From Alphaproteobacteria bacterium (GTDB lineage: Bacteria > Pseudomonadota > Alphaproteobacteria > Rhizobiales > Hyphomicrobiaceae): a stretch of 64,000 bases of DNA. Each line of letters starts with the position of its first letter. Position 1 is the stretch's first letter. The notes beneath the pieces are model-generated. The model had not been told where the DNA came from. It did not search any database and saw only the letters and a program-made list of their open reading frames with translations. Below, piece by piece: positions 1 through 64,000 of this stretch. Location of the stretch: contig JAGVSR010000107.1 of assembly GCA_019137195.1 (NCBI GenBank), positions 1-64,000 on the forward strand. The letters are read 5' to 3'. The position numbers and the translations under genes were made by a program.

Positions 1-200
1 GCTTCCGCCTGCTCGCCGCGCATCAGATGGTTGACGTGAACGCACGACAGCGTACACGAAAACGCTTCGCGTACGTCGTGTAAAATGTAAAGCAGGCACA
101 GTGAATCCGGCCCGCCGGACAGGCCGAGTACGATATGGTCACCCCTTTTGATGAGATCATGCTCCGATATCGTTTTCAGAACTGTGCTTGCTGCATCCAT
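1..200 (-). CDS. tilS: tRNA(Ile)-lysidine synthase, N-terminal part
   Basis: This is the start of a TilS-like enzyme, which attaches lysine to the wobble cytidine of the CAU-anticodon tRNA-Ile using ATP. It runs off the left edge, so only about 66 residues are present. The PP-loop ATP-binding signature SGGPDS lies near residue 30, followed by HVNHLMRGEQAE, a typical TilS stretch. Its ATG is 6 bases after the stop of another minus-strand frame. The residue pattern (LSGGPDSLCLLYIL, HLMRGE) looks like Clostridia rather than Alphaproteobacteria. I count about 54% GC in the first 360 bases, well below the rest of the window. The family assignment is firm. The taxonomic impression is an inference from memory of the family. 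Confidence 0.8.
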   Translation of the reverse strand, partial: MDAASTVLKTISEHDLIKRGDHIVLGLSGGPDSLCLLYILHDVREAFSCTLSCVHVNHLMRGEQAE

Positions 201-206
201 GAATTG

Positions 207-356
207 TTACCCTTTGATCGATGCGGCTATATCCTTCGCCAGATTGCGGAGGGCTTCCCGCCTGTCAGGCCCTGCCGCTGATCGAATCGTTAACACTTCT
301 CCCAGCATGTGCATATCTTTCATCTCTGACAGCATGCCCACTATGCGCCAATCCAT
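207..356 (-). CDS. unrecognised short or 5'-extended frame upstream of tilS
   Basis: A minus-strand frame ends with TAA 6 bases before the tilS start, as expected for an upstream operon partner. From the ATG at 354-356 it would encode 49 residues, beginning MDWRIVGMLSEMKDMHMLG and ending KDIAASIKG. The frame stays open further upstream, but there it passes into the high-GC region that codes on the other strand. It may therefore be the C-terminus of a longer gene cut by a sequence junction. It shares the lower GC of the tilS segment. I do not recognise the family. Confidence 0.35.
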   Translation of the reverse strand: MDWRIVGMLSEMKDMHMLGEVLTIRSAAGPDRREALRNLAKDIAASIKG

Positions 357-376
357 TCTGAGCGCGAGCGCGAGGA

Positions 377-863
377 GTGACCCATGACGTACCGGCTCGA
401 CGTTCTCACTCTCTCACTCTGATCGCGTGGCTCGTGCTGCTCGCCGCGCCCGCCATCGCCGGCACGGCCCAGGATGACGCCGGCACCATCGTTTGCGTGA
501 CCGACAAGTGGGACGAGAAGGAGCAGGAGAAGGGCCACAAGCTCGTCACATCGGCCAACAGGTGCGTGCTCGTTCCGGACGAAGCTGTGGCGGGAATGGT
601 AACCGAGGATTGCACGGGCCAATTACGAGTACATGCCGGACGGAACTTGGAAGGGCACAGGAACCTGCACCGACATTTATCCCGGCGGCTTCAAGGTGTT
701 CGTCAACTGGGAGGAGGGCTCGCACCTCAAGGAGTACACCTACACCAAGACCGGCGGCACCGAAAAATGCGAGGGCGTAAGCGGCGGTGGCACCGACACG
801 TACGAGGCCCTGACCGACACGCTGTCGGCCGGCCGCTACAAGGGCAAGATCGTGATGCCGTAG
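377..863 (+). pseudogene. frameshifted small secreted protein
   Basis: Two frames together read as one small exported protein of about 160 residues. The first, open from GTG at 377, gives a hydrophobic signal peptide ending AIAG, then VCVTDKWDEKEQEKGHKLV and VTEDCTG. Near base 620 coding shifts by one base into a second frame (YEYMPDGTWKGTGTCTD, then GGFKVFVNWEEG) that ends with TAG at 861-863. Another possible start, ATG at 384 behind a GAGGAG Shine-Dalgarno, is in the same frame as the second half. Using it would require two compensating shifts. The four cysteines suggest a disulfide-bonded periplasmic protein. Sequencing error and true decay cannot be told apart here. The family is unknown. 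Confidence 0.55.
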
Positions 864-896
864 CCTTGCGTCACGTGGCTCGACGACGAGGCATGC

Positions 897-1691
897 TCAA
901 CGATCGCGCCTCCGCAGTCCCTCCAGAAACGCCGCCAGGTCGTGTACGAGATGATGCACGTGCTGCGGGAGTATGGTCCACTTGCGCATGGCGAGCTGCG
1001 ACGGGTGGTCGATGTAGGAGGAGTGGACGAGCGCCGTCGTCATGCCGAGGGCGTGTGGAGCCTCGAGGTTGTGCGGCATGTCCTCGAACATGGCGGCGCG
1101 ATCGGCACGCACGTCGTGGAGCTTGAGCATGGTGTCGAAGGCGGCGCGGTCGGGCTTCGGAACGTACTCGCAGGCCGCAATATCGCAAATGTCCTCGAAG
1201 AGATCCAAGATGCCGAGCTTTTCTGCGACGCGCTCGGCGTGGCGGCGCGAGCCGTTGGTGAAGATGAGCTTGCGGCCGTCGAGGGCCTCGATCGCCGCGC
1301 GCAGGCGCGGGCTCTCGGGAACGGCGGAAATATCGATATCATGCACGTAGTCGAGGAACGGGCCCGGTTCCATCTTATGGACGAGCATCAGCCCCGAGAG
1401 CGTGGTGCCGAACTGCCGGTAGTAGCTCTTCTGCAGGTGGCGCGCGTAGGGGAGCGGAACGCCGAGGTACTTGGCGATGAACTCGGCCATGCGGCGGTCG
1501 ACCTCGGCGAACAGATTGCACTCGGCCGGATAGAGCGTGTTGTCGAGATCGAAGATCCACGTCTCGGTGGCCGCGAAATCGCGCGGCGAGGGGTGCGCGA
1601 GAGACGGCACTTTCAATGCAACGTTCTCCTCGGGACCGGAACAGGCCGACGTGCCGGACATCGGCTGGCGCGAGGTGGCTTCTTTGGTCAT
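897..1691 (-). CDS. HAD-superfamily hydrolase, pyrimidine 5'-nucleotidase type
   Basis: A 264-residue cytoplasmic phosphatase. The HAD motifs appear in order: motif I DLDNTLYP (nucleophile Asp), motif II IFTNGS, a lysine in YVPKPDRAAF, and motif IV MFEDMPHNL. This motif set and the length match the SDT1/pyrimidine 5'-nucleotidase group, which dephosphorylates UMP/CMP-like nucleotides. In Hyphomicrobiales such a gene commonly sits near engB and argB, as here. I take ATG at 1691; the next Met (MSGTS) would also serve, because about 40 residues precede motif I. It lies 38 bases downstream of the nitronate monooxygenase gene on the same strand, so the two may be co-transcribed. Confidence 0.85.
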   Translation of the reverse strand: MTKEATSRQPMSGTSACSGPEENVALKVPSLAHPSPRDFAATETWIFDLDNTLYPAECNLFAEVDRRMAEFIAKYLGVPLPYARHLQKSYYRQFGTTLSGLMLVHKMEPGPFLDYVHDIDISAVPESPRLRAAIEALDGRKLIFTNGSRRHAERVAEKLGILDLFEDICDIAACEYVPKPDRAAFDTMLKLHDVRADRAAMFEDMPHNLEAPHALGMTTALVHSSYIDHPSQLAMRKWTILPQHVHHLVHDLAAFLEGLRRRDR

Positions 1692-1729
1692 AACGGCCAG
1701 AAAGCAGGCTTTGAGGGCCGGCGCAAGGT

Positions 1730-2704
1730 TCAGACCGTGAGGCGGGCGCCGTGGGCGAGGCACGCCTCCGCCTCGGCAACCATGTGCGTGACGATCGTGG
1801 CTGCCGGCTCGATGGTGCGGATGAGACCTGCGACCTCGCCGACGAAGGTGTTGCTGTTCACGGGATCGCCGGCGGCCCAGGCGGCGCGATATTTCGCGGC
1901 CTCCTCGTCGGCGACCGCCATCAGCTCCGCCTCGCGGCCGTGCCAGCGCTCGATGTAGGCGTTCCTCAATACGCGCGCGGTGAAGCGCGGCGGCCAGTCG
2001 AGCTTGCGCGCGAGGTCCATGACCTGCGAGCGGACGGTGTCGTCGCCGGTGGCGGCGAGCGCGGCGGCGTGCATCGCTTGCGATACGTTGGCCTCTGTCG
2101 AAGCCCACAGGCGCGAGCCGACAAGGACGCCGTCGGCACCGAGCATGAGGGCTGCGGCGAGCCCGCGCCCGTCGCCGATCCCGCCGGCTGCAAGCAGCAG
2201 CGTGTCGGGCGCGCGGGCGGCGATGAGATCGGCGACCTCCGGGACGAGGGTCAGCGTGGCGCGCTTCTCGCCGTGGCCGCCAGCCTCTGCGCCTTGCGCG
2301 ACGACGATGTCGGCACCGCAGTCGAGTGCATGCGCGGCATCGCGGCGGGTCTGGACCTGGCACATGACCGCCGCGCCCGCGGCCTTGATACTATCGACGA
2401 ACGGCACCGGATCGCCGAAGGAGAGGAACACGGCGGCCGGTTTGCGGGCGAGCACGAGGTGCAGAAGCTCCGGCTGCTTCGCGAGCGACCACGTGATGAA
2501 GCCGCAACCAATGCGCGCGCTGCCGGCGGCAGCGAGCTCGCGGGTCAGCCAGTCCTTGTCGCCGTAGCCTCCACCGATGAGGCCGAGGCCGCCCGCCGCG
2601 GTCACAGCCGCAGCGAGCCGGCCGCCGGCGGCGAATGCCATGGGGGCCGAGACGATGGGATGGGCGAGGCCGAGCCGTTGCGTCAGCCGGGTCGTGAGGG
2701 CCAT
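1730..2704 (-). CDS. nitronate monooxygenase family FMN protein
   Basis: A 324-residue TIM-barrel flavoprotein. Family marks are the N-terminal PIVSAPMAFAAGG, the central AGGHG carrying the catalytic histidine, and the FMN-phosphate-binding AAGGIGDGRG followed by LGADGVLVGSRL. Enzymes of this family oxidise alkyl nitronates to carbonyl compounds and nitrite. Some members act instead as enoyl reductases or 2-oxoacid-linked oxidoreductases, so the substrate stays open. The ATG at 2704 (MALTTRL) is preferred over an upstream extension because homologous barrels start just before PIVSAPM. It probably forms a unit with the HAD gene and is divergent from the PfkB kinase. Confidence 0.88.
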   Translation of the reverse strand: MALTTRLTQRLGLAHPIVSAPMAFAAGGRLAAAVTAAGGLGLIGGGYGDKDWLTRELAAAGSARIGCGFITWSLAKQPELLHLVLARKPAAVFLSFGDPVPFVDSIKAAGAAVMCQVQTRRDAAHALDCGADIVVAQGAEAGGHGEKRATLTLVPEVADLIAARAPDTLLLAAGGIGDGRGLAAALMLGADGVLVGSRLWASTEANVSQAMHAAALAATGDDTVRSQVMDLARKLDWPPRFTARVLRNAYIERWHGREAELMAVADEEAAKYRAAWAAGDPVNSNTFVGEVAGLIRTIEPAATIVTHMVAEAEACLAHGARLTV

Positions 2705-2838
2705 GGTTGTCTCCGCCCAGGTTTTCTTTATGAGACGTGAGTTGTGGCCGAGAATGGGCGCGGCGTCGAGATTTCCGGGCGGCCCACACAAGACTGTGAA
2801 ATGCAGTGCGCGACGATCCGGCCTTTGCGAGGGACCCC

Positions 2839-3741
2839 ATGGCGCCACGCTCGATCATCGCTGTCGGACATTCGGCCCTCGACTTCGTCTACCGCATCGA
2901 GGCGTTCCCGGTGGCACCGACAAAACTGCGGGCGATCGAGCATATCGCGAGCGGCGGGGGCATGGCGGCGAATGCGGCGGTGACGGTGGCGCGGCTCGGG
3001 GGCAGCGTGGGGCTGTGGAGCCGGATCGGGGACGACGAGGCGGGCGCAATCATACGCGGGCAGCTCGTGCGCGAGGGCGTCGACGTGGTGCATGTGCGTG
3101 CGTATGTCGGGCGGCGCTCGCCGACGGCGGCGGTGATCGTCGATGCCAAGGGAGAGCGCCTCATCGTCTCGGAGGACGACCACGAGCTGCCACTCGATGC
3201 GTCGTGGCTGCCGCTCGAGGCCGTTGCGGAGGCACGTGTGGTGATGAGCGATCTCACATGGCTTGAGGCGACCGAGGCGGCGTTCCGGGCGGCGCGAGCG
3301 GCGGGCGTGACGACCTTGCTCGACGTCGATCTCGGCAGCGGGGTGCTGATCCCGAAGGTGATCGGGCTCACCGACTATGCGATCTTCTCGGCGCCGGCAC
3401 TCGAGCGCTTCGTGGAAGGTGCGGACGACGAGGCGCGGCTCCAGCGGCTGATCGGGCTCGGCGTGAGGCATGCTGGCGTGACGATGGGCGGGCGCGGCTA
3501 CCGGTGGATCAATCGAAATGGCGGCGCCGGGCAGCAGCCGGCGTTTCCGGTTGCGCCGGTGGACACGACGGGGGCCGGCGACGCCTTCCATGGGGCGTTT
3601 GCGTGGGCCTTGTCGGAAGGCAACGACGAGGCTGTGTGCGCGCGCATCGCATCGGCGGCGGCGGCTCTGTCCTGCCGGCGCCTCGGCGCGCGAGCCGCTC
3701 TGCCGACACGCGAGGAGGTCGAGGAGTTCGCGGGCTCTTGA
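2839..3741 (+). CDS. PfkB-family carbohydrate kinase
   Basis: A 300-residue ribokinase-like sugar kinase. The N-terminus has the sugar-binding GGGMAANAAV motif with a Gly-rich hinge. The C-terminal signature DTTGAGDAFHGAFAWAL carries the catalytic Asp and the anion hole. The ATP-side GVTMGGRGYRW is also seen. The likely reaction is ATP-dependent phosphorylation of a sugar or sugar acid; the substrate cannot be told from sequence. I start at ATG 2839 (MAPRSIIAVGHSALDF) rather than an in-frame GTG at 2806, because the family begins a few residues before the first beta strand. It stands alone and converges on argB. Confidence 0.87.
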   Translation: MAPRSIIAVGHSALDFVYRIEAFPVAPTKLRAIEHIASGGGMAANAAVTVARLGGSVGLWSRIGDDEAGAIIRGQLVREGVDVVHVRAYVGRRSPTAAVIVDAKGERLIVSEDDHELPLDASWLPLEAVAEARVVMSDLTWLEATEAAFRAARAAGVTTLLDVDLGSGVLIPKVIGLTDYAIFSAPALERFVEGADDEARLQRLIGLGVRHAGVTMGGRGYRWINRNGGAGQQPAFPVAPVDTTGAGDAFHGAFAWALSEGNDEAVCARIASAAAALSCRRLGARAALPTREEVEEFAGS

Positions 3742-3758
3742 GCGACGCGTGGCGAGTG

Positions 3759-3849
3759 GCCACTTGCCGTTTGCCCTGGGCGCTGCCTCGCTCCCCGACC
3801 GGGCGCGGGAGGCAGCTTCCCCGCGGCTGACGCGTCGCCACTTGCCGTT
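3759..3849. repeat. 13-bp direct repeat pair between converging genes
   Basis: GCCACTTGCCGTT occurs at 3759-3771 and again at 3837-3849. Each copy is preceded by a GACGCGT block, although the first has extra bases between. Between the copies is the imperfect hairpin listed separately. Too few copies are present to name an element. Confidence 0.45.
3782..3820 (+). terminator. possible hairpin terminator between PfkB kinase and argB
   Basis: GCTGCCTC (3782-3789) pairs with GAGGCAGC (3809-3816), with further GC pairing inside the loop. Only TTCC follows. It lies just after the PfkB stop, between converging genes. The weak T tract keeps confidence low. Confidence 0.3.
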
Positions 3850-3880
3850 CACAGCCTCAGAATCTTACGTCCCGGGGCGC

Positions 3881-4819
3881 TCACACCTTGGCCTTCCCCT
3901 TCGGCTTTCTCCGTCCGACCAGGGTACCGGCGCCGTGGTCGGTCAGGAGCTCGAGAAGGACGGAGTGGGAGACGCGGCCGTTGATGATGACGACGGCCTC
4001 GACGCCGGCTTCGACGACCTCGATGCAGCCTTCGATCTTCGGGATCATGCCGCCCGAGATGGTTCCGTCGCGAATGAGCGCCCGCGCCTCCTCGATGGTC
4101 AGCTCCTCGATGAGCTTCTTGTCCTTGTCGAGCACGCCCTCGACGTCGGTGAGGAGCAGCAGGCGCTTGGCCTGCATGCGGGCGGCGAGGGCGGAGGCGA
4201 AGCTGTCGGCGTTGATGTTCAAGGTCTCGCCGTCGCGGCTGATGCCGACCGGGGCGATGACCGGGATCAGGTCGGACTTCGAGATGACGTCGACGATGTG
4301 CGGGTTGACCTCCAGCGGATCGCCCACAAAACCGATGTCCACGGGTCCCATGATGTTCGTCTTGGGGTCCGGCATCTCGGTGATCTTCTTGGCGATCATC
4401 AGGTTGGCATCCTTGCCGCAGATGCCGACCGCCTTGCCGCCCTGGCGATTGATGGCCGAGACGATGTCCTTGTTGATGAGGCCGGCGAGCACCATCTCGA
4501 CCACCTCGACAGTGGCCTTGTCGGTGACGCGCAGGCCATGCACGAAGTCGGACTTCAGGTCGAGCCGCTTCAACATATTGGCGATCTGCGGACCGCCGCC
4601 GTGGACGACGATCGGGTTCACGCCGGACTGCTTCAGGTAGACGATATCCTGAGCGAAGGCGTCGGCGAGTGCCGTGTCGCCCATGGCGTGGCCGCCGAAC
4701 TTGATGACGACCGTCTCCTCGTCGTAGCGCAGCATGTTCGGCAGCGCCTCGGCGAGGATGCGCGCCTGATCGTGGGCCGAGACCCGGCTCGGCGCGAAAT
4801 TTTGAGCCTTTTCTGACAT
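3881..4819 (-). CDS. argB: acetylglutamate kinase
   Basis: ArgB phosphorylates N-acetylglutamate with ATP, the second step of arginine synthesis. The 312-residue protein has all family marks: [12 protein letters not shown] near residue 38, VVHGGGPQI, the acetylglutamate-binding HGLRVTD and [18 protein letters not shown] and DVEGVLDKD. The N-terminal helix before the kinase core and the length fit the arginine-inhibited hexameric form (family knowledge). The ATG at 4819 gives a natural start ([13 protein letters not shown]). In related genomes argB directly follows engB. Here the Clp_N-domain gene on the opposite strand lies between them. Confidence 0.96.
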
Positions 4820-5074
4820 TTCACTCGCCCCGTCGGCAGCCTCGGCCCGATCGCAGGCCGTTCGCGGACGTGTTATACCGGACGCGTGCCGGGGAACAAC
4901 GGTGATTCCCTCATTGCCTCAAAGCTATGCAGGACGCGCAACACGGCTTCGCTGGCTGTTGCAGTCGGAGACCGAATTCAGCCATAGGTCCCGTGGTAAG
5001 GAGTAGGACCGATTCACGGTGCAGGCCCCTGCCGGAGCAGGGCATGACGACGCCTGAAGGGTGCGGGTTCTCAA

Positions 5075-7030
5075 ATGGTTGTCGACGAGCTGGGCCGGAT
5101 TCCAATGTCGCCTTTCCTGAAGGCGACACTCGCGCGCGCGACCGACTACGCGGCCCAGCAGACGCATCGCGAGGTGACGCTCGAGCATCTCCTGCTCGCG
5201 CTCGCGGAGGACCCCGACGCCGGGCCTGTTCTCAAGCTCTCGAACGTCGAGATCGGCCGCCTGATGAGCGACGTGTCGGGATATCTGGGGCTGCTCGACG
5301 ACCGGGTCGAGCCGGGCCATGGCCAGCCGGCCGGCAGCATTTCGGGCGACTTGAAACGAATCCTGGAGGCGGCCGCAGCCGCAGCCCAACAGGGCCGGCG
5401 GCGTGAGATCAACGGCGCCATCGTGCTCGCGGCCATCGTCGGCGACGGCAGGACTCCGTCGGCGCACATGCTGCGGTCGCAGGGACTGACATTCGAGGCT
5501 GCGATCCGGGCGCTGCAGCGCATGGCGGCGCAGGGTCCGGCATCGCCGCACGGCTCGGCTCAAGCACAACTGCCGGCTCCTCCTTCCGAAGCGAGGCCGG
5601 GCGATGGCCAGCAGCGGGCGTTGCCGCCTCGAGCCACGACCGCCGACGACCTTCTGGCTTCGGCGCGGGAGCGGGTGCGGACGCGGGGCCTCGAGCCGGC
5701 CGCTGTAACCCCCGCGGGCGAGAGGCCGATGGCGGTGCCCGGCTCGCCGTCGCTCGAGCCGATGGCGCCGAGCGGCGGGCTGGGCACGGCGGCAGAGGAG
5801 CTCACCCGGCCGTCGGTGCATCCGGCGCCGGACCTCAGAGCCCAGCCGTTTCCGTCGGCGGCTCCGGCCGCTCAGTCAGCACCACAACCGGCTGGGCCGG
5901 GTCCCGGCCTGTCGCTCGACGACGCGGTCGCGACGATCCGGCGTGATCGCGCCGAGGCGACGGCCGGCACGATGCCGGCAGCCCAGCCGGCGTCGCTTCC
6001 GGCGCCCCTTCCGTCGTCGGCTGTGACGCCGCAATGGGAACCCGTGTCGAGGCCCGGTCCGCATCCGGCGCCTCATCCGGCGCCGCTCCCAGGAGCTGGC
6101 GCTTCGTTTCCGCCGCCGCAGGCGGCGCCTCCTCCGGGTCCAGGGTCACAATCGGCGGCTCCGCCGTCCTGGATGCCCGCTCCCGCTCCCAATGCTCCGC
6201 CGGCGGGCGTGCCACCGATGGGACGCGCTCCGGCGCCGATGCAGCCGACACCACGGCCCGCGCTTCCAGCCGGAGCGCCTGCGCGTCCGGCCCCGCCGCC
6301 GCCGTGGCAATACGGGGCCCCGGATCAGCGGCAAGGATTTCCGGATCGTGGCGGACATCCTCCCTACCCGCAGCACGACGAGGCGCTCGCGCGTCTCGAT
6401 GCCCGGCGGCCGCCGCCATCAGGCCCAATGCCCGGACAAGGGGCGGCGCGTGCGCCGGCCGAGGGTCAAGCAGGTCCCGCGCGTCCGGCGATCGAGCCCG
6501 GCCAGTTGCACGAGACGCTGCCGCGCAAGATGCGCGTCGGCGTTGCGGTCGCGTGCGAGGTCCTGATTGCACGCGCCGAGGTCAAGAACGTCGCCGAACG
6601 GCTGCAGGCAGGCGGCGCAGCGTACCGTCACGAGATCAGCGTAACGCGGGCCATGACCGTGCGGCTCCGAGCGCCTGACGGCGGCTTCATCATCGAGACC
6701 ACGTCGCCCGAGACGCAGTGGATCGAGAACATCCTCAATCTCGCAGAGGGCGACTCTGCGCGCTGGCGATGGATGGTCACGGCGCGCGAGCGCGGCAAGA
6801 AGCGGCTGCAGCTCGTGGTTTCGGCGCGCACGGTCGATGGCGAGGGGCTCACGGCCGAGACGGCGCTCCCCGACAAGATCATCGACGTCAAGGTCAGCAT
6901 CAACTACGGCGAGACGGCAAAGCGCTGGGCGGGGTGGATCACGGCGGCCGTGCTCGGCGGCGTGCTGGCGCGTTTCGGCGACACTGCCTACGAGGTCGTC
7001 AACTCGCTGATGTCGCGCTCGGGTGGGTGA
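5075..7030 (+). CDS. Clp_N-domain, proline-rich, C-terminally membrane-anchored protein
   Basis: A 651-residue protein of unusual build. Residues about 11-150 form a Clp repeat (Clp_N) domain: FLKATLARATDYAAQQTHRE, then TLEHLLLALAEDPD and INGAIVLAAIVGDGRTP. In ClpA/B/C this domain binds adaptors and substrates, but no AAA+ ATPase follows here. Residues about 165-490 are Pro/Ala-rich and probably disordered. Residues about 495-615 form a compact domain of unknown family (PRKMRVGVAVACEVLIARAE, ALPDKIIDVKVSINYGE). A hydrophobic segment at about 618-634 (WAGWITAAVLGGVLARF) suggests a tail anchor. ATG 5105 (MSPFLKATL) is an equally plausible start. It could be a membrane-tethered substrate-recognition or scaffold protein, but that is inference. 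Confidence 0.75.
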   Translation: MVVDELGRIPMSPFLKATLARATDYAAQQTHREVTLEHLLLALAEDPDAGPVLKLSNVEIGRLMSDVSGYLGLLDDRVEPGHGQPAGSISGDLKRILEAAAAAAQQGRRREINGAIVLAAIVGDGRTPSAHMLRSQGLTFEAAIRALQRMAAQGPASPHGSAQAQLPAPPSEARPGDGQQRALPPRATTADDLLASARERVRTRGLEPAAVTPAGERPMAVPGSPSLEPMAPSGGLGTAAEELTRPSVHPAPDLRAQPFPSAAPAAQSAPQPAGPGPGLSLDDAVATIRRDRAEATAGTMPAAQPASLPAPLPSSAVTPQWEPVSRPGPHPAPHPAPLPGAGASFPPPQAAPPPGPGSQSAAPPSWMPAPAPNAPPAGVPPMGRAPAPMQPTPRPALPAGAPARPAPPPPWQYGAPDQRQGFPDRGGHPPYPQHDEALARLDARRPPPSGPMPGQGAARAPAEGQAGPARPAIEPGQLHETLPRKMRVGVAVACEVLIARAEVKNVAERLQAGGAAYRHEISVTRAMTVRLRAPDGGFIIETTSPETQWIENILNLAEGDSARWRWMVTARERGKKRLQLVVSARTVDGEGLTAETALPDKIIDVKVSINYGETAKRWAGWITAAVLGGVLARFGDTAYEVVNSLMSRSGG

Positions 7031-7369
7031 CCCTTCCACGGCTGGTCCGACCGTGTGATCGGCGCACGTGGTCCGCGGGTCTGTGGCCGGCGGTCCGGAA
7101 CTGAGTCTCCATTGCGCGCCGCTGCCCCTCGCGCGACGAGCCAAGCAAAGCGAGCCAGGATCGGTGGCGCTCGGCAGCACCAGGCGGCCGCCTGGTGTCG
7201 GCATTGTGTCCGGGCCCGCTTGCACGCCGCGCGATCGCCTCCCGGGTGCGGCTCTGGATCGACGGCATGGCCCGGCAGCCCGTCCGTGCCGGGCTCCTCG
7301 GGCGGTCGCCGGCATGGCCCGGCAATTCGGTTGGTGCCGATCGGGTCCTGCCAGGCCCTGCGCCGAGGG
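7031..7369. other. gap between converging genes with a 14-bp direct repeat
   Basis: This 339-base stretch separates the Clp_N-domain gene and engB, which converge. GGCATGGCCCGGCA occurs at 7264-7277 and 7311-7324, with self-complementary GC-rich bases nearby. I see no convincing gene and no T-tailed terminator. Confidence 0.5.
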
Positions 7370-8035
7370 TCACGCCTCGCTTGGCGCGCGGTCGGAGACG
7401 ATGCGGGCGAGGGTGGCGCGCACGTCGTCGAGACCTGCGCCGGTCTCGCTCGAGGTCGGCAGGACATCCGGGAAGGCCGCGGGATGCTTCCTGAGGTCGG
7501 CCGTGGTCGCGCTCACCAGCGCGGCGAGCGCCCCGTCGCTGATCTTGTCGGCCTTGGTCAGCACCACCTGATAGGCGACCGCGGCCTCGGAAAGCATCTT
7601 CATGATCTCGCGGTCGTTGGCCTTGAGGCCGTGGCGGGCATCGATCAGGAGCATCACGCGGGCGAGGTTGGGCCGTCCGCAGAGGTACTCGCGGATGAGG
7701 CGGTTCCACTGGTCGACCTTGGCTTTCGGCGCCTCTGCAAAGCCGTAACCCGGAAGGTCGACCAGAAAGAACGACGACGAGGGCGGCTCGAAGAAGTTGA
7801 GCTCCTGGGTGCGGCCCGGGGTATTCGAGGCGCGGGCGAGGCCGTGACGGCGCACGAGCGCATTGATGAGCGAGCTCTTGCCGACGTTGGAGCGGCCGGC
7901 AATGGCGATCTCCGGCCGGTCGGCGGGAGGCAGGTGCTCGAGGGAGACGACGCCCTTCACGAAGCGCCACTCGCCTCGGAAGAGGCGCTCGCCCGTCTCG
8001 AAATCGGCCTCCGTCAGCTTGGCGTCGTCGGTCAT
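7370..8035 (-). CDS. engB: ribosome biogenesis GTP-binding protein
   Basis: EngB (YihA/YsxC) is a small cytoplasmic GTPase needed for assembly of the large ribosomal subunit. The 221-residue protein shows G1 GRSNVGKSS, a Thr-containing switch segment (SNTPGRTQELNFF), G3 DLPGYGFAEAP, G4 TKADKI and the G5-like SSETGAG. The ATG at 8035 (MTDDAKLTEADF) is preferred to a longer open frame, because the extension would be translated repeat-like intergenic DNA. It is the distal gene of the rpmH-rnpA-yidC-engB unit, 178 bases after yidC. Confidence 0.95.
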   Translation of the reverse strand: MTDDAKLTEADFETGERLFRGEWRFVKGVVSLEHLPPADRPEIAIAGRSNVGKSSLINALVRRHGLARASNTPGRTQELNFFEPPSSSFFLVDLPGYGFAEAPKAKVDQWNRLIREYLCGRPNLARVMLLIDARHGLKANDREIMKMLSEAAVAYQVVLTKADKISDGALAALVSATTADLRKHPAAFPDVLPTSSETGAGLDDVRATLARIVSDRAPSEA

Positions 8036-8078
8036 CGGGCACGCTCTTCCAGGGTATCGGATCCGGGTCACTCGCTTT

Positions 8079-8104
8079 GACCCTCTCTCCGGCGGGAGAG
8101 GGAC
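8079..8104. repeat. REP-like palindrome in the yidC-engB gap
   Basis: CCCTCTC (8081-8087) and GAGAGGG (8096-8102) form an inverted repeat with a GC-rich centre. It resembles other CCCTCTCC...GGGAGAGGG elements in this window. It lies inside the operon, between two cotranscribed genes, so it may affect mRNA stability (inference). Confidence 0.5.
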
Positions 8105-8213
8105 CTCGGCCGGCGTCTCTTCTGCAATCGAGAGCAAACCGCGAGCGCGGAGGTTCCTCATCCCCTGGCAAGAGGGTTGGAGCGGGGGCGAGCCTGCGCT
8201 CGCCCGCTGCCAG

Positions 8214-10058
8214 CTAACCCTTGGTCTCGCCGCGCTTGAAGAGCCTCATGATGGGGCCGAGCGTGCGCTCGAGATTGTCCATGAGGTGGATCTCGGCGCC
8301 GTTCTTGCTCGAGATGTGCCACTGCTGGGCGATGGAGAGGATGTTGTTCCAGGCCCAGTAGATCACGAGGCCGGCGGGGAACGCGGCCAAGAGGAACGTG
8401 AACATCAGCGGCATCCAGGAGAAGATCTGCTGCTGCACCGGATCGGGCTGCGGCGGGTTAAGCTGCATCTGAACCCACATGGTGAGGCCCATGATGATGG
8501 GCCAGGCGCCGACGTGGAGCAGCTCAGGGACCGCGAACGGCAGGAGGCCGAACAGGTTGAAGATCGAGGTCGGGTCGGGCGCCGAGAGATCCTTGATCCA
8601 GCCGAAGAACGGCGCGTGGCGCATGTCGATCGAGATGTAGAGCACCTTGTAGAGCGCGAAGAAGACCGGAATTTGCAGCAGGATCGGCAGGCAGCCTGCG
8701 GCCGGGTTGATCTTCTCCTTCTGGTAGAGCTTCATCAGCTCTTCCTGCTGGCGCTGCTTGTCGTCCTTGAAGCGGTCGCGCAGGGCCTCCATCTGCGGCT
8801 GCAGCTTCTTCATCTTCGCCATGCTCGCGTAGCTCTTGTTGGCGAGCGGGTAGAACAGCGCCTTGACGACGACCGTGACGAGCAGGATGGCGATGCCGAA
8901 GTTGCCGACGATGCCGTAGAGCCAGGTCAGGAAGTGATTGAGCGGCCGGGTGATGAAGTGGAACCAGCCCCAGTCGATGAGCTTGTTGAACTTCTCGATC
9001 TTCAACTGGCTCTCGTAGCCCTCGACCACATCGACCTTCTTGGCGCCGGCGTAGAGCTGGCCCTCGCTGGCGATCCTCTGGCCGGCGGCAGCGGTCACCG
9101 GCGCGCCAGTATAGTCGGCAGTGAAGAACTCCTTGGCGGCTCCACTGGCGGCGTGGCCCTCGAGCGTCGCGGTATAGGTTGCGCTCTGGTCGGGGACGAG
9201 GGCCGCCGCCCAGTAGACATCGGTGATGCCGAGCCAGCCACCGGTCTTGTCCGCGAAGTGGCCGGCCGCCGACGGCTCGAGCGACTTCTGGTAGGCGATC
9301 TCCTGCAGGCCAGCGTCGCCGGGCACCCCGATCAGGCCCTCGTGCAGAACGCCGCCCGTGGTCTTCGGCATGCCGCGGCGGTAGAGGAGCGCGAACGGGC
9401 GTAGCGTCACGTCACCCGCGCTGGTGTTCTCGACCTCGTCCTTGATCTTCAACATGTACTTGTCGTCGACCGAGAATGTGCGGCGGAAGGTAAGGCCCTG
9501 GCCGTTGGACCAGGACAGTGTCACCGGATTGGCGGGCGTCAGCGCGCCTGCGTTGTCCTGTTTCCAGACCGTCTCGGCATCCGGGAGCTTGAGCTCCGTC
9601 TGCGCGATCGGCAGCCAGCCATACTTGGCATAATAGGCATTCGGGGCCTCGGGCGGCGAAAACAGCACGACGTTGGGGCTCTTGGGGTCAACCGTCTCAT
9701 GGTAGTTGACGAGCACTACGTCGTCGACGAGCGCACCCTTCAAGGAGAGGGAGCCTTTGAGCGAGGGCGTAGCGATCTCGACGCGGGCCGATTTGGCGAG
9801 TGCCTCGTCGCGCGACGCGACGGGCTGGGCGACGGTCGCGGCCGCCGACGGCATCGGAGCCGGTGCGGCAACTCCGGTCGTGGCGGTCGGCACGCCGGCC
9901 TTCTCGGACGCGGCCTTCTGCTCCTGGAGCGCCTTGTCCTGCTGCAGCTTGTCCATCTTGGGCTGGGCAAAGAAGTAGGTCCAGCCCAGGACGACGAGCA
10001 TCGATAGCACGACTGCCATCAACACGTTCTTCTGGTCGTCCGGCCCTTGATTCTGCAT
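8214..10058 (-). CDS. yidC: membrane protein insertase YidC
   Basis: YidC inserts and folds inner-membrane proteins, alone or with SecYEG. The 614-residue size fits the Gram-negative form. An N-terminal transmembrane helix (VLMAVVLSMLVVLGWTYFF) is followed by an Ala/Glu-rich linker. A large periplasmic P1 beta domain spans about residues 75-350. The conserved hydrophobic core includes NFGIAILLVTVVVKALFYPL, the cytoplasmic coiled region KMKKLQPQMEALRDRFKDD and GCLPILLQIPVFFALYKVL. The tail is basic. The start MQNQGPDDQKN (10058) is typical; an upstream extension was rejected. It is third in the rpmH-rnpA-yidC-engB operon, a link known across bacteria. Confidence 0.97.
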   Translation of the reverse strand: MQNQGPDDQKNVLMAVVLSMLVVLGWTYFFAQPKMDKLQQDKALQEQKAASEKAGVPTATTGVAAPAPMPSAAATVAQPVASRDEALAKSARVEIATPSLKGSLSLKGALVDDVVLVNYHETVDPKSPNVVLFSPPEAPNAYYAKYGWLPIAQTELKLPDAETVWKQDNAGALTPANPVTLSWSNGQGLTFRRTFSVDDKYMLKIKDEVENTSAGDVTLRPFALLYRRGMPKTTGGVLHEGLIGVPGDAGLQEIAYQKSLEPSAAGHFADKTGGWLGITDVYWAAALVPDQSATYTATLEGHAASGAAKEFFTADYTGAPVTAAAGQRIASEGQLYAGAKKVDVVEGYESQLKIEKFNKLIDWGWFHFITRPLNHFLTWLYGIVGNFGIAILLVTVVVKALFYPLANKSYASMAKMKKLQPQMEALRDRFKDDKQRQQEELMKLYQKEKINPAAGCLPILLQIPVFFALYKVLYISIDMRHAPFFGWIKDLSAPDPTSIFNLFGLLPFAVPELLHVGAWPIIMGLTMWVQMQLNPPQPDPVQQQIFSWMPLMFTFLLAAFPAGLVIYWAWNNILSIAQQWHISSKNGAEIHLMDNLERTLGPIMRLFKRGETKG

Positions 10059-10121
10059 CGGGTCAATCGCCTTCCAGGCTGTTCTACCGGTGGCTCCGGC
10101 CACGCTCCCCCGACGCGACAG

Positions 10122-10499
10122 CTACGGCTTCGCGCGACGGATCCTCGGGGCTGGGTGATGCACGCGTTGAAAGGCCTGTTCAAGGTCTTTCTTGAGATCG
10201 ACGAACGGTCGCATCGACGCGGCGGCGCGAGCGACGAGGACGTAATCGCGACGAGGATCCGCCAAAGCGGGTGCGACCTCGGCGACAGCCGCCTTGAGCC
10301 GGCGGCGGATGCGGTTGCGGGCGACGGCGTTGCCCATCGCCTTGGTGACCGTGAAGCCGAAGCGCGGCGCGTCCAGCGCCGTCCCGGCGGCTTCACGCAG
10401 CTTCGATTCCATGAGGAACGCCGGCCCCGACCAGCGGGTGCCACCCCGTAGGCGCAGGAACTCGGCGCGCTTCTTGAGAGTCAAGGGTGGCTTCGGCAT
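10122..10499 (-). CDS. rnpA: ribonuclease P protein component
   Basis: The protein subunit of RNase P binds the catalytic RNA and the leader of pre-tRNA. The 125-residue basic protein has the signature NAVARNRIRRRLKAAV (the RNR motif) and the preceding FGFTVTKAMG strand. Start MPKPPLTLKKRAEFLRLR at 10499 is preferred; longer open sequence upstream overlaps the gap after rpmH. It follows rpmH by about 60 bases and is 63 bases ahead of yidC. The missing partner RNA (rnpB) is not in the window. Confidence 0.94.
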   Translation of the reverse strand: MPKPPLTLKKRAEFLRLRGGTRWSGPAFLMESKLREAAGTALDAPRFGFTVTKAMGNAVARNRIRRRLKAAVAEVAPALADPRRDYVLVARAAASMRPFVDLKKDLEQAFQRVHHPAPRIRRAKP

Positions 10500-10560
10500 G
10501 GGGCATCGCCTCCGCGGCGAGATCCGCCCGGGCCAAAGCCTGCTCGGAATCGAAAAAGCC

Positions 10561-10695
10561 TTACGCGGACAGGCGCTTACGGCCCTTGGCGCGGCGGCGG
10601 GCAAGCACCTTGACGCCGCCGGCGGTCAGCATGCGCTTGCGGAAGCCGTGACGGCGCTTGCGAACGAGCTTGCTCGGCTGATACGTGCGTTTCAC
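10561..10695 (-). CDS. rpmH: 50S ribosomal protein L34
   Basis: L34 has 44 residues, starting with GTG and beginning [19 protein letters not shown]. Its centre reads [17 protein letters not shown] and its end is LSA. It is a small, very basic protein of the large ribosomal subunit. The GTG start is supported by GGAG eight bases upstream and by full alignment to the family's usual length. It opens the rpmH-rnpA-yidC-engB unit and is served by the promoter at 10856-10884, which leaves a leader of roughly 150 bases. Confidence 0.95.
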
Positions 10696-11121
10696 GACAA
10701 AACTCTCCGTAATATCCGGCTGTTAGCCGGTTCGAGCGCGCGCGGCCGAATGAGCCTGGCACCCGTGAATGGCGGTTATTTCCGTGCCGACCGAAACACC
10801 TGAGCAGTCCGCCGCAAGCGGCGAGCCCGAGCGAATTATGGCTGGAAGTTGGGTGCTTATAGGGGGCGTGCCTGGCAAAGTCAACGCAGGGCCGAACGCT
10901 GTGCGGGTGGTGCGGATCATGAAACCTGCGGCTGGTGCAGCACGTAACCCGCTCGACACGGCGGGAGGCGGCCGGACCGGAGGGCCCCCGTCGTCCAACC
11001 GGCAACCATGCGCGGCGCGTATCGAAACGAGAGGCACAAGGCATTCGCGTTGCGGTCCGCCATGCGCCTAGAGTGACCCATCGATCGCGCCCGCATCTCA
11101 TCTTTCAGCGAGGTACAACCC
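10696..11121. other. divergent intergenic region, rpmH leader and promoter
   Basis: This 426-base gap lies between rpmH (minus) and the TVP38 gene (plus). It holds the rpmH promoter listed separately and a long rpmH leader in which no riboswitch was recognised. No gene is supported. The right end carries an AGGT ribosome-binding site ahead of the GTG start at 11122. Confidence 0.6.
10856..10884 (-). promoter_or_regulatory. sigma70-type promoter of rpmH-rnpA-yidC-engB
   Basis: On the minus strand TTGACT (10879-10884) and TATAAG (10856-10861) are separated by exactly 17 bases. That is five of six and five of six matches to the consensus at the best spacing. Transcription would start near 10849, about 150 bases before the rpmH GTG. 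Confidence 0.7.
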
Positions 11122-11916
11122 GTGCAGACCGACACCGAGCTCGAGAGTGAGACCCCGCCCGCCGGCCCGGGCGCGCTCAAGCGATGGCTTCCGCTCGTGA
11201 TGCTGGCCGGCGCGACCGCTCTCGTTCTCGGTATGGGCTGGCACAAGCTTCTCACACTCGAGACGATCGCCCGCAACCGCGACAACCTCCAGGCGACGAT
11301 CGAAGCCGGCCTGCCGCTCGCGCTCACTGCCTACATCGCAATTTATGCGGCGGCGGTTGCAGCTTCGATACCCGGCGCGCTCGTGCTCACGCTCACGGGC
11401 GGACTCTTGTTCGGCACACTCCTAGGCGGGCTCGCGGCGGTCATCGGTGCAACCATCGGCGCAACGCTCGTCTTCCTCATCGCACGCACGGCGTTCGGCG
11501 CGTCGCTCGCGGCAAAGGCGGGCCCCTCTCTTGCCAAGCTCGAGGCCGGCTTTCGGGAAAACGCGCTGTCCTATCTGCTATTCCTGCGTCTCGTGCCGGC
11601 ATTTCCGTTCTTTCTCGTCAACCTTGCCCCGGCGCTCATCGGCGTTCCACTGTCGACCTACGTTGCGGGCACGTTTCTCGGCATCATACCGGCGACGTTC
11701 GCGTTCGCCTCCGCGGGGGCAGGACTCGACGGCGTCATCGCCAGCGCTCGGGCCGAGCAGCAGGCCTGCCTCGCCCAGTCGGGGGCGGCAGCCTGCGAGC
11801 TTTCGATCAAGCTCGGCAACGTGATCAACACGGAGACGAAGATCGCGCTCGTGCTCATCGGAGTGGTTGCGCTGATCCCTGTCGCCTATAAGAAGTTGTC
11901 GGCGCGCGGGGCGTGA
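11122..11916 (+). CDS. TVP38/TMEM64 (VTT) family membrane protein
   Basis: A 264-residue inner-membrane protein with about six hydrophobic segments. The VTT/SNARE-associated core shows the family glycine pattern in LTGGLLFGTLLGGLAAVIGA and the later FRENALSYLLFLRLVPAFPF (Phe-x-Arg...Leu-Arg-Leu-x-Pro). Family members are related to DedA and are proposed lipid scramblases or transporters; the exact role here is unknown. The start is GTG 11122 with AGGT eight bases upstream. A loop carrying two cysteines (QQACLAQSGAAACEL) lies near the C-terminus. The flavoprotein gene follows after 70 bases on the same strand, a pairing I also recall from other Proteobacteria, which suggests joint membrane redox function. 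Confidence 0.88.
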   Translation: MQTDTELESETPPAGPGALKRWLPLVMLAGATALVLGMGWHKLLTLETIARNRDNLQATIEAGLPLALTAYIAIYAAAVAASIPGALVLTLTGGLLFGTLLGGLAAVIGATIGATLVFLIARTAFGASLAAKAGPSLAKLEAGFRENALSYLLFLRLVPAFPFFLVNLAPALIGVPLSTYVAGTFLGIIPATFAFASAGAGLDGVIASARAEQQACLAQSGAAACELSIKLGNVINTETKIALVLIGVVALIPVAYKKLSARGA

Positions 11917-11986
11917 GCAGCGTCAAAGCAGGTATTTCCAACACGAAGTTTGTGGTTCCAACAACAGGGACAGGAGCTCAAGAATC

Positions 11987-13435
11987 ATGACCGAGGCTGC
12001 CGGCGTGAAGGAGAGCGAGGCGCTCGACGTCGATATCTGCGTCATCGGGGCGGGCTCGGGCGGGCTTTCGGTCGCTGCGGCTGCGGCGTCGTTCGGGCGG
12101 CAGGTGGTGCTCATCGAGAAGCACAAGATGGGCGGCGATTGCCTCAACTACGGCTGCGTGCCGTCGAAGGCGCTGCTCGCGGCGTCAAAGCGGGCGCATG
12201 CCATGCGGACGTCGATGCCGTTCGGCATCATGCCGGTCGAGCCGGCAATCAATCACGCTGCGGTCCGCGATCACGTGCATAGCGTGATAGCGGCCATTGC
12301 TCCCAATGATTCGGTCGAGCGTTTCACCGGTCTCGGCGTCAAGGTCATCCAGGCTACGGGACGGTTTGTCGATGCCCGCACGGTGACGGCCGGAGAGCAC
12401 CGCATCAGGGCGCGCCGCTTCGTCATCGCGACGGGCTCGTCTCCCGTGGTGCCGCCAATACCGGGGCTCGACAGCGTACCCTTCTTCACCAACGAGAGCA
12501 TCTTCGAAAACGCCGACAAGCTTCCGCATCTGATCGTCGTCGGAGGCGGACCGATCGGGCTCGAGCTTGCTCAGGCGCATCACCGGCTCGGCAGCCGCGT
12601 CACTGTGCTCGAGGGCGCACGGGCACTCGGCAAGGACGATCCCGAGATGACGAAGGTGGTCTTGAAGTCGCTTCGGGCGGAGGGCATCGACATCCGCGAG
12701 GAGACGCTGGTCGAACGCGTCGAGGGCGGGCGCGGGCGCGTGAGGGTCGCGGTCAAGACACCGGCAGGCCCGGAGACGCTCGAAGGAACGCACCTCCTGT
12801 TGGCGGTCGGGCGGCGGCCGAACACGGCGGACCTCGGACTCGATGCGGCCGGCATCACCTACGAGAGGAGCGGCATCAAGGTCGACAAGGGCCTCAGAAC
12901 CTCGAACCGGCGCGTGTTCGCGATCGGCGACGTGGCAGGCGGGCTTCAGTTCACGCACGTCGCCAACTATCATGCGGGCATCGTCATTCGCCGCGCCCTG
13001 TTCCGGCTGCCGGCGAAGGCGAACAACGATCTCGTTCCTTGGGTGACCTATGCGGAGCCTGAGCTGGCGCATGTCGGCCTCACCGAGGAGCAGGCGAGGG
13101 CGCGACGCATCAATCCCAAGGTCCAGCGCTGGTCCTATCACGAAAACGACCGCGCACAGGCGGAGCGTGCGACCGAGGGGCACGTGAAGGTGGTGACGGA
13201 TGCACGCGGTCGCATCCTCGGGGCAACCATCGCAGGCGAGCAGGCAGGCGAGCTCATCCAGGTGTGGGCGCTCGCCATCTCGCAAGGTCTCAAGATCAAG
13301 GCCATGACCGATTGGATCGCACCCTACCCAACGCTCGGCGAGATCAACAAGCGTGCGGCGGTGCGCTATTTCTCGGCGGCGGCGGGAAGCCCTCTCGTGC
13401 GGCGGATCGTGGGGCTGCTGTCGAGCTTCGGGTGA
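11987..13435 (+). CDS. mercuric-reductase-like FAD/NAD(P) disulfide oxidoreductase
   Basis: A 482-residue class-I pyridine nucleotide-disulfide oxidoreductase. The FAD motif is VIGAGSGGLSVAAAAASFG, and the redox disulfide is in GGDCLNYGCVPSK. NAD(P) is bound by VVGGGPIGLELA. The second FAD motif is FAIGDVAGG. The C-terminal dimer domain has APYPTLGE, with Tyr where dihydrolipoamide dehydrogenases have the catalytic His. In that respect it resembles MerA, but MerA's N-terminal metal domain and C-terminal Cys pair are absent. It is therefore unlikely to reduce mercury. Electron transfer to an unidentified partner near the membrane is more likely (inference). An AGGAG ribosome-binding site precedes the ATG. 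Confidence 0.87.
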   Translation: MTEAAGVKESEALDVDICVIGAGSGGLSVAAAAASFGRQVVLIEKHKMGGDCLNYGCVPSKALLAASKRAHAMRTSMPFGIMPVEPAINHAAVRDHVHSVIAAIAPNDSVERFTGLGVKVIQATGRFVDARTVTAGEHRIRARRFVIATGSSPVVPPIPGLDSVPFFTNESIFENADKLPHLIVVGGGPIGLELAQAHHRLGSRVTVLEGARALGKDDPEMTKVVLKSLRAEGIDIREETLVERVEGGRGRVRVAVKTPAGPETLEGTHLLLAVGRRPNTADLGLDAAGITYERSGIKVDKGLRTSNRRVFAIGDVAGGLQFTHVANYHAGIVIRRALFRLPAKANNDLVPWVTYAEPELAHVGLTEEQARARRINPKVQRWSYHENDRAQAERATEGHVKVVTDARGRILGATIAGEQAGELIQVWALAISQGLKIKAMTDWIAPYPTLGEINKRAAVRYFSAAAGSPLVRRIVGLLSSFG

Positions 13436-13799
13436 GCGAATGCCGTCGGCAGCGCTATCCTGGCTCCTCGGCCCATTTCAGAAATGTGCGGTGCCGCGCC
13501 GCTAGGGGTCGACTGCTCCTCCCTCGCGGCGAAGCGCGAGGGACGGGTGGCCGTCCACGACGAGCGCCGAGGATGACCGAGCTCGGCGCGGGGCATGGGG
13601 CATGCGGCCGCTCATCCGCCCGGCCCCTCCCTCCTGGGCGAGGGTCGAGGGGCATGCCGGGTCGCGCCAGCGAGACGCAACGCGCCGGTCTCGCAAAGGG
13701 CCGGACCTCGGCTTGCCTTACCCGACCGGCCCTCCAAGCTCGCGTTTGAGCCTCATCGACAAGGCAGATATAGTCCGCCTGTCCATCGAGGGGGGCCGG
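13436..13799. repeat. intergenic region with REP-like hairpins
   Basis: This 364-base gap contains a perfect 8-bp hairpin, CCCTCGCG (13521-13528) with CGCGAGGG (13535-13542), followed by the smaller GGACGG/CCGTCC pair. Further on is the CCCTCCCTCCTGGGCGAGGGTCG-like stretch near 13625. These look like mobile palindromic repeats common in Hyphomicrobiales intergenic DNA. No gene is supported. The frame that reads into the TRAP protein from 13602 is judged non-coding before 13800. Confidence 0.5.
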
Positions 13800-14930
13800 A
13801 TGAAACAGGTCGATCGCCGCAAGTTCCTCAAGGTCGCCGCCGCCGGCAGTGCCGGCGCAGGGATCACCGCCTGCGACGACGGAAAGGGTCCCGCCTCGCC
13901 GGCCATCGTCTCGTCCGCGCCGACACTCAATTGGCGCATGACCTCGAGCTTCCCGCCGTCTCTCGACACCATTCACGGTGCTGCCAAGGTCTTTTCCAAG
14001 GCGGTCGCAGACATGACCGACAACAGGTTTCAGATCCAGGTCTTCGCGGCCGGCGAGATCGTTGGCGGCCTGCAGGCGGCCGATGCCGTCACCGACGGTA
14101 CGGTCGAGAGCTGTCACACCGCCTCCTACTACTACTGGGGCAAGGATCCGACGTTCGCGCTCGCGACCGCCGTGCCGTTCGGACTCAACAGTCGCATGCA
14201 GAACGCCTGGATGTACGAGGGCGGCGGCATCGACCTGATGAACGCGTTCTTCCAGCGCTACAAGCTCTACGGGCTGCCAGGCGGCAACTCGGGTGCGCAG
14301 ATGGGCGGCTGGTACCGCAAGGAGATCAATACACCCGACGACTTCAAGGGATTGAAGATCCGCATCGGCGGTTTCGGCGGCAAGATCCTGTCCCGACTCG
14401 GCGCCGTACCGCAGGGCATGCCCGGCGGCGAGATCTATCAGAACCTCGAGAAGGGCGTGCTCGACGCCGCCGAATGGGTCGGGCCCTACGACGACGAGAA
14501 ACTCGGCTTCTATCGCATCGCCAAATACTACTATTACCCCGGCTGGTGGGAAGGGCAGGCGATGCTCTACTTCTTCTTCAACCTCGACAAGTGGAACGCG
14601 CTTCCGCCCGCCTACCAGGCCATCGTCAGGAGCGCGGCCCAGACGGCCAATACCGTCATGATGGCGCGCTACGACATGCTGAACCCGCCGGCGCTGCGCC
14701 GGCTGGTTCAGAACGGGGCCATTCTCAAGCCGTTTCCCGAGGCCGTGCTCGACGCCTGCTTCAAGGCCTCGAACGAGGTCTACGCCGAGCTATCGGCCGC
14801 AAATCCCGATTTCAAGAAGGCCTACGATGCCATGGTGGCGGTGAGGAACGAGAGCTATCTGTGGTTCCAGACCACCGAGGCCACCTTCGACACCTACATG
14901 ATGATCCAACAGCGGAAGAGGACGCTGTGA
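13800..14930 (+). CDS. TRAP transporter solute-binding protein, Tat lipoprotein (DctP family)
   Basis: A 376-residue extracytoplasmic binding protein of the DctP/TakP type. The start MKQVDRRKFLKVAAAG carries a twin-arginine motif, and ITAC at 22-25 matches a lipobox, so export by Tat and lipid anchoring are likely. The mature part has the DctP pattern: IQVFAAGEIVGGLQAADAV, YWGKDPTFALATAVPFGLN, DFKGLKIRIGGFGGK and the ligand-site segment DAAEWVGPYDD. The Tyr/Trp-rich KYYYYPGWWEG resembles TakP-like 2-oxoacid binders. No DctQ or DctM membrane subunit is in the window, so it is an orphan gene here. A strong hairpin follows the stop. Confidence 0.88.
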   Translation: MKQVDRRKFLKVAAAGSAGAGITACDDGKGPASPAIVSSAPTLNWRMTSSFPPSLDTIHGAAKVFSKAVADMTDNRFQIQVFAAGEIVGGLQAADAVTDGTVESCHTASYYYWGKDPTFALATAVPFGLNSRMQNAWMYEGGGIDLMNAFFQRYKLYGLPGGNSGAQMGGWYRKEINTPDDFKGLKIRIGGFGGKILSRLGAVPQGMPGGEIYQNLEKGVLDAAEWVGPYDDEKLGFYRIAKYYYYPGWWEGQAMLYFFFNLDKWNALPPAYQAIVRSAAQTANTVMMARYDMLNPPALRRLVQNGAILKPFPEAVLDACFKASNEVYAELSAANPDFKKAYDAMVAVRNESYLWFQTTEATFDTYMMIQQRKRTL

Positions 14931-14945
14931 GCACGTGAGGCTAAA

Positions 14946-14990
14946 CGAGCGAGGGACGAAGCGCTGCTTCGTCCCTCGCTCGGTTGTTCC
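14946..14990. terminator. bidirectional terminator between TRAP protein and hlyD
   Basis: A perfect 17-bp stem (14946-14962 with 14966-14982) has a GCT loop. GTTGTTCC follows on the plus strand and CGTTTAG on the minus strand. It sits between two converging genes, so it can end both transcripts. Confidence 0.75.
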
Positions 14991-15009
14991 TTGGGACGGC
15001 TCGTGTGGC

Positions 15010-16332
15010 CTACCGCTCCTTGAACGCCCGCGAGATCTGGTCCTCCAGCGGCTTCAGGATGTAGGAAAGTGCCGTACGGCTGCTGGTTCGGATCTGCACC
15101 TCGGCCGGCATGCCGGGGAAGAGCTTGTGCTCGCCGAGCTTCGTGAGCTCGCTGTCCGGGATCTCGAGCCGGGCCATGTAGTAGGACTCGTTCGTCTTGT
15201 CGTCGTGCGTGAGGTCGGCTGCCACACGCTTCATCTGCGCCGTCACCTCCGGCGTCGTCCTCTGATTGAACGAGGGGAAACGGATAATCGCCGTCTCCGC
15301 CCTGAGCACCTGGTCGATGTCTTGCGGCGCCACCTTGGCGTCGATGACGAGACGGTCGCCCTCGGGCACGATCATCATCACAGGCTCGGACGGATTGATC
15401 ACGCCGCCCACCGTGTGGACCGACATCTGATGCACGACACCGTTCTGCGGCGCACGGATGTCGATGCGCTTCAACTGGTCCTCGGCCGCAATTTTGCGCT
15501 CGTTGAGCTCGGCCTGCTTGCCCTGGGTCTCGCGCAGGTCCGTCATCAGCTCAGCTCGGAAGTCCTGGTCGATCCTGAGGATCTGCAGCTCGATCTCGGA
15601 AATCTTTCCCTTGGTCTGCGCCGCCGATGCCTGAAGAGCGCCAAGCTCGCCATTGAGCCGGGCGGCATCGCGGCGGAGCTGCACCCGGCGCTGTGTGGTG
15701 ACGAGCTGTTTCGATTCGAGCTCCTCCATGGCGCGGATCTCCTCGCCGATGAGCTCGATCTCGCGCGTCTTGGCCTCGATCTGGCCGGAGACGCCCTCGA
15801 ACTCCTCCTGCAACTGGCCGATGCGCTCCCTGAGCTGCGCCTTCTGGCCTTCGCGCGAGTCCCTGCGGCTCTCGAACAGCGTCCGCTCGCCGGACATGAT
15901 CTCACCCACCTCCGGGTCGTCGGCGCGCGACGAGATCGCTGCTGGGAACGTGATCTCCTTCGCCATGTCGCGCTCGGCCTTGTAGCGCGCCTCACGCCCG
16001 TTGAGCTGATCGAGCTGCTTCGAGATGACCTGCAGGTTCGCCTTGGTCACCGTCTCGTCGAGCCGCAACAGAATGTCGCCGGTCTTCACCTTGTCGCCGT
16101 TCTTGACCATGATCGCGCCGACGACGCCGCCGACGGGGTGCTGCACCTTCTTGACGCTGCTTTCGACGACCACGAGTCCGGAGGCGATGACCGCCCCGGC
16201 AAGCTCGGTTCGGGCCGCCCACACACCCACACCGCCCACCATGGCGAAGGAGACGGCGAGGCCGGCCAGCATGTAGTTGCGAACACGGCCGAGCGACGGC
16301 TGCCTCGAGAGCGGAGTTGGCTTGCTGCTCAC
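15010..16332 (-). CDS. HlyD/PrsE-family type I secretion periplasmic adaptor (locus 1)
   Basis: The 440-residue membrane-fusion subunit links the inner-membrane ABC transporter to an outer-membrane TolC channel. Order: short cytoplasmic tail, one transmembrane helix (YMLAGLAVSFAMVGGVGVWA), lipoyl-like half (HPVGGVVGAIMVKNGDKVKT), a long coiled coil from about 100 to 265 rich in Glu/Arg/Gln, the second lipoyl half (IDIRAPQNGVVHQM) and a C-terminal beta region ending YILKPLEDQISRAF. The GTG start overlaps the ABC stop by four bases (GTGA), so the two are translationally coupled. No tolC gene is in the window. Confidence 0.93.
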   Translation of the reverse strand: MSSKPTPLSRQPSLGRVRNYMLAGLAVSFAMVGGVGVWAARTELAGAVIASGLVVVESSVKKVQHPVGGVVGAIMVKNGDKVKTGDILLRLDETVTKANLQVISKQLDQLNGREARYKAERDMAKEITFPAAISSRADDPEVGEIMSGERTLFESRRDSREGQKAQLRERIGQLQEEFEGVSGQIEAKTREIELIGEEIRAMEELESKQLVTTQRRVQLRRDAARLNGELGALQASAAQTKGKISEIELQILRIDQDFRAELMTDLRETQGKQAELNERKIAAEDQLKRIDIRAPQNGVVHQMSVHTVGGVINPSEPVMMIVPEGDRLVIDAKVAPQDIDQVLRAETAIIRFPSFNQRTTPEVTAQMKRVAADLTHDDKTNESYYMARLEIPDSELTKLGEHKLFPGMPAEVQIRTSSRTALSYILKPLEDQISRAFKER

Positions 16333-18161
16333 TGCGTGCCTCCCATCGGCCGGTCGGCAACGACTTTGAGGCCCGGCGCTCCGGCATGGGCCGTGGCGAC
16401 GGAGGGCAGGGCCGCAGGGTGGGGTGCCGGCGACTGGGCATGCTGGTGGACCGCGGCCGGCTGCATCAGCTTGCGCAGCACCTCCTCCTTGGGCCCGAGC
16501 ACCTGGGCCTGGCCGTTGGCGACGGCGAGCACCTTGTCGATCGCAGCCAGCGCCGACGGCCGGTGGGCGATTACGATCACGATACCGCCCCTCGCACGCA
16601 CGGAGCGAATGGCCTCCGTGAGCGCGTTGTCGCCGGCCTGGTCGAGGTTGGAGTTCGGCTCGTCGAGAACGACCAGGAACGGATCGCCGTAAAGAGCGCG
16701 CGCGAGCGCGATACGCTGCCGCTGGCCGGCCGAGAGCGCTTGGCCGCTCTCACCGATCTCCGTCTGGTATCCGTTCGGGAGATGCACGATCATCTCATGC
16801 ACGCCGGCCGCCTTGGCGGCCGCGACCACCTCCTCGTCCTTCGCGTCGCGGTGGAAGCGGGCAATGTTCTGGGCCACGGTGCCCTCGAACAGCTCGATAT
16901 CCTGCGGCAGATACCCGACGTGCCGTCCGAGCTTTGCCGCCGGCCACTGGTCGAGCGCGGCGCCGTCGAGGCGCACGCTGCCGCCCATGCGGACCGGCTG
17001 CCAGACGCCGACGAGGGCGCGCGCGAGCGACGACTTGCCGGAGGCGGATGGTCCGATGATGCCGAGCCCCTCGCCCGCCTGGAGCTGGAACGAGATGCCC
17101 TGAACTACGGGCCGCATGCCGCCGGGCGGAGCAACCGTAAGGTTCTGCACCGTGAGCGTCCGGGTGGGAGCCGGCAGCTCGAGCTGGTCCTGCGTCTCCT
17201 GCGACATGGCCTGGAACAGCTCGGTGAGCCTGCGCTTGCTCTGCCGCGCGGATACGAAGCTCTTCCAGTGCGCAATCGCGGTTTCGATCGGAGCCAGTGC
17301 CCGCGACATGATGATCGAGGAGGCGATGATAGTGCCTCCCGACACCGTGTTCTCGATGACGAGATATGCACCGAGGCCGAGGATGCCCGACTGCAACAGG
17401 AGGCGGAGCACCTTCGAGATCGCACTCATGCCTCCGGCCGCGTCCGATGCCTCGAGCTGCTCGGACAGATAGCGCGTGTTGATCTCGTTCCATCGCCGCT
17501 GCATCTGCGGCCCGAGGCCCATGGCGTGAATGACCTCGGCGTTGCGACGCGCCGACTCGCCGAACATCATGCGCTCGGCGCCGCTCTTCGTAGCCGCCTT
17601 CATCGGCCCGGTGCTGCGGATGTCGGTCAGAATGGTCATGCAGACGAGAAGCAGGGCGCCCGAAACCGCGAACAGGAACAGGAGCGGGTGCAGCATGTAG
17701 ATGAGCGCGAGATAGACCGGCATCCACGGCATGTCGAAGAACGCCGTCGGGCCCAGTCCGCCGAGGAACGAGCGGATGTGATCGAGGTCGCGAACCGGAG
17801 CGAGGCCGTCTCCGCTCTGCCTCATCCTGAGCGGCAGGAGCTGGACCGTCGCGAACACCTTCTCGCGCAGCTCGTTGTCGATGCGCACGCCGACCCGGCT
17901 CATGATCCTGAGGCGAATGAAGTCCAGGAGGCCGTTGACCGTGTACATCAGGGCCATCAGCACCGTGAGGCCGATCAGCGTCGGCACGCTCCGCGACGGG
18001 ATCACGCGGTCGTAGACCTGCAGCATGTAGAACGAGCCGGTCAGCGCCAGCACGTTGATGATGCCGGAGAACAGGGCTACCCCGGTGAAAATGGGATAGC
18101 TGCGGCGGATCGCGCGATCGACGGGATTGGTGGGCCCCGAGGCTGCCTGTACCTTCGTCAT
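16329..18161 (-). CDS. type I secretion ABC transporter/permease, PrsD type (locus 1)
   Basis: A 610-residue inner-membrane exporter with fused membrane and ATPase domains. Transmembrane segments fill about residues 25-300. The nucleotide-binding domain is intact: Walker A GPSASGKSS, Q-loop GYLPQDIELFEG, signature LSAGQRQRIALARAL, Walker B FLVVLDEPNSNLD and H-loop IVIAHRPSA. A His/Ala/Pro-rich tail follows. There is no N-terminal C39-like domain. It is coupled to the HlyD gene by a four-base overlap and lies 208 bases downstream of the HlyC-like gene. Its intact motifs serve as an internal reference for the altered ABC at 52526-54181. Confidence 0.94.
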   Translation of the reverse strand: MTKVQAASGPTNPVDRAIRRSYPIFTGVALFSGIINVLALTGSFYMLQVYDRVIPSRSVPTLIGLTVLMALMYTVNGLLDFIRLRIMSRVGVRIDNELREKVFATVQLLPLRMRQSGDGLAPVRDLDHIRSFLGGLGPTAFFDMPWMPVYLALIYMLHPLLFLFAVSGALLLVCMTILTDIRSTGPMKAATKSGAERMMFGESARRNAEVIHAMGLGPQMQRRWNEINTRYLSEQLEASDAAGGMSAISKVLRLLLQSGILGLGAYLVIENTVSGGTIIASSIIMSRALAPIETAIAHWKSFVSARQSKRRLTELFQAMSQETQDQLELPAPTRTLTVQNLTVAPPGGMRPVVQGISFQLQAGEGLGIIGPSASGKSSLARALVGVWQPVRMGGSVRLDGAALDQWPAAKLGRHVGYLPQDIELFEGTVAQNIARFHRDAKDEEVVAAAKAAGVHEMIVHLPNGYQTEIGESGQALSAGQRQRIALARALYGDPFLVVLDEPNSNLDQAGDNALTEAIRSVRARGGIVIVIAHRPSALAAIDKVLAVANGQAQVLGPKEEVLRKLMQPAAVHQHAQSPAPHPAALPSVATAHAGAPGLKVVADRPMGGTQ

Positions 18162-18255
18162 TGATGAACGACCCGCACGGGTTTGTGGACTTCGAGACGG
18201 TTATTTATCATGCAAATAGTAAATAGGGCATTCGACAGGTCGTATACGGCAAAGT

Positions 18256-18272
18256 ATTATCTCGGTGATAAT
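18256..18272. promoter_or_regulatory. 17-bp palindrome, candidate operator
   Basis: ATTATC-tcggt-GATAAT is a perfect inverted repeat in the AT-rich gap upstream of the type I ABC gene. Its length and symmetry suit binding by a dimeric regulator. No regulator gene is adjacent. Confidence 0.45.
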
Positions 18273-18274
18273 CT

Positions 18275-18310
18275 TTCAGAAATTGCAACAACCTGTGGCT
18301 GTTGCTGCAA
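18275..18310 (-). terminator. hairpin downstream of the HlyC-like gene
   Basis: On the minus strand a 10-bp stem (with one G-U pair) formed by 18301-18310 and 18283-18292 has an 8-base loop and is followed by TTTCTG. It may attenuate or end the HlyC-like transcript before the ABC gene. Confidence 0.4.
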
Positions 18311-18369
18311 CCCTTGCATGAGGCTTGCCGTCAGCCGGCGGGATACGACGGCAAGGGCCCTGCGCCGCC

Positions 18370-18984
18370 TCAGGCGGCCGGCGGCGCCGCCATCTCGAGG
18401 CGGCCGACGACGACCTTGCCGTCCGCTCCCCGCGCCCGGATCTTGGCCGGCTTGTCCTTGAACACGGTTTTCGACAGCTGCTGCAGGAGCCCGGACAGCA
18501 CCTTGGGATCGCCGATCGCCATCACGACCCAAGGAATATCGCCCGAGCGCCACTCGTTGGGCGCCAGCCTCGGCGCCTGATCTCCAAGCTCTGACAGGCG
18601 CTTATCTACCTCGGCCGAGACATGTGCCCAGAGCACGGCACCGACCGGCATGACGGCGCCGTTCTCCTTCGACTGGGCGTCGGCAACCGCGAACTGGCCG
18701 GTCATGATAGCCGGTGCAACCATCCACTCGAGATCTTGGATCGGGCGCTGCTTGTCTCCCGGCGAGCGCATGAGGAGTGTGACGATCTCGCCGAACGACG
18801 CCGCCACGTGCTTGGCAAGCGCCGCCCGCTTCTTGGCCTCCTCCGGAGAGATGGTGGTGGCCGCACCGGCGGACGCTGACGGGGCGGCGGAAAAGGGCGC
18901 CGGGTCGGCCGAGAAGTTCGGCGCCTGCGTTGTGGGCTGTGCTGCCGGAGTCTTTGTATCTTCAGGCTTTTTACCAAAAAACAT
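18370..18984 (-). CDS. HlyC-like toxin-activating lysine acyltransferase family protein
   Basis: A 204-residue member of the HlyC family, which transfers fatty acyl chains from acyl carrier protein to lysines of RTX proteins. After a Pro/Ala-rich N-terminus (1-45) come GEIVTLLMRSP (65-75), DLEWMVAPAIMTGQF (84-98), MPVGAVLWAHVSAEVDKRL and EWRSGDIPWVVMAIGD (144-159). The Asp in SGD is the second conserved catalytic position. The catalytic His expected right after the SP motif is absent: residues 76-80 are GDKQR, and there is no His between 60 and 120. It may therefore be inactive or use another residue. It is the first gene of type I secretion locus 1. Confidence 0.8.
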   Translation of the reverse strand: MFFGKKPEDTKTPAAQPTTQAPNFSADPAPFSAAPSASAGAATTISPEEAKKRAALAKHVAASFGEIVTLLMRSPGDKQRPIQDLEWMVAPAIMTGQFAVADAQSKENGAVMPVGAVLWAHVSAEVDKRLSELGDQAPRLAPNEWRSGDIPWVVMAIGDPKVLSGLLQQLSKTVFKDKPAKIRARGADGKVVVGRLEMAAPPAA

Positions 18985-19224
18985 GTGACTCTCCAGACAA
19001 TAACATGGGGCTTGCCGTCGCGAGGACACTAGTACCGCGTCCGGCCAAGGCGTGAAAGGACAAACCATGGCGGACATCGGAGGGGCAGGCCAGGCCGCAA
19101 CGCGCTCGATGCGCCGGAGGCCGGTACTCGTGCAGCGGATCGCCGTTTGCCCGATGCCTCGCAACGTGCCATCGAACCCGACCGGGCGCACGCTCCGGGC
19201 ACCGTTCGCTTCCGAGGCCACGCG

Positions 19225-20265
19225 ATGAAGCAACCGAAAGACCTGCAAGGCTATCTTGAAGCCTGGACGCGAGACGATCCCGGCCGGGAGAGCATCGCCG
19301 CAACCCTGCTCGCGCTGGCGGGCGCCTGCCGTGAGATCTCGGCTCTGGTCGGCCGCGGCCCGCTCGCCGGACCGCTGGGGGCACCGACCGGGCGCCAAAG
19401 CGGTGTCGATCCGCAGAAGGAGGTCGACGTCCGCGCCAACGATCTTCTCCTCAGCGCTTTGGCCATGGCGCCCGTGGCGGCGTTCGCGTCCGAGGAGCTC
19501 GAGCATCCGGCCGCACTCGTCTCCGACGCGCCTCTCGTCGTTGCCGCCGACCCGATCGACGGCTCCTCGAATATCGACGCCAATACGTCGGTCGGCACGA
19601 TCTTCACGGTCCTGCCTGCGCTCCCCGGGCGTGCCGGCGAGGATAGCTTCCTGCAGCCGGGCACGCGCCAGAAGGCGGCCGGCTTCACCGTTTACGGCCC
19701 GTTCACGTCGATGGCCTTGACTGTCGGCGACGGCACGCACCTGTTCGTGCTCGACCGCGAGACCGGCCGCTTCATGCTGACCCAGACCTCGGCCACCATT
19801 CCGCCGTCGACGCGGGAATTCGCGGTCAACATCTCGAACTATCGCCACTGGGAGGTGGCTCTGCGCATTTACGCCGACGACCTGTTGCGAGGTACGATCG
19901 GCCCTCGCGGCAAGGACTTCAATATGCGCTGGACGGCCTCCCCGGTCGCCGACCTCTACCGCATCCTGACCCGCGGCGGCATCTTCCTCTACCCGGGCGA
20001 CCTCCGCGACGGCTACGCCATGGGTCGCCTCAGGCTCGTTTACGAGGCGAATCCGCTGGCCTGGATCGTCGAACAGGCGGGAGGGGCTGCAACGACCGGC
20101 CAGAGCCGCATCCTGGAGGAGGTGCCTTCCGCACTGCACCAGCGCACACCGATCGTCGCCGGCTCCCGGTCGGAGGTCGAGTATGTGGTCCGCCTTGGGC
20201 GTGAGCCGATGGGTGTCGCCGAGCATTCGCCGCTCTTTACCAAGCGTGGTCTGTTCAGGACTTGA
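19225..20265 (+). CDS. fbp: class I fructose-1,6-bisphosphatase
   Basis: FBPase removes the 1-phosphate of fructose-1,6-bisphosphate in gluconeogenesis and the Calvin cycle. The 346-residue protein has the metal/phosphate site VAADPIDGSSNIDANTSVGT with the conserved DPIDGSS, an upstream SEELEHP acidic site, and the substrate-binding SNYRHWE and GGIFLYP with YEANPLAWIVEQAGG. ATG 19225 has GAGG eight bases upstream and is preferred to an in-frame TTG. prkB starts 66 bases later and rpe follows, which indicates the cbbF role of a Calvin-cycle operon. It diverges from the HlyC-like gene across a 240-base gap. Confidence 0.95.
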   Translation: MKQPKDLQGYLEAWTRDDPGRESIAATLLALAGACREISALVGRGPLAGPLGAPTGRQSGVDPQKEVDVRANDLLLSALAMAPVAAFASEELEHPAALVSDAPLVVAADPIDGSSNIDANTSVGTIFTVLPALPGRAGEDSFLQPGTRQKAAGFTVYGPFTSMALTVGDGTHLFVLDRETGRFMLTQTSATIPPSTREFAVNISNYRHWEVALRIYADDLLRGTIGPRGKDFNMRWTASPVADLYRILTRGGIFLYPGDLRDGYAMGRLRLVYEANPLAWIVEQAGGAATTGQSRILEEVPSALHQRTPIVAGSRSEVEYVVRLGREPMGVAEHSPLFTKRGLFRT

Positions 20266-20331
20266 GCGTTGCGCACTTGATCGGGCGGCGCCCGACCTGC
20301 AAGAAGACAGGATCTGCAAGAAAAGGGCATC

Positions 20332-21210
20332 ATGTCCGCCAAGCATCCCATCATCTCGGTCACAGGCTCGTCAGGCGCGGGCACCACGTCCGTGCGCCGT
20401 ACGTTCGAGCAGATCTTTCGCCGCGAGAACATCAATGCCGCCTTCATGGAGGGCGACGCGTTCCACCGCTACGACCGTGCCGAGATGGAGGTGGCGGCCG
20501 CCACGGCCGCTGCCGCAGGCAACCCGAACCTTTCCCACTTCGGAGAAGAGGCGAACCTTCTTGCCGAGCTCGAGGCCGCCTTCCGCTCCTATGGCGAGAT
20601 CGGCACTGCGAAGACGCGCTATTACGTCCACGATACGGCCGAGGCCAAGAAGCACGGCGTGCCTGCCGGCACGTTCACTCCCTGGGAGGAGATTCCCTAC
20701 GGCACGGACCTGCTGATGTACGAGGGCCTTCACGGAGCCACCGTCAACGACAAGGTCAACATCGCCAAGTATGCAGACCTGAAAATCGGCGTCACACCGG
20801 TCATCAATCTCGAGTGGATCCAGAAGATCCACCGCGACAAGGAGGAACGCGGCTATACGCCCGAAGCCGTCACCGACGTCATCTTGCGCCGCATGCCGGA
20901 CTACGTGCGCTGCATCTGCCCGCAGTTCACCGAGACCGACATCAACTTCCAGCGCATCCCGACCGTCGACACCTCGAATCCGTTCGTCGCGCGCTGGATT
21001 CCGACGGCCGAAGAATCGATGGTCGTCATCCGCTTCCGGTCGCCGCGCGGCATCGATTTCGCCTACCTGCTGTCGATGATCTCGGGAAGCTTCATGTCGC
21101 GCGCCAATTGCATCGTCATCCCGGGCGCCAAGCAGGATCTCGCCATGCAGCTGATCCTGACGCCCATGATCCTGCAGCTCATCGAGCGCAAGCGGCGCAC
21201 GTTCTTCTGA
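20332..21210 (+). CDS. prkB: phosphoribulokinase
   Basis: PRK makes ribulose-1,5-bisphosphate from ribulose-5-phosphate and ATP, a step whose main known use is to feed RuBisCO. The 292-residue length and P-loop SVTGSSGAGTTSVRRTF mark the proteobacterial (class I, allosteric, octameric) type. Also present are EGDAFHRYDR, the catalytic segment around MYEGLHGATV, and SGSFMSRANCIVIPG. The start at 20332 follows an AAGAAAAGGG stretch. It is the middle gene of fbp-prkB-rpe. No RuBisCO, cbbR, transketolase or aldolase gene lies within the window. Confidence 0.96.
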   Translation: MSAKHPIISVTGSSGAGTTSVRRTFEQIFRRENINAAFMEGDAFHRYDRAEMEVAAATAAAAGNPNLSHFGEEANLLAELEAAFRSYGEIGTAKTRYYVHDTAEAKKHGVPAGTFTPWEEIPYGTDLLMYEGLHGATVNDKVNIAKYADLKIGVTPVINLEWIQKIHRDKEERGYTPEAVTDVILRRMPDYVRCICPQFTETDINFQRIPTVDTSNPFVARWIPTAEESMVVIRFRSPRGIDFAYLLSMISGSFMSRANCIVIPGAKQDLAMQLILTPMILQLIERKRRTFF

Positions 21211-21289
21211 TGCGGCGGGAGAGCTTTTCCCGTGAGTTCCAGCCACCCGGGGTTGCCCCGTCGCAATCGGGCGTGTAGGGCTCGAAGCT

Positions 21290-21425
21290 GACGTCACAAG
21301 TCCTCACCCTGGCCCGCACCCCGGACGGAGAGGGACCTTAAGCACGGCTCGGCGGAAGATCTCGTTCATGCCGCGATGGCCGAACGAGTCCCCTCACCCC
21401 TCGGGGAGAGAATCAGGCTGAGGCG
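21290..21425. repeat. REP-like elements between prkB and rpe
   Basis: Two pieces resemble the CCCTCACCC...CTCTCC/GGAGAGGG family: CTCACCCTGGCCCGC with GGACGGAGAGGGA at about 21302-21338, and CCCCTCACCCCTCGGGGAGAG at about 21391-21411. They fill most of the 244-base gap inside the Calvin gene group. Confidence 0.5.
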
Positions 21426-21444
21426 GCGCACTACTGGCCACAAC

Positions 21445-21449
21445 GGAGG
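21445..21449 (+). promoter_or_regulatory. Shine-Dalgarno that fixes the TTG start of rpe
   Basis: GGAGG lies five bases before TTG 21455, and no ATG or GTG is available before the conserved [10 protein letters not shown]. It is the main reason for accepting the rare start. Confidence 0.7.
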
Positions 21450-21454
21450 CACTC

Positions 21455-22141
21455 TTGACCCGTCCCCTCCTCATCGCCCCGTCGATCTTGTCCGCCGACT
21501 TCGCTCGGCTCGGCGAGGAGGTCGCAACCGTCGACGCGGCCGGCGCCGACTGGATCCATCTCGACGTGATGGACGGTCACTTCGTGCCCAACATCACCTT
21601 TGGGCCGCCCGTCGTGAAGGCCATTCGCGGCGCGTCGAATAAAGTGTTCGACTGCCACTTGATGATCGCGCCCTGCGACCCCTATCTGGCCGCGTTTGCG
21701 GAGGCGGGCGCCGACATCATCACCGTGCATGCGGAGGCAGGCCCCCATCTCGACCGCTCGCTGCAGGCGATCCGCGCCCTCGGCAGGAAGGCCGGCGTCT
21801 CCATCAACCCGGGCACGCCCGAGAGCGTGATCGAGTACGTCCTCGACCGACTGGACCTCGTCCTCCTGATGACCGTGAACCCCGGCTTCGGCGGGCAGGC
21901 GTTCATCGCGGCCGTCGTCGACAAGGTCCGCCGCGTGAAAGCACTCGTCGGTGCTCGCCCCATCGACATCGAGATCGACGGCGGCATCACGCCCGAGACT
22001 GCGCCGCTCGTCACCGCCGCCGGTGCCAACGTGCTCGTCGCCGGCTCCGCCGTGTTCAAGGGCGGCAGCCGCGACTCCTACGCCGCCAACATCTCGGCGA
22101 TCCGCAGAGCGGGCGAGGCGGCGCGTAAGAGCGCGGCATGA
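21455..22141 (+). CDS. rpe: ribulose-phosphate 3-epimerase
   Basis: Rpe interconverts ribulose-5-phosphate and xylulose-5-phosphate in the pentose phosphate and Calvin pathways. The 228-residue TIM barrel has all family motifs: [60 protein letters not shown] and VAGSAVFKG. The His and Asp metal ligands are present. It starts with TTG behind a strong GGAGG. It lies in line with prkB and probably shares its transcript despite the 244-base, repeat-rich gap. Confidence 0.96.
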
Positions 22142-22239
22142 CGGCGACTTCGCCGGCCGGAAACGCATCGCGGCCCTGGTCCTGACTTTGGGCCGAAGGG
22201 CTGGGGGCCGAAGGCCTGCGTCGATCTGGTGAGGGCGCC

Positions 22240-23451
22240 TTATGCAACGCGCAGCGTCTCGTTCACGAACGAGCGCCAGAGCTCCGGGATGCGGGCGATT
22301 TCCCGCTCCGTGACGTCGGCAACCTTTGCCTCGAGATCGCCGGCCAACCGGCCTTCCCTGTGACTGAGGTCAAGGTGGACCACGCGCGGTTTGTCGATCG
22401 GCCGTCCGATCTGGCTCACTAGGTAGCATTCGGCCGCCTCGAGGCCCGGCACCTCGGCGACGAGCGCGCCGGCGATGGCGTTGGCCGCGGCATTGTAAAG
22501 CTTGCCGACGTGAGTGATGGGGTTCTTGCCGGCCGTGGCCTCGAGTGTCATAGGCCGGCAGGGCGTGATGAGGCCGTTGATGCGGTTGCCGCGTCCCGTC
22601 TCGCCGTCGTCGCCCCCCTCGGCAGACGTTCCGGAAACGGTGAGGTAGATCGAGCCGGCCGTCTCGCCGTCGGCCGCATTGATGCACACGTCGACGTCTC
22701 GGCTCGTCACGGTGCGTGCAAGCTCCAGCACGCTGGCCCGGAGGCGCTCCTTGGCCATGCGATAGGCAGCGAGATCGGGGAGGTGGCGCCCGATAAAGGC
22801 ACACGACACGGTGAGACTGATGCTGTCATGCTCTCTGAGCCCCATGATCTTGATGTCCTCGCCCGTCTCGGGACAGGCAGCCTTGAACGCCGGCTCGTTG
22901 AGTCGCTGCTCGATGAAGAGAACTAAGCGCTCGAGCTCGGTCAGAGGTGCGAAGCCGACCCCGCACGACGTGTCGTTGGCCAGGAAGGTGCCGCTCTCCC
23001 GCTGCCGGAGAAAGAGGTCGACCAGCTCAGGCGATCCGGGCCGTGCGAGACAATGGAGGCGAAGGCCGGCGGCGGCGTCGAACGCGTGCATGTGCTGCCG
23101 GAACCAGCTGCTCACGGCCTCCTCGGCAAGTTCGGCAAGAGGCACCCGCTTGCCCATGACCTCGATCGCGGCCCGCCCCGAAAGATAGAGGTCGAGTGGC
23201 TCGATGATGCGTCCTGCGCCGAGGCGGGGCTCGGATCGGCCTGCCGTCAGCAGCGCCTTGTCGACGTTGTGGTGCAGGATGAGCCCAAACTGCTCGAGGT
23301 AGTATCTCGAGAGGCCGACGCTGAGCTTCTCGCTCAGGCAATCGCAGATCGTGTCCGGATGGCCCAGGCCTTTGCGCTCGACGATCTCGACGGGCCGCAT
23401 ACGGGCGACGTCACGCTGTCGATACGCTATGTCTAATGATACTCTTGTCAC
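22240..23451 (-). CDS. archaeal-type methionine adenosyltransferase
   Basis: This enzyme forms S-adenosylmethionine from methionine and ATP. It belongs to the archaeal MAT family (COG1812 type), not the usual bacterial MetK. Seen are [79 protein letters not shown] and [16 protein letters not shown], then HVGKLYN and the conserved end segment. Length is about 403 residues from GTG 23451 (GGTGG upstream); a TTG at 23487 is an alternative start. It lies 57 bases downstream of the isoaspartyl methyltransferase gene on the same strand, so a SAM producer and a SAM user may be cotranscribed. Transfer from Archaea or an old acquisition is possible. Confidence 0.9.
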
Positions 23452-23508
23452 TGCTCGACCACCCGATTGCTCGCTCGCCGCCGACAATAGCCGTATGTCC
23501 CGGCTTTC

Positions 23509-24252
23509 TCATTCGTCCCGGGTCAGCGGCACGAAACGGACCGGTATCGAGGTCGTCGACGTCGTCGTCCCGTCCGGGTTCTTGGTCACGACCAGGAGCT
23601 CCTGCTCGAAGCGGCCGACCGGAATGACCAAGCGCCCGCCTGGCTTCAACTGGGCGATGAGAGCAGGCGGTATCTGGTCGGGTGCGGCAGTGACCATGAT
23701 GCCGTCGAACGGCGCCGCGTCCGGCCATCCGGCGTGTCCATCGCCGGTCCGGACATGCACATTGCGGTAGCCCAACCGAGACAGGGTCGCAGCGGCCATC
23801 TCTCCGAGCGGAGCCACGATCTCGATCGTGTACACCTCGCGCGCGAGGAGGGAGAGAATTGCGGCCTGGTAGCCGGAACCCGTTCCGACCTCGAGGAGCT
23901 TGTCCCCGTCCCGGATTCCGAGCAGCTCCGTCATGAGCGCCACGATGAATGGCTGCGAGATCGTCTGTGCGTACCCGATCGGAAGCGGCCGGTTGGCGTA
24001 GGCCACGTGCCTCAGGTCGGGCGGTACGAACTCGTGGCGTGGGACCGAGGCAACCGCTGCGCGTACACGCGGAGAGAGCGCGGAGATACCGCTGCTGAAC
24101 GCAGTCTCCGCCATCTCGCCGTCGATTGCCTCGAGCATCTGCCGCCGTTGCTCATCGACGTCGGTGTCGTCGACCGAGGACGGGCCGAAACCTCCGCCAA
24201 GTGGAATTGCCGCCAGTCCAATCCATGCGGCCAGCGTTGCAAGGATGCTCAT
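23509..24252 (-). CDS. pcm: exported protein-L-isoaspartate O-methyltransferase
   Basis: Pcm methylates L-isoaspartyl residues in aged proteins with SAM, starting their repair. The 247-residue protein has the SAM site KLLEVGTGSGYQAAILS, the upstream PLPIGYAQTISQPFIVALM and the C-terminal LKPGGRLVIPVG. The N-terminus (MSILATLAAWIGLAAIPLGG) looks like a signal peptide or anchor, so it may act in the periplasm, where a SAM supply is unclear. The ATG at 24252 has a GGAGG eight bases upstream. It is 57 bases ahead of the archaeal-type SAM synthetase. Confidence 0.9.
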   Translation of the reverse strand: MSILATLAAWIGLAAIPLGGGFGPSSVDDTDVDEQRRQMLEAIDGEMAETAFSSGISALSPRVRAAVASVPRHEFVPPDLRHVAYANRPLPIGYAQTISQPFIVALMTELLGIRDGDKLLEVGTGSGYQAAILSLLAREVYTIEIVAPLGEMAAATLSRLGYRNVHVRTGDGHAGWPDAAPFDGIMVTAAPDQIPPALIAQLKPGGRLVIPVGRFEQELLVVTKNPDGTTTSTTSIPVRFVPLTRDE

Positions 24253-24541
24253 TCCTGCCTCCAGGTAGCACGAGGGGAGACACATGGCAGACGTGCCGGC
24301 TCCGGGCCATGCATGTACTCTACACCACAATCATGCTGGCTCCGAGCCGGAGTGACTCACGACCGCGCGCCAATCGGGGCCACTTTGCTGCCGGTGACGA
24401 ATTCGCCTGTCGCTTCGGTGGTGTCCCCTGCCTTGCAACGCAGCATTCATTCGGTGACATTTTGCTGTGCGCCTCCTCCCAGATCCCGGGCTAGAGTGCA
24501 ATCGGCACGGTTCATCCGGCCATCGGTGATGGGGAGCAGCT

Positions 24542-24907
24542 ATGGGCGCGAAATCGAGGGCGGTGATCACGGTCCTGGCGCTCTTGCCAATACATCGGGC
24601 GCTGGCTGCCGAAGTCGCCGATATGGTCGGACGGTGGACCTGGGACAAGTACACGATCGAGGTCGTCGAGAGCGCCGACGCCAAGCTGTCGGCAAGGATC
24701 GTCGGGGGCCCCAAGAACGTGGGCATGGAGATCTTCGCCTCGTCGCTGACGAGCAAAGGCGGCGACTGGTTCGGCCAGATCGTCGATCCCGACTCCAAGG
24801 CAGTCTACAACACGCGCTTGCGCCAGAAGACACAGGATCTCTGGCAGCTCGACGGTTGCACCGCATCGAGAGTGTGCCTCAGCGGGGAATTCGTGCGAGT
24901 CAAATAG
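24542..24907 (+). CDS. small exported protein, DUF2147-like
   Basis: A 121-residue protein with a signal peptide cut after RALA (residue 22 or so). The mature part has GRWTWDKYTIEVVESADAKL, IVGGPKNVGMEIFASSL, GQIVDPDSKAVYNTRLRQ and a final GCTASRVCLSGEFVRVK. The small-molecule-like beta pattern GxW...DPxSxxxY...L..GC...CLSxxFxR matches what I know of DUF2147. The function of that family is unknown. Two cysteines near the end may form a disulfide. A GGGGAG ribosome-binding site precedes the ATG. It stands alone between minus-strand genes. Confidence 0.75.
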   Translation: MGAKSRAVITVLALLPIHRALAAEVADMVGRWTWDKYTIEVVESADAKLSARIVGGPKNVGMEIFASSLTSKGGDWFGQIVDPDSKAVYNTRLRQKTQDLWQLDGCTASRVCLSGEFVRVK

Positions 24908-24960
24908 GTGGCGTCGTCCCGCAGCGGTGGCTGAGGGCCAGTCTCGCGACGCTCCGGACC

Positions 24961-25179
24961 TCATCGCAGCTGTCGGCCGATCAGGTAGAGAACGGCGCCG
25001 ATCGCAACCAGTGCGGCGCCCACGTGCCAGAACGAAATCAGGATGAACTCGAACTTCTCGGGGTCGCCGAGGTTATAGCTGGCGCTCAGCCCCATGAGGT
25101 GGAGGACGGCGTTGGCGGCGATCAGGAGCACACCGATCAGCAAGCTTCCGCCTGCCAGTCCACGCAGCAGTCTTGCCAT
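24961..25179 (-). CDS. small two-helix membrane protein
   Basis: A 72-residue inner-membrane protein, beginning MARLLRGLAGGSLLIGVLLI. It has two hydrophobic helices (about 10-30 and 48-68) joined by a short loop, LSASYNLGDPEKFEF. GGAGG lies nine bases before the ATG at 25179. It is 105 bases downstream of the thioredoxin-like/CcdA-like fusion, with stop-to-start order reversed, so co-transcription is not shown. I do not recognise a family. Confidence 0.6.
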   Translation of the reverse strand: MARLLRGLAGGSLLIGVLLIAANAVLHLMGLSASYNLGDPEKFEFILISFWHVGAALVAIGAVLYLIGRQLR

Positions 25180-25284
25180 CACGAATCCTCCACGTTGCCA
25201 CCGCAGCGCTAATCTTAGGCCAACGGCCGATTTCAGCCAATGTCCGCGCCCCCGATCGTTAACCGTGCGGGGGCATGGGTCCAC

Positions 25285-26562
25285 TCATATCAAGGTCAGC
25301 CACTCTGGCTTGACCAGAAGAAGCACGCCGATGGCGAGCATGACGGCGCCACCGACGAGTCGAGACCATCGCGAAAAGGAGGTCTGGAGGCCGAAGGCGT
25401 TGAGGGTTGCCATGGCGGCGACGAAAACGAAGATGTCGTCGAGCATGAATACCGCAATGTAGAGCGTCAGAAGGCCGTAGTACGAGGGCGCGGAGAGGTT
25501 GCTCAGCGCGAGCACCTGAGTGTAGACGGCGGGAATGCCCGCCGAGCATAGAAGCTCGATCAGATTGACGGCGACCGCCAAAGCCATGATGCCCAGGATG
25601 GCCATCAGGAACGAGCGCTCGGAGACCGCGCTCCTCAGTCGTTCCATCACGCGCTGCCGCTCGCCGGGTGTCGTCACGGGGCAGGCGGCATCGGGATTGG
25701 TGATGAACTCGCGCAAATGGAACGCGCCGGCTCCGATTGCGAGCAGTCCGACGGCAGCTCTGACCCAGGCCAGCGAGCCGATGAACAGAAAGAGGTTGAG
25801 CCACGCGGCCATGAAGGCAAAGTAGATGGCGCCAGAGGTGAGCAGAAAGACCGAGCCGTAGGTCCACATCCTGACGTGGTCGTTCATGCCGATCAGGAGG
25901 CCGATCAGGAATACCAGCACCCACATGGCGCAGGGATTGAAGCCGTCGACCGCGGCAAGCACCACGGTCAGCATCGGGAGCGACAGAGAGCCCGTATCGA
26001 TTTCGCCCAATCCGGGCAGCCATACCGTCTTTGGCAGCGTCGGGCGCGTGACGCCCGGACCCTGCCCATCGCCCGATGGAGGCGGAGCGGTCACGCCTTT
26101 CCCGGCGCCAGCCAGCATCGAGCCGGCAACGTCCGTGCAGGGTGCGGCGAGGCACGCCCTGATCTTCCTCTCGAGTGCTGCGCCGGTGGTGGTATCGTCA
26201 CCGTATCCGACGAAGGCCTCGTCACCGATGACGATCAGCGGCACGGCGGGAGGATCGTTCTTGTAGCGTCGAGAAAGCGCGATGTAGAGGGCCTCCCGGT
26301 GCGCATCGCCGTCAAGCTCGTGAGAGTGCAGGCGTGCGCCGGCAATCTCCGGCACACGCTGCTCGAGAAAGCGGCGCGCCTGTGTGCAATGGGGACAGGT
26401 TGCCGTCCAGAACAAGTGAACGTCGACGATGGTGCCGGCCGCGGCGGGAGTTTCGGGCTTCTTGGTCTGTGCGACGGCGAGGGCCGGCGCAAGCCCGACG
26501 GCAACCAAGGCGAGCAGCATCTTGAGCAGGACGACGCGTCCGCCGCTCGTCGTGCGTGGCAT
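25285..26562 (-). CDS. thioredoxin/glutaredoxin-like domain fused to a CcdA/DsbD-like membrane domain
   Basis: A 425-residue protein. A signal segment (KMLLALVAVGLAPALAVA) is followed by a thioredoxin-fold domain with VHLFWTATCPHCTQARRFLE, active-site CPHC at 56-59. A Pro/Gly linker leads into six or seven membrane helices. Two membrane cysteines lie in conserved settings, DGFNPCAMWVLVF and ELLCSAGIPAVY. These match the Cys pair by which CcdA/DsbD move electrons across the inner membrane. It therefore probably passes reducing power from the cytoplasm to a periplasmic CPHC domain within one chain. The domain order is opposite to the C-terminal thioredoxin of DsbD. The targets are unknown. Confidence 0.82.
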   Translation of the reverse strand: MPRTTSGGRVVLLKMLLALVAVGLAPALAVAQTKKPETPAAAGTIVDVHLFWTATCPHCTQARRFLEQRVPEIAGARLHSHELDGDAHREALYIALSRRYKNDPPAVPLIVIGDEAFVGYGDDTTTGAALERKIRACLAAPCTDVAGSMLAGAGKGVTAPPPSGDGQGPGVTRPTLPKTVWLPGLGEIDTGSLSLPMLTVVLAAVDGFNPCAMWVLVFLIGLLIGMNDHVRMWTYGSVFLLTSGAIYFAFMAAWLNLFLFIGSLAWVRAAVGLLAIGAGAFHLREFITNPDAACPVTTPGERQRVMERLRSAVSERSFLMAILGIMALAVAVNLIELLCSAGIPAVYTQVLALSNLSAPSYYGLLTLYIAVFMLDDIFVFVAAMATLNAFGLQTSFSRWSRLVGGAVMLAIGVLLLVKPEWLTLI

Positions 26563-26846
26563 TGCCGAGCTTCCTACTCGCAGGGTGAAGTGATCGCTGT
26601 CATGCGGCATCAGCACCTTGGGGTCCAAACGGTCACGCGCCTCATCGGGCCTGCATGCGCTCTGGCATCAGCGCCTCCTCCTGCCGGCTGGATCGACACC
26701 GCCGCGCTGCCTTTGGCTTCAGTCTCACTCGTCGGCTTCAGCATTCATTGCGTTCGATCAAGGGGCGGGCGACCTGCGGTCGTGCCGCTACGGTCCTGCC
26801 GCGAAACAATTTGACAGCAAACCGGTGCGCCGTGCGACTATGCAAC

Positions 26847-27122
26847 ATGGGTCAGACGATCGCTTCGCCTCCTGCCGGCTTGTGCTCTACTGAGGAGCGC
26901 GACGAGCGCTGTGGCGAGGCCCTCGACGCAGCGATGGACGAGGTCATGACGGCCGCGCTCGCGGCGGGATGGCACCCCTACGAGGTCATCACGGCGATGT
27001 TCGAGTGGGTCGTGAGCACGGCCTGCAACGAAGCGACGGAGGACTCGGTCCGCGGCCTCCTCGATCACGGAGCGGCGCTCGTCGCGGCCCGTTTCGAGGA
27101 GGGGGAGGACGGCGACGAATAG
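26847..27122 (+). CDS. small acidic conserved-type hypothetical protein
   Basis: A 91-residue soluble protein starting MGQTIASPPAGLCSTEERD, mostly helical by composition (EALDAAMDEVMTAALAAGW, then HPYEVITAMFEWVVSTACN), with an acidic end GEDGDE. No signal or membrane segment. I do not recognise a named family, but the pattern looks like small alphaproteobacterial helical proteins. It lies alone between minus-strand genes, with 283 bases of empty DNA before it. Confidence 0.6.
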   Translation: MGQTIASPPAGLCSTEERDERCGEALDAAMDEVMTAALAAGWHPYEVITAMFEWVVSTACNEATEDSVRGLLDHGAALVAARFEEGEDGDE

Positions 27123-27238
27123 CCGGTACCGCAACAGCTTGCTCCTCAAGCCGTCGTGGCATGGCAACACTGGAGAGCGCCGGGCTCGTCACCAGGCGGC
27201 TGGTGTGCATCCGTCCGGGCTGCTCACGGCACTCGCGG

Positions 27239-27490
27239 CTATTGCGCAAAGCCTTTCGCCTTCAGGTACGCGACGGCCTTATCGAGAGACTCGAGCTTGG
27301 GGTAGTCCCGTTCAGGGATTTCGATGCCGGTCGCCTTGTGGAGCGCAATGACGAAGTTCAGGAAGTCCATCGAGTCGATCTCGAACTGGTCGCGGAACGG
27401 CACGTCGGGCCCGACTGTCTCGCCTTCGAGGTCGGGGGCCACGGCAAAGAGCGCGGACTGCACCAGCTTGGCAATGTCGTTGTCGGTCAT
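27239..27490 (-). CDS. acyl carrier protein-like
   Basis: An 83-residue acyl carrier protein. The phosphopantetheine site is the Ser in FEIDSMDFLNFVIAL near residue 40, followed by the helix TGIEIPERDYPKLESLDKAV. It differs from AcpP in charge and tail and is a specialised copy. Its ATG overlaps the stop of the E2 gene (ATGA), so it is translationally coupled to the 2-oxoacid dehydrogenase genes. That suggests a job in accepting or carrying an acyl group made by that complex, or by the acyl-CoA synthetase at the head of the operon (inference). Confidence 0.9.
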   Translation of the reverse strand: MTDNDIAKLVQSALFAVAPDLEGETVGPDVPFRDQFEIDSMDFLNFVIALHKATGIEIPERDYPKLESLDKAVAYLKAKGFAQ

Positions 27491-28665
27491 AGCGTTTCCG
27501 GGCTCTGGAGCAGCTTGTCGAGGTTCATGAGGAACGCGGCCGCGCGCCGTCCGTCGCTGATGCGATGGTCTCCGGCGACGGTCACGGTCATGAGCTTGGC
27601 GGCCTCAATCTTGCCGTCGACGATCCACGGCCGCTCGACGATCCGGCCACAGCCGACGATGGCGACTTGCGGCGGATAGATGAGGGGCATCAGCGAGTCG
27701 GCGGTTCCCTCGCCGAGATTTGTGATCGTTGCCGTGCCGGCCGTCATCTCCGAGCTTCTGAGACGACCGCCGCGGACGCGGGCGACAAGATCCCTCAAGC
27801 GCTCCATGATGGCCGCAAGATCGAGCGTCTCGGCGGCGAGGATGGCGGGCGCGATCAATCCGCCGCCGCGCATGGCGACGGCGATCCCGAGGTTGACGTG
27901 CTCCGCCGGGTCGTAGCGGCCGTCTACGTAGTGACCGTTGAGCTCGGGGCTATCCATGAGCGCCCGGGCAACGGCGCGAATGAGAGGCGCGGCGTAGAGC
28001 AAGCGCTCGGGCACGGGCCGGCGCGTGTTCTCGGCCTCTAGCCAGGCCATGAGTGGCGAGACGTCCAAGGTCGAGCTTACGTAGTAATGGGGGATCTCCC
28101 GGTGCGATCGTGCCATGGCGGCGCCGATGGCCTTGCGCATCTCATCAAACGAGATTCCGCCGGGCCTCTGTGGCTTGGCGGGGGCGCGCGCGCCGGCTGC
28201 GGCCTCCACCTCTCCGAGGCCGATCACCCCTTCCGGGCCCGGCAGCACGCTCGCGATCTCGACCCCGAGCTCGACGGCTCTCCGGCGTGCGGCCGGGGTC
28301 GCTCGCGGCTCGCCTCGGGCGGCAACAAGAGGTGCAGAGGCCGGGGCAACGGGTGCAGACGACTTCGCTGCCGGAGGGGACGCACTGCTCGGCACGGCTT
28401 TCGGCGGCAGACCTGCGTCTGCGAGGTCTCCTGGCTCGCGGATGGTAGCCATGACCGTGCCGACCGGCACGCGCTGGCCGGGTTCGACCAGGAGCCTGTC
28501 GAGGATACCGTCGGCAAAGACCTCGATCTCGATGGCGCTCTTCTGAGTGTCGACGACGGCGATGATGTCGCCGCGCTTCACGGCATCGCCGGGCTTCTTC
28601 AGCCATTCGACCAGCGTGCCGGCGTCCATGTCGGCGCCGAGCGACGGCATTTTGAACTCGATCAT
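27487..28665 (-). CDS. dihydrolipoamide acyltransferase (E2) of a 2-oxoacid dehydrogenase
   Basis: A 392-residue E2 core enzyme. An N-terminal lipoyl domain (1-80) carries the lipoyl lysine in [13 protein letters not shown]. Then come an Ala/Pro hinge, a peripheral-subunit-binding domain ([20 protein letters not shown]) and the catalytic domain with [20 protein letters not shown] and [12 protein letters not shown], the DHRxxDG active site. It transfers an acyl group from E1 to CoA. The ATG at 28665 overlaps the E1-beta stop, and its own stop overlaps the ACP start. Substrate is probably pyruvate or acetoin-like, from the neighbours. Confidence 0.93.
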
Positions 28666-29651
28666 CGCCTGAGCGCTCCCCTGACAGCGGCAACGATGCC
28701 GTCGACTTGCGGCGTTGCGGCGGTCTCGAGATGCTTCGGGTAGGGGATCGGCACCTCGGCGCTGCAGACGCGACCGACCGGGGCATCGAGATCGAAGAAC
28801 GCCTGCTCCATGGTGCGGGTGCCGATCTCGGCCGCGAGACTGCCGGTACGCCAGCCCTCGTCGACCACGATCGCACGGTGCGTCTTGGCTACCGAGGCCA
28901 TGATGGTCCGATCGTCGAGCGGGCGCAGCGAGCGCAGATCGACGACCTCGCAGGAAATGCCGTCCTTGGCCAGCACCTCGGCTGCTGCCAGCGACTTCTT
29001 GAGACTGCCGCCGTAGGTGACGAGCGTGGCGTCCGTCCCCTGGCGGCGGACCGCCGCGCTCGCGATGTCGACCGCGAGGTCGCCGCCGGCTGCCACCTCG
29101 CTCTCGTCGTTGTAGAGTGCGGCATGCTCGAAAATGACCACGGGATCGGGATCGCAGAGTGCGGTCCACAGCATTCCGCGCGCGTCGGCAACGGTGGCCG
29201 GTGCTACGACCTTGAGGCCGGGCACGTGTGCATACCAGCACTCGAGGCTGTGCGAATGCTGGGCCGCGAGCTGGCGTCCGGCGCCGGTCGCCATGCGGAT
29301 GACGAGCGGCACCGACAGCTGTCCGCCCGACATGTGGCGCAGCGTGGCCGCGTTGTTGACGATCTGGTCGAGCGCGAGCAGACTGAAATTGACCGTCATG
29401 ATCTCGACGATGGGGCGCATGCCGCCGAGTGCCGCTCCGATGCCGGCGCCGACGAACCCCGATTCGGAAAGCGGCGTGTCGCGGACGCGCTCCTCGCCGA
29501 ACTCGGCGAGAAGGCCCATCGAGCAGGCATAGGCGCCGCCGTAACGGCCCACGTCCTCGCCCATCAGGAACACGCGCTCGTCCCGCGTGAGCGCTTCCCG
29601 CAAGGCTTCGCGCACGGCTTCGCGGTAGGTGATCTTGCGCCCGCCGGTCAT
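28662..29651 (-). CDS. 2-oxoacid dehydrogenase E1 component, beta subunit
   Basis: A 329-residue E1-beta chain of the thiamine-diphosphate-dependent decarboxylase. Family motifs: [72 protein letters not shown] and [15 protein letters not shown]. It pairs with the E1-alpha chain encoded just upstream (ATGA overlap) to decarboxylate a 2-oxo acid and load E2. The QxSQ/H-type active-site loop and the gene order alpha-beta-E2 are those of the PDH/acetoin dehydrogenase group rather than the single-chain E1 of enterobacteria. Confidence 0.93.
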
Positions 29652-30651
29652 GACGTGGGTCCCCCGCTGGCTGGCGTGTAGACGTCGCTGAGAAGATCCG
29701 CCACGGGCTCCCATGGCGCCTGCTCGGCATGGGCGACCGCTCCTTCGATGTCGCGCATGATGCCGGCCTCGATCTCCTCCTGCCGCCCGGCAGCAAGAAG
29801 CCCTGTCGCCTCGGCCCAGTGGGAGAACAGCACGATCGGGTCCTTCTTCTTCCATTCCTCGACCTCTGACTTGCTGCGGTAGAGCTCGGCGTCGAACATG
29901 GAATGGGCCCGGAAACGGTAGGTCCGGTTCTCGAGAAAGCGCGGACCGCCACCGGCGCGGATCTCGTCGGTCGCCTTGCGGGCAGCGCATTCGACGGCGA
30001 CCACGTCCATGCCGTCGACGGTCTCTGCGCCGATGCCGTAGCTTCTGGCGTGTGTGGCGATCTCGATCACCGACTCCGAGCGCTCGATGGCCGTGCCCAT
30101 GGCGTAGCGGTTGTTCTCGCACACAAACAGCACAGGGAGTTTCCAAAGTGCGGCCAGGTTGAGCGACTCGTGGAACTCGCCCTCGGCGGCGGCTCCTTCG
30201 CCGAAGAAGCAGCAGGTCACGCGGCACCGCTTCTGCATCTTGTCGGCGAGTGCGAGACCGACGGCGAGGGGCAGGCCGCCACCGACAATCGCGTTGCCGC
30301 CGTAGAAGCGGCGTTTGGCGTCGAAGATGTGCATCGACCCGCCGCGTCCCCGGCTCGAGCCGGTAGCCTTGCCAAACATCTCGGCCATCACCTCGGAAGG
30401 CGGCAGCCCGCGCGCCAAGGCATGGCCGTGCTCGCGGTAGGTCGCGACGACGGCATCCTCCGGCCCGAGCGCCTGCATGATGCCAACCGCATTGGCTTCC
30501 TGGCCAATGTAGAGGTGGAGGAACCCTCGAATCTTCTCTGCGCTATAGAGCGCCGCACACCTCTCCTCGAAGCGCCGGATCAGCAGCATCGCGCGCAAGA
30601 GCTCTGCAGCGTGCTCGCGGGAAAGATGAACCTTCTGCGTGTCCGGCATCC

Positions 30652-30655
<4 letters not shown>
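29648..30655 (-). CDS. 2-oxoacid dehydrogenase E1 component, alpha subunit
   Basis: A 335-residue E1-alpha chain that binds thiamine diphosphate. Seen are [58 protein letters not shown], and the ThDP/Mg motif [19 protein letters not shown] ending in ENN. The phosphorylation-loop-like [10 protein letters not shown] is also there. The ATG at 30655 overlaps the acetate-CoA ligase stop by four bases; an ATG two codons on (MPDTQK) would equally fit. No E3 (lipoamide dehydrogenase) gene is in this operon, so the housekeeping E3 must serve. Confidence 0.94.
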
Positions 30656-32397
<1,742 letters not shown>

Positions 32398-32430
32398 GCC
32401 TGAGGCCCCCTTTCCGAGGCAAGCGGCGCT

Positions 32431-33549
32431 TCAAGGCCGTATGGCCCGCGCCGGGTCCGTGAGCTTCAATCCCAGTGCTGCCGCCACCGCGGGATGAGTG
32501 ACCTTGCCGCGATGCACGTTGAGACCGTGCAGCAGATTGGGATCGTCACGCATAGCAGCGAGCGATCCCTTGCCGGCGAGGGCCAGGACGAAGGGCAGCG
32601 TCGCGTTGTTGAGGGCGACCGCCGTCGTTCGCGCTACCGCTCCCGGCATGTTGGTCACGCAGTAATGAATGACGCCATGCTCAACATACGTCGGCTCGGC
32701 GTGGGTCGTGGGCTTCGATGTCTCGGCGCAGCCGCCCTGGTCGATCGAGATGTCGACGATCGCCGCGCCTTTCTTCATTGCCTTGACGAGGTCGGTGCTG
32801 ACGAGCTTCGGTGTCGAGGCCCCTGGGACGAGAACGGCCCCGATCACGAGATCTGCCTCGACGACGGCATCCTCGATGGCCTGCCGTGTCGCATAGAGCG
32901 TGGTTATCGCCGGGCCAAAGCGCTGGTCGATGGCGGCGAGCCGGTCCAGGCTGACCTCGAGGCAGGTGACCTGGGCCTCGGCGCCGATGGCGATCCGCGC
33001 CGCATTGAGCCCGGCCACGCCGCCGCCCAGCACGACGACCTTGGCCGGTGCCACGCTGGCCGTGCCGGCGAGAAGAATTCCCCGGCCGCCCTGGGACATC
33101 TCGAGACAGCGTGCGCCGACCTGAACGGCCATGCGGCCGGCCACCTCGCTCATCGGTGCGAGCAGGGGCAGGCCCCCGCTGGCACTGGTCACGGTCTCGT
33201 AGGCGATGGCCGTAACGCCGCTTTTCATGAGCCCCGCCGTCTGCTCAGGGTCAGGCGCCAAATGGAGATAGGTAAAGAGCGTCTGCCCTTCGCGCAGCAT
33301 CTTGATCTCGGCGGGCTGCGGCTCCTTCACCTTGACGATGAGGTCGGCTTTGGCGAACACCTCCTCGGCCGTGCCGAGGATGATGGCGCCCGCCTTTCGG
33401 TACGCCTCGTCCGAAATCTCGTGGCGCTCGGCGGCTCCGGACTGAACCAGCACCTTATGGCCCAGGGCCACGGCCTCGCGCACGTTGGCCGGGATCATGC
33501 CGACGCGGTACTCGTGAACCTTGATCTCCTTCGGCACGCCGATCTGCAT
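32431..33549 (-). CDS. ald: alanine dehydrogenase
   Basis: Ald converts L-alanine, NAD+ and water to pyruvate, ammonia and NADH. The 372-residue length and motifs fit: MQIGVPKEIKVHEYRVGM, VKVKEPQPAEIKMLREGQ, LFTYLHLAPDPEQTAGL, the NAD fold KVVVLGGGVAGLNAARIA, and the DISIDQGGCAETSKPTTH segment. Catalytic Lys and His positions look kept. ATG 33549 is the conserved start. It is only 33 bases upstream of the acetate-CoA ligase gene on the same strand, so alanine-derived pyruvate can feed the dehydrogenase complex encoded below. Confidence 0.95.
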   Translation of the reverse strand: MQIGVPKEIKVHEYRVGMIPANVREAVALGHKVLVQSGAAERHEISDEAYRKAGAIILGTAEEVFAKADLIVKVKEPQPAEIKMLREGQTLFTYLHLAPDPEQTAGLMKSGVTAIAYETVTSASGGLPLLAPMSEVAGRMAVQVGARCLEMSQGGRGILLAGTASVAPAKVVVLGGGVAGLNAARIAIGAEAQVTCLEVSLDRLAAIDQRFGPAITTLYATRQAIEDAVVEADLVIGAVLVPGASTPKLVSTDLVKAMKKGAAIVDISIDQGGCAETSKPTTHAEPTYVEHGVIHYCVTNMPGAVARTTAVALNNATLPFVLALAGKGSLAAMRDDPNLLHGLNVHRGKVTHPAVAAALGLKLTDPARAIRP

Positions 33550-33736
33550 CGAGAGATCCTCCGCTTCGCGCGTGCCCGACGCCTCGTACACAAGCGCCAG
33601 CCGCCCGGACTCGCTCACCTGTGGCGGTCAGAGCGCTGCGCTCTGACCGACTGTTGGAAGCGTCACGCCCGATCGCGCCTGCTGCCTTGACAAGGGTCAA
33701 CGCGAGCACCGGAACGTCCTCGTTCGAGACCGACGG

Positions 33737-35062
33737 CTAGGTCGCTGCGAAGCAGCCTGCGGAAAGCAACGCGTCGTGGGCCCGGCGGCTCTCGGCGATG
33801 CGCCGTTCTGCCGACTGACGGAGTGCCTCGTCCGAAAGCTCGATCCCCGCCAGCCCCTGCGATTGCGCCGCGCGCGCGACCGCTGCAGCCACGGCCACCG
33901 CCGCCCCGATGTCGTCTGTTCGCGGCAAGATGCTTGTTTCCGAAATGCCTTGCTTCTCCGCGTAGTCTGCCAAGGCGTGAGCGGCCGCGAGCGCCATCTC
34001 ATCCGTGACGGCTCGCGCCCTGGTGTCGAGCACGCCCCTGAACAGGCCGGGGAACACCAGGGAATTGTTGACCTGGTTGGCGTAGTCGCTGCGACCGGTG
34101 GCGACGATGCGGGCGCCGGCCTTGCGTGCCAGCTCCGGCTCGATCTCGGGAGCGGGGTTGGCGCAGGCAAATACAATGGCGTCCTTGGCCATTCCCCTGA
34201 TCGCATGCTCGGGAATGACGCCAGGGCCCGACCTCGAAAAGGCGAGGCAGACGTCGGCCGAGCGGAGCGCCTCGGCGATGCCGCCGTCGACCTCCTCCCG
34301 GTTCGTCTCGCAGCAGACTTGCCATTTCTCGCGGAGCCTCGCGGCGTCGCGCTCGATGTCCGTGCGGCGGCGGTTGAGCATGCCTTTGCTGTCGCAAGCG
34401 ACGATGCACCCGGCGTTCGCGCCTCGAGCTTTCAAGAGCCTGAAGATTGCCGTGTTGGCGGCGCCAACGCCTACCAAGGCGATGCGGACGTCGGAGATCG
34501 ACTTGCCGACCAGGCGCAGGGCGTTCAAGAGGCCGGCCAGGACCGCCGCAGCGCTTCCCTGCTGGTCGTCGTGCCAAACGGGAATCGGCAAGCAGCTCCT
34601 CAGCTGCTCGAGGATACGGAAGCATTTCGGGGTCTCGATATCCTCGAGATTGATGCCGCCGAACGACGGGGCGAGTGCGCGCACCGTGGCGACGATCTCA
34701 TCCACGCCATGGCAGTCGACGCAGATCGGCACCGCATCGACACCGCCGAGATATTTGAACAGCAGCGCCTTGCCCTCCATCACCGGCAGCGCTGCCTCGG
34801 GACCGATGTTGCCGAGACCCAATACCCGGCTGCCGTCGGAAACGATGGCCACCGTATTGGCCCGATTGGTATAGTCGTCGGCCAGCGTTCTATCGGCGGC
34901 GATGGCGCGCGAGGGAGCGGCCACGCCCGGCGTGTACCAGACGGCGAAATCGTCGAATGAACGGATTGCGCACTTCGGCATCGTCTGCAACTTGCCGCGA
35001 GAGGCAAGATGACGTGCGAGCGCCTCCTCGTCTTTGCTGCTGATCGGCTGGTCTGTCGGCAT
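33737..35062 (-). CDS. malic enzyme, short bacterial form
   Basis: A 441-residue NAD(P)-dependent oxidative decarboxylase turning malate into pyruvate and CO2. Marks: VWYTPGVAAPSRAIA, VAIVSDGSRVLGLGNIGP, the metal site VPVMEGKALLFKYLGGVDA region with ICVDCH, FGGINLEDIETPKCF, VWHDDQQGSAAAVLAGL and VFPGLFRGVLD. It lacks the C-terminal phosphotransacetylase-like domain of longer MaeB proteins. It lies 187 bases upstream of ald on the same strand, giving another source of pyruvate for the operon below. Cofactor preference cannot be told by eye. Confidence 0.92.
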   Translation of the reverse strand: MPTDQPISSKDEEALARHLASRGKLQTMPKCAIRSFDDFAVWYTPGVAAPSRAIAADRTLADDYTNRANTVAIVSDGSRVLGLGNIGPEAALPVMEGKALLFKYLGGVDAVPICVDCHGVDEIVATVRALAPSFGGINLEDIETPKCFRILEQLRSCLPIPVWHDDQQGSAAAVLAGLLNALRLVGKSISDVRIALVGVGAANTAIFRLLKARGANAGCIVACDSKGMLNRRRTDIERDAARLREKWQVCCETNREEVDGGIAEALRSADVCLAFSRSGPGVIPEHAIRGMAKDAIVFACANPAPEIEPELARKAGARIVATGRSDYANQVNNSLVFPGLFRGVLDTRARAVTDEMALAAAHALADYAEKQGISETSILPRTDDIGAAVAVAAAVARAAQSQGLAGIELSDEALRQSAERRIAESRRAHDALLSAGCFAAT

Positions 35063-35280
35063 GGCTACGTAAAGATCCTTCCATCGTCGGCCGCATGCTC
35101 GAAACCATAGCGGGTTTATCGCCGGCGGTCCTGCGGCTGAGGCTTGTCAGGTCTATTGTGGGTCGAGAGGGTTCGGTCGGGAGGCGCCGGCTACGGCAGC
35201 GGTGTCCCGACGGGTGGGCAGCTCCAGCTGTCCCCGGCTGGGCCGGAGGCGGCGCCGCGCTCGCGCGCTACGCCAAAAGG

Positions 35281-35793
35281 TCACTCCCGTTCCGCGACCA
35301 TGAACCAGCTGTGCCCGCCGTCCAAGGGGTCGGCCCAGATGCGCTTCCAGCGGAAGCCTGCGCGTTCGTAGGCGCGCACCGCCCGCTCGTTGCGGACCGA
35401 CGCGAACACGCATACCGCCACCGCCAGCGTGGTCTGGAACACCTCGTCCTTGAGCAACTTCAAGGCAGCCTGCCCGACGCCCTTGCCGCGATGCTCCTCG
35501 GCCGCGACGAAGAGGTCGAGATCCCATGTCCCGGGCGAGAGATCCTCCGGCAGGCTCTCGCCCCACAGCGTGGCATCGACGGCGTGCGCGTAGCCGACAG
35601 GCTGGCCCGCAATCTCGATGATGCGGCAGAGCGCGTGGCCCGACGATAGGGCGATGTTGACCTCGGCTTCCGTCGCCGAGAGCGGCCCCCACCAGTCCTG
35701 GATGTCGGGTCGCGCCAGCCATTGGCGAATCATCGCCCAGTCGTCCCGAGTGGCGGGGCGCAGTCTGATCGTCTCAGGACCAATGTCGGGCAT
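35281..35793 (-). CDS. GNAT-family N-acetyltransferase, AAC(6')-like
   Basis: A 170-residue acetyl-CoA-dependent N-acetyltransferase. The N-terminus LRPATRDDWAMIRQWLARPD with DWWGP resembles aminoglycoside 6'-N-acetyltransferases and related RimJ-like enzymes. WDLDLFVAAEEHRGKGVGQA is the acetyl-CoA binding loop (R-x-x-G-x-G), and NERAVRAYERAGF the C-terminal GNAT motif. Substrate unknown; sequence alone does not prove drug resistance. It stands alone, with 218 bases to the malic enzyme gene and 288 empty bases on the other side. Confidence 0.85.
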   Translation of the reverse strand: MPDIGPETIRLRPATRDDWAMIRQWLARPDIQDWWGPLSATEAEVNIALSSGHALCRIIEIAGQPVGYAHAVDATLWGESLPEDLSPGTWDLDLFVAAEEHRGKGVGQAALKLLKDEVFQTTLAVAVCVFASVRNERAVRAYERAGFRWKRIWADPLDGGHSWFMVAERE

Positions 35794-36081
35794 GGGATGG
35801 ACTCGGGGTATCGATCGACGTCGTGAGCTTACCCGAGGTCGTGCCCGTGCGCGCCGGTCCTGGCAGCAAGACCTCGCCCCTCACTCACCCTCCTGTCGTG
35901 CTCTGGCCGGGTTGCGGGATGGGGCGAGCGAGCGGACGGCGAATTGCCCGGTGCATGTCTACCGGAGGGCTCGCCTGCCCGGGATGCGGCTCCGGTTCGC
36001 CGGACGGCTTGACGCGGCGGATGCGCCGGCGGCCGGGGATCGGTCTCGGAGAGCGCCGGGCCGGCGGTTGCGCGCGAACGG

Positions 36082-37140
36082 TCACGCGCCGGGGCGGACT
36101 TCGCCCAGGTGCTGCAGCATGCGGTAGACGGCGACGATCTGGGGCGCCTCGCGAGCGAGATAGTCGCGTCCGGTGTAGCCCCACCAGTCCCAGCAGGCCT
36201 GCGGGTTCATAGTCTGCGTGATGGTCTGCGGGAACAGCACGACGAGCCTGTTAGTGTCGGCCCACTGCGCAAATCCCGTGTCCTTGGCAAATGCGTCGCC
36301 AACCGAGCCGCGGTTCTGGGCGCAGCCGTGGAAGGCGATGTGGACGCGGCAGCCCTTCTCTTTCGCGCATGCTGGCGGGACGTAGACAAGACCCTCCTCG
36401 CTCATTCCATGATCGCCGAGGCCGGCGGTGAACGGTCGCTGGTCGAAGACTGTGAAGGTGCCCTGCGGCGCGGCCGAGCGCGGCTCGAGCTTGCCATAGA
36501 TGTGAGCGAGCAGCGCACCGGCCTGGTCGTAGTCGCAATCGACGATGTAGGGCTTGGCCGAGACGTCGCAGGCACCGCCCTCGCTCTCCGTGACGAACGC
36601 ATGGCCAGCGGGCATGCTCTCCACGAACTCGATGTTGGCATCCTCCAGGCCGAGCCTGCGGTAGTACTCGCGCGCCGTGCGCACGATGGGCGGTACGACG
36701 GTGCGGTCCTCAGAGCCGGTGAAGAGGTAGACTTTGTCCGAGCGAACGTCGTCTATGGGGTCGATGCTGCCTTCGGAGGCGAGGCGCCTGGCCTTGTCGG
36801 CCAGTGCCTCGGGGTCGGGCACGCCCCAGATCATCATGGCGTTTTGCATGCAGCCGTTGATGGCCCTGTTGATGTTCAACATCGTGGCGCCGAGGCCACC
36901 CGTCACCCCGGCGAAGACGCTTTCGGCGCAGCCCCAGGGACCGCCAGCGATGATGGCGGCGCCCTTCACCAGCTTCGCGTGTGCCATCTCGAACTGGCCC
37001 GCCATGTAAGCGCCCGACGAGATGCCCGACACCGAGGTCTCGGCGATGTCAGCGCCGAGCGCGGGTAGCTGGGGCGTGCTCTCCTGCGTGCAGGCGGAGA
37101 GAAGGGCCGTGAGCGCCAGTAGGGTTCGCGCGCGCCGCAT
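36082..37140 (-). CDS. PHB depolymerase-like lipoprotein, type 2 catalytic domain
   Basis: A 352-residue alpha/beta hydrolase. The start MRRARTLLALTALLSAC has a lipobox (LSAC), so it is probably membrane-anchored outside the cytoplasm. The nucleophile Ser is in SGISSGAYMAGQ (GxSxG). A catalytic Asp is likely in FTGSEDRTVVP. The HGCAQNRGSVGDAF block with FAQWADTNRLVVLFPQT is the mark of extracellular short-chain-length polyhydroxybutyrate depolymerases with type 2 domain. It may degrade external PHB or another ester polymer. No substrate-binding domain follows the catalytic domain, which is unusual for true extracellular depolymerases. Confidence 0.85.
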   Translation of the reverse strand: MRRARTLLALTALLSACTQESTPQLPALGADIAETSVSGISSGAYMAGQFEMAHAKLVKGAAIIAGGPWGCAESVFAGVTGGLGATMLNINRAINGCMQNAMMIWGVPDPEALADKARRLASEGSIDPIDDVRSDKVYLFTGSEDRTVVPPIVRTAREYYRRLGLEDANIEFVESMPAGHAFVTESEGGACDVSAKPYIVDCDYDQAGALLAHIYGKLEPRSAAPQGTFTVFDQRPFTAGLGDHGMSEEGLVYVPPACAKEKGCRVHIAFHGCAQNRGSVGDAFAKDTGFAQWADTNRLVVLFPQTITQTMNPQACWDWWGYTGRDYLAREAPQIVAVYRMLQHLGEVRPGA

Positions 37141-37170
37141 GTGACGGTTCCACAAAGTTCGATTGAATGT

Positions 37171-37225
37171 GGCGTGCCCTCACCCCGGCCCTCTCCGCAG
37201 GGGCAGAGAGTCGGGACGATGAGCT
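37171..37225. repeat. REP-like element before the PHB depolymerase
   Basis: CCCTCACCCCGGCCCTCTCC with GCAGGGGCAGAGAGTCGGG forms an imperfect hairpin typical of the CCCTCACCC...CTCTCC repeat seen elsewhere in the window. It lies between pbpC and the depolymerase gene. Confidence 0.55.
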
Positions 37226-37256
37226 TCAGATATTGCCTAAGATCACGCCGGAGCCA

Positions 37257-39539
37257 TCAGCGCAAGCGGACGGTGACGCGGTCGACGCGGCCTTTGGCGT
37301 CGACGACCTGCATCTTGACGAAGCCTTTGCCGGCGGGCTGCCAGGCGACCTCGCGCGCGGAGGGGTCGCTCTCGATCGGCTCGCCGTCGACGAGCCAGGT
37401 CAACGGCAGCGCACCGCCTTCGGCCTTGATGACGACGGGCTCGTCCTCGCGCTCGGCCACGTCGAGCTCGGAGCGGTCGGGCGGGAACGCGATCAGGACC
37501 GGGGGCTCGAGGTACGGGCCCTGCGCCTCGGGCTCGGAGGCTCTGCCGAAGCGTTTCAGGGGCTGCGGCAGGTCGCCGCCGGAGGCTATGATGGCGCCAG
37601 AGGGGGCGGGCTTCAGGGGGGCGCGTCTGGCGGCGATGCGCTGGAAGGCCGAGAACATGATGGGGGCGGCAGCGGTGCGCCCGAGCATCCCCGGGGTCGG
37701 CGCTGCGTCAGGGCGACCGACCCAGACGCCGACCGTGTGGCGGCCGTCGTAGCCGATGGCCCAGGCGTCGCGATAGCCGTAGGAGGTGCCGGTCTTATAG
37801 GCGATGGTGCCGCTTCTCGTGTTGGCCGGGACGGGCGCGTCCTTCAGGATGTCGGTGACGTACCACGTAGCGACCGGTGACAGCAGGCGTTGGCGCTCGG
37901 CGACGCGAGGATCGAGCTTTGCGGACCTGGCAGGCTTCGCCTGCTGCAGCCACGAGAGCGCAATCGGCTCGCCGCCGCGGGCGAGGCCGCAGTACATCTG
38001 CACGAGATCCGCCAGGCGCATGCCGATGCCGCCCAGGCCGACGGCGAGCGAGGGCAGCGCTTCGGCAGGAAGCACGGCGGCGACGCCAGCGCGCTGCATG
38101 CGGCTCGTAAGTCTGCCAGGACCGACGGCCTCCAGCATCTTCACCGCCGGCACGTTCAAGGACAGGCCAAGGGCCTCGCGCACGGTGACGGTGCCGTGGA
38201 ATGTCTCGTCGAAGTTCTTCGGGGCGTAGGTTCCGAACCGCGTGGGGCGATCCTCGATGAGCGTCTCCGGGTGAGCAAGCCCGGCCTCGAAGCCGAGGCC
38301 ATAGATGAGCGGTTTCAGGGTCGAGCCGGGCGAGCGAACGGCTTCCACCATGTCGATGGCGCCGAAGCGCGTGCCGTCGAGATAGTCGGCCGAGCCCACC
38401 CAGGCCAGAACCTCGCCGGTCACGTGGTCGGCAGCGAGGATGGCGGTCGAGACCTTCGGTCCCATCAGCTTGATTTCTTCGGCGGCCAGGGCCTCGAGCG
38501 ACGCCTGGACGGTGCGGTCGAGCGTCAGGCGGTGGATGGACGTCGCGGGCGCCTTGGCGACCTCGCTCTCGGACAGGTGAGGGGCAAGCTTGGGGAAGGC
38601 GCGGCGCGCGGTCGGGACGCGCTCCTCCTTGGCTCGGGTGGCCTCGGCTGCGGAGACGACGCCAGCGGCGACGGCGCGGTCCAAGACCCGGTTCCGCGCG
38701 GTCTCGGCGGCCTTGGCGTTACGGTCGGGACGGCGCGGCTCGGGGGATTGCGGGAGTGCAACCAGAAGCGCGGCCTCGCCGACGGAGAGATGCTTCGGCT
38801 CCTTGCCGAAATAGGTGAGCGATGCGGCCCGCACGCCCTCGATGTTGCCGCCGAAGGGGGCCAGGCGGAGGTAGAGCTTCAGGATCTCTCGCTTCGAGAG
38901 CATGTCCTCCAGCTGGAGCGCGCGCACCATCTGTCGAAACTTGCCGCCGGCGGTGCGCTCGTGCTTGCCCTCGAGGAGACGCGCGACCTGCATCGTAAGG
39001 GTCGAGGCGCCGGACACGAGGCGGCCGTGGTGGACAAGCTGCAGTGCGGCGCGCGCGACCGCTTGCGGATCGACGCCATGATGCCGGTAGAAGCGGCTGT
39101 CCTCGAACGCCATCAGGATGTCGAAGTATCGCGGGTCGACGTCCTCGGGCTCGAGTGGCATGCGCCAGCGGCCTTCGGGCGTGGTGAAGGCGCGCAAGAG
39201 TGCGCCATTGCGGTCGACGACGATGGTCGAGAGTGCGTCGGCAGCGGCGATCGGGGGCGGGCCCATCTCGCGCTTGGCAATCTCAACGGCGAGGCGGCCG
39301 CCGGCGTAGGCGGTGAACGCCATCGCGGCGGTGAAGGCGAGGGCGCGGCGCCACGAGAGGCCCCCTCTCTTGTGTGGGGAGCGGGCACGGGTGGGGGGCA
39401 GCCCCGACCCGACTTGGCTGGGCTCTCCGCCACGCTCGTCCTCCCCCACGGGGGGGGAGGGAGGCGCACGATGTGCTGCCCGCTGCGGAGAGCGGAACCG
39501 CATGAGCCGCGTGAGACGCGTCAGCATCACCGACCTCAC
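37257..39539 (-). CDS. pbpC: penicillin-binding protein 1C
   Basis: A 760-residue bifunctional peptidoglycan synthase. After a long cytoplasmic N-terminus and a membrane helix (RALAFTAAMAFTAYAGG, about 64-80) come the GT51 glycosyltransferase (MAFEDSRFYRHHGVDPQAVA, GGNIEGVRAASLTYFGK) and the transpeptidase with SPGSTLKPLIYG (active Ser), SLN and YKTGTSYGYRDAWAIGYD, then a PBP1C-type C-terminal beta domain. Residues about 24-60 are translated repeat DNA (see the repeat at 39360-39475). The GTG start overlaps the alpha-2-macroglobulin stop by four bases, the classic yfhM-pbpC pairing in which the macroglobulin is thought to guard the periplasm. Confidence 0.94.
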   Translation of the reverse strand: MRSVMLTRLTRLMRFRSPQRAAHRAPPSPPVGEDERGGEPSQVGSGLPPTRARSPHKRGGLSWRRALAFTAAMAFTAYAGGRLAVEIAKREMGPPPIAAADALSTIVVDRNGALLRAFTTPEGRWRMPLEPEDVDPRYFDILMAFEDSRFYRHHGVDPQAVARAALQLVHHGRLVSGASTLTMQVARLLEGKHERTAGGKFRQMVRALQLEDMLSKREILKLYLRLAPFGGNIEGVRAASLTYFGKEPKHLSVGEAALLVALPQSPEPRRPDRNAKAAETARNRVLDRAVAAGVVSAAEATRAKEERVPTARRAFPKLAPHLSESEVAKAPATSIHRLTLDRTVQASLEALAAEEIKLMGPKVSTAILAADHVTGEVLAWVGSADYLDGTRFGAIDMVEAVRSPGSTLKPLIYGLGFEAGLAHPETLIEDRPTRFGTYAPKNFDETFHGTVTVREALGLSLNVPAVKMLEAVGPGRLTSRMQRAGVAAVLPAEALPSLAVGLGGIGMRLADLVQMYCGLARGGEPIALSWLQQAKPARSAKLDPRVAERQRLLSPVATWYVTDILKDAPVPANTRSGTIAYKTGTSYGYRDAWAIGYDGRHTVGVWVGRPDAAPTPGMLGRTAAAPIMFSAFQRIAARRAPLKPAPSGAIIASGGDLPQPLKRFGRASEPEAQGPYLEPPVLIAFPPDRSELDVAEREDEPVVIKAEGGALPLTWLVDGEPIESDPSAREVAWQPAGKGFVKMQVVDAKGRVDRVTVRLR
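39360..39475. repeat. REP-like element carried in frame inside pbpC
   Basis: This stretch has the CCTCTC.../GGGGAGCGGG and CTCCCCCACGGGGGGGGAG features of the intergenic repeat family in this window, yet lies inside the pbpC frame. It encodes a Pro/Arg/Gly-rich segment (EDERGGEPSQVG, then PTRARSPHKRGG) in the cytoplasmic tail, where it would disturb no domain. Confidence 0.5.
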
Positions 39540-42500
39540 TTGCCGGGCGTGACGGTCAAGGTGCCGGAGCCGGTGCGGGCGTAGCGCTCCGGGCGGTACA
39601 TGTCCTCGACGGTGGCTGCCGGATGCACGAACTTGCCGGGGGTCACCGCGCGGACGACATAGGCAACGGTGGCGGTGGCTTTCGCAGGAGCTCCGCCGAC
39701 CGTGCTCTCGGGCGAGGCGGCACCGGGGGCATTGCCTGCCTGACCGCCGGCGGTCGAGTCCGGGGAGCCGGACGAGTCGCTGCTCTCGTCGTCCGAGCTG
39801 TCGCTGCCCCCGTCCGAAGCGCCGGACGACAGGTTGAAGGCGGCAACGAAACGATCGTCCCGGAACTCGGAGTGCTCAGGCTTCAGCGCCGAGTCGAGCC
39901 AGGAGATCGACTTTACGTCTCCGCTCTCGACGAGGCGCGGGTTCTCGATCTCGAGCCCGGCGGGCAGGCGGTCGGCAAGCAGCACGCGGCCGGCCTCCTC
40001 GTCGGACAGGACTTTGACGACGGCGACGAGGCGCTCGTTTTGCGCGAGCTCGGCGGTGCCGCCAGTGGCGCTGTCGAGCTTCACCGGCGTGCCGTCAAGC
40101 TTATAGAAGCTGCGCTCGACCGCGAGGCCCTTCGAGATCGCGGGCTCCGGCGTCAGGCTCGCGCCGATGACAGTGACGACGGCATCGGTCGTGACGTCAC
40201 CGCTGTTGGTGACGGTGACGCCCTTTTCCAGGTCCTCGACCGACAGCGAGCGCAAGATCGAGCCTTGGACCGGCGTCTCGCCGAGCATGAGCTTCGTGCC
40301 CTTGGCCTCGTCGCCGAGCGCCTTGGCGGCGAGCAGCATCCAGGCCTGCTCTTGCGTCGAGGTGTAGCTCCGCGCCTGATAGGCCTTGGAGATCACGTTG
40401 ACGAGACGCGGAGCCTCGGTCTTGGCGACGTTGGCCTCGGAGGTGAGCGCGACCAGCGCGGCGCCGTCGCGCAGCGTCGAGCCGTAGTCGTCGCGCGCCG
40501 TCGTCACCTGGTCCTTCATGGCGTCGTCGAAGTCCTTCAACGCGGCGCGGAAGGCGGCCTCGGCGCGCGGCTTGTCGCCGAGCATCCCAGCCGTGGCGCC
40601 GAGCTGGGCCTTGGCGAGCGGGGTCGAGAAGCGGTCGAGGCGCGTGTCGATATAGTAGCGCAGCTCACCGATCGGTGCGCGCCCGTTGCGGGCGAGCACG
40701 TAGAGTGCGTAGGCGCGGTCCTCGCCGCCAGCGTCGAAGTCCTGCGCGTTGGCGATGAAATTCTGCAGGCGGTCGAGCGCGAGGCCGAACGGAACGGCTC
40801 GCACCTCGAAGCTCTGCTCCTTGGCGCGCGTCAGGAAGTCGGTGACGTAGGCCGTGAGCCACAGGTCGCCGTTGCTCGGGCCCCAGGCGCCGAACGCACC
40901 CGAGCCGTCCTGCATCTCGAACACGCGGTCGATCGCCTTCTGCACGCGCTCCTTCAGCTCTTTGTCGGGAGCGATGCCGATGGATGCGGCCACCGCGTTC
41001 ACGTAGAGGAGCGGCATTGCGCGAGAGGTCGTCTGCTCGGCGCAGCCGTACGGGTAGCGGTCGAGCTGACGCAGGAGGCCAGCGACGTCCATGCGTGCGG
41101 TCGGGCCGACGGACAGCGAGACCGTGGTGCGGCTTCGGATGAGGCCCGAGACGAGATCCTTTCCGAGCGTGAGCTTGCCGCCGTTGGCCGCGAGCTCCTT
41201 TACCGTCATGCGGCGGATATCTCCTGCGGGGGGCTTCACGTCGAAGGTCAGCGTGCGATGCACGTCGACGCCGTTCGGGCCGGTGACGCGAACGGTGTAG
41301 GTTTCGAGGCCGACATCGGCCGGCTCGACGATGAGGCTTTCCGAGCGGCGCTCGCCGTTCTTCAGGGCGACGTCGCGATTCATGAGATCGACGGCCTCAC
41401 GCATTCCATCCGCCGGGCCTTCGACCGCGGGCTCGCGCGTGACAGCAAAGACGTAGTTGCCGTCGGGACCGTCGACGTTGTGCAGGCTCATGTCGAAGCG
41501 AACCTCGTCGCCCAGCGTCAGGAAGCGCGGAGCGGAGGCGGTCAGGGCAACCGCATCTCTGACGATGACGTCGCTCGTGCCGTGGCCGACCTTGTCCTTC
41601 GTCCAGGCGACGGCCATGACGCGCACGGTGCCATTGAAGTCAGGCAGCGCGAACTCGATCTTAGCGGTGCCGTCGGCCTCGACCTTGACGATTCCGGAAT
41701 GGAAGGCGACCGTCTCCTCGACCGGCGGGCTGCCCTTGAGCCCCGTCTCCTCCATGGCGTCGCCGCCGGACCGGACCTTGCCGCGCTCGGCGCGCATGCC
41801 GTCGATCAGGCGGCCGTAGAAATCGCGGATTTCGACGCCGAGCTTTCTCTGTGCATAGAAGTGGCTCTCGGGTGCGGGCGCCTGGTAGCGCGTGAGGTTG
41901 AGGATGCCGACGTCGACGGCGGCGACGGCGACACGGGCCTCCTCGCCGGCGGCGAGACCGGTGAGCTTCACCGGGATCGAGAGCGTCGATCCGGACTTGA
42001 TCTTGGCCTCGGTCGCGAGCGCGACGGCGAGCGTACGCGGCTTCTGGTCGACACCGACCCAGATTGTGCCGAGCGCGCGCGAGGGCATGCGCTTGGCCTC
42101 GATCTCCATCGGCCTGTAGAGGAGCACGGTGGCGTAGGCACCGGGCCCCCAGGTGTCGGCGACTTTGAGCGATACCTCGCCGCCGCCCTTCGGCACGTCG
42201 ACCTCCTGCATGTCGAGAAGGCCGGAGCCCAGGACCGAGACGAGGGCCTTGCCGCCGGTCTTCGAGGCGATGCGCAGCTTGGCCGTGTCGCCGGCCTCAT
42301 AGCTGGCCTTGTCGAGGCCGACATCGAGGATCTCGGGGCTGTCGGCTGTCTCGTCGCCGGCGTACCAGCCGGCATTGAACTCGATCGAGGTCGCGAGCTC
42401 GTCCTTGACCGCCGGTGCAATCTCGAGCCGGTAGCGGCCGTAGCGGACGTCCGTTTCGAGGTGCGCTGGGGCTGCGGCCGTCACATCCAGGGTGCCGTCG

Positions 42501-44959
42501 GCCACTTTGCGCTTCAAGGTCTGGCTTTCGTACTGCCAGGAGCCGTCGCGCATATACCACTGCCACGATGTCTCGAGGCGCAGGAGCTGCCAGGCGAGGC
42601 CCTTGGCGTCGGCGGGTTTGCCGGACTTGTCGAGCACGACGACGTCGAAGGAGGCCTTTGAGCCTTCGTCGAGGTTCCTGCCGTCGAATGCCGGCTTGAC
42701 GCCGATGCGGGTCTCCTCGAGATCGACGGGGATCGAGACGGAGCGCTCGATGGTGCGGCCGCCGCTCTCGCGGAGACGCAGGATCACACTCGCTTCGAGG
42801 TTGCGGGCGGTGCGGCCGACGGCCGGAAGGACGACGGGTACTTGGGCCGTGCCGTCGTCACCGGTCGTGGGCAGGCCCTCGAGGGCCTGACGGACGGGCG
42901 AGATGCGCTCGGAGGCGTCGCCGAACGCATAGCCGGCGTAGAGGCCTTCGGCCTTGTCGCTCTCCTTGACCACGACCTCGCCCTCGATGCCGAGGCCGGC
43001 GGCAGGGGGGCCATAGAGATAGCGACCCGAAAGCTTGACGGTCTTCGTCGCGTCGGGCGTGAGCGCGCCCGCGCCTGCGTCGAGCGTCATGTCGAGGCGC
43101 TCGGGCACGTAGTCCTCGACCAGGAACGTGGCCTGGGTCAGCGCGTCGTCCTTGGGGTCGGCGTGGATTTTGGCGCGCCAGGTGCCGGTCATGGCACCGT
43201 GGTTGAGCCCGAGCCGGATCGTGCGGCCGCCAAGGCCCTGGTCGGCGAGCGTATAGCGGACATGCTCGACGCCGTCGGGCCGGGACACGATCAGCGTCAC
43301 GGGCAGCGAGGCGGCACGGCCGGCGGCGTCGCGCACGAGGGCGGTAAAGCTGACGTCCTCGCCAGGGCGGTAGACGCCGCGCTCGGTGTAGAGGAAGGCA
43401 TCGATCGGGCCCGGCGGCTCGCGGCCCTTGACGCCGCGATCGGAGAGGTCGAACGCGTTGGACGAGAGATCGAGGAAGGCGTACTCGCCCTCGCCGTTCT
43501 CGGCGACGAGCACGGCCGGCGCCATGCCACCTTCGCCTTTGACGAGGCCGGCGTCGAAGCGGGCGTAGCCGTTGCCGTCGGTCTTGGTGGTGGCGAGGAT
43601 CTCGTTGTTGCGAGCCACGAGCTTCACCGAGGAGCCGGGCATGGCCTTTGTCTCGGCGAGCGAGCGCACGAAGGCGTGAATGCCGTCGTCGCCGGTGAAG
43701 GCCGTAAGGCCCATGTCGGAGACGATGAACCACTGCGTGGCGATGTTCGAGTAGGATCCGTCGTCCTCGCCCTCCTCGTCAGCGGCGCCAGCCTTGCCTG
43801 GGCTGGCGATCATGGCGTAGGCGCCGGGCTTCAGCTCGCCGATGCTGTCGGTGACTGGGAAGGCGGTCGTCACCTCCTCGTTGAGCCTGGTGGCGACGTC
43901 CATCGTGCCCTTGTAGATGCGCTGGCCGGTTCGATCGCGCAGGTTCGAGAGCTCGTAGCCGTAGAGCTGCCGGTCGAAATCGCCGTTGCCGAGCGCCTGG
44001 GCGAGGCTGCGGTCGCCGATGCGGTAGACCTCGATGGCGACGTTCGACGTGTTGACGGAGACGACCGGGATGCCCTGTTGCCCGCGGGTCGGAAGCACAT
44101 AGCCCTTGCCCGAGAAGCGCACGAACGGCTTGCGGTCGGGGACGTAGACGGCGATGTTGATCGGCTTCTCGAGGCTTTCCTCGACGTCCGACGGCAGGCC
44201 GGCGCGGACGGCGATCTCGTAGCGCGCTCCGTGCGTCATGCCCTCGACGCAGAGCTGGCTGTCCTCGGGGACAACGGCCTGCGGGTCCTTGCCGTCGACG
44301 GAGACGAACTTGGCGAAGTCGACGTTCGCGCGCGACAGGGTCTCGGAGAACTGGATGCATACGCGCGGGCTCGAGGCCTCGCTGTCGGTGGTGTAATCGG
44401 TCATGCGGAAGCCGTGCTCGGCGCGCAGCTTCTCGTAGGCCTCGCGGACCTTGGCGTCCTCGACGAGCGCGAGGCTCGACTTCAGGCTGTCGATGGCGGG
44501 GCGCCACATGACGCGGCGAACGAGCGCCTCCGACAGCACGGCGAGGGCCTTCGACTTCAAGGCCGGCGTGGTGGCGCGCTGGTAGGCAAGATAGGCGGCG
44601 GCGGATGCGTTGACAGGCAGGTCGTAGCGCTCGCTACCCTTGTCAGGGTCGGCCTTGATGGCGAGCAGGGCGCGGGCCAGGCCGAGCCATCCGTCGGCAC
44701 TCTTGGGATCGGCGGTCACTGCGTAGGCATAGGACGACGAGGCGGCGCGGGGGTCGGTTGCGAGCGCGCGGTCGCCGGCGCTGCGGAGCTCGGCGGGTTT
44801 TCTGGTCCCGGGCTTCCAGTTGGCAACGACGTAGGACTCGTAGCGCTCGGCGTCCTTGCCGACGCCGAAGTGGGCGAACGGCTTCAGGTCGGACGCGGCG
44901 AACGCCGGTCCCACGGCCATCATGATGAATGCAATGAGAATGCTGCCGATGATGTGCAT
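39536..44959 (-). CDS. bacterial alpha-2-macroglobulin family protein
   Basis: An 1807-residue periplasmic protease trap. The signal peptide is MHIIGSILIAFIMMAVGPAFA. The thioester site YPYGCAEQTT (CxEQ, Cys about 1306) is intact and should covalently catch attacking proteases; the bait region lies upstream. MG-type beta domains fill the first ~1000 residues (for instance FLYTERGVYRPGEDVSFTAL). A helical thioester domain follows (DGSGAFGAWGPSNGDLWLTA). Near the C-terminus a Ser/Asp/Gly-rich stretch (about 1709-1750) interrupts the last beta domain. I see no lipobox, unlike E. coli YfhM. It is coupled to pbpC, suggesting protection when the wall is breached. Confidence 0.94.
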   Translation of the reverse strand: MHIIGSILIAFIMMAVGPAFAASDLKPFAHFGVGKDAERYESYVVANWKPGTRKPAELRSAGDRALATDPRAASSSYAYAVTADPKSADGWLGLARALLAIKADPDKGSERYDLPVNASAAAYLAYQRATTPALKSKALAVLSEALVRRVMWRPAIDSLKSSLALVEDAKVREAYEKLRAEHGFRMTDYTTDSEASSPRVCIQFSETLSRANVDFAKFVSVDGKDPQAVVPEDSQLCVEGMTHGARYEIAVRAGLPSDVEESLEKPINIAVYVPDRKPFVRFSGKGYVLPTRGQQGIPVVSVNTSNVAIEVYRIGDRSLAQALGNGDFDRQLYGYELSNLRDRTGQRIYKGTMDVATRLNEEVTTAFPVTDSIGELKPGAYAMIASPGKAGAADEEGEDDGSYSNIATQWFIVSDMGLTAFTGDDGIHAFVRSLAETKAMPGSSVKLVARNNEILATTKTDGNGYARFDAGLVKGEGGMAPAVLVAENGEGEYAFLDLSSNAFDLSDRGVKGREPPGPIDAFLYTERGVYRPGEDVSFTALVRDAAGRAASLPVTLIVSRPDGVEHVRYTLADQGLGGRTIRLGLNHGAMTGTWRAKIHADPKDDALTQATFLVEDYVPERLDMTLDAGAGALTPDATKTVKLSGRYLYGPPAAGLGIEGEVVVKESDKAEGLYAGYAFGDASERISPVRQALEGLPTTGDDGTAQVPVVLPAVGRTARNLEASVILRLRESGGRTIERSVSIPVDLEETRIGVKPAFDGRNLDEGSKASFDVVVLDKSGKPADAKGLAWQLLRLETSWQWYMRDGSWQYESQTLKRKVADGTLDVTAAAPAHLETDVRYGRYRLEIAPAVKDELATSIEFNAGWYAGDETADSPEILDVGLDKASYEAGDTAKLRIASKTGGKALVSVLGSGLLDMQEVDVPKGGGEVSLKVADTWGPGAYATVLLYRPMEIEAKRMPSRALGTIWVGVDQKPRTLAVALATEAKIKSGSTLSIPVKLTGLAAGEEARVAVAAVDVGILNLTRYQAPAPESHFYAQRKLGVEIRDFYGRLIDGMRAERGKVRSGGDAMEETGLKGSPPVEETVAFHSGIVKVEADGTAKIEFALPDFNGTVRVMAVAWTKDKVGHGTSDVIVRDAVALTASAPRFLTLGDEVRFDMSLHNVDGPDGNYVFAVTREPAVEGPADGMREAVDLMNRDVALKNGERRSESLIVEPADVGLETYTVRVTGPNGVDVHRTLTFDVKPPAGDIRRMTVKELAANGGKLTLGKDLVSGLIRSRTTVSLSVGPTARMDVAGLLRQLDRYPYGCAEQTTSRAMPLLYVNAVAASIGIAPDKELKERVQKAIDRVFEMQDGSGAFGAWGPSNGDLWLTAYVTDFLTRAKEQSFEVRAVPFGLALDRLQNFIANAQDFDAGGEDRAYALYVLARNGRAPIGELRYYIDTRLDRFSTPLAKAQLGATAGMLGDKPRAEAAFRAALKDFDDAMKDQVTTARDDYGSTLRDGAALVALTSEANVAKTEAPRLVNVISKAYQARSYTSTQEQAWMLLAAKALGDEAKGTKLMLGETPVQGSILRSLSVEDLEKGVTVTNSGDVTTDAVVTVIGASLTPEPAISKGLAVERSFYKLDGTPVKLDSATGGTAELAQNERLVAVVKVLSDEEAGRVLLADRLPAGLEIENPRLVESGDVKSISWLDSALKPEHSEFRDDRFVAAFNLSSGASDGGSDSSDDESSDSSGSPDSTAGGQAGNAPGAASPESTVGGAPAKATATVAYVVRAVTPGKFVHPAATVEDMYRPERYARTGSGTLTVTPGK

Positions 44960-45236
44960 GCCCGCTTACCTCGCGAAAGTGCCGGAGCCGCAGCCCTGGA
45001 CCTGTTCCAAGCTCTGGTAAATTCTTGGACCTGTTCGGTGTTTTGCGGAAGACCAGCAAAACGGATTGTTCAAACCTGGGCGGAACTGTTTCTTATCCTA
45101 AAATTCCGCTCCGTTCCGGGGATTTCGCGGGCGGGAGCCGCCACACGTCCAGGCCGGTGTGGCTTCGTCCCTGGTGCGGGCGGCTCGCGAACCGGGTATA
45201 GGCCGGGCGTCGTCCATCCTACGGTTCGAGCTACCG

Positions 45237-46130
45237 ATGCGCAGCCGCTTCCTTCTCGTCTTCAACCCGACGGCCGGGCCGTCCGGGCGCTCGCTGCTCG
45301 CCAATGTCCGGGCGAGCCTCGAGAGCAAGGGGGCGAGCGTTACCCCGTACACCCCGGGCGAGACGCGCGTGCCCTCGCCGGGCGAGGTCAGGGACCGCGG
45401 GTACGAGGCCGTGATCGCTGCCGGCGGCGACGGCACGGTGCGTGAGCTTGCGCGTGCGCTCACGGGCTCCGGCATTCCCCTCGGCTACATTCCCATGGGT
45501 ACCGGCAACGTGCTGGCGCACGAGATCGGGCTTCCGCGGGGTGCAGAGCCGATCGCGAACGTGCTGATCAGCGGGCCGGTCGTAAACGTCGAGGGCGCGC
45601 GAGCCAACGGCGAGCTCATCTTTCTCATGGCCGGCGCGGGGTTCGACGGCGATGTCATACGGCAGCTCAACATCGGCTGGAAGCGGCGGGTCGGGAAGCT
45701 CGCCTATCCGGCGCCGGTCTTGCGGACGCTGACACGGCCACTACCCAAGCTCCATGTCGAAGTGGACGGGCGGCCGTTCGAGGCCAACTGGGTGGTGATC
45801 GCGAACGCCAAGCACTATGGCGGCGCGTTCGTTCTGGCGCCCGACGCCGACATGCGCAGCGGCGAGCTCACCGCCATTCTGGTCAGGGCTCCTACCAGGG
45901 CGCGGCTTCTGCAACGGCTCATCATGCTGCCTGCGGGGCGGCTGACGCGACAGCGCGACGTGATCTCGATGCGCTGCCGGCGTGCGGTGATCCGCTCGGA
46001 GCATCCGGTCGCAACCCAGGTCGACGGTGATCCGTTCGGCGTCACGCCGCTCGATGTCGAGGCGGGCGGAGCGCCGTTCCGCCTCATCGTGCCGGAGGGA
46101 TATGCGCGTCGCGAGCTCGTGAGATCATGA
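45237..46130 (+). CDS. diacylglycerol/lipid kinase family protein
   Basis: A 297-residue DAGK-catalytic-domain (YegS-like) lipid kinase. Motifs: FLLVFNPTAGPSGR at the start, the nucleotide site VIAAGGDGTVRELARAL with GGDGT, PLGYIPMGTGNVLAHEIGLP, and GAGFDGDVIRQLN. The C-terminal beta sandwich includes the conserved QVDGDPFG. It phosphorylates diacylglycerol or another lipid at the membrane; the substrate is not clear. ATG 45237 (MRSRFLLVF) is preferred to a longer GC-rich extension. It diverges from the alpha-2-macroglobulin gene. Confidence 0.9.
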   Translation: MRSRFLLVFNPTAGPSGRSLLANVRASLESKGASVTPYTPGETRVPSPGEVRDRGYEAVIAAGGDGTVRELARALTGSGIPLGYIPMGTGNVLAHEIGLPRGAEPIANVLISGPVVNVEGARANGELIFLMAGAGFDGDVIRQLNIGWKRRVGKLAYPAPVLRTLTRPLPKLHVEVDGRPFEANWVVIANAKHYGGAFVLAPDADMRSGELTAILVRAPTRARLLQRLIMLPAGRLTRQRDVISMRCRRAVIRSEHPVATQVDGDPFGVTPLDVEAGGAPFRLIVPEGYARRELVRS

Positions 46131-46326
46131 GACTGGACGCAAGTGCGTGCTGCGGCCGGGCTCCGTCTCTCGACGGGCGGCGAGCGGTGAAGCGGCGGCG
46201 AAGTGCAGCGCACGGTTGCGGTCGCGCCGAGAACCTCTGATCCGTCGTGGAGCCTCCCGCACTCGATCCCTCGCCGCAGAGGGCCGTCGCGCGGAAGGGC
46301 GACAACCACTCGCGATCTGACATTAC

Positions 46327-46359
46327 CTCAAACGAACAGGGCCGCTCACGCGGCCCTGT
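46327..46359 (-). terminator. terminator of the three-repeat protein gene
   Basis: ACAGGGCCGC (46336-46345) and GCGGCCCTGT (46350-46359) form a perfect 10-bp stem with a TCAC loop. On the minus strand TTCGTTTGAGG follows. It begins 26 bases after the minus-strand stop at 46386. The T tract is broken, but the stem is strong. Confidence 0.65.
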
Positions 46360-46385
46360 CGAGAGATCAGATCGTCGTTCCGGGG

Positions 46386-47621
46386 TCAGTGCTGGCCCCA
46401 GATCTCGACCACGGCCGGCTTGAACTCGGTGAGCGACTTGCCCGCCTTCAGCTTGCCGAGGAGGTCGAGACGCGTGCGGTACTGCGCCTTGATCTCCTTG
46501 ATGGCCGCCTTGCCGCCCTTGAACTCGAGCGGACCGTACGGCTTGTCGGGGTCGACACGCTCGCGGCCGAACTTGAAGGTTTCGTTCGGTCCCGAGAAGA
46601 ACGCAACGTCGAGCTTGGTGAGCGTAATCGGGCTCTCCTTGACGACGACGCGCAGGCGGCGGAAGCCACCCTCGTTCTTGCCGATCGAGATGGCATCGGT
46701 GTCGTAGCCGACGACATCGGCCGTCTGGGCACCGAGCAGCACCCACCCGTCGTTGTACTTCTTGCCCTCGCCGTTGGGGCCGAGCCAGCCGGCGGCGTAC
46801 TGGCCGGAGACCTCGACGCGTGCCTGGCCCTTGAAGTCGGGCTTGGAGCGGTAGTTAAGGCGGATTTCCTTGATGAACTTGTCGCCCTTGACGTTGAGCC
46901 ACTTGGTGCGGCTGTTGGCCGGGATGTCGGCGTCGATGGCGATGTCCTCGGTCTCGCCGTCGATGTAGGTGACCTTGACCGAGTTGATATGCACGTCGTT
47001 CTTGAGGACGCGCATGCGGACGCGGTCGAATTTGCCGACATTACCGCCGACCTTCAGCACGTCGGTATCGACGACGAAGCCGACGTCCTGATAGCCGAAC
47101 ATGACATCGAAGCCGTCGTAGGTGCCGGGCGCCGAGGTGTCGGGCGTCGGGCTGGTCGGACCGGCGACGATGTCGGACGGCGGCGTCGGCTGCGCGGCGA
47201 CCGGCTTGGAACGCTCCATCTTGGCACCGGACTTGGTCTGGATGCCGAGCACCTCGAGCGTGCCGTCGCCCTTGGTCGCTTTCCAGGTCACCGTGACGGT
47301 GTTGATGAAGCGGTCACCCTTCTGATCGATCGGACGGCTGCGCTCGCCCTCCTTCATGTCGATCTGGCGATCCTCATTGTGCGAGGTGCCGTTGTCGTAG
47401 GCGATCTTGACCTCGGAAAGATCGATCAAGCCCTTCTTCGAGCGGACGCGAATGCCTTCAAAGGCACCCTTCGCCTTGCTGACGTCGATCGAGACGGTGC
47501 CGCCCTTGCTGAGGTCGAGCTTCTCGGTCGCAATCGAGACCAAGTTCTCAGCCGCGGCGGCAACCGAAACGGCGCCAGCCGCCAGCATGGCGAGACCCGC
47601 CAGTACGAGCCTGCGGAACAT
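46386..47621 (-). CDS. secreted protein with three tandem DUF2541-like repeats
   Basis: A 411-residue exported protein; signal peptide MFRRLVLAGLAMLAAGAVSVAAAA. The mature part holds three related beta domains at about 28-110, 178-258 and 285-395. Each has the pattern 'D-x-(hydrophobic)-(10)-F-x-x-(I/V)-R-(V/M)-...-V-x-(I/V)-x-Y-...-G-D-(K/R)-F-I-x-x-(I/V)'. Examples are GAFEGIRVRSKKGLIDLSEV, GKFDRVRMRVLKNDVHINSV and GGFRRLRVVVKESPITLTKL. This resembles DUF2541 as I know it; function unknown. A Pro/Thr linker (140-165) separates repeats 1 and 2. GGGGAG precedes the ATG, and an inverted repeat lies upstream. Confidence 0.75.
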   Translation of the reverse strand: MFRRLVLAGLAMLAAGAVSVAAAAENLVSIATEKLDLSKGGTVSIDVSKAKGAFEGIRVRSKKGLIDLSEVKIAYDNGTSHNEDRQIDMKEGERSRPIDQKGDRFINTVTVTWKATKGDGTLEVLGIQTKSGAKMERSKPVAAQPTPPSDIVAGPTSPTPDTSAPGTYDGFDVMFGYQDVGFVVDTDVLKVGGNVGKFDRVRMRVLKNDVHINSVKVTYIDGETEDIAIDADIPANSRTKWLNVKGDKFIKEIRLNYRSKPDFKGQARVEVSGQYAAGWLGPNGEGKKYNDGWVLLGAQTADVVGYDTDAISIGKNEGGFRRLRVVVKESPITLTKLDVAFFSGPNETFKFGRERVDPDKPYGPLEFKGGKAAIKEIKAQYRTRLDLLGKLKAGKSLTEFKPAVVEIWGQH

Positions 47622-47644
47622 GTAAGAACTCCCCTGTTGATCAC

Positions 47645-47660
47645 TGAAGTCGTCACTTCA
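47645..47660. promoter_or_regulatory. inverted repeat upstream of the three-repeat protein gene
   Basis: TGAAGT-cgtc-ACTTCA, a 16-base near palindrome, lies 24-39 bases before the ATG at 47621. The position suits an operator or a leader hairpin. No regulator is known. Confidence 0.35.
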
Positions 47661-47885
47661 CCCGATGACTTACTCCACACTTAACGCCAAAAAAAGACTG
47701 CCGGCGAGTCCAAACAGAATCGCTCGTCCGAATGCCGATGCTTTTCGGCAACAGGCTTGGCGACTTCTCTGTTCTCGCGCAAAATCAATGCATTAAACCC
47801 TCGCTTGCGGTCCCGATTGCGTCCGTTTCGAGCGCCAACTAGCTTGGCGGACGAACCCCGAAACCGACGCAAGGTGGTGACGGCG

Positions 47886-49280
47886 ATGGCCGCCGGAAAA
47901 ACGAACATCGCTCAGTCTCTGGAAGCGCTCCTGCCCGGCCGCGTGTCGATGGCCGAGGCCGTGCTGCGGCAGCACGCGAACACCCTGACCTGGATCGCCT
48001 CGGAGCTACCGGACGTGGTCGTATGGCCGGAGACCGAGGCAGAGGTGCAGGCCGTCGTGCGTCTTGCCGCCGAGAGCGGCGTCCCGGTGGTGGCGTTCGG
48101 GGCCGGCACCTCCCTCGAAGGGCACGTGAACGCGGCCAGGGGCGGCATCTCGCTCGACCTCTCTCATATGAACCGCATCCTCGCCGTCCACGCCGAGGAC
48201 CTCGATGCCGAGGTCGAGGCCGGTGTCACGCGCGAGATGCTCAATCAGTTCCTGCGCGATACGGGTCTTTTCTTCGCCGTCGATCCCGGCGCCGGGCAAG
48301 CGACCATCGGCGGCATGGCCGCGACGCGGGCCTCGGGCACCAACACCATCCGCTACGGCACGATGCGCGACAACGTGCTGTCGGTCACCGCGGTCATGGC
48401 CGACGGCTCGCTCGTCAGCACGGGCGAGCGGGCGCGGAAATCGGCGGCGGGCTACGATCTGACTCGCCTTCTCGTCGGCTCGGAAGGGACGCTCGGCATC
48501 ATCACGCGGCTTCGGGTGCGGCTCCATGCAGTGCCACCGTCGGTGGTCGCGGCGGTGGCGCCTTTCGAGACACTCGAGGGCGCGGCTCGGGCGGTGATCG
48601 AGGCGATCCAATTGGGGCTGTCGCTCGCGCGCATCGAGCTTCTGGACGAGCTCATGATCGGGGCTGTCAACCGGCACGCGCAACTCTCGCTTTCCGAGAC
48701 GCCGACGCTATTCCTCGAGTTCCACGGCACCGAGGGAGCTACACGCGACGCCACGGACACGTTTGCCGAGATCGCGGGCCGGCACGGCGGGCGCGGTTTC
48801 GAATGGGCGGCGCGCGAGGAGGACCGGCGGCGTCTGTGGCGGGCGCGGCACGACGCGTTCTGGGCCGTGCGCGAGGCCTGGCCCGGGATGGACGTCATCG
48901 TCACCGACGCGTGCGTTCCGATCTCCCGGCTTGCCGACTGCATCCTCGAGACCGAGGCGGACTTCCGGGACTGCGGCATTACGGCGCCGATCGTAGGGCA
49001 CGTCGGCGACGGAAACTTCCACGCCATTGCAATTGCCGATTGCTCCGATGCGAGGCAACTCGCAACTGTCAAAGGTCTCGCCGAGCGGCTCGCGCGGCGC
49101 GCGATCGGCATGGGTGGCACCTCGACCGGCGAGCACGGGATCGGCGAGGGCAAGCTCGGCCTTCTCGACCTCGAGCTCGGCGCAGGCGCCGAGATCATGC
49201 GCCGAATCAAGCAGGCGCTCGATCCCAAAGGCATCCTCAATCCCGGCAAGATCGGAAGCCCGCGTGGGTCCGATGCCTGA
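47886..49280 (+). CDS. FAD-linked 2-hydroxyacid oxidase (GlcD/D-lactate dehydrogenase family)
   Basis: A 464-residue flavoprotein of the FAD_binding_4 plus FAD-oxidase C type, like D-lactate dehydrogenase (cytochrome) or glycolate oxidase subunit GlcD. Seen are the FAD site PVVAFGAGTSLEGHVNAARG, AGQATIGGMAATRASGTNTI, AAGYDLTRLLVGSEGTLGII, and the C-terminal GHVGDGNFHAIA and TSTGEHGIGEGKLG with metal/substrate His residues. ATG 47886 has AAGGTGG nine bases before it and avoids an N-terminal extension. No glcE or glcF partner is adjacent, which favours the single-subunit D-lactate dehydrogenase. Confidence 0.9.
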   Translation: MAAGKTNIAQSLEALLPGRVSMAEAVLRQHANTLTWIASELPDVVVWPETEAEVQAVVRLAAESGVPVVAFGAGTSLEGHVNAARGGISLDLSHMNRILAVHAEDLDAEVEAGVTREMLNQFLRDTGLFFAVDPGAGQATIGGMAATRASGTNTIRYGTMRDNVLSVTAVMADGSLVSTGERARKSAAGYDLTRLLVGSEGTLGIITRLRVRLHAVPPSVVAAVAPFETLEGAARAVIEAIQLGLSLARIELLDELMIGAVNRHAQLSLSETPTLFLEFHGTEGATRDATDTFAEIAGRHGGRGFEWAAREEDRRRLWRARHDAFWAVREAWPGMDVIVTDACVPISRLADCILETEADFRDCGITAPIVGHVGDGNFHAIAIADCSDARQLATVKGLAERLARRAIGMGGTSTGEHGIGEGKLGLLDLELGAGAEIMRRIKQALDPKGILNPGKIGSPRGSDA

Positions 49281-49458
49281 CGGCTCCGTCTTGCTCGACA
49301 CTGTCCGGCGGGGGGCAGTCCCCGGCCCGTGACGGGCGCGGCCGATCAAGGCTCGCGGCAGCCGTTTCCAGCATATGACCACGTGTCCCGGTACGGCGCA
49401 TCCGTTACTGGATGATGCACCCTCTCGGGCCGAGGCCGCGACGTCAAAGCGACGAAAC

Positions 49459-49487
49459 TTGTCTCAAATTTCACGATACCTTCTAAG
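49459..49487 (+). promoter_or_regulatory. candidate promoter of the RTX operon
   Basis: TTGTCT (49459-49464) and TCTAAG (49482-49487) are 17 bases apart in a locally AT-rich stretch, with four of six matches in each box. They lie about 70 bases before the RTX start. Confidence 0.4.
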
Positions 49488-49553
49488 CGTTTCTGAGCAA
49501 ATCTGACCGTAAGGTGCCGTCCGTCGATGAAAGCAAGACGGACGGACGGGGAT

Positions 49554-52343
49554 ATGGCGTCGATCGCAGGCACATCACTGAACGACACGCTCGCGGGCGG
49601 GGCGGAATCAGACGTCATCGACGGCGGCGAGGGCAACGATAGCCTCAGCGGCGCGGCCGGCAGCGACACGATCTCGGGCGGACTGGGCCGCGACACGCTG
49701 GTCGGCGGTGAGGGCAACGATGTCCTCAACGGTGGCGCCGACAACGATTTCCTCAACGGCGGCGCGGGGAACGACGTCCTCTACGGCGAGGACGGAAACG
49801 ACGGGATCTACGGCGGCGGCGGCAACGACACGATCGATGGCGGGGCTGGCAGCGACAATCTGTGGGGCGACGGCGGCAACGATCTCATGTCGGGCGGTGA
49901 CGGCGCGGATAAGCTCACCGGCGGTACCGGCAACGACACCATCGACGGCGGCGCAGGCGCCGACGTCATCAACGGAGAGGCCGGCAACGATACCATCATC
50001 GTGCGCCTCGGCGATTCCGGAGACGTCATCAGCGGCGGTGCGGGCATCGATCGCGTCGTGCTCGAGCTCGCTTCGAGCCAGCTCGACAACGCGCTTGGCG
50101 CCGAGTTCGTCGCATTTCAGGCGTGGATGACGAGCCTCCTCGATGAGGCCGGCGGAGACATCGGCGTGCTCAGCAGCGCGACGACGGGTCCCACGTTCAC
50201 ATTCACCTCACTCGGGCTCACGCTCGGAACGTTCGAGGATATCGCCGTAACCGTCGATGGCCAAGCCGTGTCCGTCGCCTCGCTCGCCGTCACGGCGCCG
50301 GAGGTGGAGGCATTCACGAGCCTTACCACGGACGAGGACGAGGCTGTGGCGAGTGAAGTCGCCGCGACCGATGCCGACGGGAGTGTGCTCAGCTGGAGCC
50401 TGCTCGGCGCTCCGGCGCACGGGACGCTCGAGCTCGACCCGGCAACGGGCCATTACGTGTACACGCCGTCGGCCAACTACAATGGAGCTGACCAGTTCGT
50501 CGTGCGCGTTACCGACGACCAGGGCCACACTGCCGACCAGACGGTCGACGTGACGGTCGTGTCGGTCAACAATGCGCCGCTCGCGGCGGCGACGGCGAGC
50601 CTTTCTGCCACCGAAGACGTGGCGGCGAGCGGTCAGGCGACCGCGACGGACGCCGACGGAGACAGCTTGACGTGGAGCCTCGCGTCCGGTCCCGCCAACG
50701 GTACGCTCAGCCTCGATGCGGCGACCGGTGCCTACACCTACGTCGCCAGCGCCAACTACAGCGGCGCCGACCAGTTCACGCTCCGTGTGTCGGACGGTCG
50801 CGGCGGCTTCGCCGATCAGCTCGTCTCGGTCGCGGTTGCCGCAGTTGCCGATGCGCCCTCGCTTGCGACCAGCGACGTCAGCGTCTCGGCAACGAAGACC
50901 TTTACCGGCACCAGCGGCAACGACACGCTCACCGGCACCGATGGTAGCGATGTCATCAACGGCGGCGCAGGTAACGACCTTCTTCGCGGCGACGGCGGCG
51001 CCGCCACCTATCAGATCGCACTCGCAATCGAGGCGTCGCTGGCCGATCTGGACGGCTCGGAGAGCCTGTCGATCACCATTCGCGGTGTTCCTGCGGCGGC
51101 CACGTTGTCGGCTGGCGTGCGGAACGCCGACGGGTCGTGGTCGCTCACCGCAGCTCAGCTCGCGGGGCTCACGCTCACGGCGACGGGTGCGGCCGATCTC
51201 GATCTCGACGTGACGGCGGCGGCGACCGAGCTCTCCGGCGGCACGGCATCGGTCACTGAAACGCTGAGGGTGACGTTCGTACAGGCTACCGGCGGCGACA
51301 CCATCGATGGCGGCGCAGGAAACGACACCATCTACGGCGGCGCCGGCCGCAACACGCTCATCGACGGCTCCGGCAACGACAAGGTCTACGGCCAGGGCGG
51401 CGACGACACCTTCGTCGCCGGAACGGGCAACGACACGCTCGACGGTGGGGCGGGCTTCGACACGCTCGACATGTCGTGGGCCACGTCGGCGGTCACCGTG
51501 AACCTCGCCTCGGGCTATGCCTCGGGCGGACTTGGCAGCGACAGCGTCCTCAACTTCGAGGGCATCATCGGCTCGAGCTACGCCGACACTCTTACCGGCA
51601 ACTCGGTCGCCAGCCTTATCTCGGCGGGTGCCGGCAACGACAAAGTCTACGGCAACGGCGGCGACGACACGCTCGTCGGCGGGTCTGGCAACGACACCAT
51701 CAGCGGCGGCGACGGCAACGACCGTATCGAGGACGGCCTCGGCAACGACGACGTTTCCGGCGGAGCGGGCAACGACACCTTCATCGCCGGCTCAGGCGTC
51801 AACAAATACTCGGGCGGCTCCGGCACGGACACGCTCGACTATGGGGCCGCGACGCAGGCGATCTCGGTCAACGTCGGCAAAGGCACGATCGTCGGCTGGG
51901 ACGACGACACGTTTTCGAGCGTCGAGGTGTTCATCGGCACGTCGTTCGACGACCGGTTCTACGGCGGCAGCTCGGCAAATACGTTCGTCGGCGGGGCGGG
52001 CAACGACTTCTTCCAGGGCCTCGGCGGCGCCGACCGCTTCACCGGCGGAACGGGCAACGACACGTTCTTCTGGACGCTCAAGGACATCCGCGGCGGCAGC
52101 ACGAGAAGCTCCGGCGGAGACCATATCAGCGACTTCTCTGCCGGCGACGTGCTCGACCTCACCGAGTTCACGCGAGGGCTCAGCGGTTCGGCCCTGCTCG
52201 CCGTCCTCAAGGTCACCGACATTGCGGGTGGCAGTGTCGTCGCGATCAAGTCGGGCAACACGTTCTACGACGTGGCGACGCTCGACGGCATTCACGGCGT
52301 GACGGTGGCGTCGCTTCTTGCCGACGGCGCGATCCTCGTCTGA
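49554..52343 (+). CDS. RTX calcium-binding protein with cadherin-like domains
   Basis: A 929-residue acidic protein without an N-terminal signal, as expected for a type I secretion substrate. Residues about 5-145 hold some 15 nonapeptide RTX repeats (GGAGNDVLYG, GGTGNDTIDG type). Two cadherin-like repeats follow at about 252-436 (ATDADGDSLTWSL, ADQFTLRVSD). A short RTX block precedes a VCBS-like domain (about 483-577, AGVRNADGSWSLTAAQLAGL). More RTX blocks run to about 840. The C-terminus (DVLDLTEFTRGL to ADGAILV) resembles the type I secretion signal region. No protease or lipase motif is seen, so an adhesin or matrix role is likely (inference). ATG 49527 is an alternative start. It heads the locus with ABC, HlyD and lyase. 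Confidence 0.9.
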   Translation: MASIAGTSLNDTLAGGAESDVIDGGEGNDSLSGAAGSDTISGGLGRDTLVGGEGNDVLNGGADNDFLNGGAGNDVLYGEDGNDGIYGGGGNDTIDGGAGSDNLWGDGGNDLMSGGDGADKLTGGTGNDTIDGGAGADVINGEAGNDTIIVRLGDSGDVISGGAGIDRVVLELASSQLDNALGAEFVAFQAWMTSLLDEAGGDIGVLSSATTGPTFTFTSLGLTLGTFEDIAVTVDGQAVSVASLAVTAPEVEAFTSLTTDEDEAVASEVAATDADGSVLSWSLLGAPAHGTLELDPATGHYVYTPSANYNGADQFVVRVTDDQGHTADQTVDVTVVSVNNAPLAAATASLSATEDVAASGQATATDADGDSLTWSLASGPANGTLSLDAATGAYTYVASANYSGADQFTLRVSDGRGGFADQLVSVAVAAVADAPSLATSDVSVSATKTFTGTSGNDTLTGTDGSDVINGGAGNDLLRGDGGAATYQIALAIEASLADLDGSESLSITIRGVPAAATLSAGVRNADGSWSLTAAQLAGLTLTATGAADLDLDVTAAATELSGGTASVTETLRVTFVQATGGDTIDGGAGNDTIYGGAGRNTLIDGSGNDKVYGQGGDDTFVAGTGNDTLDGGAGFDTLDMSWATSAVTVNLASGYASGGLGSDSVLNFEGIIGSSYADTLTGNSVASLISAGAGNDKVYGNGGDDTLVGGSGNDTISGGDGNDRIEDGLGNDDVSGGAGNDTFIAGSGVNKYSGGSGTDTLDYGAATQAISVNVGKGTIVGWDDDTFSSVEVFIGTSFDDRFYGGSSANTFVGGAGNDFFQGLGGADRFTGGTGNDTFFWTLKDIRGGSTRSSGGDHISDFSAGDVLDLTEFTRGLSGSALLAVLKVTDIAGGSVVAIKSGNTFYDVATLDGIHGVTVASLLADGAILV

Positions 52344-52525
52344 GCGGCGTCCGGTGGGCTCCCGGGCGCAGCGATCGCTCGGGTAAGCGAGTGGGCGTTA
52401 ACGAGGCGTGAAGCGCGGGCGCATTGTGCTCAGCCAACGCTTAACCTCTTGGCTCTATTGTTTCGTGCGGACACGGCCTCGCGTCGGAGGCCGGCCCGGC
52501 GTTGTCGTGTCACGAGGCAGTTGTC

Positions 52526-54181
52526 ATGCGTACCGCGAAGCGAATGCTGAACGAGGCCCGCCGCGCACTTCTTGCGGCCGCGGCCCTCAGCGCGGTGAGC
52601 GCAGTCCTCCTCTTGGCGCTACCACTCTACGCCTTTCTTCTCGTCGAAGCCGGCGACCTGTCGGGCGGCCTCGAGGCCCGGCTTCTGACGGCGGGTCTCG
52701 CGGCGGGAGCTCTCATCGCGGCGCTGGTCATGATCGCGGCGCGGGATCTCGTGCTCGTGCGGGCGGGCGTATGGCTGTCGCACTGGCTCGGGCAGCACGT
52801 GCTCGACAACGGGCTCAGGCGCGCCATTCCTGCGGAGGAACTGAGGCGTCAGGCCGAGGCCGGCGAGGCGGTCGGCGACATGCTGGCGGGGCCGGCTGCA
52901 CGTGCGCTGACCAGCTGCATCGCGGTTCCCATTTTTCTCGCGCCGCTCGGTGCAATCTCGACACTTCTTCTGCTCGTTGCCCCCATGGGCGCCGGACTGA
53001 TGGTGCTTGCAATGGCGCGCCTCGGCACGTCCGGCTCCGGTCGGGCCCACTCTGCAGCGACCTCCTTTGGCGAGGCAGCCTTGCTGCGGGCGTCGACGAT
53101 CCCAGGGCTGGCGCAGTCTGCCGGTGTGCAGTGGGAGCGGCACAACCGGCATCGGGTCGCCCTACGCTACGCGGATGCCTCGAGGACGGCGCGACGCTGG
53201 AGCCTGGTCGTCAGCATCGGGGTGCTGACGCTGGTGGCCGGGGCCGGGACCGCGGCCTGGCTCCAGGCGAGCGGTGCAACGACCAGCGGACAGACGGCAG
53301 CGGCGATCATGCTGACGGCGATGGCGCTCGGCGCTCTTCTGCGCTTTGCCGCCGAGATGCCAGCACTGCTGAACGCACGCCAGGCATGGCGGACGATCGA
53401 GGCGTTGCCGCCGCAGGCGGCGCTCCTCAAGTGCGCGACGGGCCGCGTCGCGGTTCCCCAGGGTGCGCTCGTGCTCGAGGGCGTGAGCGTCGTCCACGAC
53501 GGACGTAGCACGCCATCGCTCGACGGCATCGACCTTACCTGCCGGAGCGGCGAGTGCATTGCCGTCACGGGAGCGGCTGGGTCGGGGAAGTCGACGCTGG
53601 CGGCGGTGGCGGCCGGCGCACTGCAACCGACCCAGGGCACCGTCACCATTGACGGCATCGCCGTGACGACCTGGCAGCGGGCGCCGGAGGCGGCGCCTAT
53701 CGGCTACTATTCGGACGACCCGCATCTGGTTGCGGGCAGCGTCCGGCAGAACATCGCAGGCTTTGCGTCCAATGACGCCGGAACAGCTGAGGACGCCGCG
53801 GCGCAGGCCGGAGTCGGCGCGCTTCTCATGGCCCTGCCGAAGGGTTTCGATACCCAGGTCGGGTCGGGTGGCGAGGGCCTGTCCTGCCGCGAGCGCCGCG
53901 CGGTGGCGCTCGCGCGCGCCTGCTACGGCGCACGCGCATTCATCGTTCTCGACGAGCCGGAGCATGGGCTCGACGCCGTGCTCCTGCAGGCGTTCGAGGA
54001 GGTGCTGCTCGGACTTGTTGCGGGCGGAACCGGTGTCATCATGATCACGCGCAATCCGGCACTCATCGATCTTGCCGACCGCGTGGTCGCGCTCGACGGC
54101 GGGCGAGCGCACGACGTCGCGCGCTGGCATCGCCCCGTGCGGCGAGGGCCGGCCGCGGACGCGGCTGTTGCGGCAGCGTAA
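52526..54181 (+). CDS. type I secretion ABC transporter-like protein with altered catalytic motifs (locus 2)
   Basis: A 551-residue PrtD-type exporter subunit, membrane part about 10-300, ATPase part 325-530. Walker A GAAGSGKST (349-357) and Walker B FIVLDEPEHGLD (472-483) are intact. Other essential motifs are not. The Q-loop reads GYYSDDPHL (no Gln), the signature reads LSCRE (452-456) instead of LSGGQ, and the H-loop reads MITRNPA with Arg for His. ATP may be bound but poorly or asymmetrically hydrolysed. It could pair with an intact ABC such as locus 1, or act as a gating subunit (inference). GAGG lies ten bases before the ATG. The HlyD gene starts 16 bases after its stop. Confidence 0.85.
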   Translation: MRTAKRMLNEARRALLAAAALSAVSAVLLLALPLYAFLLVEAGDLSGGLEARLLTAGLAAGALIAALVMIAARDLVLVRAGVWLSHWLGQHVLDNGLRRAIPAEELRRQAEAGEAVGDMLAGPAARALTSCIAVPIFLAPLGAISTLLLLVAPMGAGLMVLAMARLGTSGSGRAHSAATSFGEAALLRASTIPGLAQSAGVQWERHNRHRVALRYADASRTARRWSLVVSIGVLTLVAGAGTAAWLQASGATTSGQTAAAIMLTAMALGALLRFAAEMPALLNARQAWRTIEALPPQAALLKCATGRVAVPQGALVLEGVSVVHDGRSTPSLDGIDLTCRSGECIAVTGAAGSGKSTLAAVAAGALQPTQGTVTIDGIAVTTWQRAPEAAPIGYYSDDPHLVAGSVRQNIAGFASNDAGTAEDAAAQAGVGALLMALPKGFDTQVGSGGEGLSCRERRAVALARACYGARAFIVLDEPEHGLDAVLLQAFEEVLLGLVAGGTGVIMITRNPALIDLADRVVALDGGRAHDVARWHRPVRRGPAADAAVAAA

Positions 54182-54197
54182 CGGATCAGGAGATTGC

Positions 54198-55154
54198 ATG
54201 GCCATCGGTCCTTCACACCAGACAGACGGCGGAGCTGAGGGCGAGCCGCGCCTCGACATCCGGTCGCCGGTCATCGCAGGCGTGGGTGCGTTCGTCGTGC
54301 TGGTCGCGGCCGCCGCCGCCGCGGTGTCGCTGGTTCCGGTTCCGCAGGTCGTGTCGCTCGCCGGTGTCGTCGCCGAACGGGCAGAGCGTGCCGAGGTCAT
54401 TGCTCCGACCGCAGGAACGATCGCTACCGTCCACGTCGGGCCCGACGAGGTCGTCGAGGCAGGCCAATTGCTGGTTAGCCTGGACAACACGGCGGTGAAG
54501 GAGGAGGCGGCAGCGCTGAAGGCTCAACTCGGAGCCGCCGCCAAAATGCTCGAGTCTGCGCGCGTGGAAGCGGTTACCGCCGCTGATCTCGCCGAACGCG
54601 GGGCCGCGACTGAAGAGGCCCTCGCGCACGCACGGACGAAGGCCGCTGAGGCCGAGGCAGAAGTCGGACGGCTGGTCGCGCGCATCAAGAGCGCCGAGCA
54701 GCAGCTCGAGCGAAGTCTCGTGCGGGCGCCGTCGTCCGGCCACGTTAAGGCGGTCGACGTCATGGACGGACAGCAGGTGGTATCCGGGCTCAAGCTCCTC
54801 GAGATCGCGACGGATCGTGGAATGCTGGCCGTCGACGCCTGCTACCCTTCCGGTGCGGCGGGCCTTCTTGCCAAAGGTGCCGTCACGGCCGTCAAGCCTG
54901 CAGCGCCGCTCGTGACCTCCCCGCTCGCAGCGGGCGGCCCGGCGACGACCGGCACCGCGTTTACCGGCCGCCTCGCGGCGACGGTACGGCCTCAGGCCGC
55001 CGGCGCCTGTGCGACCTCGGTGCGGGTCGAGATCGAGACGTTGGCGGCGGGAGCATTGCCTGCCGGGACGTCCGTTGCCGTCGGCATCGATCTCGGCAAG
55101 CGCACACTTGTCGAGCAGCTCGGTTTCCTGGCCAAACGCCAGAACCTCATTTAA
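54198..55154 (+). CDS. short HlyD-family periplasmic adaptor (locus 2)
   Basis: A 318-residue membrane-fusion protein: cytoplasmic tail, helix VIAGVGAFVVLVAAAAAAVSLV (28-50), lipoyl half IAPTAGTIATVHVGPDEVVEAG, a coiled coil of only about 75 residues (110-185), the second half LVRAPSSGHVKAVDVMDGQQV and a C-terminal beta part. It is some 120 residues shorter than the locus 1 adaptor, mainly in the coiled coil, so it would reach a TolC partner differently. AGGAG five bases before the ATG. It sits between the altered ABC and the PL14-like gene on one transcript. Confidence 0.88.
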   Translation: MAIGPSHQTDGGAEGEPRLDIRSPVIAGVGAFVVLVAAAAAAVSLVPVPQVVSLAGVVAERAERAEVIAPTAGTIATVHVGPDEVVEAGQLLVSLDNTAVKEEAAALKAQLGAAAKMLESARVEAVTAADLAERGAATEEALAHARTKAAEAEAEVGRLVARIKSAEQQLERSLVRAPSSGHVKAVDVMDGQQVVSGLKLLEIATDRGMLAVDACYPSGAAGLLAKGAVTAVKPAAPLVTSPLAAGGPATTGTAFTGRLAATVRPQAAGACATSVRVEIETLAAGALPAGTSVAVGIDLGKRTLVEQLGFLAKRQNLI

Positions 55155-55178
55155 CCCGCAACAGGCGAGAACAGAGAA

Positions 55179-56096
55179 ATGGCGAAACTCACACCGCAGA
55201 CCATTCTGTTCAATGGAGCCGGAATTGGAATCGGCCTCCTCTCGGCCGTGTACATGATCAATTCGGCGCTGTTCACGCCTACCATTCCGCAGTGCAGCCA
55301 GCGCTATCAAAAGGCCATCGAGCTCGGACTCAAGTCGCGGTCGGGCAAGCCGATGACGCCGATCGAACTCGAGACGAGGGCCGGGCTCGGCAGCAGCGGC
55401 GTGCTCGAGAACGCCAGTGTCGAGCTTGTCGACGGCGCACCCTCGGCCGCGGCGCTCAAAGTACGCCTCGAGAAGGGCTCGGGCTCGGTGCATGCAAAGG
55501 ATGCCAAGCCGGGCGGCATCAGCTTCCTTTGGAAGCCGAGCGGGATGGCAGGCGCGACGGCCGCGTGTCTCAGCTATTCGGTGTTCCTGCCGTCGGCGTT
55601 CGACTTCGGCGGCGCGGGCGTGCTGCCGGGCCTCTTCGGCGGCGCCGATCCAGATGTGGGCGGTCACACCCGCGGCTTCGCTACACGCCTCATGTGGAAC
55701 TCGGACGGTATGGGCCAGATCGATGCCGAGCTTCCGAATGCGTCGTCCCAGCAAGGAGCTTCTGCCGGCGGCGAGATCGACGTGCAGATCCCTATCTCGG
55801 ACTCGGCGCGATCGGTGCCGATCGGGCCTTCCGCCTTCCGCCTGCCGCGTGGGCGCTGGGTCTCGATCGAGCAGGAGGTCGTTCTCAACTCGCCGGACAA
55901 GTCGGACGGTGTGGCGCGGCTGTGGATCGACGGTACGCTCAAGATCGAGCGCAACGACCTGCATTGGCGGGGAGGCAAGATGAGCGGACTCGCTGGCGTC
56001 ATCGCCGACGTGTCCTACGGCGGGGTCGACAACGGGTACGTGGCGCCGGCCGATACCGCGCTGCACATCTCTGCACTGCAGGCACGATGGAAATAG
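55179..56096 (+). CDS. membrane-anchored PL14-like polysaccharide lyase
   Basis: A 305-residue protein with an N-terminal hydrophobic segment (ILFNGAGIGIGLLSAVYMI, about 9-27) that anchors or exports it. The rest looks like a beta jelly-roll related to polysaccharide lyase family 14 (alginate/glucuronate lyases): LSYSVFLPSAFDFGGAGVLP, GLFGGADPDVGGHTRGFATR, LMWNSDGMGQID, and GRWVSIEQEVVLNSPDKSDG, VARLWIDG, IADVSYGG. Assignment rests on this pattern from memory. Two cysteines may pair. It starts 24 bases after the adaptor gene and ends the locus, followed by a strong terminator. It may trim or remodel a surface uronic-acid polymer linked to the RTX protein (inference). Confidence 0.72.
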   Translation: MAKLTPQTILFNGAGIGIGLLSAVYMINSALFTPTIPQCSQRYQKAIELGLKSRSGKPMTPIELETRAGLGSSGVLENASVELVDGAPSAAALKVRLEKGSGSVHAKDAKPGGISFLWKPSGMAGATAACLSYSVFLPSAFDFGGAGVLPGLFGGADPDVGGHTRGFATRLMWNSDGMGQIDAELPNASSQQGASAGGEIDVQIPISDSARSVPIGPSAFRLPRGRWVSIEQEVVLNSPDKSDGVARLWIDGTLKIERNDLHWRGGKMSGLAGVIADVSYGGVDNGYVAPADTALHISALQARWK

Positions 56097-56298
56097 CTGA
56101 ATTGGTGCCGGGTGGGCCGACATGGTTTCGAAGCGCTAAACGCGACAGCAGAAATCCGGGGCTCGCAATATCGGAACTTTTTACGAAATCATGAAAAGTA
56201 CCGGCCGATCTCCTTGCCAAGAGAAAGGGCGGCGCGCATTATCTGTTGCTGTCGCGGCGCCGTCCCACCATCCCCCCCCAAGGCGCCCCGATATTTCG

Positions 56299-56335
56299 AG
56301 CCCGCGGCCCCATCCCCCGGCCGCGGGCTTTTTCC
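56299..56335 (+). terminator. intrinsic terminator of RTX/secretion locus 2
   Basis: AGCCCGCGGCC (56299-56309) pairs with GGCCGCGGGCT (56319-56329), an 11-bp perfect stem with a 9-base loop, followed by TTTTTCCTTG. On the minus strand no T run follows, so it acts on the plus-strand transcript. Confidence 0.85.
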
Positions 56336-56383
56336 TTGTCTTCGGCGGGCTCGAGGCGGCCGCTCCAAGCTCACCGGTCCAGC

Positions 56384-57781
56384 TCAAAGGCGGTCTGCGT
56401 ATATCCAGCCGGCGGTCTTAGCCTCCTCCTCGGAGCAGAACCAGCGGTCGCCGCGACTCTCGCGGACCTTGGCACGGTCATAGTCAGGCGACCAGGGCAG
56501 CATGTACGTGCGGCTGCCGGAGCGGATGCGGGCCTTGATCGGGCAACCGTTCGGAGCCTCCTTCCTAGCCTCCTCCCAGCGGCGCTGGCGCCATTCGGCG
56601 GGCCGCTCGGCCGAGCCGGTGGTCCAGACTCCGGCCTTGGACGAGCGCGCCGAATGCTCCTCGCCGGCGTAGCTGGCAAAAAGTCCGGCTTCGGCGAAAA
56701 CGTGGCCCTGGCGCACGAGGTCGGCAGCGATGTCGGCACCGGCAATGGTGCAGGTACCGGGCTCGGCGCCGTCCGTCGCGCCGGCCGAGATCGTGCAGGC
56801 GACGACGCGGCTGCGCACCAGCCGATCGAGCGCGGCGCGGGCGGTCGCGCCACAATGCCAGCTTTTGCCGTCGGACTGGGCACAGTCCTGGTCGGCGTCG
56901 GGGGCCTCGATGCCTTCCAGCCGGATCACCCGGCCGCCGACGCGCAGACGGTCGCCAGCCAGGGCTATGGCCTTGCCCTCGACGACCGAAGGGGACGACG
57001 GTGCCGCAGAGCGGGCGACAGAGGCCGGCGCGGGCGCGGAGCCGGGTGTCGTGGCGCCCGAGAGGTTCCAGACCAGGAGGCCGCTCGCGGCCACGACGGC
57101 AATCAGGGTGAGTGCGGCGGGGACGTGATCGAGCCGGTCGAGGCCAGGAACGAGCACGGCGCGCTCGCCAATGCCTTCGAGCCAGGCGTGGACGGCGGCG
57201 CCGGGGGAAGCCGCTCTGTCAGCGCCTTCGTCCGTGTCCCTGCCGAGCAGAAGCACGAGGCCTGCAACGGCAGCGACCGCGGCAGCCAGAACGGCATCGG
57301 TATCAGCTCCGAACCGCGCCCATCGTACGGCGGCGACGAGCGCCGCGGTTCCGCCGGCGAGCACCAGAACGGGCCGGAGCCGGTAGTGGTCGAAGGCACG
57401 GCCCAACGGCTCGACGGCCAGGCGAGGACGGCCGCCCTGCGGCATCATCCGGCCGAGCCCGGCGAGGAGGCCGGCAACTCCTGCGGCGACGAGGCCAGCC
57501 GCCCTCCTGAGCAATGAGGCCGTGCCCGCTGCTGCGCTTCTCAGCCTTTCGGCGGCGGCGGCACGCCCGGATCGAATGGCAGGGGCGACCTTCTCGCCGA
57601 CGGCGCCGAGGCCCGCGGCTGCCGCGTCGACACTCTTGCGGCCTCCCTCTTTCACGCTGTCGAGGGCGGCCGCGCGCATCTCCTCGATCTTGTTGCGGCG
57701 GTCCTGGCGGCGCAGGAGTATGGTCGTGCGCACGTACTCCTGCCAGTCGAAGCCGTCCTCTTTCTTGCGCCAGAAGCCCAA
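56384..57781 (-). CDS. membrane protein with thermonuclease-like and sunset domains
   Basis: A 465-residue protein. An N-terminal basic helix region (LGFWRKKEDGFDWQEYVRTT, NKIEEMRAAALDSVKEGG) leads to about four hydrophobic segments (about 85-250). After an Ala/Pro/Ser linker comes a staphylococcal-nuclease-like domain (about 285-400): AGDRLRVGGRVIRLEGIEAP, WHCGATARAALDRLV, GHVFAEAGLFASYAGEEHSA. At the C-terminus is a sunset domain: NGCPIKARIRSG, YMLPWSPDYDRAKV, GDRWFCSEEEAKTAGWIYAD. It could be an envelope nuclease. The TTG at 57781 with GGAG upstream is my start; an upstream extension is possible. Confidence 0.78.
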   Translation of the reverse strand: MGFWRKKEDGFDWQEYVRTTILLRRQDRRNKIEEMRAAALDSVKEGGRKSVDAAAAGLGAVGEKVAPAIRSGRAAAAERLRSAAAGTASLLRRAAGLVAAGVAGLLAGLGRMMPQGGRPRLAVEPLGRAFDHYRLRPVLVLAGGTAALVAAVRWARFGADTDAVLAAAVAAVAGLVLLLGRDTDEGADRAASPGAAVHAWLEGIGERAVLVPGLDRLDHVPAALTLIAVVAASGLLVWNLSGATTPGSAPAPASVARSAAPSSPSVVEGKAIALAGDRLRVGGRVIRLEGIEAPDADQDCAQSDGKSWHCGATARAALDRLVRSRVVACTISAGATDGAEPGTCTIAGADIAADLVRQGHVFAEAGLFASYAGEEHSARSSKAGVWTTGSAERPAEWRQRRWEEARKEAPNGCPIKARIRSGSRTYMLPWSPDYDRAKVRESRGDRWFCSEEEAKTAGWIYADRL

Positions 57782-58073
57782 GGCTCGTTGCTCCGTTTTC
57801 GTGGCTCTTCCGCGCGCAGCCCGCACTCGGCCCAGCAGGGGCTACAGGGCGCACACGAGGACATGTTTACGATGTGAATGGTGATCGTCGCCGGGAAAGA
57901 TGGCAGCCCTTTGACTTCCCGCCACGCGCCGGCCGATGGCAATCCGAGATCGACGCTTATCAACGGGTTTTGATCCATGTAGGCTCGCCGCACCCTCACG
58001 AGGACGGACAGAGTGCCGCGCTCGATGCGCCTAAACGCGGTCAACAGGCTGGCTCAACGGATCAGGAGGCGAC

Positions 58074-58763
58074 ATGGACAGGCTCTCCAAAACACTCGTA
58101 CCGCCGGGCCGACGGACCCATTCTTGGTCGCATGCGCCGTCGCGCCGGGACGGCTCATGCCCGCGTGCGGACGCCTCACCTAGCCCGCCGGCCGAGGCCG
58201 GTAGGCATCGGTCAGAACATGTGCGCGAGGCTCGCGTGCGGGCCACGGGCCTTGCGGTGGCGGTGGCGCTCGCGCTCGCTGCCGGTGCGAGCCCGTCTGC
58301 GGCAGACTTCGACGGACCGCCTCGGCCGAAGATCGATTGCTCCAAACCCGAGAACAAGAGCAAGCCTCAGTGCCGGAAGAGCTACTCGGAGATGAGCGAC
58401 GACGAGATCTACAACGCCGCTTACTGGCTCGCCCGGGACGGTCAGTACCAGGAGGCGCTCGATATCCTCGCGGCGGCGCACGACGGGAACGACAAGCGTA
58501 TCCTCACTGCGACCGGGTTCGCGACGCGCAAGCTCGGCGATGTCGATGGCGCGATGCCGTACTACCTGAGGGCGCTCGCCGCCGACCCGGGGTACAGCCT
58601 GGCTCGCAGCTATCTCGGCGAGGCGTTTCTCTCGAAGGGAGATCTCGCGGCCGCCAAGGGCCAACTCGCCGAGATCGCGGCGCGTTGCGGCACGGCCTGC
58701 GACGGCTATCCGCAGCTGGCGCGGCGCATTCAGGGCTTCGAGGCCGGACGCCGGCCGGGGTGA
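58074..58763 (+). CDS. exported TPR/Sel1-like protein, copy 1 of a tandem pair
   Basis: A protein of 229 residues from ATG 58074, which has a perfect AGGAGG six bases before it. The first ~50 residues are Arg/Pro/Ser-rich and precede a signal-like segment (GLAVAVALALAAGASPSAA). GTG 58221 would give a normal signal peptide (180 residues), but its ribosome-binding site is poor. The mature part has one TPR-like unit: NAAYWLARDGQYQEALDILA, TGFATRKLGDVDGAMPYYLR, ALAADPGYSLARSYLGEAFL and a Cys pair in IAARCGTACDGYP. It is a paralogue of the next gene. Function unknown; TPR proteins usually bind other proteins. Confidence 0.75.
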   Translation: MDRLSKTLVPPGRRTHSWSHAPSRRDGSCPRADASPSPPAEAGRHRSEHVREARVRATGLAVAVALALAAGASPSAADFDGPPRPKIDCSKPENKSKPQCRKSYSEMSDDEIYNAAYWLARDGQYQEALDILAAAHDGNDKRILTATGFATRKLGDVDGAMPYYLRALAADPGYSLARSYLGEAFLSKGDLAAAKGQLAEIAARCGTACDGYPQLARRIQGFEAGRRPG

Positions 58764-58784
58764 CGGGCGCGGTCCGCGAGCGGC

Positions 58785-58830
58785 AGGCTCCTCACGCCGG
58801 GCCTCTCCCCAGGGGGAGCGGGAAATCTGG
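58785..58830. repeat. REP-like element between the tandem TPR genes
   Basis: CCTCACGCCGGGCCTCTCCC with CAGGGGGAGCGGG forms a hairpin of the same style as the other CCCTCACCC...CTCTCC elements of the window. Confidence 0.5.
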
Positions 58831-58917
58831 CAGACCAGCGAGTTTTCGAACCGGTCCCGCTTGTTGGTGGACGAGGATCGCCTTATGACTGGCGGCACGA
58901 AACGGGAAGGGAAAAGA

Positions 58918-59466
58918 ATGCCCATGACACGCTCCGGTACGGCTGCGGCTCTCGCGCTCGCGGCGGCCTTCTTCTCATTGCCGGCGTCAGCCGAGGTCCG
59001 CATGTCCAAGGACGTCGGACCGGCGAGCGCCAAGTGCGACCAGTATCCCAAGGACACGGCGGCGTGGCTCGCCTGCGCGGGACAGGTGCAGGCCGGCATG
59101 CCTGACCAGGAGCTGTTTTACGCCGGCTACTGGCTGGCCAAGACCGGGCGCTACGAGGAGGCGCTGAAGTATCTGACGCAGGCCGAGGTCAAGGACGAGA
59201 AGGTCCTGACCTACATCGGATTCGCGACGCGCAAGCTCGGCGACGTGGATGCGGCGCTACCCTACTACGACAAGGCGCTCGCCATGAACCCGCAGTACTC
59301 GGTGGCGCGCGCCTATCTCGGCGAGGCGTTCCTGACCATCGGCCAGCCCGAGAAGGCGGCAGCCCAGCTCGGCGAGATCGAGCGCCGCTGCGGCACGTCG
59401 TGCGCCGAGTATGCCGACCTTTCGCGGCTGATGGACGAGTACAAGGTGAAGGGCAGCCTGCGCTGA
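58918..59466 (+). CDS. exported TPR/Sel1-like protein, copy 2 of a tandem pair
   Basis: A 182-residue exported protein with signal peptide ending SLPASA. The mature part is closely related to the preceding gene: FYAGYWLAKTGRYEEALKYL, TYIGFATRKLGDVDAALPYY, DKALAMNPQYSVARAYLGEA and the Cys pair in IERRCGTSCAEYADL. GGAAGGG stands ahead of the ATG at 58918. About half of the residues in the TPR region are shared between the two copies, indicating an old local duplication. An intrinsic terminator follows the gene. Confidence 0.8.
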   Translation: MPMTRSGTAAALALAAAFFSLPASAEVRMSKDVGPASAKCDQYPKDTAAWLACAGQVQAGMPDQELFYAGYWLAKTGRYEEALKYLTQAEVKDEKVLTYIGFATRKLGDVDAALPYYDKALAMNPQYSVARAYLGEAFLTIGQPEKAAAQLGEIERRCGTSCAEYADLSRLMDEYKVKGSLR

Positions 59467-59925
59467 GGAGCGAGGCGCTTGCGCCACGCGTGTGGCGATA
59501 CATGCGACGGTAGTGGCCTCGAGCCACTGCCGTCTTTGTTTTGTGGGGGGAGCCGCGCGGGTCGGCTTGCGGCACTCGGCGCGCTGCACCCGGCTCGCTG
59601 CGGCAGGCGTCGGCCAATACCGTCGTTGCCCCCGAGGCGGGCTCCCGGGCGCACTGTCAGGGTCCGGTTCACGAGCGCAGCGGACTTGGTGGCGCGGCGT
59701 GGAAACACGAATGATCCTGACCGGAATTGGTCGCGTCGCGTATCATGAGGTCTCTATCCTGCGTGGGTCGATCCGGGAACCGCGGTCGGCCAGATGCGTG
59801 GCAAATGCGGCACGCTCTCCGTCTCGTTGAGGAATGCACTCCCTTGCAGCAGGTCAGTTCTGTTGTCGGGGGCCACGCGCTCAACTAGTTTCCAGACTAG
59901 GCGCGATCAATTTTCGGAGGGGCAA
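59467..59925. other. long intergenic region with terminator at its left end
   Basis: Of these 459 bases the first 80 hold the terminator listed separately. The rest shows no gene. A small CTAGT-ttccag-ACTAG inverted repeat (59885-59900) lies 25 bases before the next ATG and may be an operator. GC falls towards the right end, as expected for a promoter region. Confidence 0.45.
59506..59543 (+). terminator. intrinsic terminator after the TPR pair
   Basis: GACGGTAGTGGC (59506-59517) pairs with GCCACTGCCGTC (59523-59534), twelve pairs with one G-U, followed by TTTGTTTTG. Confidence 0.8.
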
Positions 59926-60228
59926 ATGCGTTCTTTGAAACTCGGCTTAGTTGCCACGGTGGCGATCTGCACGCTGTCGGCGTCCGCTCAGGCAGACTGC
60001 GTCAAAGTCGGATCGGTCGGCGAAGCTGTGACCCATGATATTGCCGCGCTTTTTGCGACGAACGGTCTCAAGAACATAATCTACGGGCAGGGCCGCGAGG
60101 GCAATGGCCCTGTCAGCCTGAAGTGCGAAGACGGCTCAGGCACAACGACGTGTCGCGCCTCGCAGATGGCGTGCAAGGTGACGACACCCAAAACCTGCTT
60201 TGGCGCTTGGCTGTGTCTGCCATTGTGA
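59926..60228 (+). CDS. small exported Cys-containing protein
   Basis: A 100-residue protein with signal peptide MRSLKLGLVATVAICTLSAS ending at AQA. The mature part contains five cysteines (DCVKVGSV, LKCEDGSGTTTCRASQMACK, TCFGAWLCLPL) and is likely disulfide-bonded. GGAGGGG lies six bases before the ATG. I recognise no family. The lower GC of the gene compared with its neighbours is notable. Confidence 0.65.
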   Translation: MRSLKLGLVATVAICTLSASAQADCVKVGSVGEAVTHDIAALFATNGLKNIIYGQGREGNGPVSLKCEDGSGTTTCRASQMACKVTTPKTCFGAWLCLPL

Positions 60229-60519
60229 CCCGTTGCTCGGCGCGAATTGAAGAATGGTGCGACTGTGGACGGGGGCTTTGATCCGTCTCGGAGACGCTTT
60301 ATCCATTGCTGATGTGAAAGGTGCGGTCTGCCATGCATCCGCGCGATGGTTGACGCCGGATGGAGGGCCGGTGTCTTCTTGACTGCTCATGGCCCTTGAC
60401 GTGAGGCTTGGCGCGTATGCTTCCAGTGGCGAGTGCCTGGGAGGGGCCTTGACGGCAACGGTTGCGAGCGCGCCGCGGAGGGTCGGGCGCGCTCGCAACA
60501 GGCGAAACCTGGAGAGCCC

Positions 60520-61170
60520 GTGCGCTCGCTCATGACATCGTTCGGCTCGGTGCGGGCGAAGACGCCGCTCGCGCTTCCAGGCATGGCTATCGGGCTCATG
60601 GGCGGCTCGTTCAACCCGCCGCACGAGGGGCATCTCGCAGTCGCAGAGACGGCGCTGAAGCGGCTCGCGCTCGCCCAGTTGTGGTGGATTGTGTCACCCG
60701 GCAATCCGCTGAAGCCGCACGGCGGGCTGCCGCCCCTCGGCGAGCGGATGGCGGCCGCACGGCGGCTCAAGCGCAACCCGAAGATCAAGGTGACGGGCTT
60801 CGAGGCGGCGCTCGGCGGCCCCTACACGGCGGCGACCATCGGGTTTCTCAGACGGCGCCATCCCGCGGTGCGGTTCGTGTGGGTCATGGGAGGCGACAGC
60901 CTCGCCACGTTCGACCGCTGGCGGGCATGGGACGAGATCGCGAACACGGTCCCGATCGCGGTCGTCGATCGTCCGCAATGGCGATTGAAATCAATATGTT
61001 CCAAGGCAGCCCGGCGGTTTGCCGGGCAGCGGGTCGACGAGCGCGCAGCGTCCAGGCTGGCCTTCATGCGCCCGCCCGCCTGGGTGCTGCTGACGACGCG
61101 CCTTTCGGGCCAGTCCTCGACCGCGCTACGCCGGATCGCGGGAGCCGAGACGCAGCCATCTCGAGGATAA
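60520..61170 (+). CDS. nadD: nicotinate-nucleotide adenylyltransferase
   Basis: NadD adenylates nicotinate mononucleotide in NAD synthesis. The 216-residue protein has the nucleotidyltransferase motifs GLMGGSFNPPHEGHLAVAET (with the GxFxPxHxGH site), WWIVSPGNPLKPH, FVWVMGGDSLATFDRWRAW and the final SGQSSTALRR (ISSTxIR equivalent). GTG 60520 has GGAG six bases upstream; ATG 60532 would also do. It leads the nadD-rsfS-rlmH group, a conserved order in Hyphomicrobiales. A 291-base gap without recognisable features precedes it. Confidence 0.94.
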   Translation: MRSLMTSFGSVRAKTPLALPGMAIGLMGGSFNPPHEGHLAVAETALKRLALAQLWWIVSPGNPLKPHGGLPPLGERMAAARRLKRNPKIKVTGFEAALGGPYTAATIGFLRRRHPAVRFVWVMGGDSLATFDRWRAWDEIANTVPIAVVDRPQWRLKSICSKAARRFAGQRVDERAASRLAFMRPPAWVLLTTRLSGQSSTALRRIAGAETQPSRG

Positions 61171-61349
61171 AGGACCTGACGACGATCCCGGGGCCTCTCG
61201 ACTTGCACAGCTTGCCGCAGGGGTGCGCCGGCGCTAGACTGCTTCCCAAAATGGAGGTGCAACTCCATTTGAAGGTGGGAACCGGGACGACCAGTCACCG
61301 GCCCCGGCAGCCCAACAGGGGGCAATGAGGAAAGGACAACCACGAAACG

Positions 61350-61757
61350 ATGCAAACCGCCGCTGAGGGCGCCCGGAAGGGTGCGCCTCCCGCCGAGCTT
61401 TTGTCCCAAGACACGAGCTCGCGCTCCACGCTCGCCGACGTGCTCCACTGGCTGGACGAGGCCAAGGCCGAGAACATCGTCCATCTCGACATCAAGGGCA
61501 AGTCGTCGATTGCCGATCACATGGTGATCGCCACGGGCCGCACCGACCGCCACGTAGGCGCCATCGCCGACCAGATCCGCAAGAAGCTCAAAGACAAGGG
61601 ACTCGAGACCGTGCGCGTCGAGGGTACCGAAGCCTGCGACTGGGTCCTGGTCGATGCCGGGGACATCATCGTCCACATCTTCCGGCCCGAGGTGCGCGAG
61701 TTCTACAACCTCGAGAAGATCTGGTCGGGAGAGCGTCCCGCCGACGCCTCGCACTGA
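61350..61757 (+). CDS. rsfS: ribosomal silencing factor
   Basis: RsfS binds L14 of the large subunit and blocks subunit joining when nutrients are short. The 135-residue protein has LHWLDEAKAENIVHLDIKGK, SIADHMVIATGRTDRHVGAI, RVEGTEACDWVLVDAGDIIV and HIFRPEVREFYNLEKIW, the standard family pattern. Alpha-type N-terminal extension of about 25 residues. It follows nadD by 179 bases and precedes rlmH by 15. Confidence 0.94.
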   Translation: MQTAAEGARKGAPPAELLSQDTSSRSTLADVLHWLDEAKAENIVHLDIKGKSSIADHMVIATGRTDRHVGAIADQIRKKLKDKGLETVRVEGTEACDWVLVDAGDIIVHIFRPEVREFYNLEKIWSGERPADASH

Positions 61758-61772
61758 GCGATCGACCGCCTC

Positions 61773-62255
61773 ATGCGCGTCGTCATCGCGGCCGTCGGAC
61801 GATTGAAGGACGACGCCGAGCGCGGGCTCTACGAGCGCTATGCCGGCCGCTTCGACGCGGCCGGGCGGGCGCTGGGACTAGGGCCGGTGACGCTCGTGGA
61901 GCTTTCCGAGTCGCGGGCGGCAACCGCGGAGCTCCGCAAGGCAGACGAGGCCGAGCGGCTGCTGAGGGCAGTGTCGGGTGCCGACATACGCATCGCGCTC
62001 GACGAAAAGGGAAAGGCGCTCGCGAGCGTGGCGTTCGCCACCTCGATCCGCGAGTGGCGCGACGGCGGGGCGAAGTCGCTTGCCGTCATGATCGGCGGGC
62101 CCGACGGGCATGGGGCCGCGGTGATCGAGCGGGCAACCCTCAGGCTGTCGCTCGGGGCGATGACGTTGCCGCACGGGCTGGCAAGGGTGGTGATCGCCGA
62201 GCAGCTCTACCGGGCGACGACGATCCTTGCCGGGCATCCCTATCATCGGGCGTGA
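61773..62255 (+). CDS. rlmH: 23S rRNA pseudouridine-1915 N3-methyltransferase
   Basis: RlmH methylates pseudouridine 1915 of 23S rRNA with SAM. The 160-residue SPOUT protein has MRVVIAAVGRLKDDAERGLY, LDEKGKALASVAFA, SLAVMIGGPDGHG and the C-terminal knot LSLGAMTLPHGLARVVIAEQ followed by GHPYHRA. Complete and normal in length. Its last 116 bases overlap, on the opposite strand, the end of the 3-hydroxyacyl-CoA dehydrogenase frame. Confidence 0.95.
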   Translation: MRVVIAAVGRLKDDAERGLYERYAGRFDAAGRALGLGPVTLVELSESRAATAELRKADEAERLLRAVSGADIRIALDEKGKALASVAFATSIREWRDGGAKSLAVMIGGPDGHGAAVIERATLRLSLGAMTLPHGLARVVIAEQLYRATTILAGHPYHRA

Positions 62256-63138
62256 CGTCTGAGGACTGCGGCGCTGCTGCCGGCGCAACCGGATACTCGT
62301 AGAAACCCTTGCCAGTCGCCATGCCGAGGTGGCCCTTGTCGATGAAATTCTCCTTGAGGATGCGCGCGAACCTCTGCTGCCGGGGGCCGGCCATGAGAGC
62401 GATGTTGTAGGCGGTCTCGAGACCGATGGCGTCGTAGACCTCGAATGGACCGGCCGGGGCACCGGTCGCGATGCGCCACGTGCGGTCGACGGCGGCGGGA
62501 TCGGCGATGCCGTCGACGTAGAGCTCGGCAGCTGCCGCGAGGAGCGGCATGAGCAGCGAATTCAAGACGTAGCCCGACTTCTCCTTCTGGATCTCGATGG
62601 GCTCCATGCCAATGGCGCGGGCGAAGGTCACGACCTCCTTGAGCGTCCTCGGCGAGGTGCCGGCGTGGCCCATCACCTCGGCGATGTTGTGGGTCCAGAT
62701 CTCGTTGGCGAAGTGAAGGGCGAGAAAGCGGTCGGGGCGGCCGGTCGCGTCCGCAATGGAGCGCGGGAGCAGGGTCGAGGAGTTGGTGGCGAAAATGGTC
62801 TTGGCCGGCGCAACCCGGTTCAGGTCGGCGAAGACGCGGCGCTTCAAGTCGAGGCGCTCAGGTATGGCCTCGATGACGAGATCGGCTTTGGCTGCTGCGG
62901 CCTTCAAGTCCGTCGTGAAGGTGAGCCGTGCGCGGGCCGCTGCGATGGATGCGGCGTCGGCGCCTGCCACGGCTTCGTGGTAGCGCGCGGCTAGCCTGTC
63001 GATGGAGGCCTTGGCGCGGCTGATAGCCTCCGGGCCGATGTCGTAGGCGACGACGGGAATGCCCTTGAAGGCGGTCTGGAACGCAATTTGGATGCCGAGC
63101 ACGCCGGTGCCCAGGACGGTGACATTGGCGATGGTCAT
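62140..63138 (-). CDS. 3-hydroxyacyl-CoA dehydrogenase
   Basis: A short-chain-length (single-function) dehydrogenase that oxidises 3-hydroxyacyl-CoA with NAD+ in beta-oxidation or PHB-linked metabolism. The Rossmann motif is VTVLGTGVLGIQIAFQTAFK. Others are ADLVIEAIPERLDLKRRVF, FATNSSTLLPRSIAD, RFLALHFANEIW (catalytic His), GYVLNSLLMPLL and the end GHLGMATGKGFYEYP. The natural family end is near 62260, but no stop occurs there. The frame runs on for about 35 Arg/Ser/Pro-rich residues (GRAARRSPPLPARAATSSPR) antisense to rlmH, to the stop at 62140. Either a true extension or a lost stop. Confidence 0.87.
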   Translation of the reverse strand: MTIANVTVLGTGVLGIQIAFQTAFKGIPVVAYDIGPEAISRAKASIDRLAARYHEAVAGADAASIAAARARLTFTTDLKAAAAKADLVIEAIPERLDLKRRVFADLNRVAPAKTIFATNSSTLLPRSIADATGRPDRFLALHFANEIWTHNIAEVMGHAGTSPRTLKEVVTFARAIGMEPIEIQKEKSGYVLNSLLMPLLAAAAELYVDGIADPAAVDRTWRIATGAPAGPFEVYDAIGLETAYNIALMAGPRQQRFARILKENFIDKGHLGMATGKGFYEYPVAPAAAPQSSDVTPDDRDARQGSSSPGRAARRSPPLPARAATSSPRATA

Positions 63139-63636
63139 CCTGATCTCTCCTCGCGTCCGTGGGTTCTTGCCCGGCTCGGCCTCGACGAGCGAGGTGCGGA
63201 CATCGCTGGCTTTTGACATCTGGGACGGGTGCAAGCTGTCTCCGGCGGAACACGACCGCTTCGGCGTGGCCGGCACCGGCCGCTCGTTCGGCCCGTCGCT
63301 TCCGATCCCACCGAGCCGGGGCATCAATTCATCGGTTGCGGCACGGCGATCCGGGAGGGGCTGTACGGGGAGGCCGACATGATCGAAGCGCAGTCGCTGG
63401 CCACCATCCGGCGGCCGGGGACGGCACAGCAGCGCATGCGGGCGTGCGAGGCTGCGGCCGCCGATGGTCGACCCAACGCCGACAGCAGGGCCAGCAGGAG
63501 GACGACCCCCCGAGGATGCGGCGTGCCGCGAAAAGCTTGTTGAGCACATTCCAAAATCGCGACTTTCGTTCTGTTCGGGATCAGCTAAAGGTCTGCGCGG
63601 GCCATGCGGGCGCGTGACGGAGCGAGCAATCCAAAG
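63139..63636. other. intergenic region, no confident gene
   Basis: This 498-base gap separates divergent genes. A minus-strand frame at 63324-63554 gives a 76-residue product with a hydrophobic stretch (GVVLLLALLSALGRPSAAAA) and three cysteines. It could be a small exported protein, but it has no clear ribosome-binding site and I give it low weight. No terminator or known RNA is seen. Confidence 0.4.
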
Positions 63637-64000
63637 ATGGCGGCAAGCGACGAGATCGACATCGACGAGGACGCCGGCGAGCCGCGTACGGTGACCGCCT
63701 CCGCTATTCGCGTCGAGCCGGATCAGGCCGGCGCGAGGCTCGACCGGTTCCTTGCCGGGAGCATCACTGCGCTGTCGCGTGTGCGCCTCCAGGGGCTGAT
63801 CGCCGAGGGGCACGTGACGCGGGACGGCAACCCGGTCACGGACGCGAGCCTGAAGGTGAGGGCAGGGGAGACGTACTCGGTCGCGTTGCCTGAGCCCGCG
63901 CCAGCGGAGCCCGTGGCCGAGGCGATCCCGCTCAAGGTCGTCTACGAGGACGACCAGGTCATCGTGATCGACAAGCCCGCGGGGCTCGTCGTGCATCCAG
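63637..64000 (+). CDS. RluA-family pseudouridine synthase, N-terminal part
   Basis: The first 121 residues of an RNA pseudouridine synthase, cut by the right edge. An acidic N-terminus (ASDEIDIDEDAGEP) precedes an S4-type RNA-binding domain: GARLDRFLAGSITALSRVRL, IAEGHVTRDGNPVTDASLKV, AGETYSVALPEP. Then begins the catalytic domain with VVYEDDQVIVIDKPAGLVVH. The catalytic Asp (HRLD) lies beyond the window. Domain layout suits RluD/RluC-type large-subunit enzymes; the exact target is open. Confidence 0.88.
   Translation, partial: MAASDEIDIDEDAGEPRTVTASAIRVEPDQAGARLDRFLAGSITALSRVRLQGLIAEGHVTRDGNPVTDASLKVRAGETYSVALPEPAPAEPVAEAIPLKVVYEDDQVIVIDKPAGLVVHP

What the first reader, a model, noticed from the sequence alone, without database searches (positions are those of the whole stretch)
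52526..54181. ABC exporter subunit lacking Q-loop Gln, LSGGQ and H-loop His
Walker A and B remain, but GYYSDD, LSCRE and ITRNP replace three conserved motifs that the locus 1 ABC keeps. Degenerate sites are known in heterodimeric ABC exporters, but not, to my knowledge, as the only ABC of a type I locus. It may need the locus 1 ABC as partner.
Basis: partly seen in the sequence, partly recalled or inferred. Interest (0 to 1): 0.7.

Follow-up and report, generated by a model that had tools for sequence, protein, structure and literature searches.

The report
ABC secretion pump losing its engine
A whole bacterial lineage has kept a type I secretion pump gene while permanently altering the parts that burn ATP, in some relatives deleting the ATP-burning domain altogether and fusing what is left to its partner protein, which suggests that a protein that began as a pump now works as a scaffold or gate in loci for the surface matrix.

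Summary
The 551-aa ABC protein at 52526-54181 keeps Walker A, Walker B and the catalytic Glu, but has Asp for the Q-loop Gln, LSCRE for LSGGQ, and Arg for the H-loop His. It is not a one-off. Orthologues in 21 of 103 genomes of its GTDB family share fixed changes (Q to D in 20/21, signature GQ to [RS]E, H to Q in 17/21) and are under purifying selection. No identical operon with a canonical ABC was found.

The locus (RTX, dABC, short MFP, PL14) is conserved. In five species of two related genera the ATPase domain is absent and the membrane domain is joined in frame to the MFP, or to its membrane helix. Elsewhere the dABC-MFP pair is missing while RTX and PL14 stay, in one case leaving an MFP scar. 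The PL14 'lyase' beside it has also lost its catalytic residues.

I favour a pseudo-ATPase scaffold or gate in an exopolysaccharide/RTX matrix module, no longer a classical pump. Obligate pairing with the locus-1 ABC is not shown: both ATP sites of such a heterodimer would be part-degenerate. However, all 21 dABC genomes also carry a canonical type I ABC (59/82 of the others), so dependence remains possible.

The parts
49527..52343 (+). RTX protein with nonapeptide Ca-binding repeats and two cadherin-like/Big_9 domains; first gene of the locus, probable type I substrate
   Evidence: Pfam HemolysinCabind 1.2e-81, Big_9, Cadherin_5; one to four RTX genes sit upstream of dABC in 16 of 21 dABC loci
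52526..54181 (+). dABC: degenerate PrtD-like ABC exporter protein, 551 aa (ATG 52526; an upstream TTG at 52502 is possible)
   Evidence: predicted exporter fold with PrtD 5l22 as top Foldseek match, E 2e-23 but TM only 0.41
52526..53401 (+). six-helix transmembrane domain, about residues 1-292; the only part kept in the NBD-less relatives
   Evidence: relatives L185, L199, L184, L203, L204
53570..53596 (+). Walker A GAAGSGKST, intact
   Evidence: K and S 21/21 in the clade
53714..53716 (+). Q-loop position, Asp397 instead of Gln
   Evidence: D 20/21 in dABC, Q 18/18 in canonical proteins
53879..53899 (+). signature LSCRERR instead of LSGGQRQ
   Evidence: second Gly to R (16) or S (5); Gln to E 18/21
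53951..53956 (+). Walker B Asp476 and catalytic Glu477, intact
   Evidence: D 21/21, E 20/21
54050..54052 (+). H-loop position, Arg509 instead of His
   Evidence: Q 17/21, R only in the window protein; H 17/18 in canonical proteins
54198..55154 (+). short membrane fusion protein (MFP), 318 aa; AGGAG upstream of ATG 54198
   Evidence: HlyD_3 and RND_mfp matches; sequence read; next to dABC wherever the contig continues
55179..56096 (+). membrane-anchored PL14 domain with lost catalytic residues (VARDE at the KSRYY positions): predicted pseudo-lyase
   Evidence: Pfam PL14 1.6e-33; alignment to 5gmt and vAL-1
56384..57826 (-). conserved neighbour: membrane protein with sunset domain
   Evidence: NCBIfam NF051437; homologues next to most loci
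58074..58763 (+). conserved neighbour: repeat-rich (probably TPR) protein 1
   Evidence: homologues next to many loci
58861..59466 (+). conserved neighbour: repeat-rich (probably TPR) protein 2
   Evidence: homologues next to many loci
   Evidence: TIGR01842 722.5 bits; canonical motifs
15010..16332 (-). HlyD adaptor of the canonical system
   Evidence: TIGR01843 383.6 bits

Best explanation
The protein belongs to a clade of PrtD-derived ABC exporters ('dABC') that has given up classical ATP hydrolysis. SHOWN by sequence: fixed loss of Q-loop Gln, signature GGQ and H-loop His with Walker A/B kept; purifying selection on the NBD; a conserved dABC-MFP-PL14 unit, usually behind RTX genes and sometimes beside PilZ/HlyD, glycosyltransferase and nucleotide-sugar dehydrogenase genes; complete NBD loss with in-frame joining of the membrane domain to the MFP (or to its membrane helix) in relatives; loss of catalytic residues in PL14. 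INFERRED: dABC forms a homodimer that binds ATP weakly without classical turnover (ATP at most a structural or gating ligand). With its MFP it makes an inner-membrane/periplasmic platform that holds or gates matrix components, working with the membrane-tethered PL14 domain as a dead lyase, i.e. a polyuronate-binding lectin. RTX proteins are then exported mainly by canonical type I systems elsewhere in the genome.
For: Fixed replacement residues in 21 orthologues against 18 canonical proteins. dN/dS of the NBD 0.04-0.22, of the TMD 0.03-0.18. dABC plus NBD-less proteins form one clade apart from canonical ABCs, SH-aLRT 99-100. Five species in two genera carry membrane domain plus MFP, or plus the MFP membrane helix, without an NBD; the dABC profile matches the two g3 loci only over positions 1-309/314, and no NBD lies near any of the five. 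dABC-MFP is absent while RTX and PL14 remain, with an MFP remnant in L192. PL14 catalytic set KSRYY kept in 2 of 41. Literature: HlyB H662A keeps <0.1% ATPase (PMC6222333); signature G-to-R and Q-to-E plus an acid beside the Q-loop Gln, as in ABCB11, weaken ATP binding and avoid occlusion (PMC7544095); PrtD secretion needs ATP hydrolysis (PMC8277102); PrsDE exports RTX proteins encoded elsewhere (PMC9298526).
Against: Walker A, the Walker B Asp and the catalytic Glu are near-invariant, more than a purely structural NBD would need, so some nucleotide chemistry may persist. No biochemistry was done. Every dABC genome also has a canonical type I ABC, which would also fit a mixed complex. RTX genes sit upstream in most loci, which fits direct export. 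The NBD-less proteins sit on long branches and might have a different job. PL14 residues that bind sugar without catalysis were not modelled.
Confidence: 0.5

Rival explanations
1. Rewired but working ATPase: dABC is a homodimeric exporter of the adjacent RTX protein that hydrolyses ATP by a different residue set. Q-loop Asp helps coordinate Mg, the signature Arg acts in trans, and H-loop Gln senses gamma-phosphate as Gln does in RecA.
For: New residues are fixed rather than drifting, and Walker A, Walker B and Glu are kept; strong purifying selection on the NBD; RTX gene upstream in 16 of 21 loci and own MFP. The H-loop His has been likened to the RecA Gln (PMC6222333).
Against: Sister lineages delete the NBD and keep the rest. 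RTX plus PL14 persist without dABC. The signature Ser is Ala, Thr or Pro in 10 of 21 and the new Arg is Ser in 5 of 21. The window protein has Arg, not Gln, at the H-loop. His loss abolishes HlyB ATPase (PMC6222333).
Confidence: 0.2
2. Obligate partner of a canonical type I ABC, either as a dABC/canonical heterodimer or as dABC dimers occupying some places in a mixed multi-dimer complex like the three-HlyB-dimer HlyBD assembly.
For: Canonical TIGR01842 ABC present in 21/21 dABC genomes against 59/82 others, p 0.0025. Degenerate subunits of heterodimeric exporters are well known (PMC5216877). HlyB forms three dimers with six HlyD (PMC11026475).
Against: Signature, Q-loop and H-loop all changed in one subunit leave no complete composite site in a heterodimer (site definition in PMC7544095). 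No canonical ABC next to dABC; canonical ABCs examined have their own HlyD. The co-occurrence is not corrected for relatedness and would also follow if RTX substrates simply need a canonical exporter. NBD-less relatives exist, one (G025) with no PrtD-type ABC over the cut-off.
Confidence: 0.18
3. Relic under decay: the locus is losing an old type I system, and dABC, NBD-less and gene-less states are stages of neutral degeneration.
For: Graded series from changed motifs to NBD loss to gene absence, with a deletion scar in L192. The window protein has a long branch (1.11 in the TMD tree and 1.25 in the NBD tree).
Against: Purifying selection in close pairs. Intact open frames in over 20 species with shared fixed replacements. 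Open frames with most changes at third codon positions in the NBD-less genes. The conserved C-terminal MFP motif survives the barrel deletion in L185.
Confidence: 0.12

Closest known systems
PrtD/PrsD-type type I secretion ABC exporters (TIGR01842; Aquifex PrtD, 5l22)
   Same: Domain order, six-helix TMD plus NBD, RTX gene and adaptor in the same locus; best sequence and fold match
   Different: 232 bits against a 510 cut-off; Q-loop, signature and H-loop replaced; short RND-like MFP; PL14 attached; NBD dispensable in relatives
Heterodimeric exporters with a degenerate site (TM287/288, BmrCD, TmrAB, TAP) and ABCB11
   Same: Loss of ATPase motifs; Gly-to-Arg and Gln-to-Glu type changes in the signature, and an acid at the Q-loop, resemble ABCB11 site 1 (PMC7544095)
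   Different: Those lose the catalytic Glu and keep one complete site; here the Glu stays and all other motifs change in one polypeptide with no adjacent partner
SbmA/BacA (SLiPT) family
   Same: ABC-exporter membrane domain that lost its NBD in evolution (PMC13316013), the closest precedent for the NBD-less relatives
   Different: SLiPT derives from YddA-like ABC proteins, imports peptides with the proton gradient and is not fused to an adaptor; the NBD-less genes here nest in a type I secretion clade and g3 ones are joined to an MFP
Rhizobium PrsDE / exopolysaccharide matrix systems
   Same: A type I system linked to exopolysaccharide, cadherin-like/RTX matrix proteins and polysaccharide-cleaving enzymes (PMC9298526)
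   Different: PrsDE is a working multi-substrate exporter with active glycanases; here both the ATPase and the lyase active site are altered
PL14 alginate lyases (AkAly30 5gmt, vAL-1 3a0n)
   Same: Sequence match to the beta-jelly-roll family
   Different: N-terminal membrane anchor; Lys/Ser/Tyr/Tyr of the active site lost in the window protein, and the full set lost in 39 of 41 compared

Membership tests
PrtD-type type I secretion ABC transporter | Sequence score above the curated TIGR01842 cut-off (510 bits) | tested here: not met
   232 bits; whole-genome search of dABC orthologues 231-458 bits, none over the cut-off
PrtD-type type I secretion ABC transporter | Complete ATPase motif set (Walker A, Q-loop Gln, LSGGQ, Walker B Glu, H-loop His) | tested here: not met
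   Walker A, Walker B and Glu met; Gln, GGQ and His not met, fixed across the clade
PrtD-type type I secretion ABC transporter | Genetic linkage with a HlyD-type adaptor and an RTX substrate | tested here: met
   MFP follows dABC wherever the contig continues; RTX upstream in 16 of 21 loci; but the MFP is short and scores only 54.5 bits against the 208.65 cut-off of TIGR01843
PrtD-type type I secretion ABC transporter | ATP-driven export of the substrate in one step with a TolC-like channel | not testable with these tools
   needs secretion and ATPase assays
Heterodimeric ABC exporter with degenerate site | Partner subunit encoded in the same operon | tested here: not met
   no second ABC gene beside dABC in any f1 locus read
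Heterodimeric ABC exporter with degenerate site | One composite site complete in the assembled pair | tested here: not met
   with a canonical partner both sites would carry dABC changes; inferred and the site definition in PMC7544095
Heterodimeric ABC exporter with degenerate site | Physical hetero-association | not testable with these tools
   needs co-purification
SLiPT (SbmA/BacA) | No NBD | tested here: not met
   the window protein has an NBD; only L185, L199, L184, L203 and L204 lack it
SLiPT (SbmA/BacA) | Proton-driven peptide uptake | not testable with these tools
PL14 lyase (neighbouring gene) | Fold family match | tested here: met
   PF21294 1.6e-33, 5gmt 1.2e-18
PL14 lyase (neighbouring gene) | Active-site Lys99, Ser126, Arg128, Tyr140, Tyr142 (AkAly30 numbering; residue roles from memory, numbering fixed by Cys115/Cys124 in PMC8618178) | tested here: not met
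   window V-A-R-D-E; KSRYY only in L176 and L187 among 41

The most novel reading that the evidence does not exclude
A type I secretion exporter lineage in mid-transition from ATP-driven pump to an ATP-independent device. First the catalytic motifs are replaced, then the NBD is deleted and the membrane domain joined in one polypeptide to its periplasmic adaptor. This would be a second, independent origin of an NBD-less ABC-exporter fold (after SbmA/BacA), working either as a scaffold or by the proton gradient, with a co-evolving dead lyase as a polysaccharide-binding subunit.
Probability: 0.35. Interest if true: 0.8.

Novelty: new variant of a known kind. Interest (0 to 1): 0.62.

Why it matters
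Type I secretion is taken to need ATP hydrolysis by its ABC subunit. Here a whole clade keeps the subunit under selection with three of its ATPase motifs replaced, and relatives keep it with no ATPase domain at all. If confirmed, it offers a natural series in which to ask what the membrane domain and adaptor of such a system do without ATP turnover, how an ABC exporter becomes something else (the SbmA/BacA question), and how dead enzymes are kept as matrix-binding parts.

Tried and rejected
Class and phylum scans gave no further dABC; the single class-level hit, G569, is canonical. A test of the MFP hairpin tip with a TolC-type motif RxxxLxxxxxxS (from memory) was uninformative: four of five canonical adaptors lack it too. 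Splitting the NBD-less genes into two independent origins is not shown (AU p 0.415). An MFP-less dABC in L174 turned out to be an assembly gap of Ns. Other MFP scars in dABC-less spacers were sought in 22 spacers; only L192 gave one. Sequencing error or pseudogene was rejected on conservation and dN/dS.

Full report
WHAT WAS CHECKED. The frame 52526-54181 (+) encodes 551 aa with Walker A GAAGSGKST, Q-loop GYYSDD, signature LSCRERR, Walker B AFIVLDEPE and H-loop MITRNP. The locus-1 ABC at 16329-18161 lies on the minus strand and has all canonical motifs. The protein is a distant member of the PrtD kind (TIGR01842 232 bits, cut-off 510); a sequence profile of its clade finds PrtD 5l22 first, and an AlphaFold2 model (mean pLDDT 73, 12-row alignment) has the six-helix plus NBD layout with PrtD as top Foldseek match. 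The TM-score is only 0.41-0.44, so the model supports the domain layout, not details.

IT IS A CLADE, NOT A ONE-OFF. In the same GTDB family, 20 of 103 genomes (the window's own included) carry an orthologue scoring 651-897 bits with the clade profile, while canonical type I ABCs stay at or below 475; a 21st (G330) was found by reading its PL14 locus. Two more distant relatives in other families of the order, G073 and G080 (585-595 bits), are partly degenerate: G080 still has a His in the H-loop, and G073 has DTPE at Walker B. Over 21 orthologues, Q-loop Gln is Asp in 20 and Glu in 1; the first signature Gly is mostly Leu; the second is Arg (16) or Ser (5); signature Gln is Glu in 18; the QR two and three places on is RA in all; the H-loop residue is Gln in 17. 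Walker A Lys/Ser and Walker B Asp are 21/21 and the catalytic Glu 20/21. In pairs of close species, dN/dS is 0.04-0.22 for the NBD and 0.03-0.18 for the TMD (NG86, dS near saturation in the wider pairs). The changes are therefore maintained.

THE LOCUS. The order RTX (one to four genes) - dABC - MFP (about 320 aa) - PL14 is conserved. Sixteen of 21 dABC loci have RTX directly upstream, three (genus g4) have EipB-like genes instead, and two are cut by contig ends. A sunset-domain membrane protein and two repeat-rich genes follow in most. In several genomes a PilZ/HlyD-domain gene, a family-2 glycosyltransferase and a nucleotide-sugar dehydrogenase lie upstream; in G023 they are followed by PL14 and a mannose-1-phosphate guanylyltransferase (TIGR01479). 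I read this as an alginate-like (polyuronate) exopolysaccharide setting by analogy with Alg44, Alg8, AlgD and AlgA (from memory). The window's own genome lacks the glycosyltransferase, so this setting is frequent, not universal.

THE ATPase DOMAIN CAN GO ALTOGETHER. In genus g3 (G025 L185, G324 L199) the gene beside PL14 encodes the complete dABC membrane domain followed in frame by the MFP: in L185 the MFP part keeps the lipoyl/hairpin stretch and the conserved C-terminal peptide but lacks the barrel; L199 likewise lacks most of the barrel. In genus g6 (G028 L184, G005 L203, G376 L204) it encodes the membrane domain plus what looks like the MFP membrane helix. None has an NBD in the gene or nearby, and the dABC profile matches the g3 loci only over positions 1-309 and 1-314; the other hits in these five genomes are exporters that cover the NBD part. 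The proteins are 38-52% identical within each genus with most changes at third codon positions, so they are not one assembly error. On the TMD tree they fall inside the dABC clade (99 SH-aLRT, apart from canonical ABCs); one or two origins cannot be told apart (AU p 0.415). G025 has no PrtD-type ABC over the family cut-off.

THE CASSETTE COMES AND GOES. Several same-family genomes, including same-genus neighbours of dABC carriers (G382, G384, G378, G366), have RTX directly followed by PL14 with no dABC or MFP. In G382 the spacer still carries a piece of the MFP C-terminus (tblastn 47% over 45 aa, E 1e-5), which shows loss at least there. On a PL14 tree, well-supported branches force at least seven gains or losses (one row, L214, is labelled 'none' only because its contig starts there).

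THE PL14 GENE IS ALSO ALTERED. Aligned to AkAly30 (5gmt) and vAL-1, the positions of Lys99, Ser126, Arg128, Tyr140 and Tyr142 read KSRYY in both enzymes, in G080 and in G023, but in none of the other 39 proteins; the window has V-A-R-D-E. The numbering is fixed by the Cys115/Cys124 pair given in PMC8618178; the catalytic role of these residues is from memory (the source paper was not held). The proteins begin with a hydrophobic stretch that looks like a membrane anchor. I infer a membrane-tethered, non-cleaving sugar-binding domain.

MECHANISM. Known biochemistry argues against normal turnover: HlyB H662A keeps under 0.1% ATPase (PMC6222333), and in the degenerate site of ABCB11 a signature Gly-to-Arg, a signature Gln-to-Glu and an acid next to the Q-loop Gln accompany weak ATP binding without occlusion (PMC7544095), chemically similar to dABC though not at identical positions. 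PrtD secretion needs ATP hydrolysis (PMC8277102). With NBD loss in relatives and persistence of RTX plus PL14 without dABC, I favour a scaffold or gate that works without classical ATP turnover, with RTX proteins exported by canonical systems in trans, as PrsDE does for many scattered substrates (PMC9298526). A rewired ATPase remains possible because Walker A, Walker B and Glu are so well kept.

THE PARTNER IDEA. All 21 dABC genomes carry a canonical type I ABC, against 59 of 82 others (one-sided Fisher p 0.0025). This is not corrected for relatedness, and it would also arise if the RTX neighbours need a canonical exporter. Against a heterodimer: no partner gene beside dABC in any f1 locus read, separate adaptors, and no complete ATP site in the pair. 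HlyB works as three dimers on six HlyD (PMC11026475), so a mixed complex of dABC and canonical dimers is another form of partnership that the data do not exclude.

VERDICT. A real, conserved and unusual variant of the type I ABC exporter, with natural NBD-less descendants. The closest precedent for the last step is SbmA/BacA (PMC13316013). Literature searches found no description of this clade, but the library is partial.

Noticed in passing
55179-56096: PL14 alginate-lyase-like protein with an N-terminal membrane anchor and lost catalytic residues (VARDE for KSRYY); the full set is lost in 39 of 41 compared, intact only in G080 and G023.
   Followed up: yes
L185:7210-8862, L199:6241-7968: In-frame joining of a dABC membrane domain to an MFP without any ATPase domain, in two species of genus g3.
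   Followed up: yes
L184:6818-8275, L203:3659-4876, L204:2583-3767: dABC membrane domain followed only by what looks like the MFP membrane helix, in three species of genus g6, always next to PL14.
   Followed up: partly
L192:6909-7043: Remnant of the MFP C-terminus between RTX and PL14 in a genome without dABC: a deletion scar, or possibly a retained small peptide.
   Followed up: partly
54198-55154 and orthologues: Conserved MFP C-terminal peptide (GQRTLLDQLxxPLxRNxNRAFRG in most orthologues) that survives even when the barrel domain is deleted in L185; weaker in the window MFP.
   Followed up: partly
L037, L039, L195: In genus g4 the dABC unit sits behind an EipB-like and (in L037) a DsbD_N-like gene instead of RTX, and its ABC is the most degenerate (LPMRARR, ATGEP; GYMGEN, LTFRQT).
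   Followed up: partly
L040:8935-10857: An otherwise canonical PrtD-type ABC in G007 with Gln in place of the H-loop His (ITQRP).
   Followed up: no
L187:2773-10601: Compact cluster in G023: PilZ/HlyD-domain protein, glycosyltransferase, nucleotide-sugar dehydrogenase, PL14 with intact catalytic residues, and mannose-1-phosphate guanylyltransferase; looks like an alginate-type polysaccharide locus.
   Followed up: partly
39536-44959 (-) and 37257-39539 (-): Very large (1807 aa) minus-strand protein followed by a 760 aa gene; looks like a bacterial alpha-2-macroglobulin and penicillin-binding protein pair (from reading, not searched).
   Followed up: no
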